Shown here in pieces: positions 1-64,000 of a stretch of 64,000 nt of DNA. The translations under genes and the position numbers were made by a program. The notes under the pieces are model-generated. The model had not been told where the DNA came from, did no database searches, and saw only the letters and a list, made by a program, of their open reading frames with translations. Position 1 is the first letter of the stretch, and each line of letters opens with the position of its first letter. Source of the DNA: Streptomyces canus 299MFChir4.1 (lineage in GTDB: Bacteria; Actinomycetota; Actinomycetes; Streptomycetales; Streptomycetaceae); assembly GCF_000383615.1 (NCBI RefSeq), contig NZ_KB911582.1:590425-654424 (forward strand). Direction: 5' to 3'.

Positions 1-159
1 CAGGTGCCGCGCTACGCCGAGGCGAAGGCACTACGCGCGGTACGTCGCTGCCCCGCGCTCGCCCTGCGCCTGGAGGAGGAGAGCCCGCGCGACAAGGGTC
101 CCGCCCGCAACCTGCCGGTCCTCTCCCAGGGTCGCGGAAGGCGTGCGCTGGGCCGCTGA
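1..159 (+). CDS. ferredoxin, C-terminal fragment (partial)
   Basis: The reading frame is open from base 1 and ends in TGA at 157-159, giving 52 residues, so the start lies outside the window. The visible piece has a short helix followed by a Cys-Pro-Ala-Leu-Ala pattern (CPALALRLEEE, about residues 17-27). This is the typical end of single-cluster actinobacterial ferredoxins, where the last cluster cysteine is followed by proline. A basic Arg/Gly-rich tail follows. Such ferredoxins pass electrons to cytochromes P450 or other oxidoreductases in the cytoplasm; the partner cannot be judged here. A strong hairpin directly downstream fits an end of transcription. The family call rests on a short fragment. 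Confidence 0.55.
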   Translation, partial: QVPRYAEAKALRAVRRCPALALRLEEESPRDKGPARNLPVLSQGRGRRALGR

Positions 160-170
160 GCCGACGTCAC

Positions 171-215
171 GAAGGGGGCCGCCCGGGATCGGGCCGCGAT
201 CGGGCGGCCCCCTTC
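171..215 (+). terminator. intrinsic terminator after the ferredoxin gene
   Basis: Perfect 15-base arms at 171-185 and 201-215 (starting gaagggggcc) enclose a 15-base GC-rich loop. It lies 11 bases after the ferredoxin stop. There is no clear T tract, as is usual for Streptomyces terminators. Confidence 0.75.
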
Positions 216-250
216 GTCGTATGCGAACAACTCCCCCTGGAAACGCAACA

Positions 251-280
251 ATCCCGCCGGATCGAATGATCTGGCGGGAT
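251..280 (-). terminator. terminator of tRNA-Ala copy 1
   Basis: Arms atcccgcc (251-258) and ggcgggat (273-280) form an 8-bp stem 5 bases past the 3' end of the leftward tRNA. On the minus strand the stem is followed by a TTGTT stretch. Confidence 0.7.
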
Positions 281-285
281 CTTTG

Positions 286-358
286 TGGAGCTAAGGAGAT
301 TTGAACTCCTGACCCCCTGCATGCCATGCAGGTGCTCTACCAACTGAGCTATAGCCCC
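286..358 (-). tRNA. tRNA-Ala (anticodon GGC), copy 1
   Basis: Read on the minus strand, 73 bases fold as a full cloverleaf. The acceptor stem pairs GGGGCTA with TAGCTCC and contains the G3-U70 wobble pair, the alanine identity element. The D arm is GCTCAGTTGGTAGAGC, the anticodon stem is CCTGC/GCAGG with loop ATGGCAT (anticodon GGC), and the T arm contains GTTCAAATC. The discriminator base is A73 and CCA is not encoded. A weak promoter-like pair lies upstream (TAATGT at 397-402, TTGGTG at 422-427, spacing 19). Confidence 0.97.
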
Positions 359-457
359 GTGCTGCGCTCCGCCCGGTTTCCCTGGCGGCGACGCCAACAT
401 TACACGGTCCACCGGGTGGAACACCAAATCGTTTCCCTGCGGGCAGCAGGGACGACG

Positions 458-691
458 TCACGCGGTCACGAACGAGTAGAACCGCTTCAGCGTGCAGTGT
501 TCTTCGAGGAGACGGCCGTAGATCGGCTCACCCTCCAGTTCGCGGTACGTCTCGATGGGGTCGCCTTTTATGATCAGCGCCCGCGCGCACTCCTCGCACC
601 AGTACTGGTAGTCGGGATTGACCGGCTCCATGTCCCGCACGATCGGCGTCCCGCTGCCGCACCAGTCGCATTTTCGCCTGTGTGCACCCAT
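458..691 (-). CDS. small zinc-finger-like protein (conserved hypothetical)
   Basis: This 77-residue protein carries CDWC near residues 8-11 and CEEC near 32-35, four cysteines that could bind one zinc ion. The rest is charged with a short helical tail and no membrane segment. It is the second gene of a two-gene leftward operon: its ATG follows the stop of the upstream zinc-ribbon gene by 3 bases, which suggests translational coupling. The pair lies between two tRNA-Ala genes. I do not recognise a named family. A role in transcription or translation is possible because both proteins look like zinc ribbons, but nothing here proves it. Confidence 0.75.
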   Translation of the reverse strand: MGAHRRKCDWCGSGTPIVRDMEPVNPDYQYWCEECARALIIKGDPIETYRELEGEPIYGRLLEEHCTLKRFYSFVTA

Positions 692-694
692 CGA

Positions 695-868
695 TCAGCT
701 CCAGCTGTGGCCGCAGGCCGTGCACACGTAGGAGACCCCGCCGTTGTCGCCGAGTACTTGGGCCACGTGGACGGAACCGCAGGAAGGGCAGATGAGGCGG
801 ACCGTCGTGTCCCTTGTCGACGCCGCTTCGCGGAGGTGGCGGACCTCCGCGAGGATGCTCGCAGGCAT
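695..868 (-). CDS. 57-residue zinc-ribbon protein
   Basis: ATG at 866-868 is preceded by a good ribosome binding site (GGAGGGAGTAGTG before ATG), and the frame ends in TGA at 695-697. The protein has a short helical N-terminus, then CPSC (residues 27-30) and CTAC (residues 49-52), with a strand-rich segment between, ending in GHSWS. This is a classic zinc ribbon, a fold shared by transcription factors, ribosomal proteins and transposon-associated proteins. The next gene starts 3 bases after its stop. No specific function can be assigned. Call strength comes from the RBS, cysteine spacing and coupling rather than length. Confidence 0.75.
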   Translation of the reverse strand: MPASILAEVRHLREAASTRDTTVRLICPSCGSVHVAQVLGDNGGVSYVCTACGHSWS

Positions 869-1124
869 CACTACTCCCTCCCGTCGGGCCGCGCCCCCTT
901 CCGGCCGTTTGATTCTGCCACGGCCGGACCAATACGGTCAGCGACGCCTGAGTACCAGTCCGGACACGGCGCCCACCGTGGCGGTCCCGGCCAGCGCGAA
1001 CATGCACGCTCACAGCGCCTCCGGAGAGGTATACGCCTCAGAGGGGCCCAGTGACTCAAGTCGGTTCAAGAACAGTGTGCCCCGGTGAGCCGGCGGGGCA
1101 GGGAGCTCGCGGAGCGGACACACA

Positions 1125-1158
1125 GAGGATCCCGCCTCCTGAAGGAGACGGGATCCTC
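1125..1158 (-). terminator. terminator of tRNA-Ala copy 2
   Basis: 15-base arms at 1125-1139 and 1144-1158 enclose a 4-base loop. The single imperfect pair is C-A on the plus strand but U-G on the minus strand, so the structure is built for leftward transcription. It ends about 38 bases past the tRNA 3' end. Confidence 0.85.
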
Positions 1159-1196
1159 ATCGACCGATCTTCGACAACTCGCAGAGTGTCGATCTG

Positions 1197-1269
1197 TGGA
1201 GCTAAGGAGAATTGAACTCCTGACCTCCTGCATGCCATGCAGGCGCTCTACCAACTGAGCTATAGCCCC
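1197..1269 (-). tRNA. tRNA-Ala (anticodon GGC), copy 2
   Basis: A 73-base minus-strand cloverleaf with acceptor GGGGCTA/TAGCTCC including G3-U70, anticodon loop ATGGCAT (GGC) and discriminator A73; CCA is not encoded. It differs from copy 1 at three bases (G instead of A before the anticodon stem, A instead of G after it, and one T-loop base). Copy 1 lies about 840 bases further left with the same orientation. Confidence 0.97.
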
Positions 1270-1305
1270 GGACGTTCCCCCCGCTCCGCGGGGCGAACAA
1301 GAAGA

Positions 1306-1335
1306 ACTTTAGCCTGCGACCTGCCGGAAAGTGAA
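1306..1335 (-). promoter_or_regulatory. putative promoter of tRNA-Ala copy 2
   Basis: On the minus strand a TTCACT -35 (1330-1335) and a TAAAGT -10 (1306-1311) are separated by 18 bases. They would start transcription about 30 bases upstream of the mature tRNA. The match is moderate. Confidence 0.4.
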
Positions 1336-1362
1336 ATCCGGTCCGGAGCCCTCCCGGAGCCC

Positions 1363-2022
1363 TCAGTCGTCGTCGCCGAGCACCGGCTCCGGGAGGGTTC
1401 CCGCGTTGTGTTCCAGGAGACGCCAGCCGCGGGCGCCCTGGCCTAGGACGGACCAGCAGCAGTTGGAGAGGCCGCCAAGGCTCTCCCAGTGCCGGGAGTC
1501 CAGGCCGAGCAGCCGGCCGATGGTGGTGCGGATCGTGCCGCCGTGGCTGACCACGACGAGCGTGCCGTCCTCGGGGAGCTTCTCGGTGTGCCGGAGCACG
1601 ACGGGGGCGGCGCGGTCGGCCACCTCGGTCTCCAGTTCACCGCCACCGCGGCGGACCGGCTCACCGCGCTTCCACGCGGCGTACTCCTCGCCGTACCGGG
1701 CGATGATCTCCTCGTGCGTCAGCCCCTGCCAGACGCCCGCGTAGGTCTCGCGCAGGCCCTCGTCGTGGGCCACCTCCAGGCCGGTGAGCGCGGCGAGCTC
1801 GGCGGCGGTGTTCGCGGCCCGCTGGAGGTCGGAGGCGACGATCGCGTCGGGCTGGAGGGAGGCCAGCAGCCGGGCGGCGCGGCGGGCCTGGCCGACGCCG
1901 GTCTCGGTGAGCTCGACGTCCGTGGTGCCCTGGAAGCGGCGCTCCACGTTCCAGGAGGTCTGGCCGTGCCGCCACAGGATGACGCGGCGGCCCCGGCCCT
2001 TGCGGTCGGCGGGAGCGGTCAA
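1363..2022 (-). CDS. histidine phosphatase family protein (phosphoglycerate-mutase-like)
   Basis: The start is a TTG at 2020-2022 whose bases overlap the rsfS stop (TTGA) and which has GGGGAG five bases upstream; this gives 219 residues. The catalytic motif LWRHGQTSWN lies near residues 16-25, where the histidine is phosphorylated. A second histidine (VVSHGG) lies near residues 160-165 and Arg-rich substrate contacts lie between them. The family includes cofactor-dependent phosphoglycerate mutases and many broad phosphatases. At this length and position (next to rsfS) it is more likely a phosphatase of unknown substrate than a glycolytic mutase. It is translationally coupled to rsfS. Confidence 0.85.
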   Translation of the reverse strand: MTAPADRKGRGRRVILWRHGQTSWNVERRFQGTTDVELTETGVGQARRAARLLASLQPDAIVASDLQRAANTAAELAALTGLEVAHDEGLRETYAGVWQGLTHEEIIARYGEEYAAWKRGEPVRRGGGELETEVADRAAPVVLRHTEKLPEDGTLVVVSHGGTIRTTIGRLLGLDSRHWESLGGLSNCCWSVLGQGARGWRLLEHNAGTLPEPVLGDDD

Positions 2023-2462
2023 CGCGGCTCCCCGAACTCGGTGTCGTCCTCCTCGGCCCGGAGCTCGGCGTGCTCCTGCGCCTTGCCGCGGGTCGCCTTG
2101 GCGTCGGCCGGCAGCTCCAGCTCGGGGCAGTCCTTCCACAGCCGCTCCAGGGCGTAGAAGACGCGCTCCTCGCTGTGCTGGACATGGACGACGATGTCCA
2201 CGTAGTCGAGCAGGACCCAGCGGGCCTCACGGTCGCCCTCGCGGCGCACCGGCTTGGCGCCGAGCTCCTTCGAGAGCCGCTCCTCGATCTCGTCGACGAT
2301 GGACTTGACCTGGCGGTCGTTGGGTGCGGACGCCAGCAGGAAGGCGTCGGTGATCGAGAGGACGTCGCTGACGTCGTAGGCGATCACATCGTGGGCGAGC
2401 TTGTCGGCGGCCGCCTGCGCGGCGGTGTTGACGAGCTCGAGAGAACGGTCAGTGGCGGTCAC
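2019..2462 (-). CDS. rsfS: ribosome silencing factor RsfS
   Basis: The 147-residue protein begins at GTG 2460-2462 (VTATDRSLELVN). Signature segments are AHDVIAYDVSDVLSITDAF, DRQVKSIVDEIEERL and WVLLDYVDIVVHVQ, all typical of the RsfS/Iojap family. These proteins bind L14 on the large ribosomal subunit and block subunit joining when nutrients are short. A longer frame open to 2546 runs into a very large hairpin and is not conserved in type, so the GTG is preferred, although its Shine-Dalgarno is poor. It overlaps the downstream phosphatase start by 4 bases. The C-terminal tail after about residue 120 is acidic and probably flexible. Confidence 0.93.
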   Translation of the reverse strand: MTATDRSLELVNTAAQAAADKLAHDVIAYDVSDVLSITDAFLLASAPNDRQVKSIVDEIEERLSKELGAKPVRREGDREARWVLLDYVDIVVHVQHSEERVFYALERLWKDCPELELPADAKATRGKAQEHAELRAEEDDTEFGEPR

Positions 2463-2505
2463 TACAAGGCTTTCGGTCGTCGGTCGGTTGACATCAAGGG
2501 TCTCA

Positions 2506-2566
2506 CGGACCGCCGACACCACCCCACGTGCTGCCGGAGAGCACATGGGGTGGTGTCGGCGGTCCG
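2506..2566 (-). terminator. long perfect hairpin between the LCP gene and rsfS
   Basis: Two 21-base arms (2506-2526 and 2546-2566) pair perfectly. The 19-base loop itself contains gtgct/agcac (2528-2532 and 2540-2544). It begins 10 bases after the LCP gene stop, so it probably ends that transcript. No T run follows. Confidence 0.75.
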
Positions 2567-2575
2567 GAGCAGGGC

Positions 2576-4402
2576 CTAGGACGAGGAGTCCGGCGTGTAG
2601 TCCTGGCCGAGGACCACGGAGACGTCGGCGCCCGATGCGATCGTGCCCTTGCCGACGGCGCTGGTGGGCAGGCCGAGGGTCTTGGCGACCTCGGTGGCGT
2701 TCGCCTTGTCGGCGGGGTCGGCGTAGACGACCTTGGAGCTGGTCCGGGCCGAGGCGGGCGTGCCGCCGTCGACGAAGGTGAAGCCGCCGTTGAGGAGGAC
2801 GACGCGGGCCTTCTCGGTGTTGTCCCTGGTGCCGGTGGCGTTCTGGACCGAGACGCTCACCGCCGCGTCCTTGTCGGGGCTCTTCGCCTTGCCGCCGAGG
2901 ACGTCCTTGACGACACTCGCGCCGGCCTCCGCGCTCAGGGTGCCGTCCTGCTGGACGGGCAGCAGGGCGGTCTTGTAGTCACCGCTCTTGGCGAGGTCGG
3001 CGAGCTTGGCGAGGAAGGTGCCGAGGTCCTTGTCCGTGAGGGACGGGTCGAGGATCTGGGCCAGGGTCTGCACGGTGGTGGTCGCTGCCGCCGGGTCGGA
3101 GGACAGCTTGCGCAGGACGCCCTGGAGGACCTGGCCGAACCGCTCCAGCTGGGCGTTCTGCGCCTCGCCGGAGGCACGGTAGGTGGCGTAGGCGACGGCC
3201 ATCTTGCCGCTGAGCGTCTGGTCCTTCCCCTTGCTCACCAGGGGCGCCTGACCCTTCTTCGTGGCGGCCGGATCGGGTACGGCGGCGTTGGTGTCGACGT
3301 CGATGTCGCCGACGAGGTCGACCAGGTTCTGCAGATAGGGCGTGTCCAGGCGCCAGGTGCCCTCGATGTCGGTGCCGAGGACGGTGTCGAGGGAGTCGAC
3401 GGTCCCGGAGGAGCCGTCGTCGTCGACGGACTTGGCGAGGGTCGTCGTGGAGCCGTCGTCGGCCGTCAGGTTGAGGGAGTTGGGGATCAGGACGGTGGTG
3501 CCCTGCTTGGTGGTGGTGTTGTCGACGAGCAGCGCCGTGGAGGTGCCGCCCTTGGTGGTGTTGTGCAGATGGACGACGATCACGTCGCGGTTCTGGGCGC
3601 TCGCCGCGATCGTGGTGCCCTTCTTGCTCTTTGTGTCCGACAGGCCGGGCAGCTTCCCGGCGTACCAGAGGTAGCCGACTCCGCCGGCCGCTACCAGGGC
3701 GAGGACGACGACGAGGGCGACGAGCCGGCTGCGGGCGCGGCGCTTGGCCTCCTCGCGGCGCTCGGTGCGGTTCTCGGTGAAGTTGAGCCAGTCGATGACG
3801 TCCTCGGAGTCCGTGTCGGGCTCCTCGACGAACGCGAACTGCGCGGTGTGGTACTGCCGTTCGTCCCCGTCTGCGGCCTCCGCGCCGGCATGGCCCGCAC
3901 CGGCACCGCCCGCTCCGACGGGACCCTCGTCGCCCGCGGGGCGGTAGGCCTGTCCGGCCTGTGTCCCCCCGGCCGGCCCGCCCTGCTGCGGGATGTAGGC
4001 GGTCTGCTCGGCGACCCGGGGCTGCCCGCCGCTCGCGGCGGCCCGGCCGTACGGGTCGTACGGCGTGGCCGGACCGCCGCCCTGCCGGCCCCCGTCGGTG
4101 TACGGGTCGTAGGGCGGCACGGGCGCCTGCTGACCGGTGTCGCCGGCGCCGTAGGGGTCGTAGGGCGGGACGGGGTTCTGGGAACCCGTGTCGTACGGCG
4201 CGGCTTGCTGTCGGCCCGTGGCGTACGGGTCGTAGCCGTAGCCCTGCTGGGCGTAGGGGTCGTACTGCTGCTGGGCCTGCTGTTGCGGGGCCTGTTGCGG
4301 CGGGACCTGCTGGTACACCGGCCGGCCGTAGTCGTCGTAGCCGACGATCGTGTACTGGTTCTCCTGGTCGTCGCCGTAGCCCGCGTCGTATCGGTCGTTC
4401 AC
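2576..4402 (-). CDS. LytR-CpsA-Psr (LCP) family protein, PdtA-like
   Basis: GTG start at 4400-4402 gives 608 residues. Residues 1 to about 215 are disordered and rich in repeated YDPY/YDPYG units, Gln and Pro. A single membrane helix follows at about 224-246. The extracytoplasmic part holds an LCP-like domain (about 270-415) and a C-terminal LytR_C-type domain (about 515-605). LCP enzymes transfer wall polymers from lipid carriers to peptidoglycan. The usual arginine-bearing catalytic stretch (SIPRD-like) appears as LIPNSLNL here, so the active site looks degenerate. By position it corresponds, from memory, to S. coelicolor SCO2578, reported as the polydiglycosylphosphate transferase PdtA, important for sporulation. 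It is 16 bases downstream of nadD. Confidence 0.82.
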   Translation of the reverse strand: MNDRYDAGYGDDQENQYTIVGYDDYGRPVYQQVPPQQAPQQQAQQQYDPYAQQGYGYDPYATGRQQAAPYDTGSQNPVPPYDPYGAGDTGQQAPVPPYDPYTDGGRQGGGPATPYDPYGRAAASGGQPRVAEQTAYIPQQGGPAGGTQAGQAYRPAGDEGPVGAGGAGAGHAGAEAADGDERQYHTAQFAFVEEPDTDSEDVIDWLNFTENRTERREEAKRRARSRLVALVVVLALVAAGGVGYLWYAGKLPGLSDTKSKKGTTIAASAQNRDVIVVHLHNTTKGGTSTALLVDNTTTKQGTTVLIPNSLNLTADDGSTTTLAKSVDDDGSSGTVDSLDTVLGTDIEGTWRLDTPYLQNLVDLVGDIDVDTNAAVPDPAATKKGQAPLVSKGKDQTLSGKMAVAYATYRASGEAQNAQLERFGQVLQGVLRKLSSDPAAATTTVQTLAQILDPSLTDKDLGTFLAKLADLAKSGDYKTALLPVQQDGTLSAEAGASVVKDVLGGKAKSPDKDAAVSVSVQNATGTRDNTEKARVVLLNGGFTFVDGGTPASARTSSKVVYADPADKANATEVAKTLGLPTSAVGKGTIASGADVSVVLGQDYTPDSSS

Positions 4403-4418
4403 CGGTGCCCCTCTCGGC

Positions 4419-5057
4419 TCACTCGCCGCGGTACAGCTCGCGCTTGTCGATGTAACGCACGACTCCGTCCGGCACCAGGTACCAGACGGGGTCGCCCTTG
4501 GCGACTCTCGCCCGGCAGTCGGTGGAGGAGATGGCGAGGGCGGGGACCTCGACGAGCGAGACGCCGCCCTCGGGGAGCCCGGGGTCGGCCAGGGTGTGGC
4601 CGGGCCGGGTGACTCCGATGAAGTGCGCGAGGGAGAAGAGCTCTTCCGCGTCCCGCCAGGTGAGGATCTGGCCGAGGGCGTCCGCGCCCGTGATGAAGAA
4701 GAGGTCGGTGTCGGGGTTGAGGGCCTTGAGGTCGCGCAGGGTGTCCGTGGTGTAGGTCGGGCCACCACGGTCGATGTCGATGCGGCTGACCGAGAACTGC
4801 GGGTTCTCGGCGGTCGCGATGACCGTCATCAGATAGCGGTCCTCGGCCGGGGAAACGTTGCGGTGGGTCTTCTGCCACGGCTGGCCCGTCGGTACGAACA
4901 CCACCTCGTCCAGGTGGAACTGCGCGGCGACCTCGCTGGCCGCCACGAGGTGCCCGTGGTGGATCGGGTCGAACGTTCCGCCCATGACACCGATGCGGCG
5001 CTTGCCGGGGTTCGACGGGCTGTTGCCCGGGCCGGTAGGCATGTCCTGCTCTCCCAT
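4419..5057 (-). CDS. nadD: nicotinate-nucleotide adenylyltransferase
   Basis: The 212-residue protein transfers AMP from ATP to nicotinate mononucleotide in NAD synthesis. The nucleotidyltransferase motif [11 protein letters not shown] lies near residues 26-36, with the HxGH element. The second motif ISSTDCR near residues 183-189 is the family's ISSTxxR. A second in-frame ATG at 5040-5042 has GGGAG eight bases upstream and could be the true start; either choice leaves the domain intact. The gene is followed closely by the LCP gene, so wall assembly and NAD synthesis may share a transcript. Confidence 0.95.
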
Positions 5058-5136
5058 GCGTGCAGACCCTACCGGCCCGTCCTGAGGACCCCGGCCGGCG
5101 CAGGCCCGGAGTGCCCCGCTTTGGGCGCTCGGTGCC

Positions 5137-5298
5137 TCAGCGGTCGCGGTTGAAACGGGTGGTGATCCACAGCAGGAGCAGCAGGATGAGGAACGCGGCG
5201 CCGCCGGTCACCAGGGGGTCGAGGCTCTCGTGGTTGCCGCCGTGCTCGCCCTCTGCGGCGAGGGTGGCCAACTGGGCAGCGGTGCTGTGGAAGCTCAT
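5137..5298 (-). CDS. 53-residue single-pass membrane protein
   Basis: ATG at 5296-5298 opens a frame ending in TGA at 5137-5139. The product has a His/Glu-rich N-terminal part, one hydrophobic helix ([14 protein letters not shown], about residues 33-46) and a short basic end (RFNRDR). The layout predicts an inner-membrane protein with its basic end inside. It lies about 80 bases upstream of nadD and may share its transcript. No family is recognised. The clean helix and positive-inside tail support coding, but it is short and the Shine-Dalgarno is weak. Confidence 0.6.
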
Positions 5299-5426
5299 CT
5301 TCGGCAGGACCTATCCGGTGGGCGGGATAAAGACGTCGGTCCATCGTATGCGGGCCCGGTGAGGGCGATCACGCCGACTCCACCATTGGGGGCCGCCCGC
5401 AGGACCGGGGGAACCTTCGCCCTTCC

Positions 5427-5585
5427 TCAGTCGTCCTTCCGCTTGTACCCCCTCAGCACGAACCACGCGGTGAACGCACAGCCCAGGAACATCACGACCA
5501 GTACCACCCGGAGCAGATTTCCGGACCCTTGCTGCTCGGCGGCGCTCGCGGCCTCGGTGAGCCAGGCGGCCCGGGTGTGCTCCAT
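5427..5585 (-). CDS. 52-residue single-pass membrane protein
   Basis: The start ATG (5583-5585) is chosen because AAGGAG lies about 8 bases upstream; an upstream ATG at 5618 lacks this. The protein has an amphipathic N-terminal part, one membrane helix (LLRVVLVVMFLGCAFTAWFVL, about residues 25-45) and the basic tail RGYKRKDD. Its architecture resembles the 53-residue protein on its left: short outer part, one helix, charged tail. The two may form a small membrane protein pair, but no function is known to me. Confidence 0.65.
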   Translation of the reverse strand: MEHTRAAWLTEAASAAEQQGSGNLLRVVLVVMFLGCAFTAWFVLRGYKRKDD

Positions 5586-5731
5586 GACGTGGACTCCTTC
5601 GCTGTACTGCCGGTCCACGCTATCTCCGCCTAGGCTGGGCTCTGCTTCGGGGGCGCAAAGGGCCTCACAAGGGTCCGCAAAGGATCACAGAGGCCGAAGA
5701 GGCACAGCCAAAGACGCACATGGGGGAAGAC

Positions 5732-6832
5732 ATGTCCGACGACGGCCATCAGAACAACGGTCACGAGCACGTGCCGAGCAGGCAGCGCAGGCGTTTCCCG
5801 GGTATCTCCTCGCGTGCCTACGAGCACCCCGCCGACCGTTCCGCCCTGGTGGCGCTGCGCAAGCTGAGCGGATTCGACACGGTCTTCAAGGCACTCAGCG
5901 CTCTGCTCCCCGAGCGGAGCCTGCGGCTGCTGTTCCTGTCCGACTCGGTGCGCGTCTCCGACCAGCAGTTCGCGTACCTCAACGACATGCTGCGGGACGC
6001 CTGTTACATCCTGGACCTGGAGAAGGTCCCGCCGATGTACGTCACCCAGGACCCGCAGCCGAACGCGATGTGCATCGGCCTGGACGAGCCGATCATCGTG
6101 GTCACCACGGGTCTGGTCGATCTGCTCGACGAGGAGGAGATGCGGGCGGTCGTCGGCCACGAGGTGGGCCACGCCCTGTCCGGCCACTCGGTCTACCGGA
6201 CCATCCTGCTGTTCCTGACCAGTCTCGCCCTCAGGGTCGCGTGGATCCCGCTGGGCAACCTGGCGATCATGGCGATCGTGACCGCGCTGCGCGAGTGGTT
6301 CCGCAAGTCGGAGCTGTCGGCGGACCGGGCGGGCCTCCTGGTCGGCCAGGACCTGCGGGCCTCGATGCGCGGCCTGATGAAGCTGGCCGGCGGTCACCAT
6401 CTGCACGAGATGAACGTGGACGCGTTCCTGAAGCAGGCCGAGGAGTACGAGGCCGGCGGTGACCTGCGCGACTCCGTGCTGAAGATCCTGAACGTCCTGC
6501 CGCGCTCCCACCCCTTCACCACCGTGCGGGCTGCCGAGCTGAAGAAGTGGGCCGAGTCCCGCGACTACCAGCGGATCATGGACGGCCACTACCCGCGCCG
6601 CACGGAGGACAAGGACACCTCGGTCACGGACTCCTTCCGCGAGTCGGCGGCGAGCTACGCGACCAACGTCAAGAGCTCCAAGGACCCCCTGATGAAGCTG
6701 GTCAGCGACATCGCGGGCGGGGCGGGCGACCTCGGCGGCAGGGTGCGCAGGGGTTTCGGCGGCTTCACGAACTCGGCAGCCCGGGACGGCGAGCCCCCGA
6801 CGGACCCGCCGCGGGACAACGAGGAGGGCTGA
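5732..6832 (+). CDS. M48 family zinc metallopeptidase, membrane-associated
   Basis: The 366-residue protein carries HEVGH (about residues 143-147), the HExxH zinc site, with the third ligand in ELSADRAG about 50 residues later. This is the pattern of M48 (Ste24/HtpX-like) peptidases. A hydrophobic stretch (about 155-185) between them suggests membrane association. The C-terminal 80 residues are charged and Gly-rich. ATG at 5732 was chosen because GGGGGA precedes it; ATG 5720 is possible. It is transcribed alone, opposite to its neighbours. Related enzymes act in membrane-protein quality control; the substrate is unknown. Confidence 0.85.
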   Translation: MSDDGHQNNGHEHVPSRQRRRFPGISSRAYEHPADRSALVALRKLSGFDTVFKALSALLPERSLRLLFLSDSVRVSDQQFAYLNDMLRDACYILDLEKVPPMYVTQDPQPNAMCIGLDEPIIVVTTGLVDLLDEEEMRAVVGHEVGHALSGHSVYRTILLFLTSLALRVAWIPLGNLAIMAIVTALREWFRKSELSADRAGLLVGQDLRASMRGLMKLAGGHHLHEMNVDAFLKQAEEYEAGGDLRDSVLKILNVLPRSHPFTTVRAAELKKWAESRDYQRIMDGHYPRRTEDKDTSVTDSFRESAASYATNVKSSKDPLMKLVSDIAGGAGDLGGRVRRGFGGFTNSAARDGEPPTDPPRDNEEG

Positions 6833-6834
6833 GA

Positions 6835-6904
6835 CTCCGTACAGGAGCGCGGGGCCGTGTCGATGCGCGGCTCCGTACAGGAGTGCGGGGCCGTGGATGC
6901 GCGG
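6835..6904. repeat. two-copy tandem repeat after the M48 peptidase gene
   Basis: Copies at 6835-6870 (36 bases) and 6871-6904 (34 bases) both begin ctccgtacaggag and end gatgcgcgg, with one substitution and a 2-base length difference. Each can form a small ctcc/ggag hairpin. The repeat starts 2 bases after the stop codon, in a 136-base gap between convergent genes. Confidence 0.75.
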
Positions 6905-6968
6905 CTCCGCCGCGTGGGCGCGCTCAGCCCCGACGGTCGCAGCCGGCGAACGGCCTCGTGCCCACGGG

Positions 6969-8045
6969 TCACACCTTCGGCTGCGCGCTGGTGGCCAGCG
7001 ACCCGCAGAGTGCCGTGGCACTGCCGGTCGCGTAGGGATCGGTCCCGGCCGGTCCGCCGGCCTTCGCGGTCTGCCCGGCCAGCAGCGGGTGCAGCCGGTT
7101 CGTGGAGTCCTCCACGCAGGACAGCGGGCCGGCCTGGACGTACGACACGACCAGCTGGGCCGTGTGCATCCGCAGGTCATCCCGGTTGAAGCGGAAGTGC
7201 AGCTCACGCCGGACGGTGAACAGCGACACCTCGCCCTTGGCGACCGCGCCCGCGCCGGCGGCCCGCAGCGCGTACACGAACGTGTGGTCCGCGGTGACCT
7301 CCAGCGTCGACGAGTCGGTCTCGGCGGCCTGGAGACTCCCCTGCACCCGGATCCTGCCGTCGGCCAGCCGCGCCTCGGCGGGGTCGAAGCGCACCAGCCA
7401 GCCGGTCGGCGCGTGCCGCCCGTCGGCGGCGGGGTGGGCGAAACTCTGGTCGAACTGGTCGAGTTGGTCCGTGTCCAGGAGCACGCGCACGGAGCGGACC
7501 TGGGCGCCGGCGAGGACGTCCGGGTCGAGCGAGGACCGCACGAGGTAATCCTTGGCGGTGGTCAGCGCGGACACGACCTGGCTGTCGGAGAAGTGCGCGG
7601 TGCGCCGGGAGGCGGGCAGCGGGATGCCCTCGGCGCCGACGCGGAACTGGGCGGCGGGGCTGTGCGCGTACAGGTACTCGGCGTCGGCGTGCCCCGGGAC
7701 CCTGCCCTCGGGGGCCAGCGGGATGACCGTCATCCGCAGGGGTTCGACGGGCTGCCGGATCGCGGCGTTCTGGTAGGGGTGTCGTACACCCATGTAGATC
7801 GCGGTGCCGAAGGCGACGGCGATCAGCAGGAACAGGATCAGCGCCTGCCGGGACAGTCCCCGGCGCAGTGGCGGGCGGCGGCGGACGGCGGGCGCGTGGT
7901 CGGACATGCGCTCCTGCGCGGAGTACTCCTGAAGGCGGGCAGCGCGGACGAACGACTCGTCGAAGACGACGGATCGGTACTCGTCCTCACCACCCACGGG
8001 GCCGCCCTCGGGTGTCCCCTCAGGTGGGTCTCCTGGCCCTCCCAT
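6969..8045 (-). CDS. SCO2583-like membrane protein
   Basis: The 358-residue protein has an acidic N-terminus with the segment YRSVVFDESFVRAARLQE (about residues 23-40), one membrane helix (about 68-86) and a large extracytoplasmic domain with no recognised enzyme motif. Two cysteines near residues 310 and 347 could form a disulfide. The same FDExFVRAA element occurs in the upstream gene product, so the two are related in their cytoplasmic parts. From memory the family name is SCO2583, found next to genes for the Streptomyces spore wall complex. Role inferred, not shown. The Shine-Dalgarno is weak and the start could move slightly. Confidence 0.75.
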   Translation of the reverse strand: MGGPGDPPEGTPEGGPVGGEDEYRSVVFDESFVRAARLQEYSAQERMSDHAPAVRRRPPLRRGLSRQALILFLLIAVAFGTAIYMGVRHPYQNAAIRQPVEPLRMTVIPLAPEGRVPGHADAEYLYAHSPAAQFRVGAEGIPLPASRRTAHFSDSQVVSALTTAKDYLVRSSLDPDVLAGAQVRSVRVLLDTDQLDQFDQSFAHPAADGRHAPTGWLVRFDPAEARLADGRIRVQGSLQAAETDSSTLEVTADHTFVYALRAAGAGAVAKGEVSLFTVRRELHFRFNRDDLRMHTAQLVVSYVQAGPLSCVEDSTNRLHPLLAGQTAKAGGPAGTDPYATGSATALCGSLATSAQPKV

Positions 8046-8123
8046 ATCTTCAGGGTAGGTCTCGGGGAGCTCGGGTAAACGCCCCGCCGTGCGACAAGTT
8101 CTGACAGGTTCTCACCAGGATCG

Positions 8124-8804
8124 TCAGGGAGTTCGCGGGACCGCGGAGGCGGCTGGCTGGGAGTAGTCGGCGGACGCCGAGGGCGTCACCGTGCTCCCCT
8201 GCTCCAGACCGGTCGAGGCGGGCGGCGGAACCCGGTCCCGGCTGCCGGAGGAGGAGCCCCGGTAGACCGCCGTGAAAGCCAGCGCGACCATGCCGATGCC
8301 CATCACGAGGGCGAGCATCCAGGCGACGGGGCGGTGCCAGCGGACCTGTTTGCCGTACGTCCCGGGGGCGCCGTAGCGGCCTTCGAGGATCTCGGTGTCC
8401 TCCAGGTCGTCGAGTTCGCGATCATGGCCGAAACCGCCGGGTCCGTAGCCGTCGTCGTACCGCTCGGCTCTGGGGCGGGCGCGGCGGGCCTCGGCCTCGG
8501 AGGCCTCCGCTCTCGCCTGGGCCGCGGCCAGGAGGCGCTCGACGGCGGTCGGCTCGTGCACCACGGCCGCCCGTACGAAGGCCTCGTCGAAGACCACGGA
8601 GGCGAACTCTTCGTCCGACACCCCGCGGTCGTGGTCGTCGTCGGGCTCCCAGCCGTCAGGGAACGGCGTGCCCCCCACGTCCTCCGGCACGAATCCAGAG
8701 TAGACCTGGGGGGTCAATTTGGGCAGACGGTACGGAAATTCATCCGCCCTGTGAGACACCTCTCGTGCGACACGGAAGCGGGCCGGGGCGCCTGCCGGAT
8801 GCAT
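8124..8804 (-). CDS. SCO2584-like spore-wall-associated membrane protein
   Basis: Up to 226 residues. An acidic region carries FASVVFDEAFVRAAVVHE, then an Ala/Glu/Arg-rich helix, an acidic linker, one membrane helix (about 165-185) and a short Ser/Pro-rich outer tail. The family, from memory SCO2584, has been linked to spore wall synthesis and to the MreB-containing complex. The start is uncertain: ATG 8804 has AGGG only 3 bases away, while a GTG at 8757-8759 (VSHRADEFPY) starts nearer the region that looks conserved. It lies 78 bases upstream of the SCO2583-like gene, probably co-transcribed. Confidence 0.75.
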   Translation of the reverse strand: MHPAGAPARFRVAREVSHRADEFPYRLPKLTPQVYSGFVPEDVGGTPFPDGWEPDDDHDRGVSDEEFASVVFDEAFVRAAVVHEPTAVERLLAAAQARAEASEAEARRARPRAERYDDGYGPGGFGHDRELDDLEDTEILEGRYGAPGTYGKQVRWHRPVAWMLALVMGIGMVALAFTAVYRGSSSGSRDRVPPPASTGLEQGSTVTPSASADYSQPAASAVPRTP

Positions 8805-8837
8805 ATGCCCTGACCGCGCGCCCCCTGGCGCCCCGGC

Positions 8838-10124
8838 TCAGCGGCGGATGTGACCGTCGCCGGTGACGATGTACTTCGTACTGGTGAGCTCCGGCAGTCC
8901 CATCGGACCCCGCGCGTGCAGCTTCTGGGTGGAGATCCCGATCTCCGCGCCGAAGCCGAACTGGCCGCCGTCGGTGAAGCGGGTGGAGGCGTTGACCGCG
9001 ACGGTCGTGGAGTCGACCAGCTGGGTGAAGCGGCGGGCGGCCTGCTGGGAGGTGGTGACGATGGCCTCGGTGTGGCCGGAGGTCCACAGCCGGATGTGCT
9101 CGACGGCCTTGTCGAGCGAGTCGACGACGGCGGCGGCGATGTCGTAGGAGAGGTACTCGGTGTCCCAGTCCTCCAGGGTGGCCTCGACGACGGTCGCCTT
9201 GGTGTCCTTCGCGTACGCCAGCACGCGCGGGTCGGCGTGGACGGTCACCCCGGCCTCGGCGAGGGCGTCCAGGGCGCGCGGCAGGAACTCGGGGGCGATG
9301 TCCTGGTGGACCAGGAGGGTCTCGGCGGCGTTGCAGACGCTGACCCGCTGGGCCTTGGAGTTGATCAGGATGTCGATCGCCATGTCGAGGTCGGCCTGGG
9401 CGTCGACGTAGACGTGGCAGTTGCCGGTGCCGGTCTCGATGACGGGGACGATCGACTCCGTCACGACGGTCTGGATCAGCGAGGCGCCGCCGCGCGGGAT
9501 GAGCACGTCGACCAGGCCGCGGGCGCGCATCAGCTCCTGCACGCTCTCCCGGGACTGGCCGGGCACGAGCTGGACGGCGTCGGCGGGGAGTCCGGCGCCG
9601 CCCACGGCGTCGCGCAGGACCCGTACGAGGGCGGTGTTCGACTCGTACGCGGAGGCCGAGCCGCGCAGCAGGACGGCGTTGCCGGACTTCAGGCACAGGG
9701 CGGCGGCGTCGACCGTGACGTTCGGGCGGGCCTCGTAGATGATGCCGACCACGCCGAGCGGGACGCGGACCTGGCGCAGGTCGATGCCGTTCGGCAGGGT
9801 CGAGCCGCGCACGACCTCGCCCACCGGGTCTGGCAGCGCCACGACGTCCCGGACGTCGGAGGCGATGGCGCGCACCCGCTCCGGGGTGAGGGTCAGCCGG
9901 TCGATGATCGACTCACTGGTGCCGGCCTCGCGGGCCTTGGCGATGTCCTTGGCGTTGGCCTCGACGATCTCGCTCGTACGGACCTCGAGGGCGTCCGCGA
10001 TGGCGAGCAGCGCGTCGTCCTTCTCGGCCCGGGGCAGCGGGGCGAGGTCGGCGGCGGCGGCCTTGGCCCGGTAGGCGGCCTGGACGACCGGGGTCATGGA
10101 GTCGTACGGCGAGAGCGAGGTCAT
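8838..10124 (-). CDS. proA: glutamate-5-semialdehyde dehydrogenase (gamma-glutamyl phosphate reductase)
   Basis: The 428-residue length is normal for ProA. It catalyses the NADPH-dependent reduction of gamma-glutamyl phosphate in proline synthesis. Diagnostic segments are [28 protein letters not shown] and the catalytic cysteine in [12 protein letters not shown] (about residue 263). The C-terminus has [10 protein letters not shown] and [21 protein letters not shown], both typical. Its partner ProB is encoded 840 bases further upstream with one unknown gene between them. The start has no strong Shine-Dalgarno. Confidence 0.97.
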
Positions 10125-10213
10125 AACGGAAGGGTAGTGCGCCCACAGGGGGCGTCCACCGCTTGTTCCACAGCGCGAGACGGGATCAAAGGGACACCGT
10201 CACGGGGCCGGGA

Positions 10214-10777
10214 TCAGAACGGGTGGGCTCCGACCGGTGAGGCGGGGGGCGGGCCGTACCCCTCGGCGATGCGCTGGTGGTAGGTCTGGCGGTCGATGAC
10301 CTCCAGGCCGACGATCTCCCAGGGCGGCAGTCCCGCGGTCTGCCGGTGCTCGCCCCACAGGCGCAGGGCGACGGCGGCCGCGTCGTGCAGGTCGCGGGCC
10401 TCCTCCCAGTAGCGGATCTCCGCGTGGTCGTTGGCGTAGCGGCTGGTCAGCAGGAAGGGGTGGTCGTGGGCGAGCTGTTCGAGGGCGCGCCGGACCTCTT
10501 TCAGCGGGGCCTCGTCGCCGGAGACGCTGAGGGTGACGTGCCACAGGCGCGGCAGGTCCTGGGGCTCCTCGCCCCGGTACCGGTCGCCGGCCGCGACGCT
10601 CGTCAGGGCCCGCTCCTCACCGGCCGCCCGTGTGGCCGGGCCCCCGGCCTCGTCCGCGGCCGGGGCCGAGGAGCCGCCGGCCGTCCGGGCCACGGTCCCC
10701 GCGGACGGACCGGAGCCGCCGCGGGAAGCCGCCGCACCAGCGCGGGACGCGGCCGCCCCAGGGCGCACTCGTCTCAC
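10214..10777 (-). CDS. conserved hypothetical protein between proB and proA
   Basis: GTG at 10775-10777 is the preferred start because a strong AAGGAGG lies 5 bases upstream; this gives 187 residues (an ATG at 10792 would lie upstream of that site). The first 60-70 residues are Ala/Gly/Arg-rich and probably disordered. The remainder is a compact alpha/beta segment (from LWHVTLSVSGDEAPL to the end) rich in aromatic and charged residues, including RYANDHAEIRYWEEARDLHDAA. No membrane segment is present. I do not recognise the family. Position suggests co-expression with the proline genes but not necessarily a role in the pathway. Confidence 0.72.
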   Translation of the reverse strand: MRRVRPGAAASRAGAAASRGGSGPSAGTVARTAGGSSAPAADEAGGPATRAAGEERALTSVAAGDRYRGEEPQDLPRLWHVTLSVSGDEAPLKEVRRALEQLAHDHPFLLTSRYANDHAEIRYWEEARDLHDAAAVALRLWGEHRQTAGLPPWEIVGLEVIDRQTYHQRIAEGYGPPPASPVGAHPF

Positions 10778-10961
10778 GACGGCCTCCTTCATGCACACGT
10801 CGACCCACGGGGTCGGGCGGAATGTGTCCCTGGGACAAAGTTGAGCAGGCCGCAAGGGCTCGTGGGGCGGTTTTGCGGAACGTCCACCTCAGGGCGACGC
10901 TCTTGGCAGGGCGTTCACCCCGTTTTCGGGCACACCGGCCCCGCGAGGCATCGGGCGGCCC

Positions 10962-12089
10962 TCAAGGGTGCAGGATCACCAGATCGTCCCGGTGGACGAC
11001 CTCCCGCTCGTAGGCCGGCCCCAGTTCGCGCGCCAGCTCCCGGGTGGAGCGGCCGAGGAGCCGCGGGATCTCCTTGGCGTCGAAGTTGACGAGCCCGCGG
11101 GCCACGGCGTGCCCGGTGCCGTCGCGCAGTTCGACCGGGTCGCCCGCGACGAACTCGCCCTCGACGCCAGCGATCCCGGCCGGCAGCAGCGAGGTGCGGC
11201 GGTCGACGACCGCCTTCACCGCGCCGTCGTCCAGGATCAGCGCGCCCTGCGGGGTGGAGGCGTGCTGGAGCCACAGCAGCCGGTCGGCGGAGCGCTTGCC
11301 CGCGGGGTGGAAGTAGGTGCCGGTGTCACCGCCGGACAGCGCCTCGGCCGCGTGGACCGCGCTGGTCAGCACCACGGGGATGCCGGCGGCGGCCGCGATC
11401 CGGGCCGCCTCGACCTTGGTGACCATGCCGCCGGTGCCGACGCCCGCCTTGCCGGCGCTGCCGATCTCGACGCCCGCCAGGTCCTCGGGACCGCGCACTT
11501 CGGCTATCCGCGAGGTCCCGGGCTTGCTCGGGTCTCCGTCGTAGACGCCGTCGATGTCGGAGAGCAGGACGAGCAGGTCGGCGTGGACCAGATGGGCCAC
11601 CAGGGCCGCCAGCCGGTCGTTGTCGCCGAAGCGGATCTCGTCGGTGGCGACGGTGTCGTTCTCGTTGACGATCGGCAGGGCGCCCATCGCCAGGAGCTTG
11701 TCGAGGGTGCGGGAGGCGTTGCGGTGGTGGGCGCGGCGGCTCATGTCGTCGCTGGTCAGCAGGATCTGGCCGACGCGGACGCCGTAGCGGGCGAAGGAGG
11801 CGGTGTAGCGGGCGACGAGCAGGCCCTGGCCGACGCTGGCGGCGGCCTGCTGGCGGGCGAGGTCCCGGGGGCGGCGGCGCAGGCCCAGCGGGGCGAGTCC
11901 GGCGGCGATGGCTCCGGAGGAGACGAGGACGATCTCCTTCTCTCCTCCGCTGCGGCTCTTGGCGAGGACGTCGACGAGCGCGTCGACCCGGTCGGCGTCG
12001 AGGCCGCCGGCGGCGGTGGTCAGCGACGAGGAACCGACCTTGACGACGATTCTGCGGGCCTCGCCCACGGCCTGCCTTGCCCCTGCCAC
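10962..12089 (-). CDS. proB: glutamate 5-kinase
   Basis: GTG at 12087-12089 gives 375 residues, the usual size of the two-domain enzyme. It phosphorylates glutamate, the first step of proline synthesis. The amino-acid-kinase domain shows RIVVKVGSSSL, LVSSGAIAAGL, NENDTVATDEIRFGDND and GTGGMVTKVEAA. A C-terminal PUA domain (about residues 285-370) contains GPAYEREVVHRDDLVIL. Many bacteria carry obg-proB-proA in a row; here obg lies 12.7 kb to the right beyond a wall-polymer block. A second GTG nine codons in is a possible start. Confidence 0.96.
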   Translation of the reverse strand: MAGARQAVGEARRIVVKVGSSSLTTAAGGLDADRVDALVDVLAKSRSGGEKEIVLVSSGAIAAGLAPLGLRRRPRDLARQQAAASVGQGLLVARYTASFARYGVRVGQILLTSDDMSRRAHHRNASRTLDKLLAMGALPIVNENDTVATDEIRFGDNDRLAALVAHLVHADLLVLLSDIDGVYDGDPSKPGTSRIAEVRGPEDLAGVEIGSAGKAGVGTGGMVTKVEAARIAAAAGIPVVLTSAVHAAEALSGGDTGTYFHPAGKRSADRLLWLQHASTPQGALILDDGAVKAVVDRRTSLLPAGIAGVEGEFVAGDPVELRDGTGHAVARGLVNFDAKEIPRLLGRSTRELARELGPAYEREVVHRDDLVILHP

Positions 12090-12320
12090 CTTGTGTCCTG
12101 TCCCCTCGCGCCACTGTGGGTACCTCGCCCGCAATGTACGCGAAGGGGACGCGGCGACGCGCATCCGTCCGATCCCCGGACCCGATACCGGACGCCTTCG
12201 GGGAGCCGTCCGGTTCCCGTTCCGAGAAAAGCGGAAGTACACCCTCCCATTAATCGGAAGTGAATTCTTTCTGACATCCGGATGTACAACCTTCAGTCAT
12301 CCACCCGTGTCGAACTGGCC

Positions 12321-14315
12321 ATGAACATCCGTCGGCTGTGCGCCGTCCTGCGCGTTCGCGGGAAAACCGAACTTCTCCTGGTGATCCTTTTCGCCGCCGG
12401 TTTCGCGGCGCTCCCCGTCCTGGCGCTGCTGCCGTCGCTATGGGGGTTCACGGCGGCGTGGGCCGTGACGTATCTGGCCGACGAGGCACTGCACACGAAG
12501 GCCCCGGGCTTCGTCCGCCGCCTGGCGACCCTGCAGCTCAGCCGCACGATGCGGTTCGCCGTACGGACGGTGATGCTGCTCGCCCTGGCCGACCGGACGG
12601 ACGCACCGGACGCGGTGCTGATCACCGGGCTCGCCGTCCTCAGCGCCCATGTCCTGCTGGTGATGATGTATTCGGCGCTGCATCACGCGATCCGCAGGCG
12701 GCGCGTACTCCCGGTGGTCGTGCGCAATCTCGACATGAGCGGGATCGACATACCCGAACGGCCGCCCGCCTGGCTCTATCGGCGTTTCCTGCGCAAGCTG
12801 CTCCACCTCGACCTGCCGGCTCACGCGGGACTGATCGCCGCGCTGGCCACCGGAACCTGGTATGCCGCCTACGCCGGCTACGCGCTGACCATCGGCGCCG
12901 CCTCGGTCGCCCTGGCGGCCCTGCTGGGACAGTTCCGCGCGGTCCGCCGGATGCCCGGCCGGGACGCGGTGATCGACGGGGTCAACCGCCAACTGGCCGC
13001 GTACCGGCCCGAGGTTGCCCTGTACTTCAGCTTCGCCGCGGTGTCCCGGGACTTCATGTACCAGGTCAACATGTGGATCGAGACGCTGGAGCAGCTCGAC
13101 CGGCGCCCGGTGATCGTCCTGCGCGAGCGGGCCTCGTTCCGCTTCCTCGCCCGCACCCGTATCCCCGTGGTCTGCGTGCCCAAGGCCGACGACCTGGCCG
13201 AGCTGGACCTGTCCGGCGTCCAGGTCGTGCTCTACCCCGGCAACGCCGGCAAGAACGTCCACATGCTGCGGGTCGCCGAGGCCAAGCACGTCTTCATCGG
13301 CCACGGCGACAGCGACAAGCTCGCCAGCAGCAACCGGGTCAGCAAGGTGTACGACGAGATCTGGGTGGCCGGAAAGGCGGGCCGGGACCGCTATCAGAGG
13401 GTGCGGCACGCCATCAGTGACGAGGCCATCGTCGAGGTGGGCCGCCCGCAGCTGGCCCCGGTCCGCTCGCACGCCGAGCACGTCCCCGGCCCGGTGCCCG
13501 TCGTCCTCTACGCGCCCACCTGGGAGGGCTGGAGCGACGACGACTGCCACACCTCCCTGATCACGATGGGCGTACCCCTGATCGAGGGGCTCCTCGCGGA
13601 GGACGTGCGGATCATCTACAAGCCGCACCCCCTCACCGGCAAGCGCTCGCCCGAGGCGGCCGCCGCGGACCGGACCATCAGGGAGCTGCTGCGGGGCGAC
13701 GAGAAGAAGGGCGCGGAGGCCTCGGAGGCCGCCGGAGCCCGGCTCCAGGAGATCCGGGCCCGGCTGGACGAGATGTCCGGCCGCCACGAGGGCGACGACG
13801 CCCAGCAGGTGCGGGACGCGCGGGTCCCGGACGGGGACGGCGCGGCCGAGTGGCAGGAGCTGCGGGACGAGTGGCACCGGATCTTCTGGGCGAGCCGGAG
13901 CGGCGCCCGGCACCACGTGATCCTCGAACAGCTCCCCACCCTGTACGAGTGCTTCAACCAGGCGGACCTCCTCGTCAGCGACGTCTCCTCGGTGGTCGCC
14001 GACTTCGTGGCCAGCCTCAAGCCGTACGTCCTGACCAACGCCCAGGACCTGCCCGACGAGGAGTTCCGGGCCGCCTACACCACCGCGGGCGGCGCCTATC
14101 TGCTCGACCGGGCCTGCACCCGGCTGCCGGAGATCCTGCGCTCGGTCCGCGAGCCCCTGCACGACCCCATGGCCGCGCGGCGCCGCACGCTCAAGGAGTA
14201 CGTGCTGGGCCCGGACCGTCCGACCTCCATGGAGCGGTTCAACGCGGCCGTCAACGACCTGGCCGACCGGTCGACGGCGGAACGCGCCGAGGACCTGCTG
14301 GCCCCGCTCGCCTGA
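12321..14315 (+). CDS. TagF/TarL-like polyol-phosphate (teichoic acid) transferase, copy 1
   Basis: This 664-residue protein has hydrophobic helices in the first 140 residues, then a CDP-glycerol/CDP-ribitol glycerophosphotransferase domain. Key motifs are FIGHGDSDKLASSN (about 330), YAPTWEGW (about 395), YKPHPLTGK (about 433) and LLVSDVSSVVADF (about 551), which form the donor site in this GT-B family. Such enzymes add glycerol- or ribitol-phosphate units to lipid-linked primers at the membrane. ATG 12321 is preferred over 12282 because it matches the start of the paralogue at 16340-18421. About 70 extra charged residues lie between the KPHP and SDVSS motifs. It diverges from proB, and a decayed copy follows. 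Confidence 0.85.
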   Translation: MNIRRLCAVLRVRGKTELLLVILFAAGFAALPVLALLPSLWGFTAAWAVTYLADEALHTKAPGFVRRLATLQLSRTMRFAVRTVMLLALADRTDAPDAVLITGLAVLSAHVLLVMMYSALHHAIRRRRVLPVVVRNLDMSGIDIPERPPAWLYRRFLRKLLHLDLPAHAGLIAALATGTWYAAYAGYALTIGAASVALAALLGQFRAVRRMPGRDAVIDGVNRQLAAYRPEVALYFSFAAVSRDFMYQVNMWIETLEQLDRRPVIVLRERASFRFLARTRIPVVCVPKADDLAELDLSGVQVVLYPGNAGKNVHMLRVAEAKHVFIGHGDSDKLASSNRVSKVYDEIWVAGKAGRDRYQRVRHAISDEAIVEVGRPQLAPVRSHAEHVPGPVPVVLYAPTWEGWSDDDCHTSLITMGVPLIEGLLAEDVRIIYKPHPLTGKRSPEAAAADRTIRELLRGDEKKGAEASEAAGARLQEIRARLDEMSGRHEGDDAQQVRDARVPDGDGAAEWQELRDEWHRIFWASRSGARHHVILEQLPTLYECFNQADLLVSDVSSVVADFVASLKPYVLTNAQDLPDEEFRAAYTTAGGAYLLDRACTRLPEILRSVREPLHDPMAARRRTLKEYVLGPDRPTSMERFNAAVNDLADRSTAERAEDLLAPLA

Positions 14316-14340
14316 CGCACCTCCGCACCGCACCTCCCCG

Positions 14341-15005
14341 CCCGGCAAGGCACGACCGTGCTGTACGCCCCGACCTGGGAGGGCTGGGACGGCAACCCGG
14401 CAACACGTCGGTGATCGAGGCGGGCGAGAACCTCGTGCGGGCGCTGCTGGCGGACCCGGGGGTACGGCTGCCCGTCGACGACGGTGAACTCTCGCGCAGG
14501 ACCGAGGAGTTGGACCGGCTCACCATCGCGACCTTCCGGACCGCCGCGGACTCGGTCGAGCGGATGCTGCTGCAGTCCACGCCGGAGGCGGGCCGTGCCG
14601 AGGCGGTGGTCCGGGCGACGGCGGCCTGGGAGCGGGCGTACTGGGCCTCGCTGCCGGAGTGGGAGCACCAGGTCGTGACCGACGTCCGGCCCGCGCTGTA
14701 CGGCTGCTTCAACCGGGCCGACCTGCTGATCAGCGATGTGTCCAGCGTGGTCAGCGACTTCCTGGCGAGCGGGAAGCCGTACGCCGTGGCCAACACCGGC
14801 GGGTTGAGCGAGACCGCGTTCCGTGCGGCCTTCCCCACGGCGGGGGCGGCGACCGCGCTGACGCCGGACGCGGCGGGGGCGCCCGCGCCGAGCTGAAGCG
14901 GCGGTTGCTGGGGCCGGACGAGCCGAGTGCGCAGGAACGGTTCGACAGGGCCGTTCAGGCGTTGAGCGCGGTGGCCCGGGGGCGCAGGCTGCCGGGGCAG
15001 CGGCG
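14341..15005 (+). pseudogene. remnant of a third TagF-like transferase gene
   Basis: The region encodes recognisable pieces of a TagF-like protein but in broken frames. TVLYAPTWEGWDGNP is readable from 14352, then one base is missing and the next frame continues NTSVIEAGENLVRALL. After GVR a block including the KPHP motif is absent. The text resumes with a Trp-rich helix and ADLLISDVSSVVSDF (about 14721-14760). After 14896 the last part (LKRRLLGPDEPSAQERFDRAV) is in yet another frame. The N-terminal half is missing. It most resembles the 16340-18421 product. At least two frameshifts and one deletion make function unlikely. It starts 25 bases after the intact copy. Confidence 0.85.
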
Positions 15006-15037
15006 GGACGAGGAGACGGTGTGCGCCTCGGGGACGC

Positions 15038-16231
15038 TCAGGCCGCCGGGGTGAGAGCCCGGCGCGCCTTGCGGACCGCCCGCCGCAGCAGCTGGTCGAC
15101 GCCGACCTCCCGGTAGCCCGGCACCTCCCTGGCCTCGCGCGGCTCGGCCAGGTAGACGGAGTCGGGCAGGCCCGTCGGCCCGTCGCGGAAGAACGGGTAG
15201 GCGAAATACACCCGGCGGCCGCCCTTCTCCAGCACCGGCTGAGGGGTCTTCTTCGCCCTCATGAACTCCAGGACCTCCACCAGGAGGTCCGGGCGGCCCA
15301 TCGCCACCAGCTGGAGCCGCAGACGTTCGTGGACGCGGAGACGGTGGGCCACCTCGCCCGTCCAGTAGGCGTCCACCAGGGGCTTCGCCAGCTCCAGCTT
15401 CTCCTGGCGCACCGCCTCGCCGTCCTTCAGGAACTTCGGACCGAACTGCGGGAGCAGGGTGACGAGGAAGGGCCGGACCATCAGTGCGTCGCGTCTCGCG
15501 CCCGCCGGGACCATGTCGGCTATCAGGTTCATCAGGGCGCGCGCGGAGTCGAAGCGCAGAGTGTGGCTGCCGGTCCTGGTGACGTGCTTGCCGTCCTCGC
15601 GGCCCACCAGGTAGTAGCAGGTGTGGTCGGCGATCACGGAGACGCCGTCGGCCCGCAGATAAGCCTCCATGGTGAACAGGGCGTCCTCACCGGTCCACAG
15701 GGACTCGTCGAAGCGCATGCTGTGCCGTTCGAGGAACGCGCGGCGGAACAGCTTCTGCGCGCTCAGCGTGAACTTGATGTTGGAGGAGAACACGTCGGTG
15801 CGCTCCAGGGTCTGCCCCCACATCGACGTCGGCGGCTTGCGGTTGACGCCCTCGACCCGGCCGAGGACGACGTCCGTGCCGTTGCGGTCTGCCATCGCGA
15901 CCATCCGCTCCAGGGCCTCGGGGCCGAGCCGGTCGTCGGCGTCGAGGAAGAAGACGTACCGCCCGGTCGCCTTTCCCAGACCGACGTTGCGCGGGCCGCT
16001 GGGGCCGCCGGAGTTGTCCTGCCGGATCACCGTGACGTCGAGGGACGTGCGCGCGGCGAACTCCTCCAGGTACTCGCCGGTGCCGTCCGCCGAGCCGTCG
16101 TCGACCGCGATGACCTCGACGCGGGCGTGGCCGATCGTCTGCGCCTCGACGGAGGCCAGGCAGTCGACCAGGTACGGCATCGCCTCGTAGGCCCCGATGA
16201 CCACGGTCACATCAGGCTGGGCAAGGGACAC
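15038..16231 (-). CDS. GT2 family glycosyltransferase
   Basis: GTG at 16229-16231 with GAGGGGG just upstream gives 397 residues. It has a GT-A fold: VTVVIGAYEAMPYLVDCLAS at the start, DDGSADGT for nucleotide binding, SGPRNVGLGKATGRYVFFLDADD with the metal-binding D-x-D-D, and WTGEDALF further on. No membrane segment is visible, so it is probably cytoplasmic and transfers a sugar to a lipid-linked acceptor. It resembles the N-terminal domain of the larger transferase at 27779-29779. Placed between teichoic-acid-type genes, it probably glycosylates the wall polymer or its linkage unit. Donor and acceptor are unknown. Confidence 0.85.
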   Translation of the reverse strand: MSLAQPDVTVVIGAYEAMPYLVDCLASVEAQTIGHARVEVIAVDDGSADGTGEYLEEFAARTSLDVTVIRQDNSGGPSGPRNVGLGKATGRYVFFLDADDRLGPEALERMVAMADRNGTDVVLGRVEGVNRKPPTSMWGQTLERTDVFSSNIKFTLSAQKLFRRAFLERHSMRFDESLWTGEDALFTMEAYLRADGVSVIADHTCYYLVGREDGKHVTRTGSHTLRFDSARALMNLIADMVPAGARRDALMVRPFLVTLLPQFGPKFLKDGEAVRQEKLELAKPLVDAYWTGEVAHRLRVHERLRLQLVAMGRPDLLVEVLEFMRAKKTPQPVLEKGGRRVYFAYPFFRDGPTGLPDSVYLAEPREAREVPGYREVGVDQLLRRAVRKARRALTPAA

Positions 16232-16280
16232 TGTTCCCCCTCGGCGCGGTGGGTTGTTCCGACGCCCAGGGATACGCAGG

Positions 16281-16323
16281 AAGGGCCCGGTTTTCGGGAT
16301 CACCCCCGAAAACCGGGCCCTTT
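16281..16323 (-). terminator. terminator of the second TagF-like gene
   Basis: Perfect 18-base arms at 16281-16298 and 16305-16322 (core gggcccggttttcggg) with a 6-base loop. It lies 17 bases past the stop of the leftward gene and upstream of the GT2 start. Confidence 0.85.
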
Positions 16324-16339
16324 CTTTACGAAGGGGAGG

Positions 16340-18421
16340 TCAGGCCTTGGTCGTGGCCTCGGCCTCCGCCGCGGAGGCCGCCGCCCGTGACTCCTGGCCG
16401 ACATTGCGCGCCTCGGCCTTGATCGCGAGGTTGGCGACCGCGGTGTTGAACTGCTCGATGGACGTGGGCTCGTCCGGTCCGAGCAGGTACTGCTTGAGCT
16501 CCACCCGGTCCTCGGCCAGCAGATCGGCCGCCGGGTCGCGGACCGCGTCCAGCAGCTCACCCAGCTCGGTGGCCTTGTTGGACAGGATCGTGGCGGCCCG
16601 CACCGCGGTGTTCTGCCGCTTGAACTCCTCCACGCCCAGCTCCGCGGAGTCCGTGACCGCGTACGGCTTGCCGCTCGCGATGAAGTCGGAGACCACGCTG
16701 GAGATGTCGGAGACCATCGCGTCGGAGACGTTGAAGCAGTCGTAGAGCCGCGGTTCGGCGCCCGTGACCACCCGGTGCTCCCACACCGGGAAGGCACGCC
16801 AGTACGCGTCGTTCCACTCGCCGCGCAGCCGCGCGATCTCCTCGTACTTGGCCACGTCGACCACACCGTCACGGGTGGCCTCGGCCTCGTCGCCCTTCTC
16901 GCCGCCGCTGCCGACCAGGACGGCGAGCCGCGCCTCGATGCGGGCGAGCTCGGCCTTGGCCGCGGCCGACACGGTCGCGTCGGCCTGGAAGCGGGGGTCC
17001 GTGGCGCGCTCGGCGGCGGCCTTCTCGATCAGTGCGGTGACCTTCTGGTGCGCGGCGCCCGCCTTGGGCAGAACCGTGCCGGTGAAGGGGTGCGGCTTGT
17101 AGAGGACACGGACCGGCGGGTCGGCCTTCAGCAGCTTCTTCACGATGTTCTCGCCGGCCAGCATCAGCGAGGTGTTGCCCGGGTTGCCGTCCCAGCCCTC
17201 CCAGGTGGGCGCGTAGAGCACGGTCGGGCAGGATCCGTCAGCGGCTCCGCCGCGGGGACCCTCGGGCACGCCCTGCCCGTTCTGGATCGGCGCCAGCTGC
17301 GGGCGGCCCACCTCGACGATGTCCTCGTCGCGCACACCGACATCGGCGATGGCGTAGCGGTCGCGGCCGGCCCGGCCGGCCACCCACACCTCGTCGTACG
17401 CCTTGCTGAACGGGTTGACGCTCGCCAGCTTGTCGCTGTCGCCGTGGCCGATGAAGACGTGCTTCATGGTGGGCACGCGCAGCAGGTGGATGTTCTTGCC
17501 GACGTTCGCCGCGTACAGCGCGACGCGCACCGTGGACAGGTCCATGTTCATCAGATGCACCCCTCCGGGCACGCAGATGACGGGGACCGTGGTGGGCGCG
17601 AGGTTCTGCAGGATGACGCGCTCCCGCAGGATGATCAGCGGCCGGGAGTCCAGCTGCTCCATGGTCTCCAGCCACATGTTGACCTGGTAGACGGAGTCCT
17701 TGGAGCCGGAGAAGTAGAGCACCGTCTCCGGCTGGTAGTCGCGCAGCCATTCGTCGACCTTGGCGAGCACCTTGTCGGCGTTCGGCGGGACCTTCTTGCC
17801 CCGCACGTACGGCATCAGCGCGAGGACGTACAGGGAGCCGAGCACTATCGTCACGCCGATGCCGATGAAGCCCGGCAGCGCCGCGTCCATCGCGGCGGCG
17901 ACGAGTATGCCGACCACGGCCGCGAGGTCGAGGTGGAGCATCTTCTCGGCCGACCGGTTCAGCAGGCCCAGCGGCGGGGCGTCCGGGATGCGGATGCGGG
18001 AGGCCAGGTCGACGTTGCGGGTGGCGACCGGGAGCCGGCGGCGGTTGCGGATCAGGGTGACCAGCGCGCCGTGCGGGGCCTGGAGGCCGTAGAACGCGAT
18101 GAAGCAGGCGGTGGCGCCGTAGAAGATCAGGTTGTTGGAGAGGTCGAGCCGGGCCAGCAGCAGGATCAGCAGGAGCTGTCTGATCAGGAAGCGGATCGAC
18201 AGTCCGGCGCGCACCTTGCTGAGGCGGTTGATCAGATAACTGCCCTGGCGGTGCAGATAGTGGTCCGCAAGGTACGTGACCGCGGTCGCGGCCGCGAAGG
18301 CGGGGACGCTCGGGATGAGCGCGGCCACCATTATGGCGGGGAAACCCGCCAGCATGAGGACCGCCGCGGCCAGCTCGGCCGCGCTGCCCACCCGGGCGAC
18401 GCGAATAGCAGTGCTTATCAC
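16340..18421 (-). CDS. TagF/TarL-like polyol-phosphate (teichoic acid) transferase, copy 2
   Basis: The 693-residue protein starts with GTG at 18419-18421. It has membrane helices in the first 150 residues and again near 180-215, then the transferase domain. Motifs are FIGHGDSDKLASVN (about 325), YAPTWEGWDGNPGNTS (about 405), YKPHPFTG (about 440) and AMVSDISSVVSDF (about 568). Like copy 1 it carries a long charged insertion between the last two motifs. It likely extends a glycerol- or ribitol-phosphate chain. Its own terminator lies at the 3' side, and a hairpin between it and the upstream cytidylyltransferase gene suggests a separate transcript. Substrate choice (glycerol or ribitol) cannot be read from sequence. 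Confidence 0.87.
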   Translation of the reverse strand: MISTAIRVARVGSAAELAAAVLMLAGFPAIMVAALIPSVPAFAAATAVTYLADHYLHRQGSYLINRLSKVRAGLSIRFLIRQLLLILLLARLDLSNNLIFYGATACFIAFYGLQAPHGALVTLIRNRRRLPVATRNVDLASRIRIPDAPPLGLLNRSAEKMLHLDLAAVVGILVAAAMDAALPGFIGIGVTIVLGSLYVLALMPYVRGKKVPPNADKVLAKVDEWLRDYQPETVLYFSGSKDSVYQVNMWLETMEQLDSRPLIILRERVILQNLAPTTVPVICVPGGVHLMNMDLSTVRVALYAANVGKNIHLLRVPTMKHVFIGHGDSDKLASVNPFSKAYDEVWVAGRAGRDRYAIADVGVRDEDIVEVGRPQLAPIQNGQGVPEGPRGGAADGSCPTVLYAPTWEGWDGNPGNTSLMLAGENIVKKLLKADPPVRVLYKPHPFTGTVLPKAGAAHQKVTALIEKAAAERATDPRFQADATVSAAAKAELARIEARLAVLVGSGGEKGDEAEATRDGVVDVAKYEEIARLRGEWNDAYWRAFPVWEHRVVTGAEPRLYDCFNVSDAMVSDISSVVSDFIASGKPYAVTDSAELGVEEFKRQNTAVRAATILSNKATELGELLDAVRDPAADLLAEDRVELKQYLLGPDEPTSIEQFNTAVANLAIKAEARNVGQESRAAASAAEAEATTKA

Positions 18422-18477
18422 TGAAAACCTGCTCTGGGAGGGATGCCGGTTGTTTACGAATTAACGGTGCTTAAGGC

Positions 18478-18526
18478 TTCAGGCCCCTGTGAATGCGCCA
18501 GGAACGGGCAGCCACAGAGGCCTGAA
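18478..18526 (-). terminator. terminator after the cytidylyltransferase-SDR gene
   Basis: 14-base arms at 18478-18491 and 18513-18526 around a 21-base loop. The one imperfect pair is a U-G wobble only on the minus strand, indicating leftward transcription. It sits 26 bases past the gene's stop. Confidence 0.65.
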
Positions 18527-18551
18527 TTTACCGAAAACTAATTGTCCCTGA

Positions 18552-20051
18552 TTATGCCACGCCGTCCTGACGGTCCAGGACACTCGCCAGCGCGGCCTCG
18601 AAGCCGGAGGCCTGGCCCGCGGAGGCCGTCGGGTCCTGCTGGCGGACGTCGATGACATGCCCGGTCAACTCGGAGAGCAGCACGTCGAGCGAGGTGCGGG
18701 CCACCGCCTCGGAGGACAGCAGGCTGCCCGCGGGCTCCTGCCCGAAGGCCTTGGTGCGCATGGGCGTGGCGGTGCGCTCGGGGTTGATGCAGTTCACCCG
18801 GACGCCATCACCCGCCCATTCGTCGGACAGGGCCTGCGTGAGGTTGACCATCGCCGCCTTGGTCGAGGAGTACAGGCTGTACTCGGCGCGGCCGCGGGTG
18901 TAGCTGCTGGAGGTGTACAGCAGCAGCTGGCCCTTGGTCTCCGCCAGGTACTTGTACGAGGAGCGCGCGATCTGCACCGGGGCCAGGTAGTTGACCTTCA
19001 GCGCCTCCTCGATGGTGGCGTTGTCGGTCTCCGCCAGCTTGCCGATGCGCAGCACGCCCGCGGTGTTGACGACGTAGTCGATGCGCCCGGTCTCGGCGTA
19101 CGCCTTGGACAGCGCGTCGTCGACCTCCTCCGGGTTCTCGACGTGGGTGCCGGTGGTGGAGCGGCCCAGCGCGTACACCTTGGCGCCGTAGGCCTCGGCG
19201 AGCTCGCCGATGTCCTTGCCGATGCCGTAGGAGCCGCCGAAGACGACGATGGTCCTGCCGGTGAGCAGCTCGCGGTAGGCATCGTCGCTGACCTGCTCGG
19301 GAGCGGCGGTCGAGGCGAGCTGGAAGAGCTTGTCGGCGATGAAGACGTCGACGGGCTGGGTGACCTTCATGTTGTACTCGTCACCCGCGACGACGTGGAT
19401 CGGCACGTCCGGCAGGTACTTGAGCACGACCGAACAGTCGTCCGTGGCCTGGAAGTTGGGGTCACCGGAGGCGACCTCGTAGGCGCGCTTGATGGTGGAC
19501 AGCTTGAAGGCCTGCGGGGTCTGGCCGCGGCGCAGCCGGGAGCGGTCCGGGATCTCGGTGATGAACTCGCCGTCGTCGCCGTGCTTGCGCGTGACGATGA
19601 TCGTGTCCGCGGACGGGATCGCGACGTCGACGGCCTGGTAGCGCTCGAGGGCGACCACGCAGTCGTCGATCACGCGCCGCGAGAGCAGCGGGCGTACGGC
19701 GTCGTGGAACAGGACGTTGAGGTCCTCGCCCTCGGCCAGGCCCTCGCCGAGGGCCTCGATGGCGCGCTCGGTGGTCTCGTTCCGGGTGGAGCCACCCTCG
19801 ATGATCTTCTTGACCTTCGTGAACCCGGCCTTGGCGACGATCTTCTCTATGTCGGGCACGTAGCCGGGCGCCATCAGGACGATGATGTCGTCGATGGAGT
19901 CGGCCTTCTCAAAGGTGGTCAGGGTGTGCTCGATGACTGCCTTGCCGGCGATCTTCAGCAGCTGCTTGGGGATCGAGAGACCCACGCGCTGACCGGTACC
20001 ACCGGCCAGGATCACTGCGGTGGTACGGGGCTTGGCGATGTGCTGGGACAC
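18552..20051 (-). CDS. bifunctional cytidylyltransferase / short-chain dehydrogenase (CDP-ribitol-type, Bcs1/TarIJ-like)
   Basis: GTG at 20049-20051 with GAGGTAGG upstream gives 499 residues. Residues about 8-240 are an IspD/TarI-like cytidylyltransferase: VILAGGTGQRVGLSIPKQLL, LFHDAVRPLLS and RRGQTPQAFK. Residues about 260-490 are an SDR: GGSYGIGKDIGELAE for NAD(P), NTAG, and the catalytic YSLYSSTKAAM (YxxxK). The same fusion order occurs in Haemophilus Bcs1, which reduces ribulose 5-phosphate and makes CDP-ribitol. The likely product here is CDP-ribitol for the neighbouring TagF-like transferases. A pure IspD role is unlikely because of the fused reductase. The exact polyol needs testing. 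Confidence 0.85.
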   Translation of the reverse strand: MSQHIAKPRTTAVILAGGTGQRVGLSIPKQLLKIAGKAVIEHTLTTFEKADSIDDIIVLMAPGYVPDIEKIVAKAGFTKVKKIIEGGSTRNETTERAIEALGEGLAEGEDLNVLFHDAVRPLLSRRVIDDCVVALERYQAVDVAIPSADTIIVTRKHGDDGEFITEIPDRSRLRRGQTPQAFKLSTIKRAYEVASGDPNFQATDDCSVVLKYLPDVPIHVVAGDEYNMKVTQPVDVFIADKLFQLASTAAPEQVSDDAYRELLTGRTIVVFGGSYGIGKDIGELAEAYGAKVYALGRSTTGTHVENPEEVDDALSKAYAETGRIDYVVNTAGVLRIGKLAETDNATIEEALKVNYLAPVQIARSSYKYLAETKGQLLLYTSSSYTRGRAEYSLYSSTKAAMVNLTQALSDEWAGDGVRVNCINPERTATPMRTKAFGQEPAGSLLSSEAVARTSLDVLLSELTGHVIDVRQQDPTASAGQASGFEAALASVLDRQDGVA

Positions 20052-20195
20052 AGAAGACCTACCTCGGGGCGACAGGGAACGGGGAAATGGTCCCACTTGC
20101 GGTTACCGCTGTGCAAGGTGACCGCCGTTCACTGCATATGTACGCGCTACCTGTCATTCATCTTGCACTGCCGGTAACGACGACCGTGCGGGAGT

Positions 20196-21359
20196 TCAGC
20201 GCCGGCGCAGCTTCTTCAGGCACCGGTGTCCCAGTACCCGCATCAGCTCCTTCGACGACGTCTGATGCACCGTACGCGCCTTGGCCGCCGAGGCGAGCGC
20301 CCCGTAAAGCGCCTGGGCCGCCACCTCCGGGGAGATCCGCGGCGCGGGGATCCCGGCCGGCGCGGGCGCCTTCGGTACGGCGGACAGGAGACCTGGGTCA
20401 CCGACCATCCGCACGCCCGTGTCCGCGATGTTCCGGGCCATCTCGGCACCGATCCCGGCAGCGGCTTCCACGGCCCACTTCGGAGTGAGGATCTTCACGT
20501 CCTCGGGCGAGGGACTGCACGCGTTCTTCATATGCATGACGGCGCCGTTGCGAACGAGCCTGGAATACAACTCGTCGGGCAGTCCATTGCCACGGAATTG
20601 CTTGTTAAGATTCCGCAGCATTTCGGTCTCGGCGAGAGTAAGAGAACGATTCGCGGCGTCCGGGACGGGCTGGAGGAGATTCTCGGGAAGCCCGAGGAGC
20701 TGTTCGAAAGTGCGCAGCAGACCACCACGGTCGCGGTCGTCGACCACGAGGACGGTGATCCGCTCGGGACCGACCGCCCGCATCCAGCGCGCCACGAGCC
20801 GGTCGTGCCGGTGGCGGCGCCAGAAGGTGGGGTTGGGCTGCTCGTACGGCGCCTTCCGCAGCATGTGGGTGAGCCAGTCCTCGTAGCCCATGCGCAGGCC
20901 GTTCTGCACGTACTGCTGCCACTGCGAGGGCATGATCCGCACCAGCGGACGCAGTGTGACCAGCACGTGCGAGCGGTCCCCGCCGAGCTGCTCGACGATC
21001 CGCGCGACCGTGTCGTCGTCCTCGGCGTCGGCGAAGAACTCGCTGCTGATCACCGAGGTCATCGCGCCGGTTGCCCCGATCTGTTCCAGCAGCCGCGTCC
21101 AGTGCTTCTCGGTGGGCGCGGTGTCGCCCATCATCGCGGGCCTCGCGCACGCGGCCAGGGCGGCTTCCATGGGGTGCCTGCTGCGCGCCGGGAAGACCAC
21201 GCCGTGCTCGGGCAGCTGGGCCTTCGCCGCGAACAGCGCGCCCTGGACGGCGGTCGTGCCGGTCTTGTGGGGGCCGATGTGCAGCAGGCGCGTGCCGACG
21301 GGCAGCGGAGCGGTCACGCCGTTCACCGGAAGGTCGTCTCTCGTACAGTCCGTCTCCAT
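20196..21359 (-). CDS. sulfotransferase-like protein
   Basis: ATG at 21357-21359 gives 387 residues. Near the start, RLLHIGPHKTGTTAVQGAL matches the 5'-phosphosulfate-binding loop (PKTGTT-type) of PAPS-dependent sulfotransferases and related P-loop proteins. A VLVTLRPLVRIMPSQWQQYV stretch (about residues 130-150) fits the 3'-phosphate-binding region. No signal peptide or membrane helix is evident. The segment about 20520-20660 has visibly lower GC than its neighbours, a hint of foreign origin. It may modify the wall polymer or another surface glycan, but the acceptor is unknown and a non-sulfating role cannot be excluded. The Shine-Dalgarno is poor. Confidence 0.72.
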   Translation of the reverse strand: METDCTRDDLPVNGVTAPLPVGTRLLHIGPHKTGTTAVQGALFAAKAQLPEHGVVFPARSRHPMEAALAACARPAMMGDTAPTEKHWTRLLEQIGATGAMTSVISSEFFADAEDDDTVARIVEQLGGDRSHVLVTLRPLVRIMPSQWQQYVQNGLRMGYEDWLTHMLRKAPYEQPNPTFWRRHRHDRLVARWMRAVGPERITVLVVDDRDRGGLLRTFEQLLGLPENLLQPVPDAANRSLTLAETEMLRNLNKQFRGNGLPDELYSRLVRNGAVMHMKNACSPSPEDVKILTPKWAVEAAAGIGAEMARNIADTGVRMVGDPGLLSAVPKAPAPAGIPAPRISPEVAAQALYGALASAAKARTVHQTSSKELMRVLGHRCLKKLRRR

Positions 21360-21450
21360 AGTCGGAGGACGGTAAGAGAAGTGCCTGAGTGTCACCTGAG
21401 AGGAGCGTGGGACTGTGCTGAGGAGCACGCCCCTCTCAGGCGACCCGCGC

Positions 21451-23001
21451 TCACGCGGGCCGTACCCCCGGCTTGCCCGCGTCCACCCGCAGCTGCGCCA
21501 GCGTGCTCGCCGTCGCCTCCGGCCTGACCACCGTGTCCACGGCCCTGACCTGCGCGTCGATGCCGTACCGGTCGATGTCGAAGAGGTGGTAGCCGCGGTG
21601 GGCGTCGATGAACTTCCAGTGCGGGTTGTCCGCCATCAGCGGGTCCCACTGGGCGTGGAAGGCGGCCTGGTCCTGGTCGCCGTTGCTGGAGATGGACGTA
21701 CCGACGAACTCGGCGCCGACGACCCGGGAGGACGGGTCGGCGTAGTCCACCTTGAGGTCGCTGATCATCGTCAGATGGCGGTCCCCGGAGAGCACGACCG
21801 GGTTGCGCACGCTCCTGAACTCCTCCAGGAGGGCGTTGCGTTCGACCTGGTAGCCGTCCCAGGCGTCGTAGTACCAGAGCTTGCCCTCGCCGGGCAGGAT
21901 GTCGGTCTCGGCCATCATGATCTGCGAGGCGATGAGGTTCCAGCGGGCCGGTGAGCCGTGCAGCCCGTCCAGGAGCCACTGCTTCTGCTCGGCGCCGAGC
22001 ATGGTGAGCGAGGGATCCTGTGCGGCGGCCTGGCTGGTGACCTGGTCGCTGCGGAACTGGCGGGTGTCGAGCACGTTCAGCCGGACCAGCCGGCCGAACT
22101 CCAGGCGCCGGTACATCTGGATGTGCGGGCCGTTCGGGACGGCGGTGGCGCGCACCGGCATGTGCTCGTAGTACGCCTGGAAGGCCGCCGTGATCCGGTT
22201 TACGAAGGTGTCGTGGGGCTGCTTGTCGGGGTCCTGCGGGATCTCCCCCGCCCAGTCGTTGTCGACCTCGTGGTCGTCGAAGGTGACCACCCAGGGCGTG
22301 CTCGCGTGGATCTCGGCGAGGTCCGGGTCGGTGCGGTACTGGGCGTACCGGTTGCGGTACTGCGCGAGGGTGTACGGCTCCCCCGTGCCCTCGTGCCGGC
22401 GCGGGCCCGCCGACGACGGCGCCGACTCGTAGATGTAGTCGCCGACGAACAGCACGACGTCCGGGTCCTGGTCGAGCATGTCGGCGTACGGAGTGAAGTA
22501 GCCGTTCTGCCAGTTCTGGCAGGAGGCGAGCGCGACCCGGAGGCTGCCGCCGGAGCTGTGCGGGGCGGGGGCGGTGCGGGTGCGGCCGGTGCGCGAGAGC
22601 TGGCCGTCGGCGCGGAAGCGGTACCAGTACGTACGGCCCGCGCGCAGTCCCCGTACGTCGACGTGGACGCTGTGTCCGTACGCGGGCAGGGCCTGGGCGG
22701 TGCCGCGGCGGACCACCTTTCTGAAGCGCTGGTCCTCGGCGAGCTCCCATTCGACCGGCACCACCCGGTCGGGCATGCCTCCGCCGTTCAGCGGATCGGG
22801 GGCGAGCCGGGTCCACAGCACGATGCCGTCCGGCAGCGGGTCGCCGGAGGCCACGCCGAGGCTGAACACTCCGTCGGGCAGCGGGGGCTCCGCCGCTCGC
22901 GCGGTCCCCGGCAGCCACAGCTGGGCGGAGGCGGCGGCGCCGAGCACGGCGGCACCGGCGGTCAGAAAGCGGCGTCGGCCGGGTGATGCTGCTCCGTACA
23001 T
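21451..23001 (-). CDS. PhoD-family alkaline phosphatase / phosphodiesterase, Tat-exported
   Basis: The 516-residue protein begins with a twin-arginine signal (PGRRRFLTAGAAVLGAA), so it is exported folded. After a short N-terminal domain comes the metallophosphatase core: VLFVGDYIYE, FDDHEVDNDWAG and LSGDRHLTM supply the Fe/Ca ligands known for PhoD. Family members cleave phosphate monoesters and diesters; B. subtilis PhoD degrades wall teichoic acid. Its position beside TagF-like and CDP-ribitol-type genes suggests a role in trimming or recycling the strain's own polymer. No PHO-box was identified with confidence. About 90 bases separate it from the sulfotransferase-like start. Confidence 0.9.
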   Translation of the reverse strand: MYGAASPGRRRFLTAGAAVLGAAASAQLWLPGTARAAEPPLPDGVFSLGVASGDPLPDGIVLWTRLAPDPLNGGGMPDRVVPVEWELAEDQRFRKVVRRGTAQALPAYGHSVHVDVRGLRAGRTYWYRFRADGQLSRTGRTRTAPAPHSSGGSLRVALASCQNWQNGYFTPYADMLDQDPDVVLFVGDYIYESAPSSAGPRRHEGTGEPYTLAQYRNRYAQYRTDPDLAEIHASTPWVVTFDDHEVDNDWAGEIPQDPDKQPHDTFVNRITAAFQAYYEHMPVRATAVPNGPHIQMYRRLEFGRLVRLNVLDTRQFRSDQVTSQAAAQDPSLTMLGAEQKQWLLDGLHGSPARWNLIASQIMMAETDILPGEGKLWYYDAWDGYQVERNALLEEFRSVRNPVVLSGDRHLTMISDLKVDYADPSSRVVGAEFVGTSISSNGDQDQAAFHAQWDPLMADNPHWKFIDAHRGYHLFDIDRYGIDAQVRAVDTVVRPEATASTLAQLRVDAGKPGVRPA

Positions 23002-23118
23002 GGGCGAACTCCCTTACGTCGCTGACCTCTTGGGCACCCTGGAAGCTCACGCTTCGGGGTGATCCGTGCGTTGAACCAGAGTGTTCGCGTGCATGACAAA
23101 TAGGTAGACAACAGAAGA

Positions 23119-23168
23119 GCCGTTGCGACTCGGGTATCACATGATGAACGTGATCCCGGCGCAACGGC
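23119..23168 (-). terminator. terminator between the FG-GAP and phoD-like genes
   Basis: Outer arms gccgttgcg (23119-23127) and cgcaacggc (23160-23168) enclose a second near-perfect stem (cgggtatcac with gtgatcccgg). It lies 36 bases past the stop of the leftward FG-GAP gene. Confidence 0.75.
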
Positions 23169-23203
23169 CTTCAGGACACTGCCGACTGACGATCTTTTGG
23201 TTT

Positions 23204-24721
23204 CTAGTTGGCGAATTCCGAGCCCAGACGGGCCTTCGCCGCGGTGGTGCCGAGGAGGGTGTGGCCGAAGGTGAACGTGCCGTCAGGCCCCAGGATGGTG
23301 GCCGGAATCGGCACCCCACCGGGCGAGACGACGTACTGGCCCCGGGACCGGAAGGACCACACGGACCCCGCACCAGCGTTCTCGCCGGGCGCGCCGACCG
23401 CGACGTCGGCCAGTCCGTCGCCGTTCGCGTCACCCACATGGACGGCTCCGCCGAAGGCGTCGCCCTTCTCGGTGGCCCCCGGGACCCCCGGACTGTCCTG
23501 CGTGACCACCTGGTGGGAGCCCACTCCGGTCAGCCCGTCGGCCCGGCCGCTCAGCACGACGACCGCGCCGGCGTCCTTGACGGAGTTCGGTGCGGTGGCG
23601 GGGCCCAGGTCCTCGCCGGGCACGCCGGTGACCACGTCGAGGAAGCCGTCCCCGTCGACGTCCGCGAGTTGCACGTCGGTGCCGAAGCGGTCGCCCTTCT
23701 CGGCGGTGCCGGGGACGCCGGGGCTGTCCTGGTTGACGGCCTGCTCCGCCACTCCGTCGGGAGCGCCCGAGGTGCCGGGTATCCAGGTGACCCGGCCGCC
23801 CTTGGCCCGGTAGGCGTCGTGGTCGCTCTCGTAGCCGTCGACGGCCCGGCCCACCACGATGTCGGCGTAGCCGTCCCGGTTCACGTCCCCGACCGCGAGG
23901 TTCTCGCCGCCCTGGAGCGCGGCGCCGTCGATGTCCCAGACCAGGGTCCAGGGCGTGAGGCCGTCCTTGGTGCCCCACCAGTACGCGATCCGCCGGGAGT
24001 CGAAGGTGTCGGTGCCGGTCTGGGCGGCAACGACGTCGGTGATCCCGTCGCCGTTGAGGTCGCCGACGTCGAGGTCGAGGACGCGGCTGTCGTACCTGTC
24101 CTTCACCACCTGGCGCTTCCCGGTGGCGGAGCCGGAGCGGGTGAAGGGGCCGCCGGTCGCCACCAGGCCGTACCGGTCCACCGCCGTCAGCAGATCGGTC
24201 GCGCCGTCCCCGTCGACGTCGGCCGCAGCGAGGTGGCCCTGGGCGCCGAGCCCTTGGCCGGCCGCACCGGAGGCGAGGGTGGCACCGCCCGCCAGACCGC
24301 GTGCACCGCCCCAGACGACCTGCACCCGGCCCGAGCCCCTGTCCTCGCCGCCCACGCCCACGATCAGGTCGGTGTACCCGTCCCGGTCCAGGTCGGCGGT
24401 GGTGAGCGCGCTGCCGAAGCGGTCGCCCGCCTCGGAACCGCCCGGGACGCCCGCCGTGTTCTGGCTGAACACCTGCTTCGTCGAGGACTTCAGGCCGCTC
24501 GCCGAGCCGTACAGCACGCCGACGAAACCGGCCTTCGCCCGCCCCGCGACGGTCCCGTCGGGCGCGGCCACCGCGAGGTCCGCGTAGCCGTCCCCGTTGA
24601 AGTCGTCCCGCACCTGGTGAGGGGCGGCCGCGGCCCCCGCGGTGGCGGGCAGGGCGACCGCACCGCCGACCGCCAGGACGACGGCGAGTGCCGTGCGCCA
24701 TCCTCTTCGTTGTACGCGCAT
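23204..24721 (-). CDS. secreted FG-GAP (integrin-like beta-propeller) protein
   Basis: ATG at 24719-24721 has AGGAGGG seven bases upstream and gives 505 residues. A Sec signal peptide (RRGWRTALAVVLAVGGAVAL...ATAGA) occupies the first 30 residues. Seven repeats follow, each with a calcium-binding loop of the type DxNxDGxxD: DFNGDGYAD, DLDRDGYTD, DVDGDGATD, DLNGDGITD, DVNRDGYAD, DVDGDGFLD and DANGDGLAD. This predicts a seven-bladed propeller. Several blades also share VNQDSPGVPG/VTQDSPGVPG segments. Such proteins bind glycans or proteins outside the cell. Its place at the end of the wall-polymer block suggests surface attachment, but no catalytic site is visible. Confidence 0.85.
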   Translation of the reverse strand: MRVQRRGWRTALAVVLAVGGAVALPATAGAAAAPHQVRDDFNGDGYADLAVAAPDGTVAGRAKAGFVGVLYGSASGLKSSTKQVFSQNTAGVPGGSEAGDRFGSALTTADLDRDGYTDLIVGVGGEDRGSGRVQVVWGGARGLAGGATLASGAAGQGLGAQGHLAAADVDGDGATDLLTAVDRYGLVATGGPFTRSGSATGKRQVVKDRYDSRVLDLDVGDLNGDGITDVVAAQTGTDTFDSRRIAYWWGTKDGLTPWTLVWDIDGAALQGGENLAVGDVNRDGYADIVVGRAVDGYESDHDAYRAKGGRVTWIPGTSGAPDGVAEQAVNQDSPGVPGTAEKGDRFGTDVQLADVDGDGFLDVVTGVPGEDLGPATAPNSVKDAGAVVVLSGRADGLTGVGSHQVVTQDSPGVPGATEKGDAFGGAVHVGDANGDGLADVAVGAPGENAGAGSVWSFRSRGQYVVSPGGVPIPATILGPDGTFTFGHTLLGTTAAKARLGSEFAN

Positions 24722-24741
24722 GCCGCGTCCCTCCTGTGACG

Positions 24742-24765
24742 GTCGTACGGATTGCTCCGTACGAC
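24742..24765 (-). terminator. hairpin between obg and the FG-GAP gene
   Basis: gtcgtacgga (24742-24751) and tccgtacgac (24756-24765) pair perfectly across a ttgc loop. It is 58 bases past the obg stop and 21 bases before the FG-GAP start. It may end the obg transcript, or form part of the FG-GAP leader. Confidence 0.6.
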
Positions 24766-24822
24766 TCACAGGAAGGGCGGTTGGTTGTCCTCAGGGATGA
24801 CGGGACGTCACCCGGCGTTCAC

Positions 24823-26259
24823 TCAGAAGGGTTCGAAGTCGTCGAACTCCTGGGCCGCCTCGTCCCGTTCGGCCTGCTTGTCGCGTCGGCGCTGGGCGGC
24901 GGGCCGGGGCTCCTCGAAGCGGTGGTCCTCGCCGCGCCGGCCGAGCATCTCGGCGCCGGCCATGACGGTCGGCTCCCAGTCGAAGACGACGGCGTTGTCC
25001 TCGGGGCCGATGGCGACGCCGTCGCCCGAACGGGCGCCCGCCTTCATCAACTCCTGTTCCACACCGAGGCGGTTGAGGCGGTCGGCGAGGTAGCCGACGG
25101 CCTCGTCGTTGCTGAAGTCGGTCTGCCGCACCCAGCGCTCCGGCTTCTCGCCGCGCACCCGGAACAGCCCGTCCTCCTCGCGGACCACGCTGAAGCCCGC
25201 GTCGTCCACGGCCTTGGGCCGGATGACGATCCGGGTCGCCTCCTCCTTGGGCCTGGCGGCCCGCGCCGTGCCGACCAGGTCGGCGAGCGCGAAGGAGAGC
25301 TCCTTCAGCCCCATGTGGGCGACGGCGGACACCTCGAAGACGCGGTAGCCGCGCGCCTCCAGATCGGGCCGCACCATCTCGGCGAGGTCCTTGCCGTCCG
25401 GTACGTCGATCTTGTTCAGGACGACGATGCGGGGACGGTTGCCGAGGCCGCCGTACTCCTTGAGCTCCGCCTCGATGATGTCGAGGTCGGAGACCGGGTC
25501 GCGGTCGGACTCCAGCGTGGCGGTGTCCAGGACGTGCACGAGGACGCTGCAGCGCTCCACGTGCCGCAGGAACTCCAGGCCGAGGCCCTTGCCCTGGCTG
25601 GCGCCCGGGATCAGGCCCGGCACGTCCGCGATGGTGTAGACGGTGTCGCCCGCGGTGACCACGCCCAGGTTCGGGACCAGCGTGGTGAAGGGGTAGTCGG
25701 CGATCTTCGGCTTGGCCGCGCTCAGCACCGAGATCAGCGAGGACTTGCCCGCGCTCGGGTAGCCGACCAGTGCCACATCGGCGACCGTCTTGAGCTCCAG
25801 GACGATGTCCTGGAGGTCGCCGGGCACGCCGAGCAGCGCGAACCCGGGGGCCTTGCGGCGGGCGGAGGCCAGCGCCGCGTTGCCGAGACCGCCGCGGCCG
25901 CCCTGGGCGGCGACGTACGACGTGCCGTGCCCGACCAGGTCGGCGAGGACGTTGCCCTGCCGGTCGAGGACGACGGTGCCGTCCGGCACCGGCAGGACCA
26001 GGTCCTGGCCGTCCTTGCCGGAGCGGTTGCCGCCCTCACCGGGCTTGCCGTTGGTGGCCTTGCGGTGCGGGGAGTGGTGGTAGTCGAGCAGCGTGGTGAC
26101 GGACTGGTCGACGGTCAGGATGACGTCGCCGCCCCGTCCGCCGTTTCCGCCGTCGGGACCGCCGAGCGGCTTGAACTTCTCCCGGTGGACGGAGGCACAG
26201 CCGTGACCTCCGTTACCCGCGGCGACATGCAGTTCGACGCGGTCCACGAAGGTGGTCAT
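24823..26259 (-). CDS. obg: GTPase Obg (CgtA)
   Basis: The 478-residue protein has the Gly-rich Obg fold (about 1-155), a G domain with GYPSAGKSS near residues 167-175, [12 protein letters not shown] and NKID, and a C-terminal OCT domain typical of Gram-positive Obg with an acidic/basic tail. It binds the large ribosomal subunit and couples GTP levels to ribosome maturation; in Streptomyces it has been tied to the onset of aerial growth. It lies 121 bases downstream of rpmA, the usual order, but a hairpin in between suggests partial uncoupling. The proB gene that often follows is displaced. Confidence 0.97.
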
Positions 26260-26309
26260 GGTTCGGTGCCTCCAAAAACGGTACGAGTACTACTTCAGTA
26301 ACACGCGAA

Positions 26310-26349
26310 AGGCGGACCCGCCTTCCCACCAGGGAAGTGAGGTCCGCCT
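26310..26349 (-). terminator. terminator or attenuator between rpmA and obg
   Basis: aggcggacc (26310-26318) and ggtccgcct (26341-26349) enclose a second stem cttccc/gggaag (26322-26327, 26332-26337). It begins 32 bases past the rpmA stop, so obg may depend on read-through or its own promoter. Confidence 0.75.
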
Positions 26350-26380
26350 CGCGAAAGCTTCCGATCAGCTGCCTGAAGCG

Positions 26381-26635
26381 TCAGGCGACCGGAACGATGT
26401 TCACGACCTTGCGGCCACGGTGGGTACCGAACTCCACCGCACCGGCGTTCAGCGCGAACAGCGTGTCGTCGCCGCCACGGCCGACGCCCGCACCCGGGTG
26501 GAAGTGGGTACCGCGCTGGCGGACCAGGATCTCGCCCGCGTTGACGACCTGACCACCGAAGCGCTTCACGCCGAGGCGCTGAGCGTTGGAGTCACGACCG
26601 TTACGGGTGGACGATGCGCCCTTCTTGTGTGCCAT
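26381..26635 (-). CDS. rpmA: 50S ribosomal protein L27
   Basis: The 84-residue product starts [20 protein letters not shown], the characteristic basic tail that reaches into the peptidyl-transferase centre. It continues with [18 protein letters not shown] and ends in the VEFGT...VVNIVPV segment. Length and sequence are standard. The N-terminus is not of the cleaved Firmicutes type. It follows rplU by 14 bases and is surely co-transcribed. Confidence 0.98.
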
Positions 26636-26649
26636 CTCTCCTCAGTCCC

Positions 26650-26970
26650 TTACTTCGCAGCCGCGGGGATCTCAGTGACCTTGATCGCCGTGTACTGCTG
26701 GCGGTGGCCCTGACGACGGCGGTAGCCGGTCTTGTTCTTGTAGCGAAGGATGTCGATCTTGACGCCCTTGTGGTGGTCCACGACCTCGGCCTGGACCTTG
26801 ATGCCGGCCAGGACCCACGGGTCGCTGGTCACAGCGTCGCCGTCGACAACGAGCAGGGTCGAGAGCTCGACCGTGTCGCCAACCTTGGCAGTGGAAATCT
26901 TGTCAACCTCAACGATGTCGCCGACAGCAACCTTGTGCTGGCGACCACCGCTGCGCACGATGGCGTACAC
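26650..26970 (-). CDS. rplU: 50S ribosomal protein L21
   Basis: GTG at 26968-26970 ([14 protein letters not shown]) gives 106 residues, the normal L21 size; the open frame upstream to 27105 is leader. The C-terminal [25 protein letters not shown] region (here [15 protein letters not shown]) is diagnostic. L21 binds 23S rRNA early in large-subunit assembly. GAGAGAGTGAG upstream acts as the Shine-Dalgarno region. The gene heads rplU-rpmA, with obg beyond a hairpin. Confidence 0.98.
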
Positions 26971-27085
26971 GCGGATCTCACTCTCTCGCTCGGGAACGGC
27001 ACCCCCGCAGTCCAGCCGCCCGGCAGAACGAGCGGCCTCTCCCGGCCAGAACAGCGACCCGAGAGGAAGAGGTTTACGGGGATGT

Positions 27086-27108
27086 GGCGTGTCACCAGTG
27101 GACACGCC
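27086..27108 (-). other. hairpin in the rplU 5' leader
   Basis: ggcgtgtc (27086-27093) and gacacgcc (27101-27108) form a perfect 8-bp stem with a 7-base loop, just after the predicted start of transcription. The leader is about 140 bases long. A role in L21 autoregulation is possible but unproven. Confidence 0.45.
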
Positions 27109-27116
27109 GACGGTCT

Positions 27117-27146
27117 AGGTTACGGGGCCGCGGCCGAACGGGTCAA
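27117..27146 (-). promoter_or_regulatory. putative promoter of rplU-rpmA
   Basis: On the minus strand TTGACC (27141-27146) and TAACCT (27117-27122) are separated by 18 bases, a good housekeeping-sigma match. It lies 31 bases beyond the stop of rmlC, so the rhamnose operon and the ribosomal operon abut with no visible terminator. Confidence 0.6.
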
Positions 27147-27176
27147 ACCGGGCCCCGTCGCGTTCAAACCCACGCG

Positions 27177-27770
27177 TCAGGAGCCGAGGCTCTCCCGGTA
27201 CGCCACGCACTCCTCGTAGGAGGGCAGCAGCCCCTGCTCACGGGCCTCGGCCAGGGTGGGCGCCTGCTCGTCCTTGGGCGAGAGCAGCGGGGCGACCCCG
27301 TCGGGCCACTCGATGCCGATCTCCGGGTCGAGCGGGTGGATGCCGTGCTCACGCTCGGGCGCGTAGCCCTCCGAGCAGAGGTAGACCACGGTGGCGTCGT
27401 CGGTGAGCGCCATGAACCCGTGGCCGAGTCCCTCCGAGAGGTAGACGGCGTGGTGGTCCTGGTCGTCGAGGCGGACGATCTCCCACTGGCCGAATGTGGG
27501 CGAGCCCACCCGGATGTCCACGATCACGTCGAGGATCGCGCCGCGCACGCACTTGACGTACTTGGCCTGCCCGGGCGGCACGTCGGCGAAGTGGATGCCG
27601 CGCAGGGTGCCCCGGCTGGAGACCGACATGTTGGCCTGGGCCAGCCCGAGCGAGTGTCCGGCGGCCTCCGCGAAGACGGGGGCCTTGAACCACTCGTGGA
27701 AGCTGCCCCGGCCGTCGGGGAAGACCTTCGGCTCGAACACCCAGGCACCGGAGATGGAAAGGGGTCGCAT
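27177..27770 (-). CDS. rfbC: dTDP-4-dehydrorhamnose 3,5-epimerase
   Basis: ATG at 27768-27770 gives 197 residues. RGTLRGIHF carries the catalytic histidine; VKCVRGAILDVIVDIR, GHGFMAL and VVYLCSEGYAPEREHGIHPLDP (in two parts) are family signatures. It epimerises dTDP-4-keto-6-deoxyglucose at C3 and C5, the third step to dTDP-L-rhamnose. It is the last gene of the five-gene operon, 8 bases after the glycosyltransferase stop. All residues expected for the true epimerase rather than a mono-epimerase appear present, though I did not align it. Confidence 0.94.
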   Translation of the reverse strand: MRPLSISGAWVFEPKVFPDGRGSFHEWFKAPVFAEAAGHSLGLAQANMSVSSRGTLRGIHFADVPPGQAKYVKCVRGAILDVIVDIRVGSPTFGQWEIVRLDDQDHHAVYLSEGLGHGFMALTDDATVVYLCSEGYAPEREHGIHPLDPEIGIEWPDGVAPLLSPKDEQAPTLAEAREQGLLPSYEECVAYRESLGS

Positions 27771-27778
27771 CGGGGGTC

Positions 27779-29779
27779 TCAGCCCTTCTTCTGGTTGGTC
27801 AGGGCGCGCTTGATGCGCCCGGCGGCCCGGCGCCACAGCGGGCGCGGCGCGGCGGCCTTCTTCTTGGGGGCGCTCGGAGCGGCCTTCTTCGTGGCGGACG
27901 GCGTGTGCCGGTCGATCACCTTGGCGGCGCCGTCGGCGTCCACCACGACATCGACGGGGAGCCGGGTCCACTTGCGCTCACCGCGGGCCGCGGAGGGCAC
28001 CCCGACCCGGACCGCCCAGCGCATGCCGGTGAGCTTCTCCAGCGGCAGCGTGGCGGTGGCGATACGGCCGTCCAGCGTGGCGTCGGCCGGGTACTTGCCG
28101 ACGTTCTTGCGCTCGAAGCGCAGCTGAACGGTGTCTCCGCCGGTCGCGGCGAGGTGCAGCGGCAGGGGCAGCCGTACGGCCGAGCCCTCGACGGTTCCCT
28201 CGGCGGGCGGCATGAAGGCGACCGCCTCGCCCTCCAGCTTGTTCGTGTGCTGGTCGACGTCGAGCGAGAGGTTGCCCGGTCCGTCGGTCCAGTACGGCAG
28301 GACGAGCCGCTGGGACTCGCCGGTGAGGGCGGCCAGGCGGCCGGTCTCGACGTCCTCGCCGCGCACCGCGCCGAGCCGGGTCTCCTTGCTCCAGCCGCAG
28401 GACTTGATCCTGAGGTGCAGGTCCCAGATGCCCTTGTCGAGCGGGGCGCCGGAGGCCGCGGTCTCGGGGTCGAGCTCGGCGCGGGCGGAGATCCGCTGGC
28501 GGAAGACCCCGTCCCCGGCCGCGATCTCGTGCAGCTCGCTCTTCACGGGCAGGTAGAACTGCCGGGCGTCCTCGCGGTGCCGGACCACCAGGTCCACATC
28601 GCTCTTGGCGAGCGGGGCGTCCAGCTTGATGCCCTGGTCGTCGAGTGCCTTGAGGGCCTCGTCGGACAGCGGCAGACCGAGCAGCCGGCGCGCGCCGTCC
28701 TGACGGAAGGTCATCGGCTCGTCGCCGATGTGCAGTTCGGAGTCGAAGCCGACCTTCAGGATGCCGTCCTGCCACTCCAGCGAGGTGAGTTCGCCGGTCG
28801 GCTTGATCCCGGCCTCCCACTCGGCGAGTGCGCGGATGTCCTGGTAGCGGTCGGCGAAGACCAGCCCCGCGACCACCTTCTGGGTGAGGCCGAGGCGGGC
28901 GACGACACCGGGCCCGAAGCGCTCGGTGACCACCTTGTGGATCTCGGTGTACAGCTCCTCGGCGTAGTCCTCGGGGAGCTTGAGGAGGCGCTTGCCGCGC
29001 AGCCGCTCGACCATCTCGTTGCGCAGCCAGCGGCTGAACAGCTTGTCGCGCAGCGCACCGGGCTCGGTCAGCGACTCGACGACGTCGAGGGCCTCGCGCA
29101 GGTTGCCGAAGTAGCCGACCGGGTCGAAGCGCTGGAAGCCGGCGTTGGAGCCGTCGTCACGGGTGATGTGGTAGTAGCACAGGTAGTCGCCGAGGACGGA
29201 GACGTTCTTCGCGCGCAGATAGGTCTCCACGACGAAGACGTGGTCCTCAAGGCGGCGGCGACCCTCCTTGAAGCGGATCCCGTGCTCGTTGAGGAACTCC
29301 CGCCGGAACATCTTGTGCGGGGTGAGGCTGTCGATCAGCGGCGCGTCGGCGACGGTGGCGCGCGGCCGGTTGACCCGGAACAGCTCCTGCGGGACCGGGC
29401 GTCCGATGCCCGCCATCTTCCCGACGACCACATCGGCCTCATTGGCCTTGCCGTAGTCGTACATCCGCTCAAGGGCCTCGTCGCCGAGCCAGTCGTCGTG
29501 GTCGACGAACATGACGTACTCGCCCTGGGCGGCCTCGATGCCGGTGTTGCGGGGCCTGCCCGACCAGCCGGAGGACTCCTGGTGGATGACGTGGAAGTGC
29601 GGGTGCTCGGCGGCGAGCTGGTCCAGGCGGGCCGGCGTCTCGTCGGTGGACCCGTCGTTGACGAAGAAGACCTCGAACTCGTCCGGGGTCAGGCTCTGCC
29701 GGAGCAGGCCCGTGATGCAGTCCTCGACGTACTTGCCGGGGTTGTAGACCGCGATGACGACGCTGACCTTGACCGTCAC
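27779..29779 (-). CDS. large GT2 glycosyltransferase with C-terminal beta-rich domains
   Basis: This 666-residue protein begins at GTG 29777-29779, overlapping the rmlD stop by 4 bases. Residues about 1-320 form a GT-A domain: KVSVVIAVYNPGKYVEDCI, VNDGSTDET, RNTGIEAAQGEYVMFVDHDD and RRLEDHVFV. Residues about 340-620 look like beta-sandwich stem domains, followed by a Lys/Ala-rich linker and a basic tail (RRAAGRIKRALTNQKKG) that may sit on the membrane. The layout resembles TarS-like wall teichoic acid glycosyltransferases. In a rhamnose operon it most likely transfers rhamnose to a wall polymer. Donor and acceptor are inferred only. Confidence 0.83.
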   Translation of the reverse strand: MTVKVSVVIAVYNPGKYVEDCITGLLRQSLTPDEFEVFFVNDGSTDETPARLDQLAAEHPHFHVIHQESSGWSGRPRNTGIEAAQGEYVMFVDHDDWLGDEALERMYDYGKANEADVVVGKMAGIGRPVPQELFRVNRPRATVADAPLIDSLTPHKMFRREFLNEHGIRFKEGRRRLEDHVFVVETYLRAKNVSVLGDYLCYYHITRDDGSNAGFQRFDPVGYFGNLREALDVVESLTEPGALRDKLFSRWLRNEMVERLRGKRLLKLPEDYAEELYTEIHKVVTERFGPGVVARLGLTQKVVAGLVFADRYQDIRALAEWEAGIKPTGELTSLEWQDGILKVGFDSELHIGDEPMTFRQDGARRLLGLPLSDEALKALDDQGIKLDAPLAKSDVDLVVRHREDARQFYLPVKSELHEIAAGDGVFRQRISARAELDPETAASGAPLDKGIWDLHLRIKSCGWSKETRLGAVRGEDVETGRLAALTGESQRLVLPYWTDGPGNLSLDVDQHTNKLEGEAVAFMPPAEGTVEGSAVRLPLPLHLAATGGDTVQLRFERKNVGKYPADATLDGRIATATLPLEKLTGMRWAVRVGVPSAARGERKWTRLPVDVVVDADGAAKVIDRHTPSATKKAAPSAPKKKAAAPRPLWRRAAGRIKRALTNQKKG

Positions 29780-30672
29780 GCCGTGTTCTCCTTCAGATGG
29801 ACCCGGTGGATCTCCGGGAAGGCCTCGGTGAGAGCCGTGCGCCAGTCGCGCAGCGGCTCGATGCCGGCCTCGGCGAACCGGCCGTGGCCGAGGACGCTGT
29901 AGGCGGGACGGGGGGCGGGGCGTACGAACGCGGCGCTGGTGGTGGGGCGGACCCGGTCCGGGTCGGTGCCGAGCAGCCGGAAGATCTCCTGGGTGAAGCC
30001 GTGCCAGGTGGTCTCGCCGGAGTTGGTGCCGTGGTAGACGCCGGCCGGGGCGGTGCCGGCCAGGGCGCCGAGGCCCAACTCGACCAGGAGGCCCGCGAGA
30101 TCGGCGCTCCAGGTGGGCTGGCCACGCTGGTCGTCGACGACGTCCAGGGTGTCCTTGACGCCCTCCAGCTTGATCATCGTCTTGACGAAGTTGGGGCCGC
30201 CGGTGCCGTAGAGCCAGGCGGTGCGCACGACGTAGCCGCGCTCGGTCGCCAGGACCGCCTTCTCGCCGGCCAGCTTGGTGCGGCCGTAGGCGCTGCGGGG
30301 GGCGGTGGGCGCGTCCTCGGCGTACGGCGTGGTGGCGTCCCCGGCGAACACGTAGTCCGTGGAGACGTGCAGCAGGACGGCGCCGGTGCGGGCGCAGGCA
30401 TCGGCGAGATTGCGCGGCCCGTCGCCGTTGATGGCGAGCGCCTCGTCCTCACGGGTCTCGGCGTCGTCGACGGCGGTCCAGGCGGCGCAGTTGACGACCA
30501 CGGCGGGCCGGTGCTCTTCGAGAGCCGCGCTCACGGCGTCGGCGTCGGTGAGGTCCAGCGCCTTGCGGTCGAGGGCGACGAACCGCTCCCCCGACTGGGC
30601 CAGCCGGGCCAGGACATCCTGGCCCAGCATGCCGCCCGCGCCCGTGACCAGCCAGGTGCGGTTGTCGGTCAC
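29776..30672 (-). CDS. rfbD: dTDP-4-dehydrorhamnose reductase
   Basis: GTG at 30670-30672 overlaps the rmlB stop by 4 bases and gives 298 residues. The SDR-type Rossmann motif is WLVTGAGGMLGQDVL, HVSTDYVFAGD follows, and YGRTKLAGE is the YxxxK active site. It carries out the last reduction to dTDP-L-rhamnose. Its stop overlaps the glycosyltransferase start by 4 bases, so the three genes are translationally coupled. Confidence 0.95.
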   Translation of the reverse strand: MTDNRTWLVTGAGGMLGQDVLARLAQSGERFVALDRKALDLTDADAVSAALEEHRPAVVVNCAAWTAVDDAETREDEALAINGDGPRNLADACARTGAVLLHVSTDYVFAGDATTPYAEDAPTAPRSAYGRTKLAGEKAVLATERGYVVRTAWLYGTGGPNFVKTMIKLEGVKDTLDVVDDQRGQPTWSADLAGLLVELGLGALAGTAPAGVYHGTNSGETTWHGFTQEIFRLLGTDPDRVRPTTSAAFVRPAPRPAYSVLGHGRFAEAGIEPLRDWRTALTEAFPEIHRVHLKENTA

Positions 30673-31655
30673 AGCGCGGCCCGCTCCTTCAGCGGCTCCC
30701 ACCAGGCGCGGTTGTCGCGGTACCACTGCACGGTCTCGGCGAGGCCCTGCTCGAAGCTCTTGCGGGGCTCGTAGCCGAGCTCCTCGCGGATCTTCGTGCA
30801 GTCGACGGAGTAGCGGCGGTCGTGGCCCTTGCGGTCCTCGACGTACTCGACGCTGGTCTCCCAGTCGGCGCCGCACGCCTTCAGCAGCAGCCCGGTGAGC
30901 TCCTTGTTGGAGAGCTCGGTGCCGCCGCCGATGTTGTAGACCTCGCCCGCGCGGCCCTTGGTGCGCACCAGCTCGATGCCCTGGACGTGGTCGTCGATGT
31001 GCAGCCAGTCGCGGACGTTGCCGCCGTCGCCGTACAGCGGGACCTTCTTGCCGTCGAGGAGGTTGGTCACGAAGAGCGGGATGACCTTCTCGGGGAAGTG
31101 GTGGTGCCCGTAGTTGTTGGAGCAGCGGGTCACGCGCACGTCCAGGCCGTGGGTGCGGTGGTACGACAGCGCGATCAGGTCGCTGGACGCCTTCGCCGAG
31201 GAGTACGGCGAGTTGGGCTCCAGCGGGTGCGTCTCGGGCCAGGAACCCTCGTCGATCGAGCCGTAGACCTCGTCGGTGGAGATGTGCACGAAGGTCTTGA
31301 TGCCCGCGCGGTGGGCCGCGTCGATGAGGGTGTGGGTGCCGACCACGTTGGTGCGCACGAACTCGGCGCCCCCGTCGATGGAACGGTCGACGTGCGACTC
31401 GGCGGCGAAGTGCACCACCTGGTCGTGCTCGGCCATCAGCTTGCCGACCAGCTCGGGGTCGCAGATGTCGCCCTGCACGAAGGCGAATCCGGGGTGCTCG
31501 CGCACCTCGTCGAGGTTGGCCGGGTTGCCCGCGTAGGTCAGCTTGTCGAGGACGGTGACCGAGACGTCACCGGGTCCCTCGGGGCCGAGCACGGTACGGA
31601 CGTAGTGCGAGCCGATGAAGCCGGCACCGCCGGTCACCAGAATCCGAGTGGTCAT
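30669..31655 (-). CDS. rfbB: dTDP-glucose 4,6-dehydratase
   Basis: The 328-residue protein has the extended-SDR signature ILVTGGAGFIGSHYVR, HISTDEVYGS and YSSAKASSD (YxxxK). It makes dTDP-4-keto-6-deoxy-D-glucose with bound NAD. Close resemblance to the StrE-type enzymes of streptomycetes is expected. Its ATG overlaps the rmlA stop by 4 bases (ATGA). The product also feeds antibiotic sugars, but the adjacent rmlC and rmlD point to rhamnose. Confidence 0.96.
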   Translation of the reverse strand: MTTRILVTGGAGFIGSHYVRTVLGPEGPGDVSVTVLDKLTYAGNPANLDEVREHPGFAFVQGDICDPELVGKLMAEHDQVVHFAAESHVDRSIDGGAEFVRTNVVGTHTLIDAAHRAGIKTFVHISTDEVYGSIDEGSWPETHPLEPNSPYSSAKASSDLIALSYHRTHGLDVRVTRCSNNYGHHHFPEKVIPLFVTNLLDGKKVPLYGDGGNVRDWLHIDDHVQGIELVRTKGRAGEVYNIGGGTELSNKELTGLLLKACGADWETSVEYVEDRKGHDRRYSVDCTKIREELGYEPRKSFEQGLAETVQWYRDNRAWWEPLKERAAL

Positions 31656-32719
31656 GAAGAGATCTGCACCTTGCTGTGATCACCGAGCACGAGCCGGTGT
31701 GCCTTGGGGTTACGGGGCGCGGGCGTGACCTCGACGTCACGTCCGATGAGCGAGGCCTCCACGCGGCGCACGCCGGTCACGGACGAGCCGCGCAGCACGA
31801 TGGAGTACTCGATTTCGCTGTCCTCGATCCGGCAGTCCTCGGAGACGGACGTGAACGGACCGATGTAGGCGTCGTTGACCACCGTGCCGGCACCGATGAT
31901 GGCAGGCCCGACGATCCGGCTGCCACTGACGCTGGCACCCGCCTCGATGCGGACCCGGCCGATGATCTCGCTGCTCTCGTCGACCGTGCCCTCGTTCACC
32001 GGATCGACGGTCTCCAGGACCGACCGGTTGACCTCCAGCATGTCGGTGACGTTGCCGGTGTCCTTCCAGTAGCCGGAGATGGCCGTGGAGCGGACGTCAC
32101 GCTTCTGGTCGATCAGCCACTGGATCGCGTGGGTGATCTCCAGCTCGCCGCGCCAGGACGGCTCGATGGAGCGGACGGCCTCGTGAATGGCCGGGGTGAA
32201 GAGGTAGACACCGACGAGTGCCAGGTCGCTCTTGGGCTGCTTCGGCTTCTCCTCCAGGCCCACCACGCGGCCCTCACCGTCGAGTTCGGCGACACCGAAG
32301 GAGGTGGGGTTGGGGACGCGGGTCAGCAGGATCTGCGCCTCGGGCCGCTCGGCGCGGAACTCGTCCACCAGACCGGTGATGCCACCGACGATGAAGTTGT
32401 CGCCGAGGTACATGACGAAGTCCTCGTCACCGAGGAACTCCTGCGCGATGAGGACGGCGTGGGCGAGGCCCAGCGGCGCGTCCTGCGGGATGTAGGTGAC
32501 CTTGATCCCGAACTGGGAGCCGTCACCGACCGCCGCGCGGATCTCGTCCGCGGTGTCGCCGACGACGATGCCGACCTCGCTGATCCCGGCCTCGGCGATC
32601 GCCTCCAGGCCGTAGAACAGCACCGGCTTGTTGGCGACCGGCACCAACTGCTTGGCGGAGGTGTGGGTGATCGGGCGGAGGCGGGTGCCCGCTCCCCCGG
32701 AGAGCACGAGAGCCTTCAC
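31652..32719 (-). CDS. rfbA: glucose-1-phosphate thymidylyltransferase, long form (RmlA/StrD-like)
   Basis: The 355-residue protein starts MKALVLSGGAGTRLRPITH, the nucleotidyltransferase loop, followed by PDAPLGLAHAV-type and MYLGDNFI motifs. It is about 60 residues longer than classical RmlA. The extra C-terminal part (IIGRVRIEAGASVSGSRIVG...) reads as left-handed beta-helix hexapeptide repeats, as in StrD-type enzymes. It makes dTDP-glucose, the first step of the pathway, and heads the five-gene operon. An A/T-rich stretch just upstream (about 32728-32750) probably holds the promoter, but I could not fit a convincing -35/-10 pair. Confidence 0.95.
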   Translation of the reverse strand: MKALVLSGGAGTRLRPITHTSAKQLVPVANKPVLFYGLEAIAEAGISEVGIVVGDTADEIRAAVGDGSQFGIKVTYIPQDAPLGLAHAVLIAQEFLGDEDFVMYLGDNFIVGGITGLVDEFRAERPEAQILLTRVPNPTSFGVAELDGEGRVVGLEEKPKQPKSDLALVGVYLFTPAIHEAVRSIEPSWRGELEITHAIQWLIDQKRDVRSTAISGYWKDTGNVTDMLEVNRSVLETVDPVNEGTVDESSEIIGRVRIEAGASVSGSRIVGPAIIGAGTVVNDAYIGPFTSVSEDCRIEDSEIEYSIVLRGSSVTGVRRVEASLIGRDVEVTPAPRNPKAHRLVLGDHSKVQISS

Positions 32720-32858
32720 GAAAGTCCCTATTTGTCTAATTTAAGCGTCAATCTCGGCTCACATCATAACCCTGGGGACAGGACCGGGATTCACCGGCCA
32801 TTCACATGATCGATCACCGGTTGACAACTTTCCGTCGGACGCAATACCCACAGAATCA

Positions 32859-32894
32859 CGAAATCCGCCCCCGTCGAACCGGGAGCGGATTTCG
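32859..32894 (-). terminator. terminator of rne
   Basis: 15-base arms at 32859-32873 and 32880-32894 with a 6-base loop. The imperfect pair is a U-G wobble on the minus strand only. It starts 36 bases past the rne stop and isolates rne from the rhamnose operon. Confidence 0.85.
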
Positions 32895-32930
32895 ATCTTC
32901 AGACGGCTGAAATTGTGCGGTGCCCGTGCG

Positions 32931-35900
32931 TCAGGACTCGTCGGCCGGGGTCGACACGGACTGCGGCGACTGCTGCTCGGCCGCCACCGTCTTCTTCGAC
33001 GCCGCCTTCTTCGCGGTCGTCTTCTTGGCGGCGGTCTTCTTCGCGACCGTCTTCTTGGCGGCGGTCTTCTTGGTCGCGGCCTTCTTCGCCGTGGCCTTCT
33101 TGGCCGTCTTGCGGGCCGTCTTCTTGGCCGGAGCCGCCTCTTCGGCGGCCTCCTGCGCGTCGACCGGCGCCTCGGCCGACGGCACGACCACGACGGCCGC
33201 CTCCTCGGACGCGGTGGGCGCGGTGGCCTTGCGGACGGCACGGCGGCGCGGACGGGCCGGGGCGGCGCTCTCGGTGACGGCCTCGGGCTCGGCCGACGCG
33301 GTCGGCGGGGCCTCCTCGGCCTGTGCCTCGACCACCGGCGCGGCCTCGGCGACCGTCACCACGGCCGCCTCGGCACCCGCCGGGGAACCGGCCGGAGCCG
33401 ACGCCCTGCGGGTGGCCCTGCGACGCGTACGGCCCTGGGGAGCGGCCTCGTCGGCAGCGGCGGGCTCGCTCGCAGCCGCGGCCTCCACGACGGGGTCCTC
33501 CGCGGCGACCGGCTCGGCCTGGGCCTCGGCGGCCGTCTCCGGCTGCACCGGACGCGCGATCTCCGCCTCGGCCGGTACGGCCTGAGCGGTCGGGACCTCG
33601 ACGTCCTCGGAGACCTGGCTCTCCTGGTCGGCCGGCGCCTCGGCGCCACCCGACCTCCGCGCCCCGCCCCGCGGGGCACCGGCCGGAGCGGACGCCCGGC
33701 GGCCCGCCCTGCGACGGCCACGTCCGCGCGTGGCCGCGGCCTCCGCCTCGGCGACGCTGCTGTACAGCTCCTCGTCGGGGGCGAACTCGGTGGGCGTGAG
33801 GGCGATCGGCTCGGCCACCTCGGCGGCGAGCTCCGCCTCGGTCTCGACCTCGATGTCCTCCGGCGCCTCCAGGGCGGCCGCGGCCTCGTGGGTGTGCTCG
33901 TGCGTGTGCTCGTGCCCGTCGCCGCCGCGCCCGCGCTTCTTGCGCTTGCCGCCGCCACCGGCGGAGGTCGGCTGCTCCATGTGGACGATGACACCGCGGC
34001 CGTTGCAGTGGACGCAGGTCTCCGAGAAGGACTCCAGCAGGCCCTGTCCGACCCGCTTGCGGGTCATCTGGACCAGGCCCAGCGAGGTGACCTCGGCGAC
34101 CTGGTGCTTGGTCCGGTCCCGGCCCAGGCACTCCAGCAGACGCCTGAGCACCAGGTCCCGGTTGGACTCCAGGACCATGTCGATGAAGTCGATGACGATG
34201 ATGCCGCCGAGGTCGCGCAGCCTGAGCTGACGCACGATCTCCTCGGCCGCCTCCAGGTTGTTCCTGGTGACCGTCTCCTCCAGGTTGCCGCCCTGGCCGG
34301 TGAACTTGCCGGTGTTGACGTCGACGACGACCATCGCCTCGGTCCGGTCGATCACCAGCGAACCGCCACTGGGCAGCCAGACCTTGCGGTCCAGCGCCTT
34401 GGCGAGCTGCTCGTCGATCCGGTACGTGGCGAAGACGTCGACCTCGGAGGTCCACCTCTGGAGCCGGTCGGCGAGGTCGGGCGCGACGTGCGAGACGTAT
34501 CCGTGGATGGTCTGCCAGCCCTCGTCACCGCTCACGACGACCTTGGAGAAGTCCTCGTTGAAGATGTCGCGGACGACCCGGACGGTCATGTCCGGCTCGC
34601 CGTAGAGCAGCGTGGGGGCGTTGCCGCTCTTGGCCTTCTTCTGGATGTCCTGCCACTGACCCTGCAGCCGCTCGACATCGCGGCGCAGCTCGTCCTCGCT
34701 CGCGCCCTCGGCGGCGGTGCGCACGATGACGCCCGCGTCCTCGGGGACGATCCTCTTGAGGATGGTCTTCAGACGCGCGCGCTCGGTGTCGGGCAGCTTG
34801 CGGCTGATGCCGGTCATGGAGCCCTCGGGGACGTACACCAGGTAGCGGCCCGGGAGGGAGACCTGGCTGGTCAGACGCGCGCCCTTGTGCCCGATCGGGT
34901 CCTTCGTCACCTGGACGAGCACGGGCTGGCCGGACTTGAGCGCGGACTCGATGCGGCGCGGCCCGTTGGCCATGCCGAGCGCCTCGAAGTTGACCTCACC
35001 GGCGTACAGCACCGCGTTGCGGCCCTTGCCGATGTCGATGAAGGCGGCCTCCATCGACGGCAGCACGTTCTGGACCTTGCCCAGGTACACGTTGCCGACG
35101 TACGAGGTGGCCTGCTCCTTGTTGACGTAGTGCTCGACGAGCACACCGTCCTCAAGGACGCCGATCTGGGTGCGCTCACCGCTCTGCCGGACGACCATCA
35201 CGCGCTCGACGGCCTCGCGGCGGGCCAGGAACTCGGCCTCGGTGATGATCGGGACGCGGCGACGCCCCTGCTCGCGGCCCTCACGGCGGCGCTGCTTCTT
35301 GGCCTCCAGACGGGTCGAGCCCTTGATGGACTGCACCTCGTCGGACGGCTCGGCCTTCGCGCGCGGCTCGCGCACCTTGACGACGGTCCGCTCGGGGTCG
35401 CCGTCACCGGGCTCGGTTTCGGCGGTCGAGTCACCGGCCCGGCGCCTGCGGCGACGGCGGCGACGGCTGCTGGAACTGGAGCCGCCGGACTCGTCCGAAC
35501 GGGCGTCCTCGTCGTCCTCGTCGTCGTGCTCGGCGTCGTCCTCGTCCTGCGCGGCCCGCCCGCTGTCCTCGGCGGGCTCGTCGGAGTCCTCCGCGGCCTC
35601 GTCAGAGGCCTCGGCGGACTCGCCGCGGCGACGGCGACGGCCACCGCGCCGACGGCGACGCCGCGACCCGGGCTCCTCGGTGTCGTCCGCGTCGGCGGAG
35701 TCCTCGGCGGCCTCGTCCGTCTCCTCTTCCTCCACGACGGTCTCGGCGGCGGTCTCCCGTACCTCGGGCTCGTCACCGGCACCCCGGCGCCGGCGGCGGC
35801 GCCGCGACCCGGTCTGCTCCTCGGCGATCTCCTCGACCGGCTCGACGACGGACTCGTCCGGCTCGCTGTCCCCGGCCTCCGCCTCCGCGGCGGCCTCGGC

Positions 35901-37025
35901 GGCGGCCCGCTGCGGGGTCTGGAACTGCGGCTCGGTGAAGACGGGCGCCTGGAACACGGCGACCGCGGGCCGCGCGGGCCGACGCGACGACCCGTCCTCC
36001 TCCTCGGCACCGGCAGCGGCACCGCGCCGCGCGGGCTCGGAGAACCCGGTGGCGGCCTGGCGGACGGACCGGCGACGGCCACGACGCGGGGCGGCCTCCT
36101 CGACGGGGGCTTCCTCGGTGGGGGCCTCAGCGGCGGGTTCCTGCACGGCGGGGACCTCGGCAACCGGCTCGGACGGCGTGGCCTCGACGGCCTCGCCCTC
36201 GGGGGCACCGGCAGGCGCGGAGACTCGGCGCGTGGCACGGCGGCGGGTACGACGCGGGCTCGCGTCCTCGGCATCGGCGCTCTCGGCGGGCGCTTGCGCG
36301 GCCACCGGCTCGACGGTCTCGGCGACCTCGACGGCGGCAGGCGCCGCGGCCACGGGCTCCGCGGCCTCCGGAGCACCGGCGGGCGCGGCGGCGCGGCGCG
36401 AGGCACGGCGGCGCGTACGCCCGGCGGGCGCGGCGGTCTCGGCAGCGGGCGCCTCGTCGGCGCTCTCGGCCACGGCAGGCGTCTCGGCGGTCACCACGGG
36501 CACCACGGTCTCGGCGGCCTCAGCGGCTGCGGCCTCACCGGCGGGCGCGGACACCCGACGGGTCGCGCGCCGACGGGTACGCCCGGCGGGCGGAGCCGCG
36601 TCCTCGACGGCGGGCGCGCTGTCCGCGGCCGCGGTCTCGGCGGGCGCCTCGGCGGCCACCGCGGGCACCACGGTCTCGGCGGCCTCGGCGGCCTCGGTCG
36701 CCGCGGGCGCCCCGACGGGGGCGGACGCCCGGCGCGTCGCACGCCGACGCGGACGCCCGGCGGGCGCGGCGGCCTCGGCCGGCTCCTGCGCCTCAGGGCT
36801 CTGGGTGTTCTCGACGTTCTCGTCGAGCTTCTCCTCCTCGTCCGTGACGAGGTCATCGGCCTCCGCAACCGGTATGGCCGGAGCGACGACCTCCTCGCCG
36901 CCCGGGGCGGCGGCGACCGGCGGTCCCGCCGGCCTGGAGGCGGCACGGCGCCGACGACGCGGCGGCAGGGTGTCGCTCGGAGTGTTCTGTTCGGAACCCT
37001 CGATGGGTTCGGTCGGTTCGAGCAT
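32931..37025 (-). CDS. rne: ribonuclease E/G (RNase ES type)
   Basis: At 1364 residues this is the giant actinobacterial form. The catalytic core spans about 610-1010: an S1-like domain (YVGNVYLGKVQNVLPSMEA), the catalytic aspartates in VVVDVNTGKF and IIVIDFIDM, and the zinc-link CVHC. It cuts single-stranded, AU-rich RNA and matures rRNA and mRNA. Two low-complexity arms flank the core: residues about 1-600 and 1015-1364 are Ala/Glu/Pro-rich with many repeats like RTRRRATRRVSAPAG, and the end is a run of Lys-rich KKTAAKKT units. Swapped arm order relative to E. coli RNase E (scaffold on both sides) is typical of Streptomyces. Confidence 0.96.
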   Translation of the reverse strand: MLEPTEPIEGSEQNTPSDTLPPRRRRRAASRPAGPPVAAAPGGEEVVAPAIPVAEADDLVTDEEEKLDENVENTQSPEAQEPAEAAAPAGRPRRRATRRASAPVGAPAATEAAEAAETVVPAVAAEAPAETAAADSAPAVEDAAPPAGRTRRRATRRVSAPAGEAAAAEAAETVVPVVTAETPAVAESADEAPAAETAAPAGRTRRRASRRAAAPAGAPEAAEPVAAAPAAVEVAETVEPVAAQAPAESADAEDASPRRTRRRATRRVSAPAGAPEGEAVEATPSEPVAEVPAVQEPAAEAPTEEAPVEEAAPRRGRRRSVRQAATGFSEPARRGAAAGAEEEDGSSRRPARPAVAVFQAPVFTEPQFQTPQRAAAEAAAEAEAGDSEPDESVVEPVEEIAEEQTGSRRRRRRRGAGDEPEVRETAAETVVEEEETDEAAEDSADADDTEEPGSRRRRRRGGRRRRRGESAEASDEAAEDSDEPAEDSGRAAQDEDDAEHDDEDDEDARSDESGGSSSSSRRRRRRRRRAGDSTAETEPGDGDPERTVVKVREPRAKAEPSDEVQSIKGSTRLEAKKQRRREGREQGRRRVPIITEAEFLARREAVERVMVVRQSGERTQIGVLEDGVLVEHYVNKEQATSYVGNVYLGKVQNVLPSMEAAFIDIGKGRNAVLYAGEVNFEALGMANGPRRIESALKSGQPVLVQVTKDPIGHKGARLTSQVSLPGRYLVYVPEGSMTGISRKLPDTERARLKTILKRIVPEDAGVIVRTAAEGASEDELRRDVERLQGQWQDIQKKAKSGNAPTLLYGEPDMTVRVVRDIFNEDFSKVVVSGDEGWQTIHGYVSHVAPDLADRLQRWTSEVDVFATYRIDEQLAKALDRKVWLPSGGSLVIDRTEAMVVVDVNTGKFTGQGGNLEETVTRNNLEAAEEIVRQLRLRDLGGIIVIDFIDMVLESNRDLVLRRLLECLGRDRTKHQVAEVTSLGLVQMTRKRVGQGLLESFSETCVHCNGRGVIVHMEQPTSAGGGGKRKKRGRGGDGHEHTHEHTHEAAAALEAPEDIEVETEAELAAEVAEPIALTPTEFAPDEELYSSVAEAEAAATRGRGRRRAGRRASAPAGAPRGGARRSGGAEAPADQESQVSEDVEVPTAQAVPAEAEIARPVQPETAAEAQAEPVAAEDPVVEAAAASEPAAADEAAPQGRTRRRATRRASAPAGSPAGAEAAVVTVAEAAPVVEAQAEEAPPTASAEPEAVTESAAPARPRRRAVRKATAPTASEEAAVVVVPSAEAPVDAQEAAEEAAPAKKTARKTAKKATAKKAATKKTAAKKTVAKKTAAKKTTAKKAASKKTVAAEQQSPQSVSTPADES

Positions 37026-37288
37026 GCGGGCTTGTCTCCCGTCAGGCTCCCGGGCGCCGCGCCTGGTCCGGCGAAGATGCCGGTGACGTCCGCGGCTCGC
37101 GCGATGCGCGGTGCCGCCGTCCGGGGCGCGGGCGCCGCACGGGAGCTCTCTGTGTCCTGTCTCGCCGGTTCCGTACGCCCTTGTTGGGTACGGCCTGGCG
37201 AAAGTCTTGTGGTCAGTGCACTGCCCGACCCAGGTGGCTCCCGAGTCCGAGGGCTGCGCTACGACGCCCGTCCTTCGCGGGACCTTCC
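37026..37288 (-). other. rne upstream region, no gene seen
   Basis: The 263 bases between the DUF2344 stop and the rne start have no supported coding frame. They contain a small imperfect hairpin (ccgtacgccc with gggtacgg, about 37171-37193). This is long for a linked pair and may be an rne 5' leader, a place where RNase E autoregulation acts in other bacteria. Confidence 0.4.
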
Positions 37289-38053
37289 TTACGCCGGCGC
37301 CTTCGCGGCGGCAGTCGGTTCGGCCTTTGAGTGGGCCTCGGCTGCCTCGCGGTCGGGCGCGAGCGGGTCGGTCACCGTGCCGGTCTCTTCATCGAGCAGC
37401 CCCTGCGCCAGCCTGGTCACCGCTGCGGGGACCGGCGGCGCCAGGTCGGCCACGGCGCGGAGACCGGACAGGACGTCGTCGGGTCGTACGGCAGGCGTCA
37501 CGTGCCGAACAACCAGCCGCAGTATCGCACAGGGCTGCTCGGTCGGCCTATCAGCAGGTTCACTGTGCGTTTCAAGTTGTACGACCGCGGGGCGGGCGTC
37601 GAAGGTCCTCAGGCCGTTCTTGGTGGTGCGCTGGACCTCGACCGCCTCGGCGGCGTTGAACGCGGCGACCGCGCGCCCGACCTCGGCCGGGTCCACGCCG
37701 TCCAGCCTGAGCTCCCACACGGAAGCGGTGAGCCGGTCGGCGAGTCCCGAGGTGCGGGCCTCGACCGCGTCGACGACGTCCAGCCCGGCGGGCAGCGACT
37801 CGTCGAGGAGGAGCCGCAGCTTCTCCGGGTCGCGCGCCTGCGTGAGCGCGATCTCCAGGTACTCCGCCTCACTGCCCGTGCCGGTGGGTGCGGCATTGGC
37901 GTACGACACCTTCGGATGCGGCGTGAACCCCGCCGAGTACGCCATGGGCACCTCGGCACGGCGCAGCGCACGCTCGAAGGCACGCTGGAAGTCACGGTGG
38001 CTGGTGAACCGGAGGCGGCCGCGCTTGGTGTAGCGCAGTCGGATGCGCTGCAC
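37289..38053 (-). CDS. DUF2344 protein (radical-SAM-associated, TIGR03936-like)
   Basis: The 254-residue protein starts MQRIRLRYTKRGRLRFTSHRD, followed by FERALRRAEVPMAYSAGFTPHPKVSYA, the family hallmark. The C-terminal 60 residues are Ala-rich and variable. In many bacteria this domain is fused or adjacent to a B12-binding radical SAM protein and lies near rne, suggesting a shared RNA- or ribosome-related role that remains undefined. Here the radical SAM gene is 8.4 kb away at 46507-48477. It lies directly upstream of rne. Confidence 0.88.
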   Translation of the reverse strand: MQRIRLRYTKRGRLRFTSHRDFQRAFERALRRAEVPMAYSAGFTPHPKVSYANAAPTGTGSEAEYLEIALTQARDPEKLRLLLDESLPAGLDVVDAVEARTSGLADRLTASVWELRLDGVDPAEVGRAVAAFNAAEAVEVQRTTKNGLRTFDARPAVVQLETHSEPADRPTEQPCAILRLVVRHVTPAVRPDDVLSGLRAVADLAPPVPAAVTRLAQGLLDEETGTVTDPLAPDREAAEAHSKAEPTAAAKAPA

Positions 38054-38101
38054 CGCCGGTGCGGGCGGCGGGCCTTCGGGCTGTCGCTTGCCCAGTGTCG
38101 C

Positions 38102-39289
38102 TCAGTCCTTCGTGAGTGCGGTCGTACTACTACCAAGAGTACGTGTGTCGGCGGCCGTCGGTTCCCGCCGGGCCACCGGCTCACGCTCACGGGTGTCCGC
38201 GTCCGCGCCGAAGAGCATCCGGCGGACGTCGGCCCGGGTCTGCCGTACGGACTCCCGGGCGGAGGCGAGCGTGGCCCGGGTGATCCGGCCCACACTGCGC
38301 GCGGCCTCGGCGACGGGACGCAGCACCGTGTCCCGGATCACGTGTCCGACGGGGGTCAGGATCTCGCGGTACACCCAGCGCACCGGCTCGACGAAGACCC
38401 ACCGGAAGAGGGTCCCGAGGAACCGGCCGACGGCGAGGGAGATGTGCCCGGCGATCCGCCAGGCGTGCCCGAGCGCGTCCCACACCTCCCGGCCGACGAC
38501 GGCGAGGGCTCTTCCCACAGGCGCGAGGATCCAGCGCCACAGGGCGACGGCGGGCAGCACGAGCAGGATCCGGGCGATCCAGTACAGGCCGACACCGATA
38601 CCGGTGACGACGGCGCCCGCCAGCCACGCGAGCCCCCTGGCGCACCAGACGATCGCGCGCCCCACCGGCGTGAAGATCCAGGCGAGTACGGCTCCGACGC
38701 CCTTGAGGAGCCATACGATCCCGTGCCCGACCGGAGTGAACATGCGCGTGTACACCCACGTCAGCCCGGCCGCGATGCCCCGCAGGACCCACGCGATCCC
38801 CCGCACGACGGCCGCGATGCCGTGCCCGATCACTGTGAAGATCCAGACGAGGCCTGCGCCAAGGCCCTTGAGGAGCCACACGATGCCGTGCCCGACCGGA
38901 GTGAGCACGCGCGCGTACAGCCACGTCAGGCCGGCACCCACTCCCCGCACGGTCCAGGCGATGCCGTGCCCGACCGGCGTCAGCACATACCGGTACAGCC
39001 ACGCCAGAGGGACGACGAGGAGCACCTTGCCGAGCCACCCGACCGCCTTGGCGAGCGGCACGACCAGGTATCGCCACAGGGCCACGCAGGGCCAGACGAC
39101 CAACGCCCGCCACAGCGGCCGCAGCACGCTGTCCCGCAGGAAGCGCCCCACCACCACGAGCGCGTCCCACACGAGCCGCACGGGCACGACCAGCACGAGC
39201 ACCACGATGCGTACCGGGATACGAATCGCCACCGTCAGACATCCCTCGGGCGGGGGCGCCTGCGGCGCGGGCTGCTTCTCCAGGTCCAT
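38102..39289 (-). CDS. repetitive hydrophobic/amphipathic membrane-associated protein
   Basis: The 395-residue protein is built from degenerate repeats of about 22-28 residues with the core LTPVGHGIVWLLKGLGAGL followed by a Trp/Tyr/Arg-rich turn. At least five copies are clear in the middle third (LTPVGHG twice, VIGHG, FTPVGHG, FTPVGRA) and weaker ones lie at both ends (LAPVGRA, LTPVGHV). The helices are Trp/Val/Leu-rich with regular arginines, so they may lie in or on the membrane. The last 60 residues are charged. At DNA level, 38702-38768 and 38870-38936 are nearly identical, pointing to internal duplication. I know no function. Confidence 0.75.
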   Translation of the reverse strand: MDLEKQPAPQAPPPEGCLTVAIRIPVRIVVLVLVVPVRLVWDALVVVGRFLRDSVLRPLWRALVVWPCVALWRYLVVPLAKAVGWLGKVLLVVPLAWLYRYVLTPVGHGIAWTVRGVGAGLTWLYARVLTPVGHGIVWLLKGLGAGLVWIFTVIGHGIAAVVRGIAWVLRGIAAGLTWVYTRMFTPVGHGIVWLLKGVGAVLAWIFTPVGRAIVWCARGLAWLAGAVVTGIGVGLYWIARILLVLPAVALWRWILAPVGRALAVVGREVWDALGHAWRIAGHISLAVGRFLGTLFRWVFVEPVRWVYREILTPVGHVIRDTVLRPVAEAARSVGRITRATLASARESVRQTRADVRRMLFGADADTREREPVARREPTAADTRTLGSSTTALTKD

Positions 39290-39304
39290 AACGACGTAGA
39301 CGCC

Positions 39305-39832
39305 TCAGTTCCCCGTACGGATCCAGTACCGCAGCTTTAAGCCGCGCCGGTCCTCGAATTCTCCGCCATTGGCCTCGATCACCTTACGAGACGCGGTGTT
39401 GGTGGCGTCACAGGTCACCAGGGCCCGGTCGACGCCGAGTTGACGGCAGACGGGCAGGGCGGCCGCGAGCATGGCGGTGGCGTGTCCCCGTCGCCGGGCG
39501 CCGGGTCGGACCACGTACCCGATGTGGCCGCCGAGTTCCAGCAGGTGCGGGGTGAGCCGGTGCCGTATCGAGAGCCTGCCGAGGAAGGTGTCGCCCTCGA
39601 CGTACCAGAGGTTCGTCATCGGCACCCAGTCCGGCCGGCGCGGCCGCCGCGTCTCCGCGCGCAGCATGTCCACGAAGGCCGCGAACCCCGCGGGCTCCCG
39701 CAACACCTCCGTGTCCCGTCCGATCCACCCGCTCTCCAGGACGGCCGGGTCCTGGCCCGCTTCGGTGAACTCGCGTACGGCGTCGAGGTAGGAGGCGTGG
39801 AACCGGACGTCGGGCACGGTCAGCTGCGGCAT
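39305..39832 (-). CDS. GNAT-family N-acetyltransferase
   Basis: ATG at 39830-39832 gives 175 residues; the much longer open frame to 40555 is a shadow of the TerD gene. Acetyl-CoA binding is indicated by HIGYVVRPGARRRGHATAMLAAAL, the (Q/R)xxGx(G/A) loop, and a later TCDATNTASRKVIEANGGEFE segment typical of the GNAT C-terminal half. It acetylates a small molecule or a protein amine; the substrate is not predictable. A LWYVEGDTFLGRLSIRHRLT strand pair precedes the cofactor site, as in the GNAT subfamily often annotated as predicted acetyltransferase. Confidence 0.88.
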   Translation of the reverse strand: MPQLTVPDVRFHASYLDAVREFTEAGQDPAVLESGWIGRDTEVLREPAGFAAFVDMLRAETRRPRRPDWVPMTNLWYVEGDTFLGRLSIRHRLTPHLLELGGHIGYVVRPGARRRGHATAMLAAALPVCRQLGVDRALVTCDATNTASRKVIEANGGEFEDRRGLKLRYWIRTGN

Positions 39833-39925
39833 CACCCCATGATGGCGAGACCGCGGCCCGCCCGGCCACGGATTTGCGCGGGCCCGCGGTGCCGGCCGCC
39901 GTGAGAGCCCGTGCACTATGTCCCC

Positions 39926-40510
39926 ATGATTACGCTTACGAAGGAAGACGGCCCCGCCGACCTGGACGGCGTGACCCATCTGTCCATAGGGGTCTCCTGG
40001 GACCCCACCGCGGGTGCCAGTGGCGGGGTGATCGGCAAACTCCGCCGCAAGAGCGGCACGGACCTCGACCTGATCGCCATCGCCATGCACGACGGCGACC
40101 CGGTGCGCCTGGCGGGCCTCGACTCGCTCGACCCCATAGGCAACGGCTCCCTGCTCCACAGCGGCGACAACCAGACCGGCCACGGGGACGGCGACGACGA
40201 GACGGTCACCGTCGAGTTCGCGAAAATCCCGCCGCACATCACCTCGATCGTGTTCGTCGCCGCCGCCTACAAGAAGGGCAGCTCCTTCCAGAAGGCCCGC
40301 AACATCAGCTTCAAGGTCTACGACGCCACCGGCGGCAGCTCCCAGCAGGTCGCCGACATCTGGCCGAGCATGCTGACCACGGACAACGGCTGCGCGGTCG
40401 CCAAGGCGGTCCGGGTCGGCACCACCTGGAAGCTCGAGGTCATCAACACCACCGGAAAGATCAAGCAGGGCGACGAACTGGCCCTGATGCGCTTCGCCGT
40501 GAGCAAGTAG
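39926..40510 (+). CDS. TerD-family calcium-binding stress protein
   Basis: ATG at 39926 gives 194 residues. Features are MITLTKED, the paired strands LIAIAMHDGD and LDPIGNGSLLHSGDNQTG with an acidic metal-binding loop (HGDGDDE), and IVFVAAAYKKGSSF. TerD proteins bind calcium and occur in tellurite/phage/stress operons; streptomycetes carry many copies linked to development. It stands alone here without TerB or TerC, so a classical Ter system is not present. It diverges from the GNAT gene with 93 bases between. The Shine-Dalgarno is unclear. Confidence 0.88.
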   Translation: MITLTKEDGPADLDGVTHLSIGVSWDPTAGASGGVIGKLRRKSGTDLDLIAIAMHDGDPVRLAGLDSLDPIGNGSLLHSGDNQTGHGDGDDETVTVEFAKIPPHITSIVFVAAAYKKGSSFQKARNISFKVYDATGGSSQQVADIWPSMLTTDNGCAVAKAVRVGTTWKLEVINTTGKIKQGDELALMRFAVSK

Positions 40511-40586
40511 CGGGTGGGAGCAGCGAGATGCCGAGGGGCGGGGCCAGGCCGTCAACGGCCCTCCCCCTCACCTCTTGTCTCTTTCC

Positions 40587-40658
40587 ACCGGTGAATCGAC
40601 CGGTGAATCGACCGGTGAATCGACCGGTAAATCGACCGGTAAATCGACCGATGAATTC
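40587..40658. repeat. six tandem 12-base repeats between the TerD and DUF899 genes
   Basis: Three copies of accggtgaatcg (40587-40622) are followed by two of accggtaaatcg (40623-40646) and a degenerate accgatgaattc (40647-40658). The unit is a multiple of three and keeps an open frame (STGE repeats on plus), but no start with a binding site precedes it. Each unit contains the palindrome accggt. Confidence 0.9.
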
Positions 40659-40721
40659 CGAAGCCCCACAGGGTCTGCCCCCGCACAGGAGAAAGCCGCG
40701 TACGCACTCTGTGAGGGACCC

Positions 40722-41420
40722 ATGACCGCACACGCACTGCCTCCCGTCGTCGACGCCGCGACGTGGGAGCACCGACTCGAGGAACTGCGAGCCCGGGAGA
40801 AGGCCGCGACGCGCGAGCTCGACGCCGTCGCGGCCGAACGCCGTCGCCTCCCGATGGTCGAGATGCCCGACTACACACTGGAGGGCGAGGACGGCCCGGT
40901 CCGCCTGGCGGACGTCTTCGAAGGCAAGAGCCAGCTGATCGTCTACCACCACATGTGGTTCGCCGGCCAGGAGTGGCAGTGCCCGGGCTGCACCGGCTTC
41001 ACCTCGCAGTACACCCGCCTGGAGTTCCTGGACAACTACGACGCACGCTTCGTGATCGTCACCCAGGGCCCGATCGAGGAAGCGCTCGCCTACAAGGAGC
41101 GGGTCGGCAACAAAATGCCGTGGTACTCCACCGCGAACAGCCCCTTCGGGACCGACGTCGGCGCACCGCCCGACGGAGGATTCGCGGTCAATGTCTTCCT
41201 GCGGGACGGCGACACCGTCCACCGCACCTGGCACACCAACGGCCGCGGCACCGAACAGCTCAGCCACACCTTCGCCCTGATCGACCTCCTCCCCTACGGC
41301 CGCCAGGAGGAATGGCAGGACTCCCCCGAAGGCTGGCCCCAGTCCCCCACCTACAGCCGCTGGGCCACGTCCAAGGACATCGCGGCGCTCTACGGCCCGA
41401 ACACGGTCGACGGTCGCTGA
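40722..41420 (+). CDS. DUF899 thioredoxin-like protein
   Basis: ATG at 40722 with GAGGGA upstream gives 232 residues; the frame open further upstream runs through the 12-base repeats and is not used. A helical N-terminus is followed by a thioredoxin-like fold: YHHMWFAGQEWQCPGCTGF contains CPGC (C87, C90), a probable redox pair. YKERVGNKMPWYST and GFAVNVFLRDGDTVHRTW are typical of DUF899. The family is common in actinobacteria and proteobacteria and its reaction is unknown. The repeat array lies 63 bases before its start and could affect expression. Confidence 0.87.
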   Translation: MTAHALPPVVDAATWEHRLEELRAREKAATRELDAVAAERRRLPMVEMPDYTLEGEDGPVRLADVFEGKSQLIVYHHMWFAGQEWQCPGCTGFTSQYTRLEFLDNYDARFVIVTQGPIEEALAYKERVGNKMPWYSTANSPFGTDVGAPPDGGFAVNVFLRDGDTVHRTWHTNGRGTEQLSHTFALIDLLPYGRQEEWQDSPEGWPQSPTYSRWATSKDIAALYGPNTVDGR

Positions 41421-41525
41421 GCCCGCCCCCGGGCGGGGGCGCCACGCCCTGCTCCCCTCGCCCGGGCGGTCCATACTGATGGCAGGAGTGACGCCGCCCT
41501 TCGCGCGAGGAAGGTGAGTGCGCCC

Positions 41526-42359
41526 ATGTGCCGCTGGATCGCCTACTCAGGTACGCCCGTCCTTCTCAGCCACGTCCTGTTCGAGCCTCGCCACAACCTG
41601 ATCGACCAGAGCCTGCACTCCCGCATGGGGGTGGAGACCACCAACGGCGACGGCTTCGGCGTCGGCTGGTACGCACAGGAGCTCACCACACCGGCGGTGC
41701 TACGGGACGTGGGCCCCGCCTGGAACAACCGGAACCTTCAGGAAGTCGCTCACCACGTCCGCTCCGGTCTGTTCTTCGCCCACATCAGGGCGACGACCGG
41801 AACAGCCGTCCAGCAGACCAACTGCCACCCCTTCCGCAGGGACCGCTGGCTGTGGATGCACAACGGCATGATCAACGAGTTCCATCGGCTCAGACGCGAC
41901 CTGGCCCTGGCCGTCGACCCGGCCCTCTACCCCGAGATGGAGGGCTCCACCGACTCCGAGCTGATGTTCTACCTGTCCCTGACCTTCGGCCTCACCGAGG
42001 ACCCGCCGGGTGCCGTGGCCCGCATGGCCGGCCTGGTGGAGGAGACGGCACGCAGACACGGCGTCCCCCACCCCCTCCAGATGACCGTCGCCCTCGCCGA
42101 CGGCGACCGCCTGTGGGCCTTCCGCTACTCCAGCGAGGGCGCGTCGCGGTCCCTCTTCTACAGCACCCGGGTGGACTCCCTGCGCGCCCTCCACCCGGAC
42201 GCCGCCTTCCTCCGAGACGCCGGGGAAGAGACCCGCCTGGTCGTCTCCGAGCCCTTGGGCGACCTGCCCGGCGCCTGGAACGAAGTACCCGAGAGCAGCT
42301 ACGGCATCGTCCAGCCGGGCGAGGACGTGCTCCACCCGTTCCAGCCCCAACTCCCCTAG
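41526..42359 (+). CDS. class II glutamine amidotransferase (EgtC/YafJ-like)
   Basis: The start at 41526 is fixed by biochemistry: the nucleophile must be Cys2 (MCRWIAYSG), so the GTG at 41514 is rejected. It encodes 277 residues with an Ntn-hydrolase fold: NGDGFGVGWYA, FFAHIRATTGT, NCHPFRRDRWLWMHNGMI and STDSELMFY. It would release ammonia from glutamine or cleave a gamma-glutamyl bond. EgtC acts in ergothioneine synthesis, but no other egt gene is near, so this is probably the related stand-alone YafJ-type enzyme. Substrate unknown. GAGGAAGG lies upstream. Confidence 0.85.
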   Translation: MCRWIAYSGTPVLLSHVLFEPRHNLIDQSLHSRMGVETTNGDGFGVGWYAQELTTPAVLRDVGPAWNNRNLQEVAHHVRSGLFFAHIRATTGTAVQQTNCHPFRRDRWLWMHNGMINEFHRLRRDLALAVDPALYPEMEGSTDSELMFYLSLTFGLTEDPPGAVARMAGLVEETARRHGVPHPLQMTVALADGDRLWAFRYSSEGASRSLFYSTRVDSLRALHPDAAFLRDAGEETRLVVSEPLGDLPGAWNEVPESSYGIVQPGEDVLHPFQPQLP

Positions 42360-42807
42360 CCGTAGCATCGGGGCGCCGCCGCTACCCCGTGGGCATCCTG
42401 GGCACTGGTGGTCCCAGGACAGCCGACGAGAGGGGCCCGGTCACGCGGGTCGCCCCGAAGCGATCGCCACCGTGAACTCCACCCCTGGAGCCTGTCCGAG
42501 GCACTGAGCACGCCGCGGGCATCGGTGTGCTCGTGTGCTGACTCGGCTGTAGGAAATCAGCTGATCGATCGCAAAAAGGTCGTTTCGTGCCGAAGGTCGA
42601 TGGGGACCCGCACCAAACGCCGTCGGAGCGCTGAAGGTCGGCCTGGCGGGCCGACGGCCCGAACCACTGTTCCGCCTGATCCGGGTGAACGGCCCGCAGA
42701 GACGTGCCGGAGCCACGCCCCCGTCCCAGCACTTCCGAGAGTCAGGCTCTTTGTGCGTCCCATCACCGCCGTGCAGCCGTCATGCCGCGGCACCGAGGGA
42801 AGTCATC
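42360..42807. other. 448-base gap with no supported gene
   Basis: Open frames here are short and lack binding sites and family features. The stretch around 42540-42580 is less GC-rich than its surroundings and may carry the promoter of the dehydrogenase. No hairpin strong enough to call was found. Confidence 0.4.
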
Positions 42808-43983
42808 ATGAAAGCAGCGGTATATGAAGGTCCGCGAACGGTCACAGTGAAGGACGTACCGGACGCGAAGATCGAGCATCCCTGCGACATCATCGTAAAG
42901 ATCACCACCACCAACATCTGCGGTTCGGACCTGCACATGTACGAGGGCCGCACTTCGTTCGAGTCCGGCCGTACCTTGGGACACGAGAACATGGGCCAGG
43001 TCGTCGAGGTCGGCTCGGCCGTCCGTAAGGTTCAGGTCGGTGAGTACGTCGTCCTGCCCTTCAACATCGCCTGCGGCTTCTGCAAGCAGTGCGAGCGAGG
43101 TCTGACCAACTACTGCCTGACCATGCAGCCGGAACCGGCGCTCGCCGGAGCCGCCTACGGATTCGCCGACATGGGCCCCTACCAGGGCGGCCAGGCAGAA
43201 CTGCTGCGCGTGCCCTACGGCGACTTCAACGCGCTGCGCCTGGGCGAGGACGCCGCCGAGCGGCAGACCGACTACGTGATGCTTGCCGACATCTTCCCCA
43301 CCGGCTATCACGCCACCGAGATGGCCAACGTCAAACCGGGCGACCAGACGATCGTCTTCGGGGCCGGTCCCGTTGGGCTGATGGCGACCTACTCCGCCCT
43401 CCTCAAGGGCGCCGGCCGCGTCTGGGTGGCCGACCACCAGCCCGACCGACTGCGCAAGGCGGAGGAGATCGGGGCCATCCCCATCAACACCGCCGAGCAG
43501 AACCCGGCGGAGGTCGTCAAGGAGGCGACCCTCGGTCTGGGCGCCGACAACGGCTGTGAATGCGTCGGCTACCAGGCACACGACCCCGAGGGCCACGAGG
43601 ACGCCAGCCTCACCCTCAACGGCCTCATCGACTCGGTCAGGTTCACGGGCGACATCGGCGTGGTGGGCGTGTTCCTGCCGCAGGACCCCGGCGGCAAGGA
43701 GGCCCAGGGGGAGCTGGAGGCCCAGGGCAAGGTCCCGATCGACTTCGGACTGATGTGGTTCAAGGGCCAGCGCATGGGCACCGGGCAGGCGCCCGTGAAG
43801 AGGTACAACCGGGCACTGCGGGACCTGATCGCCGGAGGGAAGGCGAAGCCGAGCTTCGTCGTCTCCCACGAGCTCGGTCTGGACGAGGCCCCCACCGCCT
43901 ACGAGCACTTCGACGCCCGCGACGAGGGCTGGACCAAGGTGGTCCTGCATCCCAACGGACGGGGCAACGGCCACAAGAAGTAA
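42808..43983 (+). CDS. zinc-dependent alcohol dehydrogenase (formaldehyde-dehydrogenase-like)
   Basis: ATG at 42808 with GAGGGA upstream gives 391 residues. Catalytic zinc ligands are C38 (NICGSDLH) and H59-E60 (GHEN); structural zinc cysteines are C89, C92, C95 and C103 (CGFCKQC...C). The cofactor fold shows VFGAGPVGLMATYSALL and an acidic end (VADHQPDRL) that suggests NAD. The long insert and the PDPxGHEDAS-type region are typical of glutathione-independent formaldehyde dehydrogenases. It oxidises a small alcohol or aldehyde; which one is uncertain. A strong terminator follows. Confidence 0.9.
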   Translation: MKAAVYEGPRTVTVKDVPDAKIEHPCDIIVKITTTNICGSDLHMYEGRTSFESGRTLGHENMGQVVEVGSAVRKVQVGEYVVLPFNIACGFCKQCERGLTNYCLTMQPEPALAGAAYGFADMGPYQGGQAELLRVPYGDFNALRLGEDAAERQTDYVMLADIFPTGYHATEMANVKPGDQTIVFGAGPVGLMATYSALLKGAGRVWVADHQPDRLRKAEEIGAIPINTAEQNPAEVVKEATLGLGADNGCECVGYQAHDPEGHEDASLTLNGLIDSVRFTGDIGVVGVFLPQDPGGKEAQGELEAQGKVPIDFGLMWFKGQRMGTGQAPVKRYNRALRDLIAGGKAKPSFVVSHELGLDEAPTAYEHFDARDEGWTKVVLHPNGRGNGHKK

Positions 43984-44040
43984 GGCGACCGGAGACGTCG
44001 GCGGGTCCGCTCCCCCGGACCGGGCCGACCGACCGGTCAC

Positions 44041-44070
44041 GTCCACCCCCGGCTTCGGTCGGGGGTGGAC
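44041..44070 (+). terminator. terminator of the alcohol dehydrogenase gene
   Basis: gtccaccccc (44041-44050) and gggggtggac (44061-44070) pair perfectly with a 10-base loop, 57 bases after the stop. Confidence 0.8.
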
Positions 44071-44287
44071 GGGCCGTCGGTCACCTGACCTCCCGTCACA
44101 CCTGGGCGGCGGCGATCGCCCGAGTCCCGGCCGGGTCGGACGAACAGCTGACCCGTCGCCCAGCCTGCGCGTGCCCACGGACAGACCGGAGCCGCCCCGG
44201 CGTCGACCGCCGTACGCCAGTCACCCTTTCACCCTTTCACCCGAGCAATCCGCCTTCCCTTTCTCTGACCCCAGGTGGGGAGCGCCC

Positions 44288-44442
44288 ATGACGACGACAC
44301 CCGTTCCGCCTCCCGCCTCCGCCTTCAGGCACGACCGGCTCGTACGTGGCCTCGGCTGGGCCAGTGCACTCCGCAGGGCAAGATCGATCCCGCCCGGGTC
44401 ATCACCCACCAGCTGCCCCTGACCGAGGCACCGACGCCATGA
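44288..44442 (+). pseudogene. gene debris: N-terminal piece joined to the tail of a second zinc dehydrogenase
   Basis: An ATG at 44288 with GGGGAG five bases upstream reads MTTTPVPPPASAF then RHDRLVRGLGWASAL, which resembles the start of small membrane/SRPBCC-type proteins often found beside such dehydrogenases. At about 44371 the useful frame changes. Codons 44374-44442 read QGKIDPARVITHQLPLTEAPTP then stop, closely matching the end of a zinc alcohol dehydrogenase (GKIDPxxxITH...L). A deletion probably fused two neighbouring genes. The tail match is good; the identity of the front piece is tentative. The rest of 43984-44476 shows only the terminator. Confidence 0.55.
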
Positions 44443-44476
44443 GGGCCGCTCGGGTTCACAGACCAGGGAACCTGAC

Positions 44477-44794
44477 ATGGTGCGACCCCTTGCTCGGAAT
44501 GCGATGTTGCCCCCTCCAGTGAATGCTGGAGAAATGAACTTGCACCACCAGCCCGAGCACACGTTCCAGATCGACAACCGGCTCGTCACGATGGGTGCCG
44601 TACTCACCGCGGCCGGGGCCCTCCTGTCCGGCGCCGGCATGGCCGTTATGGCATTCGCCGCGGTCAAGGCGGGCAAGCGCATGATCCGCAACATGGACGT
44701 GCCTCCCTCCCAGCAGGCGGCCATGAAGTGGCAGAAGGCCAAGGAGGCCTCCCGAGCGGGCATGGATGCCTGGCACTCCGCGTCCGACGCGTGA
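44477..44794 (+). CDS. small membrane protein, hypothetical
   Basis: The frame gives 105 residues from ATG 44477; an ATG at 44534 (MNLHHQPEHTFQIDN) starts the part that looks like a real protein (86 residues), but its GGAG is only 2 bases away. One strong hydrophobic segment (MGAVLTAAGALLSGAGMAVMAFAAVKAG) spans the middle, followed by a basic and helical tail (KRMIRNMDVPPSQQAAMKWQKAK). This predicts a single-pass or hairpin membrane protein with a cytoplasmic tail. No family recognised. It follows the dehydrogenase debris and may belong to the same original operon. Confidence 0.62.
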   Translation: MVRPLARNAMLPPPVNAGEMNLHHQPEHTFQIDNRLVTMGAVLTAAGALLSGAGMAVMAFAAVKAGKRMIRNMDVPPSQQAAMKWQKAKEASRAGMDAWHSASDA

Positions 44795-44922
44795 GTATTT
44801 CGGGTGGCCTGGCCCGGCACCCGGATGAACCACAGGAGTCGTCGTCGCCCTGAGGCTGGTGCCGCGACGCCGTGAGTCCTGCTCAGAAGCAGGCGCTCAC
44901 GGGCCGCTGCGGTTGGTGGGGG

Positions 44923-45267
44923 CTACTCGTCGTCGGCGCTGAGTCCAAGCCCGAAGGCCTCGCCGATGGCGCGGGCCGCGGAAACCACCCGGGCGCTGCC
45001 CACCACGGGGGCGATCGCCACGAGCGTGCCCTGGATCCTCTCCAATGGCACGCCGATTTCCGCGGCGGTGCCGATGTTGAGGAGGTAGGAGGGCGCGGAC
45101 GCATCCATGGCCACCAGGGCCGCGATGCGTGCCAACAGATACGTCTCCTGGTCCAGTCCCGACCGCTCGAAGGTGTCGAGGGTCATCTGGACGAGCGTCT
45201 CGAACACAGGAGCGTCGGCTTCAGCGAGGGCGGCGACGCCCTCTGCCCCTGTCTTGACTTCCGCCAT
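44923..45267 (-). CDS. carboxymuconolactone-decarboxylase-like (AhpD-fold) protein
   Basis: ATG at 45265-45267 preceded by GGAAAGGAAAA gives 114 residues; the frame upstream to 45648 is not used. The all-helical product with ETYLLARIAALVAMDASAPSYLLNIG and GVPLERIQGTLVAIAPVVGSARVV fits the CMD fold. The usual CxxC redox pair of AhpD is absent: the corresponding region has APSYL. It therefore may not be a peroxidase partner. CMD-like proteins without cysteines are widespread in actinobacteria with unknown roles. It is isolated between weakly coding gaps. Confidence 0.8.
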   Translation of the reverse strand: MAEVKTGAEGVAALAEADAPVFETLVQMTLDTFERSGLDQETYLLARIAALVAMDASAPSYLLNIGTAAEIGVPLERIQGTLVAIAPVVGSARVVSAARAIGEAFGLGLSADDE

Positions 45268-45690
45268 GGTTCGTTTTCCTTTCCGGGCGGTGGTGCGATG
45301 CACCTTCAGGAGATCCCGGCACGGCGTCGTCGGCATCACCCGGGAAAGGTGATCGCCCGTTCGCGGCGAGGGGGGTACCGCCCGTCCAGGCGCGGACAGC
45401 CCGCTGCCGAACGCCCGGGTCAGGCCACTGCCCGCGGCGCATCTCCGAGGTGAACGGTCCTCGTCCGGAACGAATCCCCCGAGGCGGCTGATGCGCGGAC
45501 CGATCCAGTCCCAACACCAGCTTCGGGACGTGTCACCGTGATCCACAGGGCCGACCCTCCGCAACAGCGACGATGAACCCCCGAACGCGGCCGCCGGCGT
45601 GCAGCGCGAAGAGGGCGATGTCGAGCGCGCGGTCTCCAGGAAGGCCACCGCTCGTGGCCAGTTGAACCGGCGCAGGCACTGCCCACGCCC
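45268..45690. other. 423-base gap with no supported gene
   Basis: Open frames on the minus strand here are Arg/Ser-rich in the wrong codon position and lack binding sites. A short helix-like reading (ALDIALFALHAGGRVRGF) appears in one minus frame near 45580-45640 and stops soon after, perhaps debris. Nothing can be called. The promoter of the CMD-like gene should be at the left end. Confidence 0.4.
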
Positions 45691-46257
45691 TCAGTAGCTG
45701 GCAGTCCGGTCAAAGCTGGTGACGTTCAGCTTGATGCCCTTCACGCTCTTGAGCGTCGTGAAGAACTCACCCCGCGCCGTCTGGCCGGGTTGCACGTTGG
45801 TCTCGAACTCCGAACCGTCCCCCACGCGAGTGCCGTCGGCGTCGACCGCTTCCCAGTCCCAGGAGTAGTCGGACTTCGCGCTGCTGCTGTTCTTGATCGT
45901 CCAAACGAGCCAGATGTCGGTGATGCCGGCTTGCGAGCGGTCGTCGAGCCTGAAGCTGACGAGGTCGGCTCGTTCCCCCTCCGGCTCCTGTGTCCGCCCC
46001 TGCTGCTTCTTCGCGGTGGGACTCGTACTTGGCGCAGAGGTGGTGCCCTCGTCCTTGTCCCCCGACGCGATCACCAGCACCACGATGACAATGACGACCA
46101 CCGCGGCCAGAGCGCCTGCGCACCCCCAGAGACAGCCACGGCCCCGTCGCTTCTTCTGCGGCGGCCCAGGGGGTGAGGTCCACTGCCCGGGAGGGGGAGA
46201 GGCCTGACCCGGGCTTCCCCACCGAGAACTGCCCCCAGACGGCTCGCTCGCTGCCAT
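45691..46257 (-). CDS. membrane-anchored extracytoplasmic protein (hypothetical)
   Basis: The 188-residue protein has a Gly/Pro/Ser-rich cytoplasmic start, a basic patch (KKRRGRG), one membrane helix (about residues 45-65), a Ser/Thr/Lys-rich linker, and an outer beta domain of about 95 residues (LVSFRLDDRSQAGITDIWLVWTIKNSSS...). The outer part resembles small immunoglobulin-like domains (DUF4352/FxLYD type) with the pattern WTIKNSS...YSWDWEAVD and a GEFFTTLKSVKGIK end. No catalytic residues are visible. Such proteins are common in streptomycetes and may be sensors or wall-associated factors. Confidence 0.75.
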   Translation of the reverse strand: MAASEPSGGSSRWGSPGQASPPPGQWTSPPGPPQKKRRGRGCLWGCAGALAAVVVIVIVVLVIASGDKDEGTTSAPSTSPTAKKQQGRTQEPEGERADLVSFRLDDRSQAGITDIWLVWTIKNSSSAKSDYSWDWEAVDADGTRVGDGSEFETNVQPGQTARGEFFTTLKSVKGIKLNVTSFDRTASY

Positions 46258-46328
46258 GGCGCCTCCTCCGTAGCGGATATCGCCACGCTAGGAAGCCAAG
46301 CGACACGTCGCGAACCGAGAGCATCCAC

Positions 46329-46505
46329 TCAGGCGACACCTGCCGAGTACGGGACTCTCCTCGACTGGCACCCCCTCAGACCCACGCCACCTCGGAACGG
46401 ACAACCGCCGACCCTCTCCGCACCAAGTGCCCTCAAGACAGCAGCCGTCTCCTCCTCGCTGCCGTCCCCCAGGGCATCCACAATGCGCCGCAACGCCTCA
46501 CTCAC
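46329..46505 (-). CDS. 58-residue ORF after the radical SAM gene (doubtful)
   Basis: A GTG at 46503-46505, 1 base after the radical SAM stop, opens VSEALRRIVDALGDGSEEETAAVLRALGAERVGG and then a low-quality Gly/Arg-rich tail. The first 30 residues look like a real helical domain, the rest does not. It could be the start of a gene truncated by the rearrangements in this region, or chance. Coupling to the upstream gene is the only support. Confidence 0.3.
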   Translation of the reverse strand: MSEALRRIVDALGDGSEEETAAVLRALGAERVGGCPFRGGVGLRGCQSRRVPYSAGVA

Positions 46506-46506
46506 G

Positions 46507-48477
46507 TCAGTGCGTGTGACCACTCGAAGCCGGCGCCGGAGCAGCGTTCTTGACCGTCAGCGGAAGCAACTTCTTCCCGGTCGGGCCGATTTGGATGGCC
46601 GTGTCCATCTGCGGACACACCCCGCAGTCGAAGCAAGGCGTCCACCGGCAGTCCTCGACCTCCGTCTCGTCGAGGGCGTCCTGCCAGTCCTCCCAGAGCC
46701 AGTCCTTGTCGAGGCCGGAGTCGAGGTGGTCCCAGGGGAGGACTTCCTCGTACGTCTTCTCGCGGGTCGTGTACCAGTCGACGTCCACGCCGAAGGCGGG
46801 CAGCGTCTTGTCGGCGCAGGCCATCCAGCGGTCGTAGGAGAAGTGCTCGCGCCAGCCGTCGAAGCGGCCGCCGTCCTCGTAGACGGCGCGGATCACGGCG
46901 CCGATACGGCGGTCGCCGCGGGACAGCAGGCCTTCCACGATGCCCGGCTTGCCGTCGTGGTAGCGGAAGCCGATCGAGCGGCCGTACTTCTTGTCGCCGC
47001 GGATCTTGTCGCGGAGCTTGGCCAGGCGGGCGTCCGTCTCCTCGGCCGAGAGCTGCGGGGCCCACTGGAAGGGGGTGTGGGGCTTGGGGACGAAGCCGCC
47101 GATCGAGACCGTGCAGCGGATGTCGTTCTGGCCGGAGACCTTGCGGCCCTCGGCGATCACCTTGGTCGCCATGTCGGCGATCTGGAGGACGTCTTCGTCG
47201 GTCTCCGTGGGCAGGCCGCACATGAAGTACAGCTTCACCTGGCGCCAGCCGTTGCCGTACGCCGTGGAGACGGTCCTGATCAGGTCCTCTTCCGAGACCA
47301 TCTTGTTGATGACCTTGCGCATGCGCTCCGAGCCGCCCTCGGGGGCGAAGGTCAGGCCGGAGCGGCGGCCGTTGCGGGTCAGTTCGTTCGCCAGGTCGAC
47401 GTTGAAGGCGTCCACGCGGGTGGAGGGGAGGGACAGGCCGATCTTGTCCTCCTCGTACCGGTCCGCCAGGCCCTTCGCGATGTCGCCGATCTCCGTGTGG
47501 TCCGCCGAGGACAGGGAGAGAAGGCCCACCTCCTCGAAGCCCGTCGCCTTCAGGCCCTTCTCGACCATGTCGCCGATGCCCGTGATGGAGCGCTCGCGGA
47601 CCGGGCGGGTGATCATGCCCGCCTGGCAGAAGCGGCAGCCGCGGGTGCAGCCGCGGAAGATCTCCACGGACATGCGTTCGTGGACCGTCTCGGCGAGCGG
47701 GACCAGGGGCTGCTTGGGGTACGGCCACTCGTCCAGGTCCATGACGGTGTGCTTGGACACGCGCCACGGGACGCCCGACTTGTTGGGTACGACACGGGCG
47801 ATACGGCCGTCCGGGAGGTACTCGACGTCGTAGAACGCCGGGATGTACACCGAGCCGGTCTTCGCGAGGCGGAAGAGGACCTCCTCGCGGCCGCCGGGCC
47901 GGCCCTCCGCCTTCCACTCGCGGATGATCTTCGTCATGTCGAGCACGGCCTGCTCGCCGTCGCCGATGATCGCCGCGTCGATGAAGTCCGCGATCGGCTC
48001 GGGGTTGAAGGCCGCGTGGCCGCCGGCCAGGACGATCGGGTCGTCGAGCGTACGGTCCTTGGACTCCAGCGGGATGCCCGCCAGGTCCAGCGCCGTCAGC
48101 ATGTTGGTGTAGCCCAGCTCCGTGGAGAAGGACAGGCCGAACACGTCGAAGGCGCCCACCGGCCGGTGGCTGTCCACCGTGAACTGCGGGACCCGGTGCT
48201 CCCGCATCAGCGCCTCCAGGTCCGGCCACACGCTGTACGTGCGCTCGGCGAGGACGCCCTCCTGCTCGTTCAGGACCTCGTAGAGGATCATGACGCCCTG
48301 GTTGGGCAGTCCCACCTCGTACGCGTCCGGGTACATCAGTGCCCAGCGGACGTCGCAGGACTCCCACGGCTTGACGGTCGAGTTGAGCTCACCGCCGACG
48401 TACTGGATCGGCTTCTGCACATGCGGGAGCAGAGCTTCGAGCTGCGGGAACACCGACGCGGCGGTTTCGGCTGACAT
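46507..48477 (-). CDS. B12-binding-domain radical SAM protein (TIGR03960-like)
   Basis: ATG at 48475-48477 with GGAAG upstream gives 656 residues (an ATG at 48510 is an alternative). The N-terminal half resembles a cobalamin-binding domain (WALMYPDAYEVGLPNQGVMILYEVLNEQ, GLSFSTELGYTN). The radical SAM cluster motif is EIFRGCTRGCRFCQAG (CxxxCxxC). The C-terminus has CFDCGVC. Its partner is normally the DUF2344 protein, found here 8.4 kb downstream next to rne. The substrate is unknown; an RNA or ribosomal modification is often suggested from the rne link. Confidence 0.92.
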   Translation of the reverse strand: MSAETAASVFPQLEALLPHVQKPIQYVGGELNSTVKPWESCDVRWALMYPDAYEVGLPNQGVMILYEVLNEQEGVLAERTYSVWPDLEALMREHRVPQFTVDSHRPVGAFDVFGLSFSTELGYTNMLTALDLAGIPLESKDRTLDDPIVLAGGHAAFNPEPIADFIDAAIIGDGEQAVLDMTKIIREWKAEGRPGGREEVLFRLAKTGSVYIPAFYDVEYLPDGRIARVVPNKSGVPWRVSKHTVMDLDEWPYPKQPLVPLAETVHERMSVEIFRGCTRGCRFCQAGMITRPVRERSITGIGDMVEKGLKATGFEEVGLLSLSSADHTEIGDIAKGLADRYEEDKIGLSLPSTRVDAFNVDLANELTRNGRRSGLTFAPEGGSERMRKVINKMVSEEDLIRTVSTAYGNGWRQVKLYFMCGLPTETDEDVLQIADMATKVIAEGRKVSGQNDIRCTVSIGGFVPKPHTPFQWAPQLSAEETDARLAKLRDKIRGDKKYGRSIGFRYHDGKPGIVEGLLSRGDRRIGAVIRAVYEDGGRFDGWREHFSYDRWMACADKTLPAFGVDVDWYTTREKTYEEVLPWDHLDSGLDKDWLWEDWQDALDETEVEDCRWTPCFDCGVCPQMDTAIQIGPTGKKLLPLTVKNAAPAPASSGHTH

Positions 48478-48553
48478 CTCGCACTTCCATGGACGGACAG
48501 GGGTGACCATCTAGCCTAACGCGGCCGCGGCCACCCCCCGTACGCCCGGAAGG

Positions 48554-50053
48554 TCAGAGGGCGTCCGCCTCGCTCTTGATCCCGTCCCAGAAGCCGGGCA
48601 GCTCCGCCTCCACCGCCGCCGCCCGCTGCTCCTCGCGCCCGTACAGCAGCCCGTATGTGAAGGCGCTCTCCCCCGCCGCGTGGGCGACCGCGGACAGCTC
48701 GCGCAGGGTCTGCCGGGCCATCACGCTGTCCTGGTGCTCCCCCAGCAGGTTCTGGAGCGCCTTCATGGACTTGACGACGGTCTTGGCCGGATCGCCGAGG
48801 ACCGGGCGGGCCGCCTCGGCGACGTAGCGGGTGCGCTTGGTCTTCTTGCGGGCCTCGTGGATCGCCACGTCCCGGTCGGTGCCGGGCTCCAGCTCCAGGG
48901 CGTACCCGACGAGCCCGGAGACCTTGCGGAAGTCCTTCCGCACGGCCTTGGCGATCACCTTGTGGGGTTTCTTCCCGGCCGCCTTCAGCAGCGGCGGGTC
49001 GGCGATCAGCGTGTCCAGGGCGTCGAGCAGGGCGAGATGGCGGCGGGAGTCCAGCACCCCGATCAGGCGCGCGCTCGCCCCGCCCGGGCTGTCCCCCGAC
49101 CAGGTGTTCAGGCGTTCGGCCACGGGCCCCGAGACCAACGTCGCGGGCACCTCGTCGAGGGCGGCCGACAGGCGCTCGCTGAGCACTTCGCGGTCCCGGT
49201 CCACGCCCAGCTCGCCGGCCAGCCACTTCAGTTCGTCGCCGATCGGGTCGGTGACGGCCCGGTCGAGGACCTTGCCGTACGACTTGAGGGTGCCGCGCAG
49301 TCGGCGGGTGGCGACGCGCATGCTGTGCACGGAGTCCTCGGCGTCCTGGCGGACGGCCGGGTCGAGTTCGACGATCGCGTCCCGCTGGGTGCGGACGTAG
49401 GCGAGGACGTGGTCGCCGGCGGTCACCGGGTCACCGGTGACCGGGAGCTTCTTCTTGGGCGCGGTCTCCGCGAGGGCCCGGGCCAGCTTCGAGGAGGACC
49501 CGGACGGCCGTACGCCCGATTTGCGCAGCCGCTTCTCCACCTTGTCGAGGAAGGCCGGTTCGCCGCCGTCGGCGAGCTCCACCTCGATCTCGGTCCACTG
49601 TGCGTCGCCGACGCCGCCGCTGAGCCGCTCGGCGTGCACGGCGTCCACGCTGACCTCGGCGAGGAGCCGGCCGTCGGCGTCGAGGAGGTGGCGCACGTCG
49701 CGGTCCGAACGCAGCCGGACCACGGGCAGCAGCTCGACGCCCCTGACGCGGGAGCGGACCAGTGCGGCCAGTTCGTCGGGGAGGGTGTCGGAGAGGGGTG
49801 CCCGGATCTCGTCGCGCACCCCCTCGGAGACGGGGAGCTTCAGGTGCCAGCCCGCGTCCGAGCCACCCGTGCGGCGGCGCAGGGTGACCGAGGACGCCAT
49901 GAGGCGTTCGTCGGCCGTGTCGTAGTAGGTGGCGTCCAGGTGTGCGACACCCTTGTCCACGACGGCCTCGACCCCGGCGACTCCGGTCAGATCGGGCAGG
50001 CCGCTGTCGTCGGACTCATACTTGCGTTCGATCTCCCGCTTGATGTCCGCCAT
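48554..50053 (-). CDS. CYTH and CHAD domain protein
   Basis: The 499-residue protein joins a CYTH domain (about 1-200) and a CHAD domain (about 215-495). CYTH shows REIERKYE (ExExK) and alternating acidic/basic strand residues such as TLRRRT and WTEIEVELADG, which bind triphosphates with metal ions. CHAD is a helical bundle rich in conserved histidines and arginines (VHSMRVATRRLRGTLK, HEARKKTKRTRYVAEA) that binds polyphosphate. The combination suggests an inorganic triphosphatase working on polyphosphate. It sits between the radical SAM gene and rodA on the same strand. Confidence 0.92.
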   Translation of the reverse strand: MADIKREIERKYESDDSGLPDLTGVAGVEAVVDKGVAHLDATYYDTADERLMASSVTLRRRTGGSDAGWHLKLPVSEGVRDEIRAPLSDTLPDELAALVRSRVRGVELLPVVRLRSDRDVRHLLDADGRLLAEVSVDAVHAERLSGGVGDAQWTEIEVELADGGEPAFLDKVEKRLRKSGVRPSGSSSKLARALAETAPKKKLPVTGDPVTAGDHVLAYVRTQRDAIVELDPAVRQDAEDSVHSMRVATRRLRGTLKSYGKVLDRAVTDPIGDELKWLAGELGVDRDREVLSERLSAALDEVPATLVSGPVAERLNTWSGDSPGGASARLIGVLDSRRHLALLDALDTLIADPPLLKAAGKKPHKVIAKAVRKDFRKVSGLVGYALELEPGTDRDVAIHEARKKTKRTRYVAEAARPVLGDPAKTVVKSMKALQNLLGEHQDSVMARQTLRELSAVAHAAGESAFTYGLLYGREEQRAAAVEAELPGFWDGIKSEADAL

Positions 50054-50117
50054 GATTCAAATCTAGTGCTCGGCCCCCGGTTCCGGCAGGGGCCGCGGCC
50101 ACCCGGACCACCCCCGC

Positions 50118-51317
50118 CTAGGCCGACATCGGCCGCTGCACCTTGATCGACTGCAACAGCCCCACCGCCACCCACACCGCGAACATCGAGGATCCGCCGT
50201 ACGAGACGAACGGCAGTGGCAGGCCGGTGACCGGCATGATCCCGAGGGTCATGCCGATGTTCTCGAAGGACTGGAAGGCGAACCAGGCGACGATCCCGGC
50301 GGCCACGATGGTGCCGTACAACTCGGTCGTCTCGCGGGCGATCCGGCAGGCCCGCCACAGGACGACCCCGAGCAGGACGATGATCAGGCCCGCGCCGACG
50401 AAGCCCAGTTCCTCGCCGGCGACGGTGAAGACGAAGTCGGTCTGCTGCTCCGGCACGAACTGGCCCGTGGTCTGCGAGCCGTGGAAGAGCCCGGCGCCGG
50501 TCAGTCCGCCCGAACCGATGGCGATCCGGGCCTGGTTGGTGTTGTAGCCGACGCCCGCCGGGTCCAGGCTCGGGTTGGCGAAGGCGGCGAAGCGGGCGAT
50601 CTGGTACTCGTCGAGCACCCCGAGCTGCCAGACGGCGAGCGCGCCGAGCGTCCCCGCGCCGAGGAGCCCGAAGACCCAGCGGTTGGAGGCGCCGGAGGCG
50701 AGCAGCACACCGAGCACGATGATGACCATGACCATGACCGACCCGAGGTCGGGCATGAGCATCACGATCAGCATCGGGACGGCGGCCAGGCCCAGGGCCT
50801 GCAGCACGGTGCGGTGGTCGGGGTAGGGCTTGTCGCCGGCGTCGACCCGGGCCGCTAGGAGCATGGCCATGCCGAGGATGATCGTGATCTTCACGAACTC
50901 CGAGGGCTGGAGGGAGAAGCCGCCGCCGAGCACGATCCAGGAGTGGGCACCGTTGACCGTGGAGCCCAGCGGGGTGAGGACCAGCAGGAGCAGGAAGACC
51001 GAGGCTCCGTACAGCAGGGGCACGGCGGTGCGCAGGGTGCGGTGGCCGACCCACACCGTGCCGATCATCAGGGCGAACCCGATGCCGGTGTTCATGAGGT
51101 GGCGGATCAGGAAGAAGTACGGGTCGCCCTGGTTGATCTCGGTGCGGTTGCGGGTCGCCGAGAAGACCAGGATCGAGCCGATCAGGGACAGGGCGAGGGC
51201 CGAGAACAGTATCGGCCAGTCCAGCCGGCGGGCGAGCGAGTCGCGGGCCAGCAGCCGGGTCCAGCCCGCGCGTGCGGGGCCGTATCCGGAGACCTGGAAG
51301 CTGTTCGCCCCGGTCAT
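50118..51317 (-). CDS. rodA: rod-shape / spore-wall SEDS glycosyltransferase RodA (Sfr)
   Basis: The 399-residue polytopic protein has about ten membrane helices and the SEDS hallmarks: WIVLGGGFSLQPSEFVKITI, GSGGLTGAGLF and QTDFVFTVAGEELGF, ending with FENIGMTLGIMPVTGLPLPFVSYGGSS. SEDS proteins polymerise lipid II with a class B PBP. Its ATG overlaps the PBP2 stop by 4 bases (ATGA), so the two subunits are made together. In S. coelicolor the homologue (sfr) belongs to the spore wall synthesising complex. Hyphal elongation depends on other factors, so the role is probably in sporulation. Confidence 0.95.
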   Translation of the reverse strand: MTGANSFQVSGYGPARAGWTRLLARDSLARRLDWPILFSALALSLIGSILVFSATRNRTEINQGDPYFFLIRHLMNTGIGFALMIGTVWVGHRTLRTAVPLLYGASVFLLLLVLTPLGSTVNGAHSWIVLGGGFSLQPSEFVKITIILGMAMLLAARVDAGDKPYPDHRTVLQALGLAAVPMLIVMLMPDLGSVMVMVIIVLGVLLASGASNRWVFGLLGAGTLGALAVWQLGVLDEYQIARFAAFANPSLDPAGVGYNTNQARIAIGSGGLTGAGLFHGSQTTGQFVPEQQTDFVFTVAGEELGFVGAGLIIVLLGVVLWRACRIARETTELYGTIVAAGIVAWFAFQSFENIGMTLGIMPVTGLPLPFVSYGGSSMFAVWVAVGLLQSIKVQRPMSA

Positions 51318-53563
51318 GTGAGCATCCTCCGGCTCCCCCTCCTGCGGCGCCGCCTGCGGGTGTCACGGTTCCCGTTGGTCGGCGTGTTCACGGTCGCGCC
51401 CTGCTGTGTCTCGTCCGGCTGGGGCGTGGCGTCCTGGCTCGCCCGCTGATCCTTGGCCGGGTCCTTGGAGATCTTCGGGGACTTGATGGTCCCGTCGGTC
51501 TGGACCTTCGGCAGGCTCGTCTGCGGGCTCGGCAGGAGCGCGTTCTTCTTGTTGATGGTGCCGTCCGCCGAGACGCCGTACATGGCGTTGTAGATCTTGC
51601 GCACGGCCTCACCCGAGGCGCCGGAGCCGGTACCGGCCTGCGCGATCGTCATGACGACCGTGTAGTCCTTGGAGTACGTGGCCAGCCAGGACGTGGTCTG
51701 CTTTCCGTAGACCTCGGCGGTGCCGGTCTTGGCGTGCAGCGGGATCTTGTCCTGCGGCCAACCGCCGAACTTCCAGGCGGCCGTACCGCGGGTGACGACG
51801 CCTTCCAGGGCGGCGTCCATGCCCTTGAGGGTGGCCTGGCTGACCGGAAGCCTGCCGGTCGGCTTGGGCTTGATCTCCTGGACGGTCTTGCCGTCGGCGC
51901 TGATGATCGCTTTGCCGATGCTCGGCTGGTACATGGTCCCGCCGTTGGCGAGCGCTCCGTAGATCCTGGCCTCCTGGATCGGGGTGACGAGGGTGTCGCC
52001 CTGGCCGATGGAGTAGTTGATGGAGTCACCCTCGCGCATCTTGTTGCCTTCGAGGCAGTTCTCGTACGCGATCTTCTCGACGTAGGTGCCGTCCTTCTTG
52101 CCGGTCCTGCACCACGCGTCCTTGTTGGCCTTCCAGTACGACTCCTTCCACTGGCGGTCGGGGACGCGGCCGGTGACCTCGTTGGGGAGGTCGAGGCCGG
52201 TCACCTTGCCGAGGCCGAACTGGTGGGCGGCCTTGTAGAAGTAGTCCTTCGGCTCGCCCTTCTTGGGGTTGATGCCGCCGTCCTTCTTCCACTCCCGGTC
52301 GGCGAGGCCGTAGAAGACCGTGTCGCAGGAGACCTCCAGGGCGCGGCCGAGGGAGATGGGGCCGAAGCTCTCGCCCTCGAAGTTCTTGAAGACCTGGCCG
52401 CCCACCGAGTACGAGCTGGTGCAGGGGTAGCCGCCGTCCCACTCGTAGCCGGCCTCGACCGCGGCGGCCGTGGAGACCACCTTGAACGTGGAACCGGGTG
52501 CGGACTGACCCTGTATGGCCCTGTTGAGCAGCGGGTAGTCGGAGTTCTTGCCGGTGAGCTTCTTGTAGTCCTTGGCGGAGATACCGCCGACCCAGACGTT
52601 CGGGTCGTAGGTCGGGGCGGACGCCATCGCGACGATCCGGCCGGTCTTGGCCTCCATCACGACGACGGCGCCCGAGTCGGCCTTGTAGTTCTCGCCTGTG
52701 ATCTTGTCGAACTGCTGGCGGGCGATCTTCATCGCCTGGTTCAGCTCGTACTCGGCGACCCGCTGGACGCGGGCGTCGATGCTGGTGACGAGGTTGGCGC
52801 CGGGCTGGGCCTCGTCGGCCTCGGCCTGGCCGATGACGCGGCCGAGGTTGTCGACCTCGTAGCGGGTGACGCCCGCCTTGCCGCGCAGCTCCTTGTCGTA
52901 CTGGCGCTCAAGGCCCGAGCGGCCGACCTGGTCGGAGCGCAGATAGGGCGAGTCGGTGTCCTGGGCCTTGGTGATCTCCTCGTCGGTGACCGGGGAGAGG
53001 TAGCCGAGGACCTGGGCGGTGTTGGCCTTGCCGGGGGCGGCGTAGCGGCGCACGGCCTGCGGCTCGGCGCTGATGCCGGGGAAGTCCTCGGCGCGCTCGC
53101 GGATCTGCAGGGCCTGCTTGGGGGTGGCCTCGTCGGTGATGGGGATGGGCTGGTACGGCGAGCCGTTCCAGCAGGGCTGGGGTGTCTTCGCGTCGCAGAG
53201 CCGGACCTTGAGCATGACGTCCTTGGCGGACATGCCGAGGACCTTGGCCAGCTTGGTGAGGACGGCCTTGCCGTCGTCCTTCATCTTCAGCAGGTCGGTG
53301 CGGGAGGCGGAGACCACGAGCCGGGTCTCGTTGTCCGCCAGGGCCACTCCGCGGGCGTCCAGGATCGAGCCGCGCACGGCGGGCTCGACGACCTGCTGGA
53401 CGTGGTTCCCGGAGGCTTCCTTGGCGTACGCGTCGCCCTCGCGGATCTGGAGGTACCAGAGGCGGCCGCCGAGGGTGCCGAGGAGGGACAGCACGAGGAT
53501 CTGGATGACGACGAGTCGGATCTGGACCCGTGGGGTCCGTCCGGTCTCGGGGATATTGGTCAC
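51314..53563 (-). CDS. mrdA: penicillin-binding protein 2 (class B transpeptidase)
   Basis: The 749-residue protein has one N-terminal membrane anchor (about 12-32), a dimerisation domain and a transpeptidase domain. Active-site motifs are SxxK at about S358 (APGSTFK), the SxN-type SIGQG region (INYSIGQGD) and KTG at about 612 (HAKTGTAEV). The C-terminal 70 residues are Pro/Ser/Thr-rich and end in an Arg-rich stretch, a tail longer than usual. It crosslinks peptidoglycan with RodA. Genes mreB-mreC-mreD-PBP2-rodA are in one run. Confidence 0.94.
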   Translation of the reverse strand: MTNIPETGRTPRVQIRLVVIQILVLSLLGTLGGRLWYLQIREGDAYAKEASGNHVQQVVEPAVRGSILDARGVALADNETRLVVSASRTDLLKMKDDGKAVLTKLAKVLGMSAKDVMLKVRLCDAKTPQPCWNGSPYQPIPITDEATPKQALQIRERAEDFPGISAEPQAVRRYAAPGKANTAQVLGYLSPVTDEEITKAQDTDSPYLRSDQVGRSGLERQYDKELRGKAGVTRYEVDNLGRVIGQAEADEAQPGANLVTSIDARVQRVAEYELNQAMKIARQQFDKITGENYKADSGAVVVMEAKTGRIVAMASAPTYDPNVWVGGISAKDYKKLTGKNSDYPLLNRAIQGQSAPGSTFKVVSTAAAVEAGYEWDGGYPCTSSYSVGGQVFKNFEGESFGPISLGRALEVSCDTVFYGLADREWKKDGGINPKKGEPKDYFYKAAHQFGLGKVTGLDLPNEVTGRVPDRQWKESYWKANKDAWCRTGKKDGTYVEKIAYENCLEGNKMREGDSINYSIGQGDTLVTPIQEARIYGALANGGTMYQPSIGKAIISADGKTVQEIKPKPTGRLPVSQATLKGMDAALEGVVTRGTAAWKFGGWPQDKIPLHAKTGTAEVYGKQTTSWLATYSKDYTVVMTIAQAGTGSGASGEAVRKIYNAMYGVSADGTINKKNALLPSPQTSLPKVQTDGTIKSPKISKDPAKDQRASQDATPQPDETQQGATVNTPTNGNRDTRRRRRRRGSRRMLT

Positions 53564-53643
53564 TGCGGCTGCCGCCCCCTCTCAGTGTGTGTCTGTGTCA
53601 TATCCGGCGAACCTGTGAACGCGGTCCGCCGACTCGCGCGGGG

Positions 53644-54321
53644 TCACAGCCGCTTGACCCCCTTGATGCGGCCCACCCGCGCGGTACGGGTGCGCGCCTT
53701 GGTCTTCAGGCTGCCGAGGCCGCCGCGCTGGCCGCCGATCTTCAGACCCGTGCCCGAGGAGAGCCAGCCCGAGGAGATGTCGGCCGACTTGGCCGCGGAA
53801 CCGGCCTCGGCGAGCGGGTCGTTGTCGGCGCGGCGGGCGAGCGCCATGATGCCGGGGACGACGAACGGGGCGAGCAGCAGGTCGTACAGGGCGGCGGTGA
53901 ACAGCAGGCTGGGCAGGCCCACATGACGGGCGGCGGTGTCGCCGACGAGGGCGCCGACCCCGGCGTACAGCAGGGTGGTGCCGATGGCGGCCGCGACCAC
54001 GACGACCATGGGGCCGGTGGCCGACTTGAGTCTGCCGTTCTCCGGTTTGGCGAGCCCGGCGAGGTAGCCGATGACGCACAGCACCAGGGCGTACCGCCCG
54101 GCGGCGTGGTCGGCGGGCGGGGCGAGGTCGGCGAGGAGACCGGCGCAGAAGCCGACGAGGGCGCCGCCGACATGGCCGTAGACGAGAGCCAGGCCGAGGA
54201 CGGTCAGGAGCAGCAGGTCGGGGACGGCGCCCGGGAGGTGGAGGCGGGCGAGGACGCTCACCTGGAGGACCAGGGCGACCACGATCAGGGCGGAGGACAG
54301 CAGGATCCGGTTGACGCGCAT
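53644..54321 (-). CDS. mreD: rod shape-determining protein MreD
   Basis: The 225-residue protein has five or six membrane helices in the first 165 residues, including VPDLLLLTVLGLALVYGHVGG and the FCAGLLADLAPP segment typical of MreD. The last 60 residues are a charged Lys/Arg-rich tail not found in the usual 160-170-residue family members. It lies 11 bases after mreC and 80 bases before PBP2. MreD helps couple MreC and MreB to the synthase complex. Confidence 0.92.
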   Translation of the reverse strand: MRVNRILLSSALIVVALVLQVSVLARLHLPGAVPDLLLLTVLGLALVYGHVGGALVGFCAGLLADLAPPADHAAGRYALVLCVIGYLAGLAKPENGRLKSATGPMVVVVAAAIGTTLLYAGVGALVGDTAARHVGLPSLLFTAALYDLLLAPFVVPGIMALARRADNDPLAEAGSAAKSADISSGWLSSGTGLKIGGQRGGLGSLKTKARTRTARVGRIKGVKRL

Positions 54322-54332
54322 GACTACAGCTC

Positions 54333-55280
54333 CTACTGCTCTTGCTGGATCTGGCCGCCGACCGGCGCATTGGCGGACGGGGTGACGGTGACCGTCACGG
54401 TCGGCGTGGGCGTCGGCTTCGGTTTCGCCGGCAGCACCGTGTCGCGCGGATCCTTCTTCGGGACCTGGACGACGATGCCGACGATGTCGAGCTTGCTGTA
54501 GCTGACGTACGGCGTGACGTACAGGGTGCGGGTGAGGTCGCCGCTGGAGGGGTCGACGCGGGAGACCACGCCGACCGGGACGCCGGGCACGAACGGCTTG
54601 TCGGCCTGGGAGCCGAAGGTGACCAGGCGGTCGCCCTTCTTCACCTCGGCCTTGCCGTTGAGGAGTTCGACGCGCAGCGGGCGGTCGCCCTGTCCGGAGG
54701 CGAAGCCGAGCTCGTCGCCGGCCTCCATGCGGGTGCCGACGGTGAAGTCGGGGTCGTTGGCGAGAAGCACGGTGGCGGTGTTGGGGCCGACGGTGGTGAC
54801 GCGGCCGACCAGTCCGTCGCCGTTGAGGACGGTCATGTCGCGCCGGATGCCGTCGTTGGCGCCGACGTCCACGGTGATGGTCCAGGAGAAGCCCTGGGCC
54901 GCTCCTATGGCGATGACCTGGGCGCCCTTGATGCCGTACTGGCCCTCGCCGGCGATCTTCAGCATCTTGTCGAGCTGCTTGAGCCGGCTGGAGTTGCGGT
55001 CGTCGCTGCCGAGCCTGGCCTTGAGGGCGGCGTTCTCCTTCTCCAGCTCGGCGAGCCGGTCGTGCCGCTCGCCGGAGTCACGGATGGCGGAGACGGCGTT
55101 GCCGACCGGGTCGACCGCGGAGGACACACCGTTCTCGATGGGGCCGAACAGTGCGGCCGCGCCTTGGCGGGCACCGTCGACCGGCGAGTCCTCCCCGCCA
55201 CGGATGTCCACCGTGATCAGCGCGAACGCGACGGCGATCAGCAGCACCAGGAGCAGCCGGCTCTCTCGTGTGTCCCTCAC
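54333..55280 (-). CDS. mreC: rod shape-determining protein MreC
   Basis: The 315-residue protein has an N-terminal membrane helix (about 7-24), a coiled coil (about 65-105, RLAELEKENAALKARL), and the MreC beta-domain (IKGAQVIAIGAAQGFSWTITVDVG, NDGLVGRVTTVGPNTATVLL). A Pro/Thr-rich tail follows (PTPTPTVTVTVTPS). It is periplasm-side scaffold between MreB and PBP2. ATG 55280 follows a 115-base gap after mreB. Confidence 0.95.
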   Translation of the reverse strand: MRDTRESRLLLVLLIAVAFALITVDIRGGEDSPVDGARQGAAALFGPIENGVSSAVDPVGNAVSAIRDSGERHDRLAELEKENAALKARLGSDDRNSSRLKQLDKMLKIAGEGQYGIKGAQVIAIGAAQGFSWTITVDVGANDGIRRDMTVLNGDGLVGRVTTVGPNTATVLLANDPDFTVGTRMEAGDELGFASGQGDRPLRVELLNGKAEVKKGDRLVTFGSQADKPFVPGVPVGVVSRVDPSSGDLTRTLYVTPYVSYSKLDIVGIVVQVPKKDPRDTVLPAKPKPTPTPTVTVTVTPSANAPVGGQIQQEQ

Positions 55281-55395
55281 GTGCGGCGGCCGTGCCCTTC
55301 TTATTGAAGTTGCGTTTATGGGAGCTTATGCCTCGATATCAACGATCCGCCGCACGAGAGGAGATCATCCCGTACGGCGGAATCGAAGAGTTACG

Positions 55396-56415
55396 TCATC
55401 TGCGCGGCTGGGCGTCCAGCACCTGCTGGAGCGCCTCGAATTCCTCGACGCACTTCCCCGAGCCGAGCGCCACGCTGTCCAGCGGGTCCTCGGCGATATG
55501 GATCGGCATGCCGGTCTCCCGGCGCAGCCGCTCGTCGAGCCCGCGCAGCAGGGCACCGCCGCCGGTGAGGACGATGCCGCGGTCCATGATGTCGCCGGAG
55601 AGCTCCGGCGGGCACTTGTCGAGGGTCGTCTTGACGGCGTCGACGATGGCGTTGACGGGCTCCTCGATCGCCTTGCGCACTTCGGCGGCCGAGATGACGA
55701 CGGTCTTGGGCAGCCCGGAGACGAGGTCCCGGCCGCGGATTTCGGTGTGTTCGTCAGCGTCGAGGTCGTACGCCGAACCGATCGTGATCTTGATCTGTTC
55801 GGCCGTCCGCTCACCCAGGAGGAGCGAGTACTCCTTCTTGATGTGCTGGATGATCGCGTTGTCCAGCTCGTCGCCCGCGACGCGGATGGACTGGGCGGTG
55901 ACGATGCCGCCGAGCGAGATGACCGCGACCTCCGTGGTGCCGCCGCCGATGTCCACCACCATGTTGCCCGTGGCCTCGTGGACCGGCAGGCCGGATCCGA
56001 TGGCGGCCGCCATGGGCTCCTCGATGATGTGCACCTGGCGGGCGCCGGCCTGGGACGACGCCTCGATGACGGCGCGGCGCTCGACGCCGGTGATGCCCGA
56101 GGGGACACACACGACGACGCGCGGCCTCGCGAGATACCGCCGCTTGTGGATCTTCAGGATGAAGTAGCGCAGCATCCGCTCGGTGATCTCGAAGTCGGCG
56201 ATCACGCCGTCCTTCAGCGGCCGCACGGCAACGATGTTGCCGGGGGTCCGCCCGATCATCTTCTTCGCTTCGGCGCCGACAGCCAGGATTCCACCGGTGT
56301 TCGTGTTGATCGCGACGACGGACGGCTCGTTGAGTACGATCCCGCGACCCCTGACGTACACCAGCGTGTTGGCGGTCCCGAGGTCGACAGCCATGTCACG
56401 GCCGATGAACGACAT
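55396..56415 (-). CDS. mreB: actin-like rod shape / sporulation protein MreB
   Basis: The 339-residue protein starts [23 protein letters not shown] 56415 is preferred because GGGGA lies five bases upstream; ATG 56427 (MGNSMSF) is possible. Actin-fold signatures are DLGTANT (phosphate 1), [16 protein letters not shown] (phosphate 2) and [13 protein letters not shown] (adenosine). MreB polymerises ATP-dependently on the membrane. In Streptomyces it is needed mainly for spore wall thickness and not for hyphal growth. It heads mreB-mreC-mreD-PBP2-rodA. Confidence 0.97.
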
Positions 56416-56724
56416 TGAGTTCCCCATCAGGATTCGTCTGGCCTTCCTGGGAGCTTTTGAGGGCATTTCAGGTCGGCGAAGTGGGTGCTGTGACGTGAAG
56501 GCTTCCATCGTAGACGCGCCTGCACGAACACTGCGCGAGGGTCTTCGCCATTGTCAGCAGATCAAACGCCGCCTCGCTTGTGGAGACGGTCCATAGGGGG
56601 CACTCGTTCCCCCGATCGGCACGCATATGCCGAGGGACGGCCGAAAATGTCCGGCCGCCCCAGGTCAGACGCAAGAGCGGGCTGACGCCCCCTCAGAAAC
56701 TGCCACCAAACCTACGCACGGGAC
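56416..56724. other. upstream region of mreB, no gene seen
   Basis: The 309 bases between ndk and mreB contain no supported coding frame. A TACGAT -10-like hexamer on the minus strand near 56508-56513 has no good -35. Sporulation-type promoters of mreB are expected here but cannot be fixed by eye. Confidence 0.35.
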
Positions 56725-57138
56725 CTATGCGCGCCCGGGGAAGAAGATCTTCACCTCGCGCTCGGCGGACTCCTCCGAGTCGGAGGCGTGGATGAGGTTC
56801 TCCCGGACGATGACGCCGAAGTCCCCCCGGATGGAGCCGGGCGCGGCGGCGATCGGGTCGGTCGGACCCGCCAGTTGGCGTACGCCCTCGATGACCCGCT
56901 CGCCCTCGACGATCAGCGCGACGACGGGGCCGGAGGCCATGAACTCCACCAGCGGCTCGTAGAAGGGCTTGCCCTTGTGCTCGCCGTAGTGCTGCTCCAG
57001 GGTGTCCTGGTCCAGGGTGCGCAGCTCCAGCGCGGTGATCTGCCAGCCGGCCTTGCGCTCGATACGGCTGATGATCTCGCCGGTCAGGCCACGACGGACG
57101 GCGTCGGGCTTGAGGAGGACGAGGGTGCGCTGGCTCAC
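56725..57138 (-). CDS. ndk: nucleoside diphosphate kinase
   Basis: GTG at 57136-57138 has AAGGAG six bases upstream and gives the standard 137 residues. The phosphohistidine is H117 in NLIHASDS. RTLVLLKPDAVRRGL and PGSIRGDFG are signatures. It equalises nucleoside triphosphate pools. It is 64 bases downstream of the DUF4233 gene, suggesting a folC-DUF4233-ndk run. Confidence 0.97.
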   Translation of the reverse strand: MSQRTLVLLKPDAVRRGLTGEIISRIERKAGWQITALELRTLDQDTLEQHYGEHKGKPFYEPLVEFMASGPVVALIVEGERVIEGVRQLAGPTDPIAAAPGSIRGDFGVIVRENLIHASDSEESAEREVKIFFPGRA

Positions 57139-57202
57139 GAGGGGCTCCTTGCCTGCTGACATGTGCGGTGGGACGAGATTACAGGGCGTGTCGGCGCGCT
57201 CG

Positions 57203-57595
57203 TCACACAGCGTCAGGTGTAGTGGAGCCCGCCTGGGTGGCCGGGGCGGCCTGATCGGCCTGATCGGCCTGGGCGGCGAATCTCGCCTTCGCCTCGTCGA
57301 TCTTCCGGCCGTAGTGCACGGAGGCCCACCACAGCGCGGCGAAGATCGCCCCCATGAAGAACATGGTCGGGATGACGAAGCCGGAGGCGATAAGGGCGAT
57401 CTGGAGCGCCCAGCCGAGGGCGATGCCGCCGGGCCGGGTCACCATTCCGCACAGCGCGAGACACAGGAACATGGCGATCCCGCTGACCGTCCACACCGTG
57501 GAGCCGGCCAGGTCGGGGTCCTTCATCGCGACCAGGGCGGCGAAGCCGACGACGAAGAACTCGCCGATGAGGGTCGATGCACAGAGCGTACGCAT
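57203..57595 (-). CDS. DUF4233 membrane protein
   Basis: The 130-residue protein has four membrane helices: STLIGEFFVVGFAALVA, TVSGIAMFLCLALCGM, WALQIALIASGFVIP and MFFMGAIFAALWWA. A charged tail of 30 residues follows. This is DUF4233, usually found immediately after folC in actinobacteria as here (9 bases after its stop). The function is unknown. Its start codon is ATG with no strong Shine-Dalgarno. Confidence 0.88.
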   Translation of the reverse strand: MRTLCASTLIGEFFVVGFAALVAMKDPDLAGSTVWTVSGIAMFLCLALCGMVTRPGGIALGWALQIALIASGFVIPTMFFMGAIFAALWWASVHYGRKIDEAKARFAAQADQADQAAPATQAGSTTPDAV

Positions 57596-57604
57596 GGCGG
57601 GTGG

Positions 57605-59089
57605 TCAGCCCCTTCCGAGCAGCAGCCGGGCCTCGCCGACCGTGATGACCGACCCGGTGACCAGCACACCGCCGCCCGCGAACTCGCCGTCCTCCTCGGC
57701 CAGCGTGATCGCCTCCTCCAGCGCGTCCGGCAGCCGCGGCTCGACCTGCACGCGCTCCTCGCCGAACACCTCGACGGCGATCGCGGCGAGCTCGTCGGCC
57801 TCCATCGCGCGGTGACTGGAGTTCTGGGTGATCACGACCTCGGCGAAGATCGGCTCGAAGGCCTCCAGGAGCCCCCGCACGTTCTTGTCGCCGCTCGCGC
57901 CGACCACACCGATCAGCCGGCTGAAGTCGAAGGCCTCGCCGACCGCCTCGGCGGTGGCGCGGGCGCCCGCCGGGTTGTGGGCGGCGTCCAGGACGACGGT
58001 CGGGGAACGCCGTACGACTTCGAGGCGGCCCGGGGCGGAGACGGCCGCGAAGGCCTTGCGGACGGTGTCGATGTCGAGGCGGTCCGGGCGCTGGGCACCC
58101 ACGCCGAAGAACGCCTCCACGGCGGCGAGCGCCACCGCCGCGTTGTGCGCCTGGTACGGGCCGTGCAGCGGCAGGTACACCTCTTCGTACTCACCGCCGA
58201 GGCCGCGCAGGGTCAGCAGCTGCCCGCCGACGGCGACCTGCCGGGAGACGACCCCGAACTCCAGCCCCTCGCGCGCGACGGTCGCGTCCACCTCGACGGC
58301 CTTCTTCAGCAGGACCTGCGCCGCGTCGACCGGCTGCTGGGCCAGGACGACGACCGCGTCCTGCTTGATGATCCCGGCCTTCTCGACCGCGATCTCCCCG
58401 GGGGTCTCGCCGAGCCGGTCGGTGTGGTCCAGGTCGATGGGGGTGACCACGGCGACATCGCCGTCGATGACGTTGGTGGCGTCCCAGGAGCCGCCCATGC
58501 CGACTTCGACGACGGCCACGTCGACGGGCGCGTCCGCGAAGGCGGCGTACGCCATGCCGGTCAGCACCTCGAAGAAGGACAGCCGGTACTGCTGCTGCCC
58601 GTCGACCATCTCGACGTACGGCTTGATGTCCTCGTACGTCTCGATGAACCGCTCGGCGGAGATCGGGGCGCCGTCCAGGCTGATGCGCTCGGTGACCGAC
58701 TGGACGTGGGGGCTGGTGTAGCGGCCCGTGCGCAGTTCGAAGGCGCCCAGAAGGGCCTCGATCATGCGGGCCGTCGAGGTCTTGCCGTTCGTCCCCGTGA
58801 TGTGGATCGAGGGGTACGACCGCTGCGGCTCGCCGAGGACGTCCATCAGGGCGCTGATGCGGCTGACGGAGGGCTCCAGCTTGGTCTCGCCCCAGCGGGT
58901 GGCGAGCTCCGCCTCGACCTCGCGCAAAGCCTTGTCGACCTCGGGGTCCTCTGGGCGTGCGGGCACGTCGGCCTCCGGCGGGGCGCCCTGGGTGCGCAGG
59001 GTGCGGCTGCCGGCCTCGATGACCGCGAGATCCGGATCGCGGTCGGTCTCGTTCGCGATGATCTCGTCGAAGGGGTCGCTGTCACTCAC
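57605..59089 (-). CDS. folC: folylpolyglutamate synthase / dihydrofolate synthase
   Basis: The 494-residue protein is Mur-ligase-like: the P-loop ITGTNGKTSTARMI lies near residue 100, and VEVGMGGSWDATNV and DHTDRLG follow. An N-terminal acidic extension of about 60 residues is typical of Streptomyces. It adds glutamate to folates. It follows valS by 117 bases, the common bacterial order valS-folC. Confidence 0.94.
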   Translation of the reverse strand: MSDSDPFDEIIANETDRDPDLAVIEAGSRTLRTQGAPPEADVPARPEDPEVDKALREVEAELATRWGETKLEPSVSRISALMDVLGEPQRSYPSIHITGTNGKTSTARMIEALLGAFELRTGRYTSPHVQSVTERISLDGAPISAERFIETYEDIKPYVEMVDGQQQYRLSFFEVLTGMAYAAFADAPVDVAVVEVGMGGSWDATNVIDGDVAVVTPIDLDHTDRLGETPGEIAVEKAGIIKQDAVVVLAQQPVDAAQVLLKKAVEVDATVAREGLEFGVVSRQVAVGGQLLTLRGLGGEYEEVYLPLHGPYQAHNAAVALAAVEAFFGVGAQRPDRLDIDTVRKAFAAVSAPGRLEVVRRSPTVVLDAAHNPAGARATAEAVGEAFDFSRLIGVVGASGDKNVRGLLEAFEPIFAEVVITQNSSHRAMEADELAAIAVEVFGEERVQVEPRLPDALEEAITLAEEDGEFAGGGVLVTGSVITVGEARLLLGRG

Positions 59090-59206
59090 GGGGCCAGTCT
59101 ACGGAGGCGAACTGACAGAGTGCCTTCGGTGTGGGGTGGCTGGTGCCGCCTGGCGGGCGCGGGGAGGTTTGTGGCTGGTCGCGCAGTTCCCCGCGCCCTT
59201 GGTGGG

Positions 59207-61837
59207 CTACTGCTGAGGCAGGCCGTCCAGCTGGGCCTGGATCCTCTTGATGTCCTCGTCCGCCTTGGCCAGGCGGCCGCGGATCTTGTCCACCACGTTG
59301 TCCGGGGCCTTCGCGAGGAACGCTTCGTTGCCGAGCTTGGCGTTGGCCTGGGCCTTCTCCTTCTCCGCCGCCGCCAGGTCCTTCGCGAGGCGCTTGCGCT
59401 CCGCCGCCACGTCGATCGTGCCGGAGAGGTCCAGCGCGACCGTGGCACCGGCGACCGGGAGGGTCGCCGTGGCCGCGAAGGCCTCGCCCTCCGGCTGAAG
59501 GCGCAGGAGCTGGCGGATGGCGGCCTCGTGGGCGGCGAGGGGGGTGCCGGTGAGCTCCAGGCGGGCCGGGACCTTCTGGCCGTCCTTGAGGCCCTGGTCC
59601 TTGCGGAACCGGCGGACCTCGGTGACGACCCGCTGGACCAGCTCGATCTCGAGTTCGGCGGCCTTGTCGCGGAAGCCGCTGTCGGCCGGCCACTCGCCGA
59701 CGACCAGGGACTCGCCACCGGTGAGGGTGGTCCACAGGGCGTCCGTGACGAACGGGATGACCGGGTGCAGCAGCCGCAGCGTCACGTCGAGGACCTCGCC
59801 GAGGACCCGGCCGGAGACCCTGGCCTGCTCGCCGCCCGCGAAGAAGGTCGTCTTCGACAGCTCGACGTACCAGTCGAAGACCTCGTCCCACGCGAAGTGG
59901 TAGAGCGCGTCGGCGAGTTTGGCGAACTGGTAGTCGTCGTAGTACGCGTCGACCTGGGCGACCGTCGTGTTGAGCCGTGACAGGATCCAGCGGTCCGTCG
60001 CCGACATCTCGGAGGCGTCCGGCAGCGGGCCCTCGACCGTGGCGCCGTTCATCAGGGCGAAGCGGGTGGCGTTCCAGAGCTTGTTGGTGAAGTTCCGGGA
60101 GGCCTTGACCCAGTCCTCGCCGATCGGCACGTCCGCGCCCGGGTTGGCACCGTTGGCGAGGGTGAAGCGCACGGCGTCGGAGCCGTAGGCGTCCATCCAG
60201 ACCAGCGGGTCGACCGCGTTGGGGTTCGACTTCGACATCTTCTTGCCGAACTCGTCGCGGACCAGGCCGGTCAGCGCGATGGTGTGGAAGGGGGCCTGGC
60301 CGTCCATGGCGTAGAGGCCGAACATCATCATCCGGGCGACCCAGAAGAAGATGATGTCGTGGCCGGTCAGCAGGACGTCGGTCGGATAGAACTTCCGCAG
60401 GTCCTCGGTCTGTTCGGGCCAGCCGAGCGTGGAGAACGGCCACAGGCCGGAGGAGAACCAGGTGTCCAGGACATCGGAGTCCTGGGTCCAGCCCTCGGCC
60501 TCCGTACCGGGCGGCTCCTCGTCGGGTCCGACGCAGACGACCTCGCCGTCGGGGCCGTACCAGATCGGGATGCGGTGGCCCCACCACAGCTGGCGCGAGA
60601 TGCACCAGTCGTGCATGTTGTCGACCCAGTCGAAGTAGCGCTTCGACATGTCCTCGGGGTGGATCTTGACGCGGCCGTCGCGGACCGCGTCACCGGCGGC
60701 CTTGGCGAGCGGGCCGACCTTGACCCACCACTGCAGGGAAAGACGCGGCTCGACCGTGGTCTTGCAGCGCGAGCAGTGGCCGACGGAGTGCATGTAGGGG
60801 CGCTTCTCGGCGACGATCCGGCCCTGCTCCTTGAGGGCGCCGACGACCGCCGAGCGGGCCTCGTAGCGGTCCAGGCCGACGAAGGGGCCGTGGACCGTGA
60901 TGACGCCGTGCTCGTCCATGATCGTCAGGGACGGCAGGTCGTGGCGGCGGCCGATCTCGAAGTCGTTCGGGTCGTGCGCCGGGGTCACCTTGACCGCGCC
61001 GGTGCCGAACTCGGGGTCGACGTGGGTGTCGGCGACGACCGGGATGGTGCGGTCGGTGAGCGGGAGCTTGATCCGCTTGCCGATGAGGTGCTGGTAGCGC
61101 TCGTCGTCGGGGTGGACGGCGACGGCCGTGTCACCGAGCATCGTCTCCGCGCGCGTGGTCGCGACGACGAGGCTGTCCTCGCCCTCGCCGTAGCGGATGG
61201 AGACCAACTCGCCCGCGTCCTCCTGGTATTCCACCTCGATGTCGGAGATGGCCGTCAGACAGCGCGGGCACCAGTTGATGATGCGCTCGGCGCGGTAGAT
61301 CAGCTCGTCCTCGTAGAGTCGCTTGAAGATGGTGAGGACGGCCTTGGACAGGCCCTCGTCCATCGTGAAGCGCTCACGGCTCCAGTCGACGCCGTCACCG
61401 AGGCGCCGCATCTGGCCGAGGATCCGGCCGCCGTACTCCTCCTTCCACTGCCAGACGCGCTCGACGAACTCCTCACGGCCCAGGTCGTGGCGGGACTTGC
61501 CCTCCTCGGCGAGCTGCTGCTCGACCTTGTTCTGGGTCGCGATACCGGCGTGGTCCATGCCCGGCAGCCACAGCGCCTCGTAGCCCTGCATGCGCTTGCG
61601 GCGCGTGAGGGCGTCCATGAGGGTGTGCTGGAAGGCGTGCCCGAGGTGCAGGCTGCCGGTGACGTTCGGCGGCGGGATGACGATGGTGTACGGGGGTTTG
61701 TCGCTCTTCGCGTCGGGAGTGAAGTAACCCTTGTCCACCCAGCGCTCGTACAGCGGCCCCTCTACCTCGGCCGGCGCGTACTGGGTCGGCAGTTCGGTGC
61801 TGGGCGCTGTGGGCTGCTGCTGAGCGTTCTCGGTCAC
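59207..61837 (-). CDS. valS: valyl-tRNA synthetase
   Basis: The 876-residue class I synthetase has HLGH at 64-67 ([15 protein letters not shown]) and KMSKS near residue 532 (KKMSKSNPN). The editing domain shows [24 protein letters not shown]-terminal coiled coil (about 810-876, [18 protein letters not shown]) contacts tRNA. No T-box is visible upstream. It diverges from the secreted protein gene at 61974. Confidence 0.97.
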
Positions 61838-61973
61838 GGGGTCAGTTTAGGGGTGTCCCGGGCGTGTCCCGAAACGCGTTTGTTCTGTAACGGTGGGGGC
61901 CCCGATGCGGTGTGCCGCCTGTGCCTGAGCCAGGATGTCGGGAACACATAAGCATCTGGAGGGGAACCCAGAG

Positions 61974-62966
61974 ATGAGTCACAACCAGCCGGGCCCGTAC
62001 GGGCAGCCCCAGCAGCCCGGGCAGCAGCCGCAGCCCGGGCCGTACGGCCAGCCGGGCCCCTACGGCCAGCCGCCGCAGGCGCCCCAGCCCGGCTACGGGT
62101 ACCCCCAGCAGGCACCGCCGCCCCAGCAGCCGGGACAGCCTCCGCAGCCGGGCTACGGCTACCCGCAGCAGGGTGGCGTTCCTCCGCAGACCCCGCCGTA
62201 CGGCCAGCCGCAGGCTCCCTACGGTCAGCAGGCCCCGTACGGCCAGCAGCCGCCGTACGGCCAGGCCCCCTACGGCGTCCCGCAGCCCCCGCCGCCGGGC
62301 GGCGGCACCGGCAAGAAGATCGGCATCGTCGTCGGCGCGGTGGCGGTCGTGGCCGCGATCGGGGTCGGGGCGTATCTGGTGATCGGCGGGGGCGGGAACG
62401 GGGGCGGCGGGTCCGACATCGCGGACGACGGGGCGCACACGCTGACCGCGCCTGCGACCGTCCTCGGCGGGGAGTACAAGAAGGGGTCCGACTCCGCGGC
62501 CGCGGGGATGACCGACGACGACATCAAGGACGCGGAGTCCTGGGGTGTGGACAACCCGAAGGACGTCAGCGCGAGTTACACGGCGGGTTCCGGTCTGACC
62601 TCGAAGAACCTGACGTTCGCTGGTGTGTACGGCAGCATCGACGACCCGGAGAAGGTCATCGACGCGATGTTCGCCCAGACGAAGTCGGAGGCATCGAAGA
62701 GCTCCTCCGAGGGCGAACTCGTCGGCAGTCCCAAGGAGTTCACGCCCGCCGGTTTCAAGAACGGCGTCCTGAAGTGCCAGGAGATCAAGACCACCGAGTC
62801 GGGGCAGACCGTGACGATGCCGTTCTGCGTCTGGGCCGATCACAGCACCGTCACCTATGTGCTGTCGTTCGACCTGGCCGGCCTGGCCGCGGGCAAGAGC
62901 ACCTCCATGGAGGACGCGGCCGCACTGACGGCGAAGCTCCGCGACGACGTGCGCGTCAAGGCCTGA
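61974..62966 (+). CDS. membrane-anchored protein with Gln/Pro/Gly/Tyr-rich N-terminus
   Basis: ATG at 61974 is chosen because GGAGGGG lies nine bases upstream. The product has 330 residues. Residues 1-115 are almost entirely Pro/Gln/Gly/Tyr repeats (PGPYGQP, PGYGYPQQ, APYGQQ), predicted disordered and cytoplasmic. One membrane helix follows (about 118-140), then an extracytoplasmic domain of about 185 residues with two cysteines (LKCQEIKTTES, PFCVWAD). It resembles a large group of actinobacterial membrane proteins with no known role. It is single, diverging from valS and ending at a bidirectional terminator. Confidence 0.82.
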   Translation: MSHNQPGPYGQPQQPGQQPQPGPYGQPGPYGQPPQAPQPGYGYPQQAPPPQQPGQPPQPGYGYPQQGGVPPQTPPYGQPQAPYGQQAPYGQQPPYGQAPYGVPQPPPPGGGTGKKIGIVVGAVAVVAAIGVGAYLVIGGGGNGGGGSDIADDGAHTLTAPATVLGGEYKKGSDSAAAGMTDDDIKDAESWGVDNPKDVSASYTAGSGLTSKNLTFAGVYGSIDDPEKVIDAMFAQTKSEASKSSSEGELVGSPKEFTPAGFKNGVLKCQEIKTTESGQTVTMPFCVWADHSTVTYVLSFDLAGLAAGKSTSMEDAAALTAKLRDDVRVKA

Positions 62967-62984
62967 CGCCCGCCCGCTCAACAC

Positions 62985-63020
62985 CGAAGGGGCCCCGGTC
63001 GGTTGACCGGGGCCCCTTCG
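62985..63020. terminator. bidirectional terminator between the membrane-protein gene and clpX
   Basis: A perfect 16-bp stem (62985-63000 with 63005-63020, core gaaggggccccggtc) and a ggtt loop sits between convergent genes, 19 bases and 14 bases from the two stops. Confidence 0.88.
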
Positions 63021-63034
63021 CATGTCCGGGACGG

Positions 63035-64000
63035 CTACGCCGTCTTCTGCTCGCCCGAACCCCGCCCGCGCGCGTCCCTCGGGATGAGCGTCGGGTTCAC
63101 GTTGGAGTGGACGACGTCCGCCGTGATGACGACGCGGGCCACGTCCTTGCGGGACGGGATCTCGTACATGACGCCCTGGAGGACCTCTTCCATGATGGCG
63201 CGCAGGCCGCGCGCGCCGGTCTGGCGGAGGATGGCCTGGTCGGCGATGGCCTCCAGTGCCTCGCGCTCGAAGTCCAGCTCCACGCCGTCGAGTTCGAAGA
63301 GGCGCTGGTACTGCTTCACCAGCGCGTTGCGCGGCTCGACCAGGATCTGGAGGAGGGCCTCACGGTCCAGGTTGTGGACGGAGGTGATGACGGGGAGGCG
63401 GCCGATGAACTCGGGGATCATGCCGAACTTGACCAGGTCCTCGGGCATGACGTCCTCGAACTGGTCCTTGGCCTCCAGCTCGCGCTTGGAGCGGATCGTC
63501 GCCCCGAAGCCGATGCCCTTGGCTCCCGCCCGGGACTCGATGAGCTTCTCCAGGCCCGCGAAGGCACCGCCCACGATGAACAGGACGTTCGTCGTGTCGA
63601 TCTGGATGAACTCCTGGTGCGGGTGCTTGCGTCCGCCCTGCGGCGGGACCGAGGCGGTGGTGCCCTCAAGGATCTTCAGCAGGGCCTGCTGCACGCCCTC
63701 GCCGCTCACGTCCCGAGTGATCGACGGGTTTTCACTCTTCCGCGCGACCTTGTCGATCTCGTCGATGTAGATGATCCCGGTCTCGGCCTTCTTGACGTCG
63801 TAGTCGGCCGCCTGGATCAGCTTGAGCAGGATGTTCTCGACGTCCTCGCCGACGTAGCCCGCCTCGGTGAGCGCCGTCGCGTCCGCGATCGCGAACGGGA
63901 CGTTCAGCATGCGGGCGAGGGTCTGGGCGAGGAGCGTCTTGCCGGAGCCCGTGGGGCCCAGCAGGAGGATGTTGGACTTCGCCAGCTCGATCGCGTCGTC
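63035..64000 (-). CDS. clpX: ATP-dependent Clp protease ATP-binding subunit ClpX (partial)
   Basis: The frame stays open to the right edge, so the N-terminal part (zinc finger) is outside. The visible 321 residues begin within the AAA+ module. Walker A is [10 protein letters not shown] near 63950, the pore loop follows as GYVGEDVEN, Walker B is IIYIDEID, and sensor and [23 protein letters not shown] signatures are present. ClpX unfolds tagged proteins and feeds them to ClpP. It ends in a short Arg-rich tail ([14 protein letters not shown]) after [13 protein letters not shown]. Confidence 0.97.

Follow-up and report, generated by a model that had tools for sequence, protein, structure and literature searches.

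A predicted ribitol-phosphate wall teichoic acid locus of Streptomyces canus with a putative sulfotransferase

Between proB and obg, Streptomyces canus 299MFChir4.1 has a cluster of genes that probably makes a polyol-phosphate wall polymer, most likely of ribitol phosphate, as the first-pass annotation of this DNA had suggested. We propose that this is a known kind of locus for ribitol-phosphate wall teichoic acid (WTA), and that a protein with a predicted sulfotransferase fold (ST) adds sulfate to the polymer. Based on the sequences and a structural model, we put the probability of this reading at about one half. The core locus is already known (Zhao et al. 2025; SCO2589, SCO2590, and SCO2592); the predicted sulfation step is the addition. 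A ribitol polymer is suggested by the database matches of a putative CDP-ribitol synthase (CDR), the best structural match of a putative polymerase (TagF-B), the co-occurrence of these two proteins, and NMR data from Streptomyces griseus.

Genes between proB and obg

We analyzed a window of 64,000 nucleotides (assembly GCF_000383615.1, contig NZ_KB911582.1, positions 590,425 to 654,424, forward strand); coordinates below are within this window. The locus is flanked by proB (10962-12242, minus strand) and by obg (24823-26259, minus; NF008954, GTPase ObgE, E = 2.5e-238). Beyond obg are rpmA (26381-26635, minus), which we take to encode L27, and rplU (26650-26961, minus; TIGR00061, L21, E = 9.7e-24); both of these anchors are shared with the S. 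griseus locus. Every gene that had been listed for the proB-obg interval is present: two TagF-like genes and the remains of a third, a family 2 glycosyltransferase (GT2) with a TarS-type linker, the IspD-SDR fusion CDR, ST, a PhoD-type enzyme, and an FG-GAP protein. Six genes form a head-to-tail row on the minus strand, with intergenic gaps of 91-202 bp.

CDR (18552-20048, minus) joins an IspD-type cytidylyltransferase to an SDR reductase and is a predicted CDP-ribitol synthase of the Bcs1 or "TarIJ" type. Its first half scores above the NCBIfam cut-off for D-ribitol-5-phosphate cytidylyltransferase, and its top two PDB sequence matches are named ribitol-5-phosphate cytidylyltransferase. The cut-off for IspD itself was missed, which disfavors an identity as that isoprenoid enzyme. 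Both domains are in one chain, as in the IspD-SDR fusion Bcs1, and the catalytic motifs are kept (LAGGTGQR, GGSYGIG, NTAG, and YSSTK).

TagF-B (16340-18421, minus; 693 amino acids) is the predicted ribitol-phosphate polymerase. It has a helical N-terminal region with hydrophobic stretches (residues about 14-205) followed by a GT-B domain. Its match to PF04464 (E = 1.1e-6) is above the cut-off (28.4 vs. 22.1 bits) and covers a short stretch only. TagF is its top match by Foldseek. Its fold is also that of UDP-GlcNAc 2-epimerases, which lead the VIA ranking, and of other GT-B enzymes, and some of these proteins exceed TarL in VIA Z. Against the sequences in the PDB, a single-sequence search with TagF-B found no matches, and a profile search found only weak matches to ribosomal proteins.

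TagF-A (12282-14315, plus; 677 amino acids; PF04464, E = 9.9e-8) is a second TagF-like polyol-phosphate transferase. It is antisense to the main row and is 45% identical to TagF-B; close relatives (at least 70%) are present in 2 of the 60 loci that we fetched and in 6 of 79 named loci. A third TagF-like gene has indeed left a remnant: tblastn identified its C-terminal part, in three frames, at 14352-15051 (plus), in segments 14352-14399, 14369-14878, and 14890-15051. An intact counterpart (686 amino acids) is present in a relative (L076), and only residues 399-686 of that protein align to positions 14200-15100 of the window (73-100% identity, by tblastn). The stretch 14363-14896 has no Pfam match. 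The GT2 gene (15038-16228, minus; PF00535, E = 2.3e-32; TarS_linker PF22181, E = 1.2e-10) overlaps, at its 3' end, with the final bases of the remnant; the GT2 is predicted to act on the ribitol-phosphate chain.

On the far side of rplU, beyond the interval of 12321-24721, is a row of rmlC, a TarS-like GT2, rmlD, rmlB, and rmlA (27177-32719, minus). This block is predicted to supply dTDP-rhamnose and a second wall-polymer glycosyltransferase. TIGR01221 identifies rmlC, and TIGR01214, TIGR01181, and TIGR01208 are also over their cut-offs in the block; the GT2 matches the TarS linker (PF22181, E = 7.6e-32) and is slightly below the cut-off for TarS_C1.

The polymer might instead contain a polyol other than ribitol (another pentitol or a branched one) or a mixture, in which case the comparison with the Tar proteins would mislead us about the chemistry. 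The reductase of CDR is an SDR, whereas TarJ of staphylococci is a zinc-type reductase. Furthermore, there are several TagF-like enzymes in one locus, which suggests more than one donor, and S. griseus WTA also contains glycerol phosphate (PMC13274773). On the other hand, the cytidylyltransferase of CDR is nearest to enzymes that act on ribitol-5-phosphate, and poly(ribitol phosphate) is described as the main type of WTA in S. griseus (PMC13274773). Overall, another polyol or a mixed polymer seems improbable to us.

The cassette had been described as complete, which we do not uphold: we recognized no genes for a linkage unit or for export between proB and obg, and the TagA/WecG family (PF03808, which includes TarA) had no matches in the entire genome, while the same search matched 7 of 14 control genomes. 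Because the TarA family of linkage enzymes is absent, we dropped the assignment to the canonical staphylococcal Tar pathway; the linkage unit either departs from that of staphylococci or comes from an enzyme of a different family. A candidate wall-polymer ligase, an LCP-LytR_C protein (2576-4768, minus; PF13399 and PF03816 over cut-off), is encoded beyond proA. We found no conserved RNAs at gathering scores from 8 to 33 kb of the window and no sigma-70 promoters, and terminator-like sites were no more common than in shuffled sequences. A reading as known anti-phage genes was rejected, since PADLOC had no match for 7 of 7 proteins.

Conservation of the locus and of the putative sulfotransferase

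ST (20196-21359, minus) is encoded directly before CDR and is predicted to be a PAPS-dependent protein of the sulfotransferase fold. The protein from the window does not match any family in Pfam or NCBIfam, and 13 of 24 relatives have a weak match to Sulfotransfer_4 (best E = 0.0012). Against PDB sequences, ST had two non-significant matches on its own (E about 0.4) and none as a profile. Its AlphaFold2 model (pLDDT = 83.8) has a sulfotransferase fold: the nearest folds are heparan sulfate 3-O- and N-sulfotransferases and an Alicyclobacillus sulfotransferase (3rnl), with 11-18% identity in the structural alignments and with PAPS-site motifs in common. In Foldseek, 3rnl was the single match at E ≤ 0.001, with P-loop proteins such as FtsY close behind (1.6e-3). 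ST has both a 5'-phosphosulfate loop and a 3'-phosphate motif (R-x7-S); its conserved motifs are HIGPxKTGTT and R137-x7-S145. Together, the predicted fold and the motifs support the name.

Could ST have the fold but lack the activity, so that it is conserved for a structural or regulatory use? It has decayed repeatedly: in 3 of the 79 named loci, ST is split in two, and one of these copies has a stop codon. It also evolves faster than CDR, with a median identity of 78% instead of 95%. (Before computing medians, we dropped two short rows each for ST, GT2, and obg, one short row for TagF-B, three short rows and one with a stop for PhoD, and eight weak rows for FG-GAP.) However, the key positions of the PAPS site are invariant, both in 24 aligned proteins and in 80 loci (the best 80 of 207 relatives). 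And ST is under purifying selection, with dN/dS of 0.28, which is not above the value of 0.34 for TagF-B. We consider an inactive ST to be very unlikely.

The gene order of the locus recurs in dozens of genomes. In 37 of the 60 loci that we fetched, rplU, obg, CDR, and TagF-B are on one strand and in that order; these 60 genomes were chosen by hand from 150 (20 with ST or fragments of it, 20 others with CDR, and 20 without CDR), so the proportions are not those of a random sample. Of the 81 genomes with CDR, 70 have it no more than 12 kb from obg. Among the matches listed, CDR is present in 75 of the 75 genomes counted with a TagF-B match of at least 60% identity. This count leaves out one genome (G146), which has only a broken TagF-B (76% identity, residues 371-686) and lacks CDR; with that genome included, Fisher's exact test for the co-occurrence gives P = 3e-34. 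The recurrence of both the order and the co-occurrence rules out a chance neighborhood. Scattering of these genes in relatives, without co-occurrence, had been named as the outcome that would speak against a wall-polymer locus, and it is not what we see across the relatives.

The tie between ST and the locus is tighter than first thought: CDR is beside ST in 78 of 78 testable loci. (In two genomes, G121 and G050, the two genes are on separate contigs.) This adjacency does not reveal the substrate of ST, so we also considered that ST might be a true PAPS sulfotransferase with another target, such as a separate side polymer, an intermediate on a lipid carrier, or some small molecule. There are sugar genes on both sides of obg, and in two loci (L221 and L223), ST lies amid acyl-, pyruvyl-, and UDP-sugar genes for sugar modification. 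Two genomes (G047 and G105) each have two extra homologs of ST with no CDR within the 20 kb examined. But ST tracks CDR, unlike rmlC or rmlD, which are present in 21 and 16 of the 79 named loci (with flanks limited to 10 kb). We think that another target is unlikely, and we favor sulfation of the ribitol-phosphate polymer.

A putative pathway, with PhoD and FG-GAP as possible accessories

The analysis directly shows the genes, their families, order, and co-occurrence, as well as purifying selection, and it provides folds through prediction; we infer all of the enzyme activities and the presence of sulfate. In our proposal, CDR would reduce ribulose-5-phosphate and activate the product with CTP, yielding CDP-ribitol. 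TagF-B, which is predicted to be membrane-bound, would then polymerize ribitol-5-phosphate on an intracellular lipid carrier, and the local GT2 and the TarS-like GT2 from the rml block would add sugars. ST would sulfate the chain or its sugars ahead of export: ST has no visible signal peptide and would therefore act where PAPS is made. PhoD, once exported by the predicted Tat route, may trim or recycle the finished polymer, and the FG-GAP propeller may be a looser companion at the surface.

PhoD (21451-23001, minus; PF09423, E = 1.3e-102; PF16655, E = 5.9e-34) is a secreted phosphodiesterase or phosphatase by family, with a Tat-like RRRFL motif near its N terminus. Across most of its length it belongs to the same family as B. 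subtilis PhoD (2yeq, E = 2e-135). We did not file it under the NCBIfam equivalog NF058638 because its score is below the curated cut-off (518.5 vs. 1000 bits). The FG-GAP protein (23204-24721, minus; PF01839, E = 4e-47) is a secreted, integrin-alpha-like propeller with a hydrophobic, signal-like stretch at the N terminus. Its PDB matches are integrin alpha chains (best E = 1.2e-9).

These two genes had been placed in a cassette that makes, modifies, and degrades the polymer. The polymer-making core and the link to the sulfotransferase held up, but for PhoD and FG-GAP the claim was too strong. PhoD might be a general scavenger of phosphate and FG-GAP might be unrelated, so that the degrading arm is a mere neighbor; this is compatible with the core of our proposal. 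Of the 78 ST loci for which there is sequence upstream, 11 lack full-length PhoD and retain ST. FG-GAP is present in 37 of 79 named loci and, among the matches listed, has many paralogs at other sites. Furthermore, another PhoD-family enzyme of Streptomyces is described as a phospholipase D (PMC4223295). Yet wherever full-length PhoD is present, it is within 600 bp upstream of ST (67 of 67 loci), and B. subtilis PhoD has been proposed to free phosphate from WTA during phosphate starvation (PMC4223295). We rate the mere-neighbor explanation at somewhat less than even odds. In our proposal, FG-GAP is a loosely linked surface companion.

If ST does act on the polymer, then many sequenced soil strains carry a gene for modifying teichoic acid with sulfate, which would put a negative and possibly lectin-relevant mark on the wall. 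The wall polymers of Streptomyces are described as receptors in contests between species (PMC13274773). With somewhat less than even confidence, we speculate that part of Streptomyces makes sulfated ribitol teichoic acid, that ST alters the surface bound by toxins and possibly by phages, and that repeated losses of ST in sister species reflect escape or relaxation in this contest.

Comparison with known systems

The first-pass annotation did not recognize this combination of genes as described. The core locus has been described; for a sulfated teichoic acid, we found no report in the open-licence literature: the phrase matches listed concerned only "sulfated glycopolymer," and wider searches, judged by titles and the opening of abstracts, listed no paper on the subject. 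A related case is the wps-1 cluster of Actinoplanes missouriensis, where actinobacterial genes for a glycan include predicted sulfotransferases, among them one of the heparan-sulfate type, and sulfation is likewise predicted (PMC13390465). It differs in that it encodes a Wzx/Wzy exopolysaccharide of the sporangium and not a teichoic acid (PMC13390465). That paper, from 2026, states that bacterial sulfated polysaccharides have been reported from cyanobacteria only (PMC13390465), which we treat as its authors' own view because another paper (PMC11766843) concerns a sulfated capsule from Cobetia marina, a marine bacterium.

In Haemophilus influenzae, Bcs1 is described as reducing ribulose-5-phosphate with NADPH and activating the product with CTP to form CDP-ribitol, as proposed for CDR (PMC10299916). 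That system differs in that its product is the capsule of a Gram-negative bacterium, whose chain contains ribose, and in that its polymerase, Bcs3, has multiple domains (PMC10299916). With TarI/TarJ, TarL, and TarS of Staphylococcus aureus, the canus locus shares a related cytidylyltransferase, the GT-B fold of the polymerase (8va1), and the TarS-type linker in its GT2s. In contrast, the canus locus combines both steps to CDP-ribitol in one fused SDR protein, its TagF-B begins with a helical region of the membrane type, and no gene of the TarA family was found in the genome.

Within Streptomyces, SCO2589, SCO2590, and SCO2592 of S. coelicolor presumably lie near obg, and Kleinschnitz et al. 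2011 is reportedly the study behind them. We liken these genes to the canus locus by their description as WTA genes (PMC3937824). The closest system is the WTA-teichuronic acid (utr) locus of S. griseus and S. antibioticus from Zhao et al. (Cell 2025; PMC13274773). In S. griseus, "TarIJ" and "TagF" follow the anchors rplU and rpmA (PMC13274773), and in the window, CDR (the TarIJ type) and TagF-B likewise come after rplU-rpmA-obg, in matching order and all on one strand. (We equate the two loci by gene order and gene names alone, with obg of S. griseus inferred from a gap in the locus tags.) NMR is reported to show ribitol-phosphate WTA in both S. griseus and S. antibioticus, and the utr locus is also linked to a TarS-like glycosyltransferase and sugar genes (PMC13274773). 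The main text of that paper has no words that begin with "sulf" or "PhoD." Lectins of umbrella toxins are described as binding a teichuronic acid that is linked to ribitol WTA, with loci that differ among species (PMC13274773). The side-polymer genes of the utr locus are for diacetamido-uronic acids (PMC13274773), whereas the canus locus has the rml genes for rhamnose.

Gene content between proB and obg

The window (G000:C1:590425-654424) comes from a genome of 10.48 Mb in 116 contigs. NCBIfam models confirmed proA, proB, obg, and rplU, and all of the wall-polymer genes that the first-pass annotation placed between proB and obg were found, including two TagF-like genes and the remnant of a third. 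On the minus strand, the transcription order is FG-GAP propeller (23204-24721), PhoD (21451-23001), a predicted sulfotransferase (ST, 20196-21359), an IspD-SDR fusion that is the predicted CDP-ribitol synthase (CDR, 18552-20048), the predicted ribitol-phosphate polymerase TagF-B (16340-18421), and the glycosyltransferase GT2 (15038-16228), with intergenic gaps of 202, 91, 147, 130, and 111 bp, in that order. TagF-A (12282-14315) is on the plus strand. Scans for promoters and terminators and an Rfam search around the locus gave no usable result.

We consider this very probably a ribitol-phosphate wall teichoic acid (WTA) locus. If so, ST rather likely sulfates the polymer or sugars on it; we put the probability of both together at about 0.5.

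The genes rmlA, rmlB, rmlD, a TarS-like GT2, and rmlC (27177-32719), which lie between rplU and the RNase E/G gene, form a predicted rhamnose side-chain block. (Within the flanks examined, relatives have this block, a different rml arrangement, or none.) Beyond proA, an LCP-LytR_C protein (2576-4768) is a candidate ligase and, judged from its position, the likely counterpart of PdtA (SCO2578). No linkage-unit or exporter genes were recognised in the proB-obg interval, and the whole genome has no match to the TagA/WecG family (TarA), so a WTA linkage unit here would need another route. About 24 kb from obg is a cell-shape cluster (RodA, PBP2, MreC, and MreB; 50118-56508). On another contig, a gene at G000:C15:180967-182052 (L001, L235) matches PF04464 (E = 3.1e-121); it is the sole such match among those listed in the own-genome search, which do not include TagF-A or TagF-B.

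Co-occurrence and neighbourhood of ST

A comparison of gene content across Streptomyces, as the first-pass annotation had proposed, showed that the genes co-occur. Searches of 150 genomes from the genus found CDR in 81, ST (whole or in pieces) in 27, and a TagF-B-like gene in at least 119. CDR is present in 27/27 genomes with ST versus 54/123 without (Fisher p = 7e-9, ignoring kinship), and in all 75 counted genomes whose TagF-B match reaches 60% identity (among the matches listed; the G050 match is partial). In a 76th, G146 (L236), TagF-B is in two frames and lacks its N-terminal part, GT2 is in pieces, the genome has no CDR, and nothing from obg to proB matches CDR, ST, or PhoD: this is a decayed cassette. 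CDR lies within 12 kb of obg in 70/81 genomes, far away on the same contig in 6, and on another contig in 5. Beyond the genus, a draw of 396 genomes from the phylum turned up CDR in 2, both from other families.

Among the best 80 of 207 relatives, the closest named ST is from S. pseudovenezuelae DSM 40212 (93% identity). Excluding Actinopolymorpha leaves 79 named loci. CDR is directly downstream of ST in 78 of these, and the sequence of the other stops 30 bases past ST. A full-length PhoD is immediately upstream in 67; one of the remaining 12 has no upstream sequence. ST is in two pieces in three loci (L203, L211, L213). ST and an LCP-family gene are arranged divergently in Actinopolymorpha, where a hexapeptide-repeat protein comes after ST.

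Divergent ST homologues (~45% identity) in three genomes share a GT2-TagF-B-CDR cluster away from obg (L221, L222, L223); in the two such clusters scanned (L221, L223), an AT3-SGNH acyltransferase, a UDP-sugar dehydrogenase, and a pyruvyltransferase surround ST. There are four ST homologues per genome in G047 and G105 (L221, L222, L226-L229), and two of the four are in the CDR cluster. The other two in each genome have no CDR in the 20 kb examined, and in G121 and G050, ST and CDR are on separate contigs; both observations count against linkage of ST to CDR.

Evolution of the locus

CDR evolves more slowly than ST or GT2: median identity to the window is 95% for CDR, 78% for ST, and 79% for GT2, with dN/dS of 0.12 (n = 78), 0.28 (n = 77), and 0.31 (n = 74), respectively. 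In a 61-row obg tree, every one of the 18 rows that have an intact ST belongs to a single group of 31 (support 92, not starred), and ST changes 9 times if decayed copies are considered absent or 5 times if present. Among 60 gene-mapped loci (20 with ST or fragments, 20 others with CDR, and 20 without CDR), ST is reduced to pieces in five (L093, L094, L095, L098, L103). Given the dN/dS, the grouping, and the fragments, ST looks old within the group of 31, under selection, and repeatedly lost.

The mapped obg-proB intervals range from 155 bp, nearly empty, in L127 to over 16 kb, and the interval appears to be a site of variable surface-polymer genes (L127, L099, L117, L118, L120, L123, L128, L129, L133-L135). 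Several genomes without CDR have other glycosyltransferase matches there, and TagF is antisense to obg in many mapped loci. dN/dS was measured for seven genes and peaks at 0.53 (n = 24) in FG-GAP. In L173, L087, L088, L093, and L186, at least three consecutive FG-GAP matches lie between obg and PhoD, and those genomes have many paralogues elsewhere, among the matches listed.

Comparison with known Streptomyces loci

For S. griseus and S. antibioticus, Zhao et al. (PMC13274773) describe WTA of the ribitol-phosphate type, with side polymers that are bound by umbrella-toxin lectins, and they state that WTA-linked loci differ between species. Their S. griseus anchors are SGR_4953 (L21), SGR_4954 (L27), SGR_4956 (TarIJ), and SGR_4957 (TagF). 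Judged from gene order and names, the S. griseus locus has the same order as the window. By locus tags, the window's rml genes and TarS-like GT2 are on the same side of rplU as the S. griseus utr gene SGR_4943 (UtrC). SCO2589, SCO2590, and SCO2592 were earlier named as WTA genes (PMC3937824), and further background is in PMC11481543 and PMC7300013. As a review (PMC7831098) describes the major polymer of S. coelicolor as a phosphate-free teichulosonic acid, such genes need not imply a major ribitol polymer.

The first-pass annotation regarded the combination with a sulfotransferase-like gene and a propeller as unfamiliar. Because the order matches that of Zhao et al. (PMC13274773) and the SCO genes were previously listed (PMC3937824), the core of the locus is already known; among the papers searched, the new part is the predicted sulfotransferase step.
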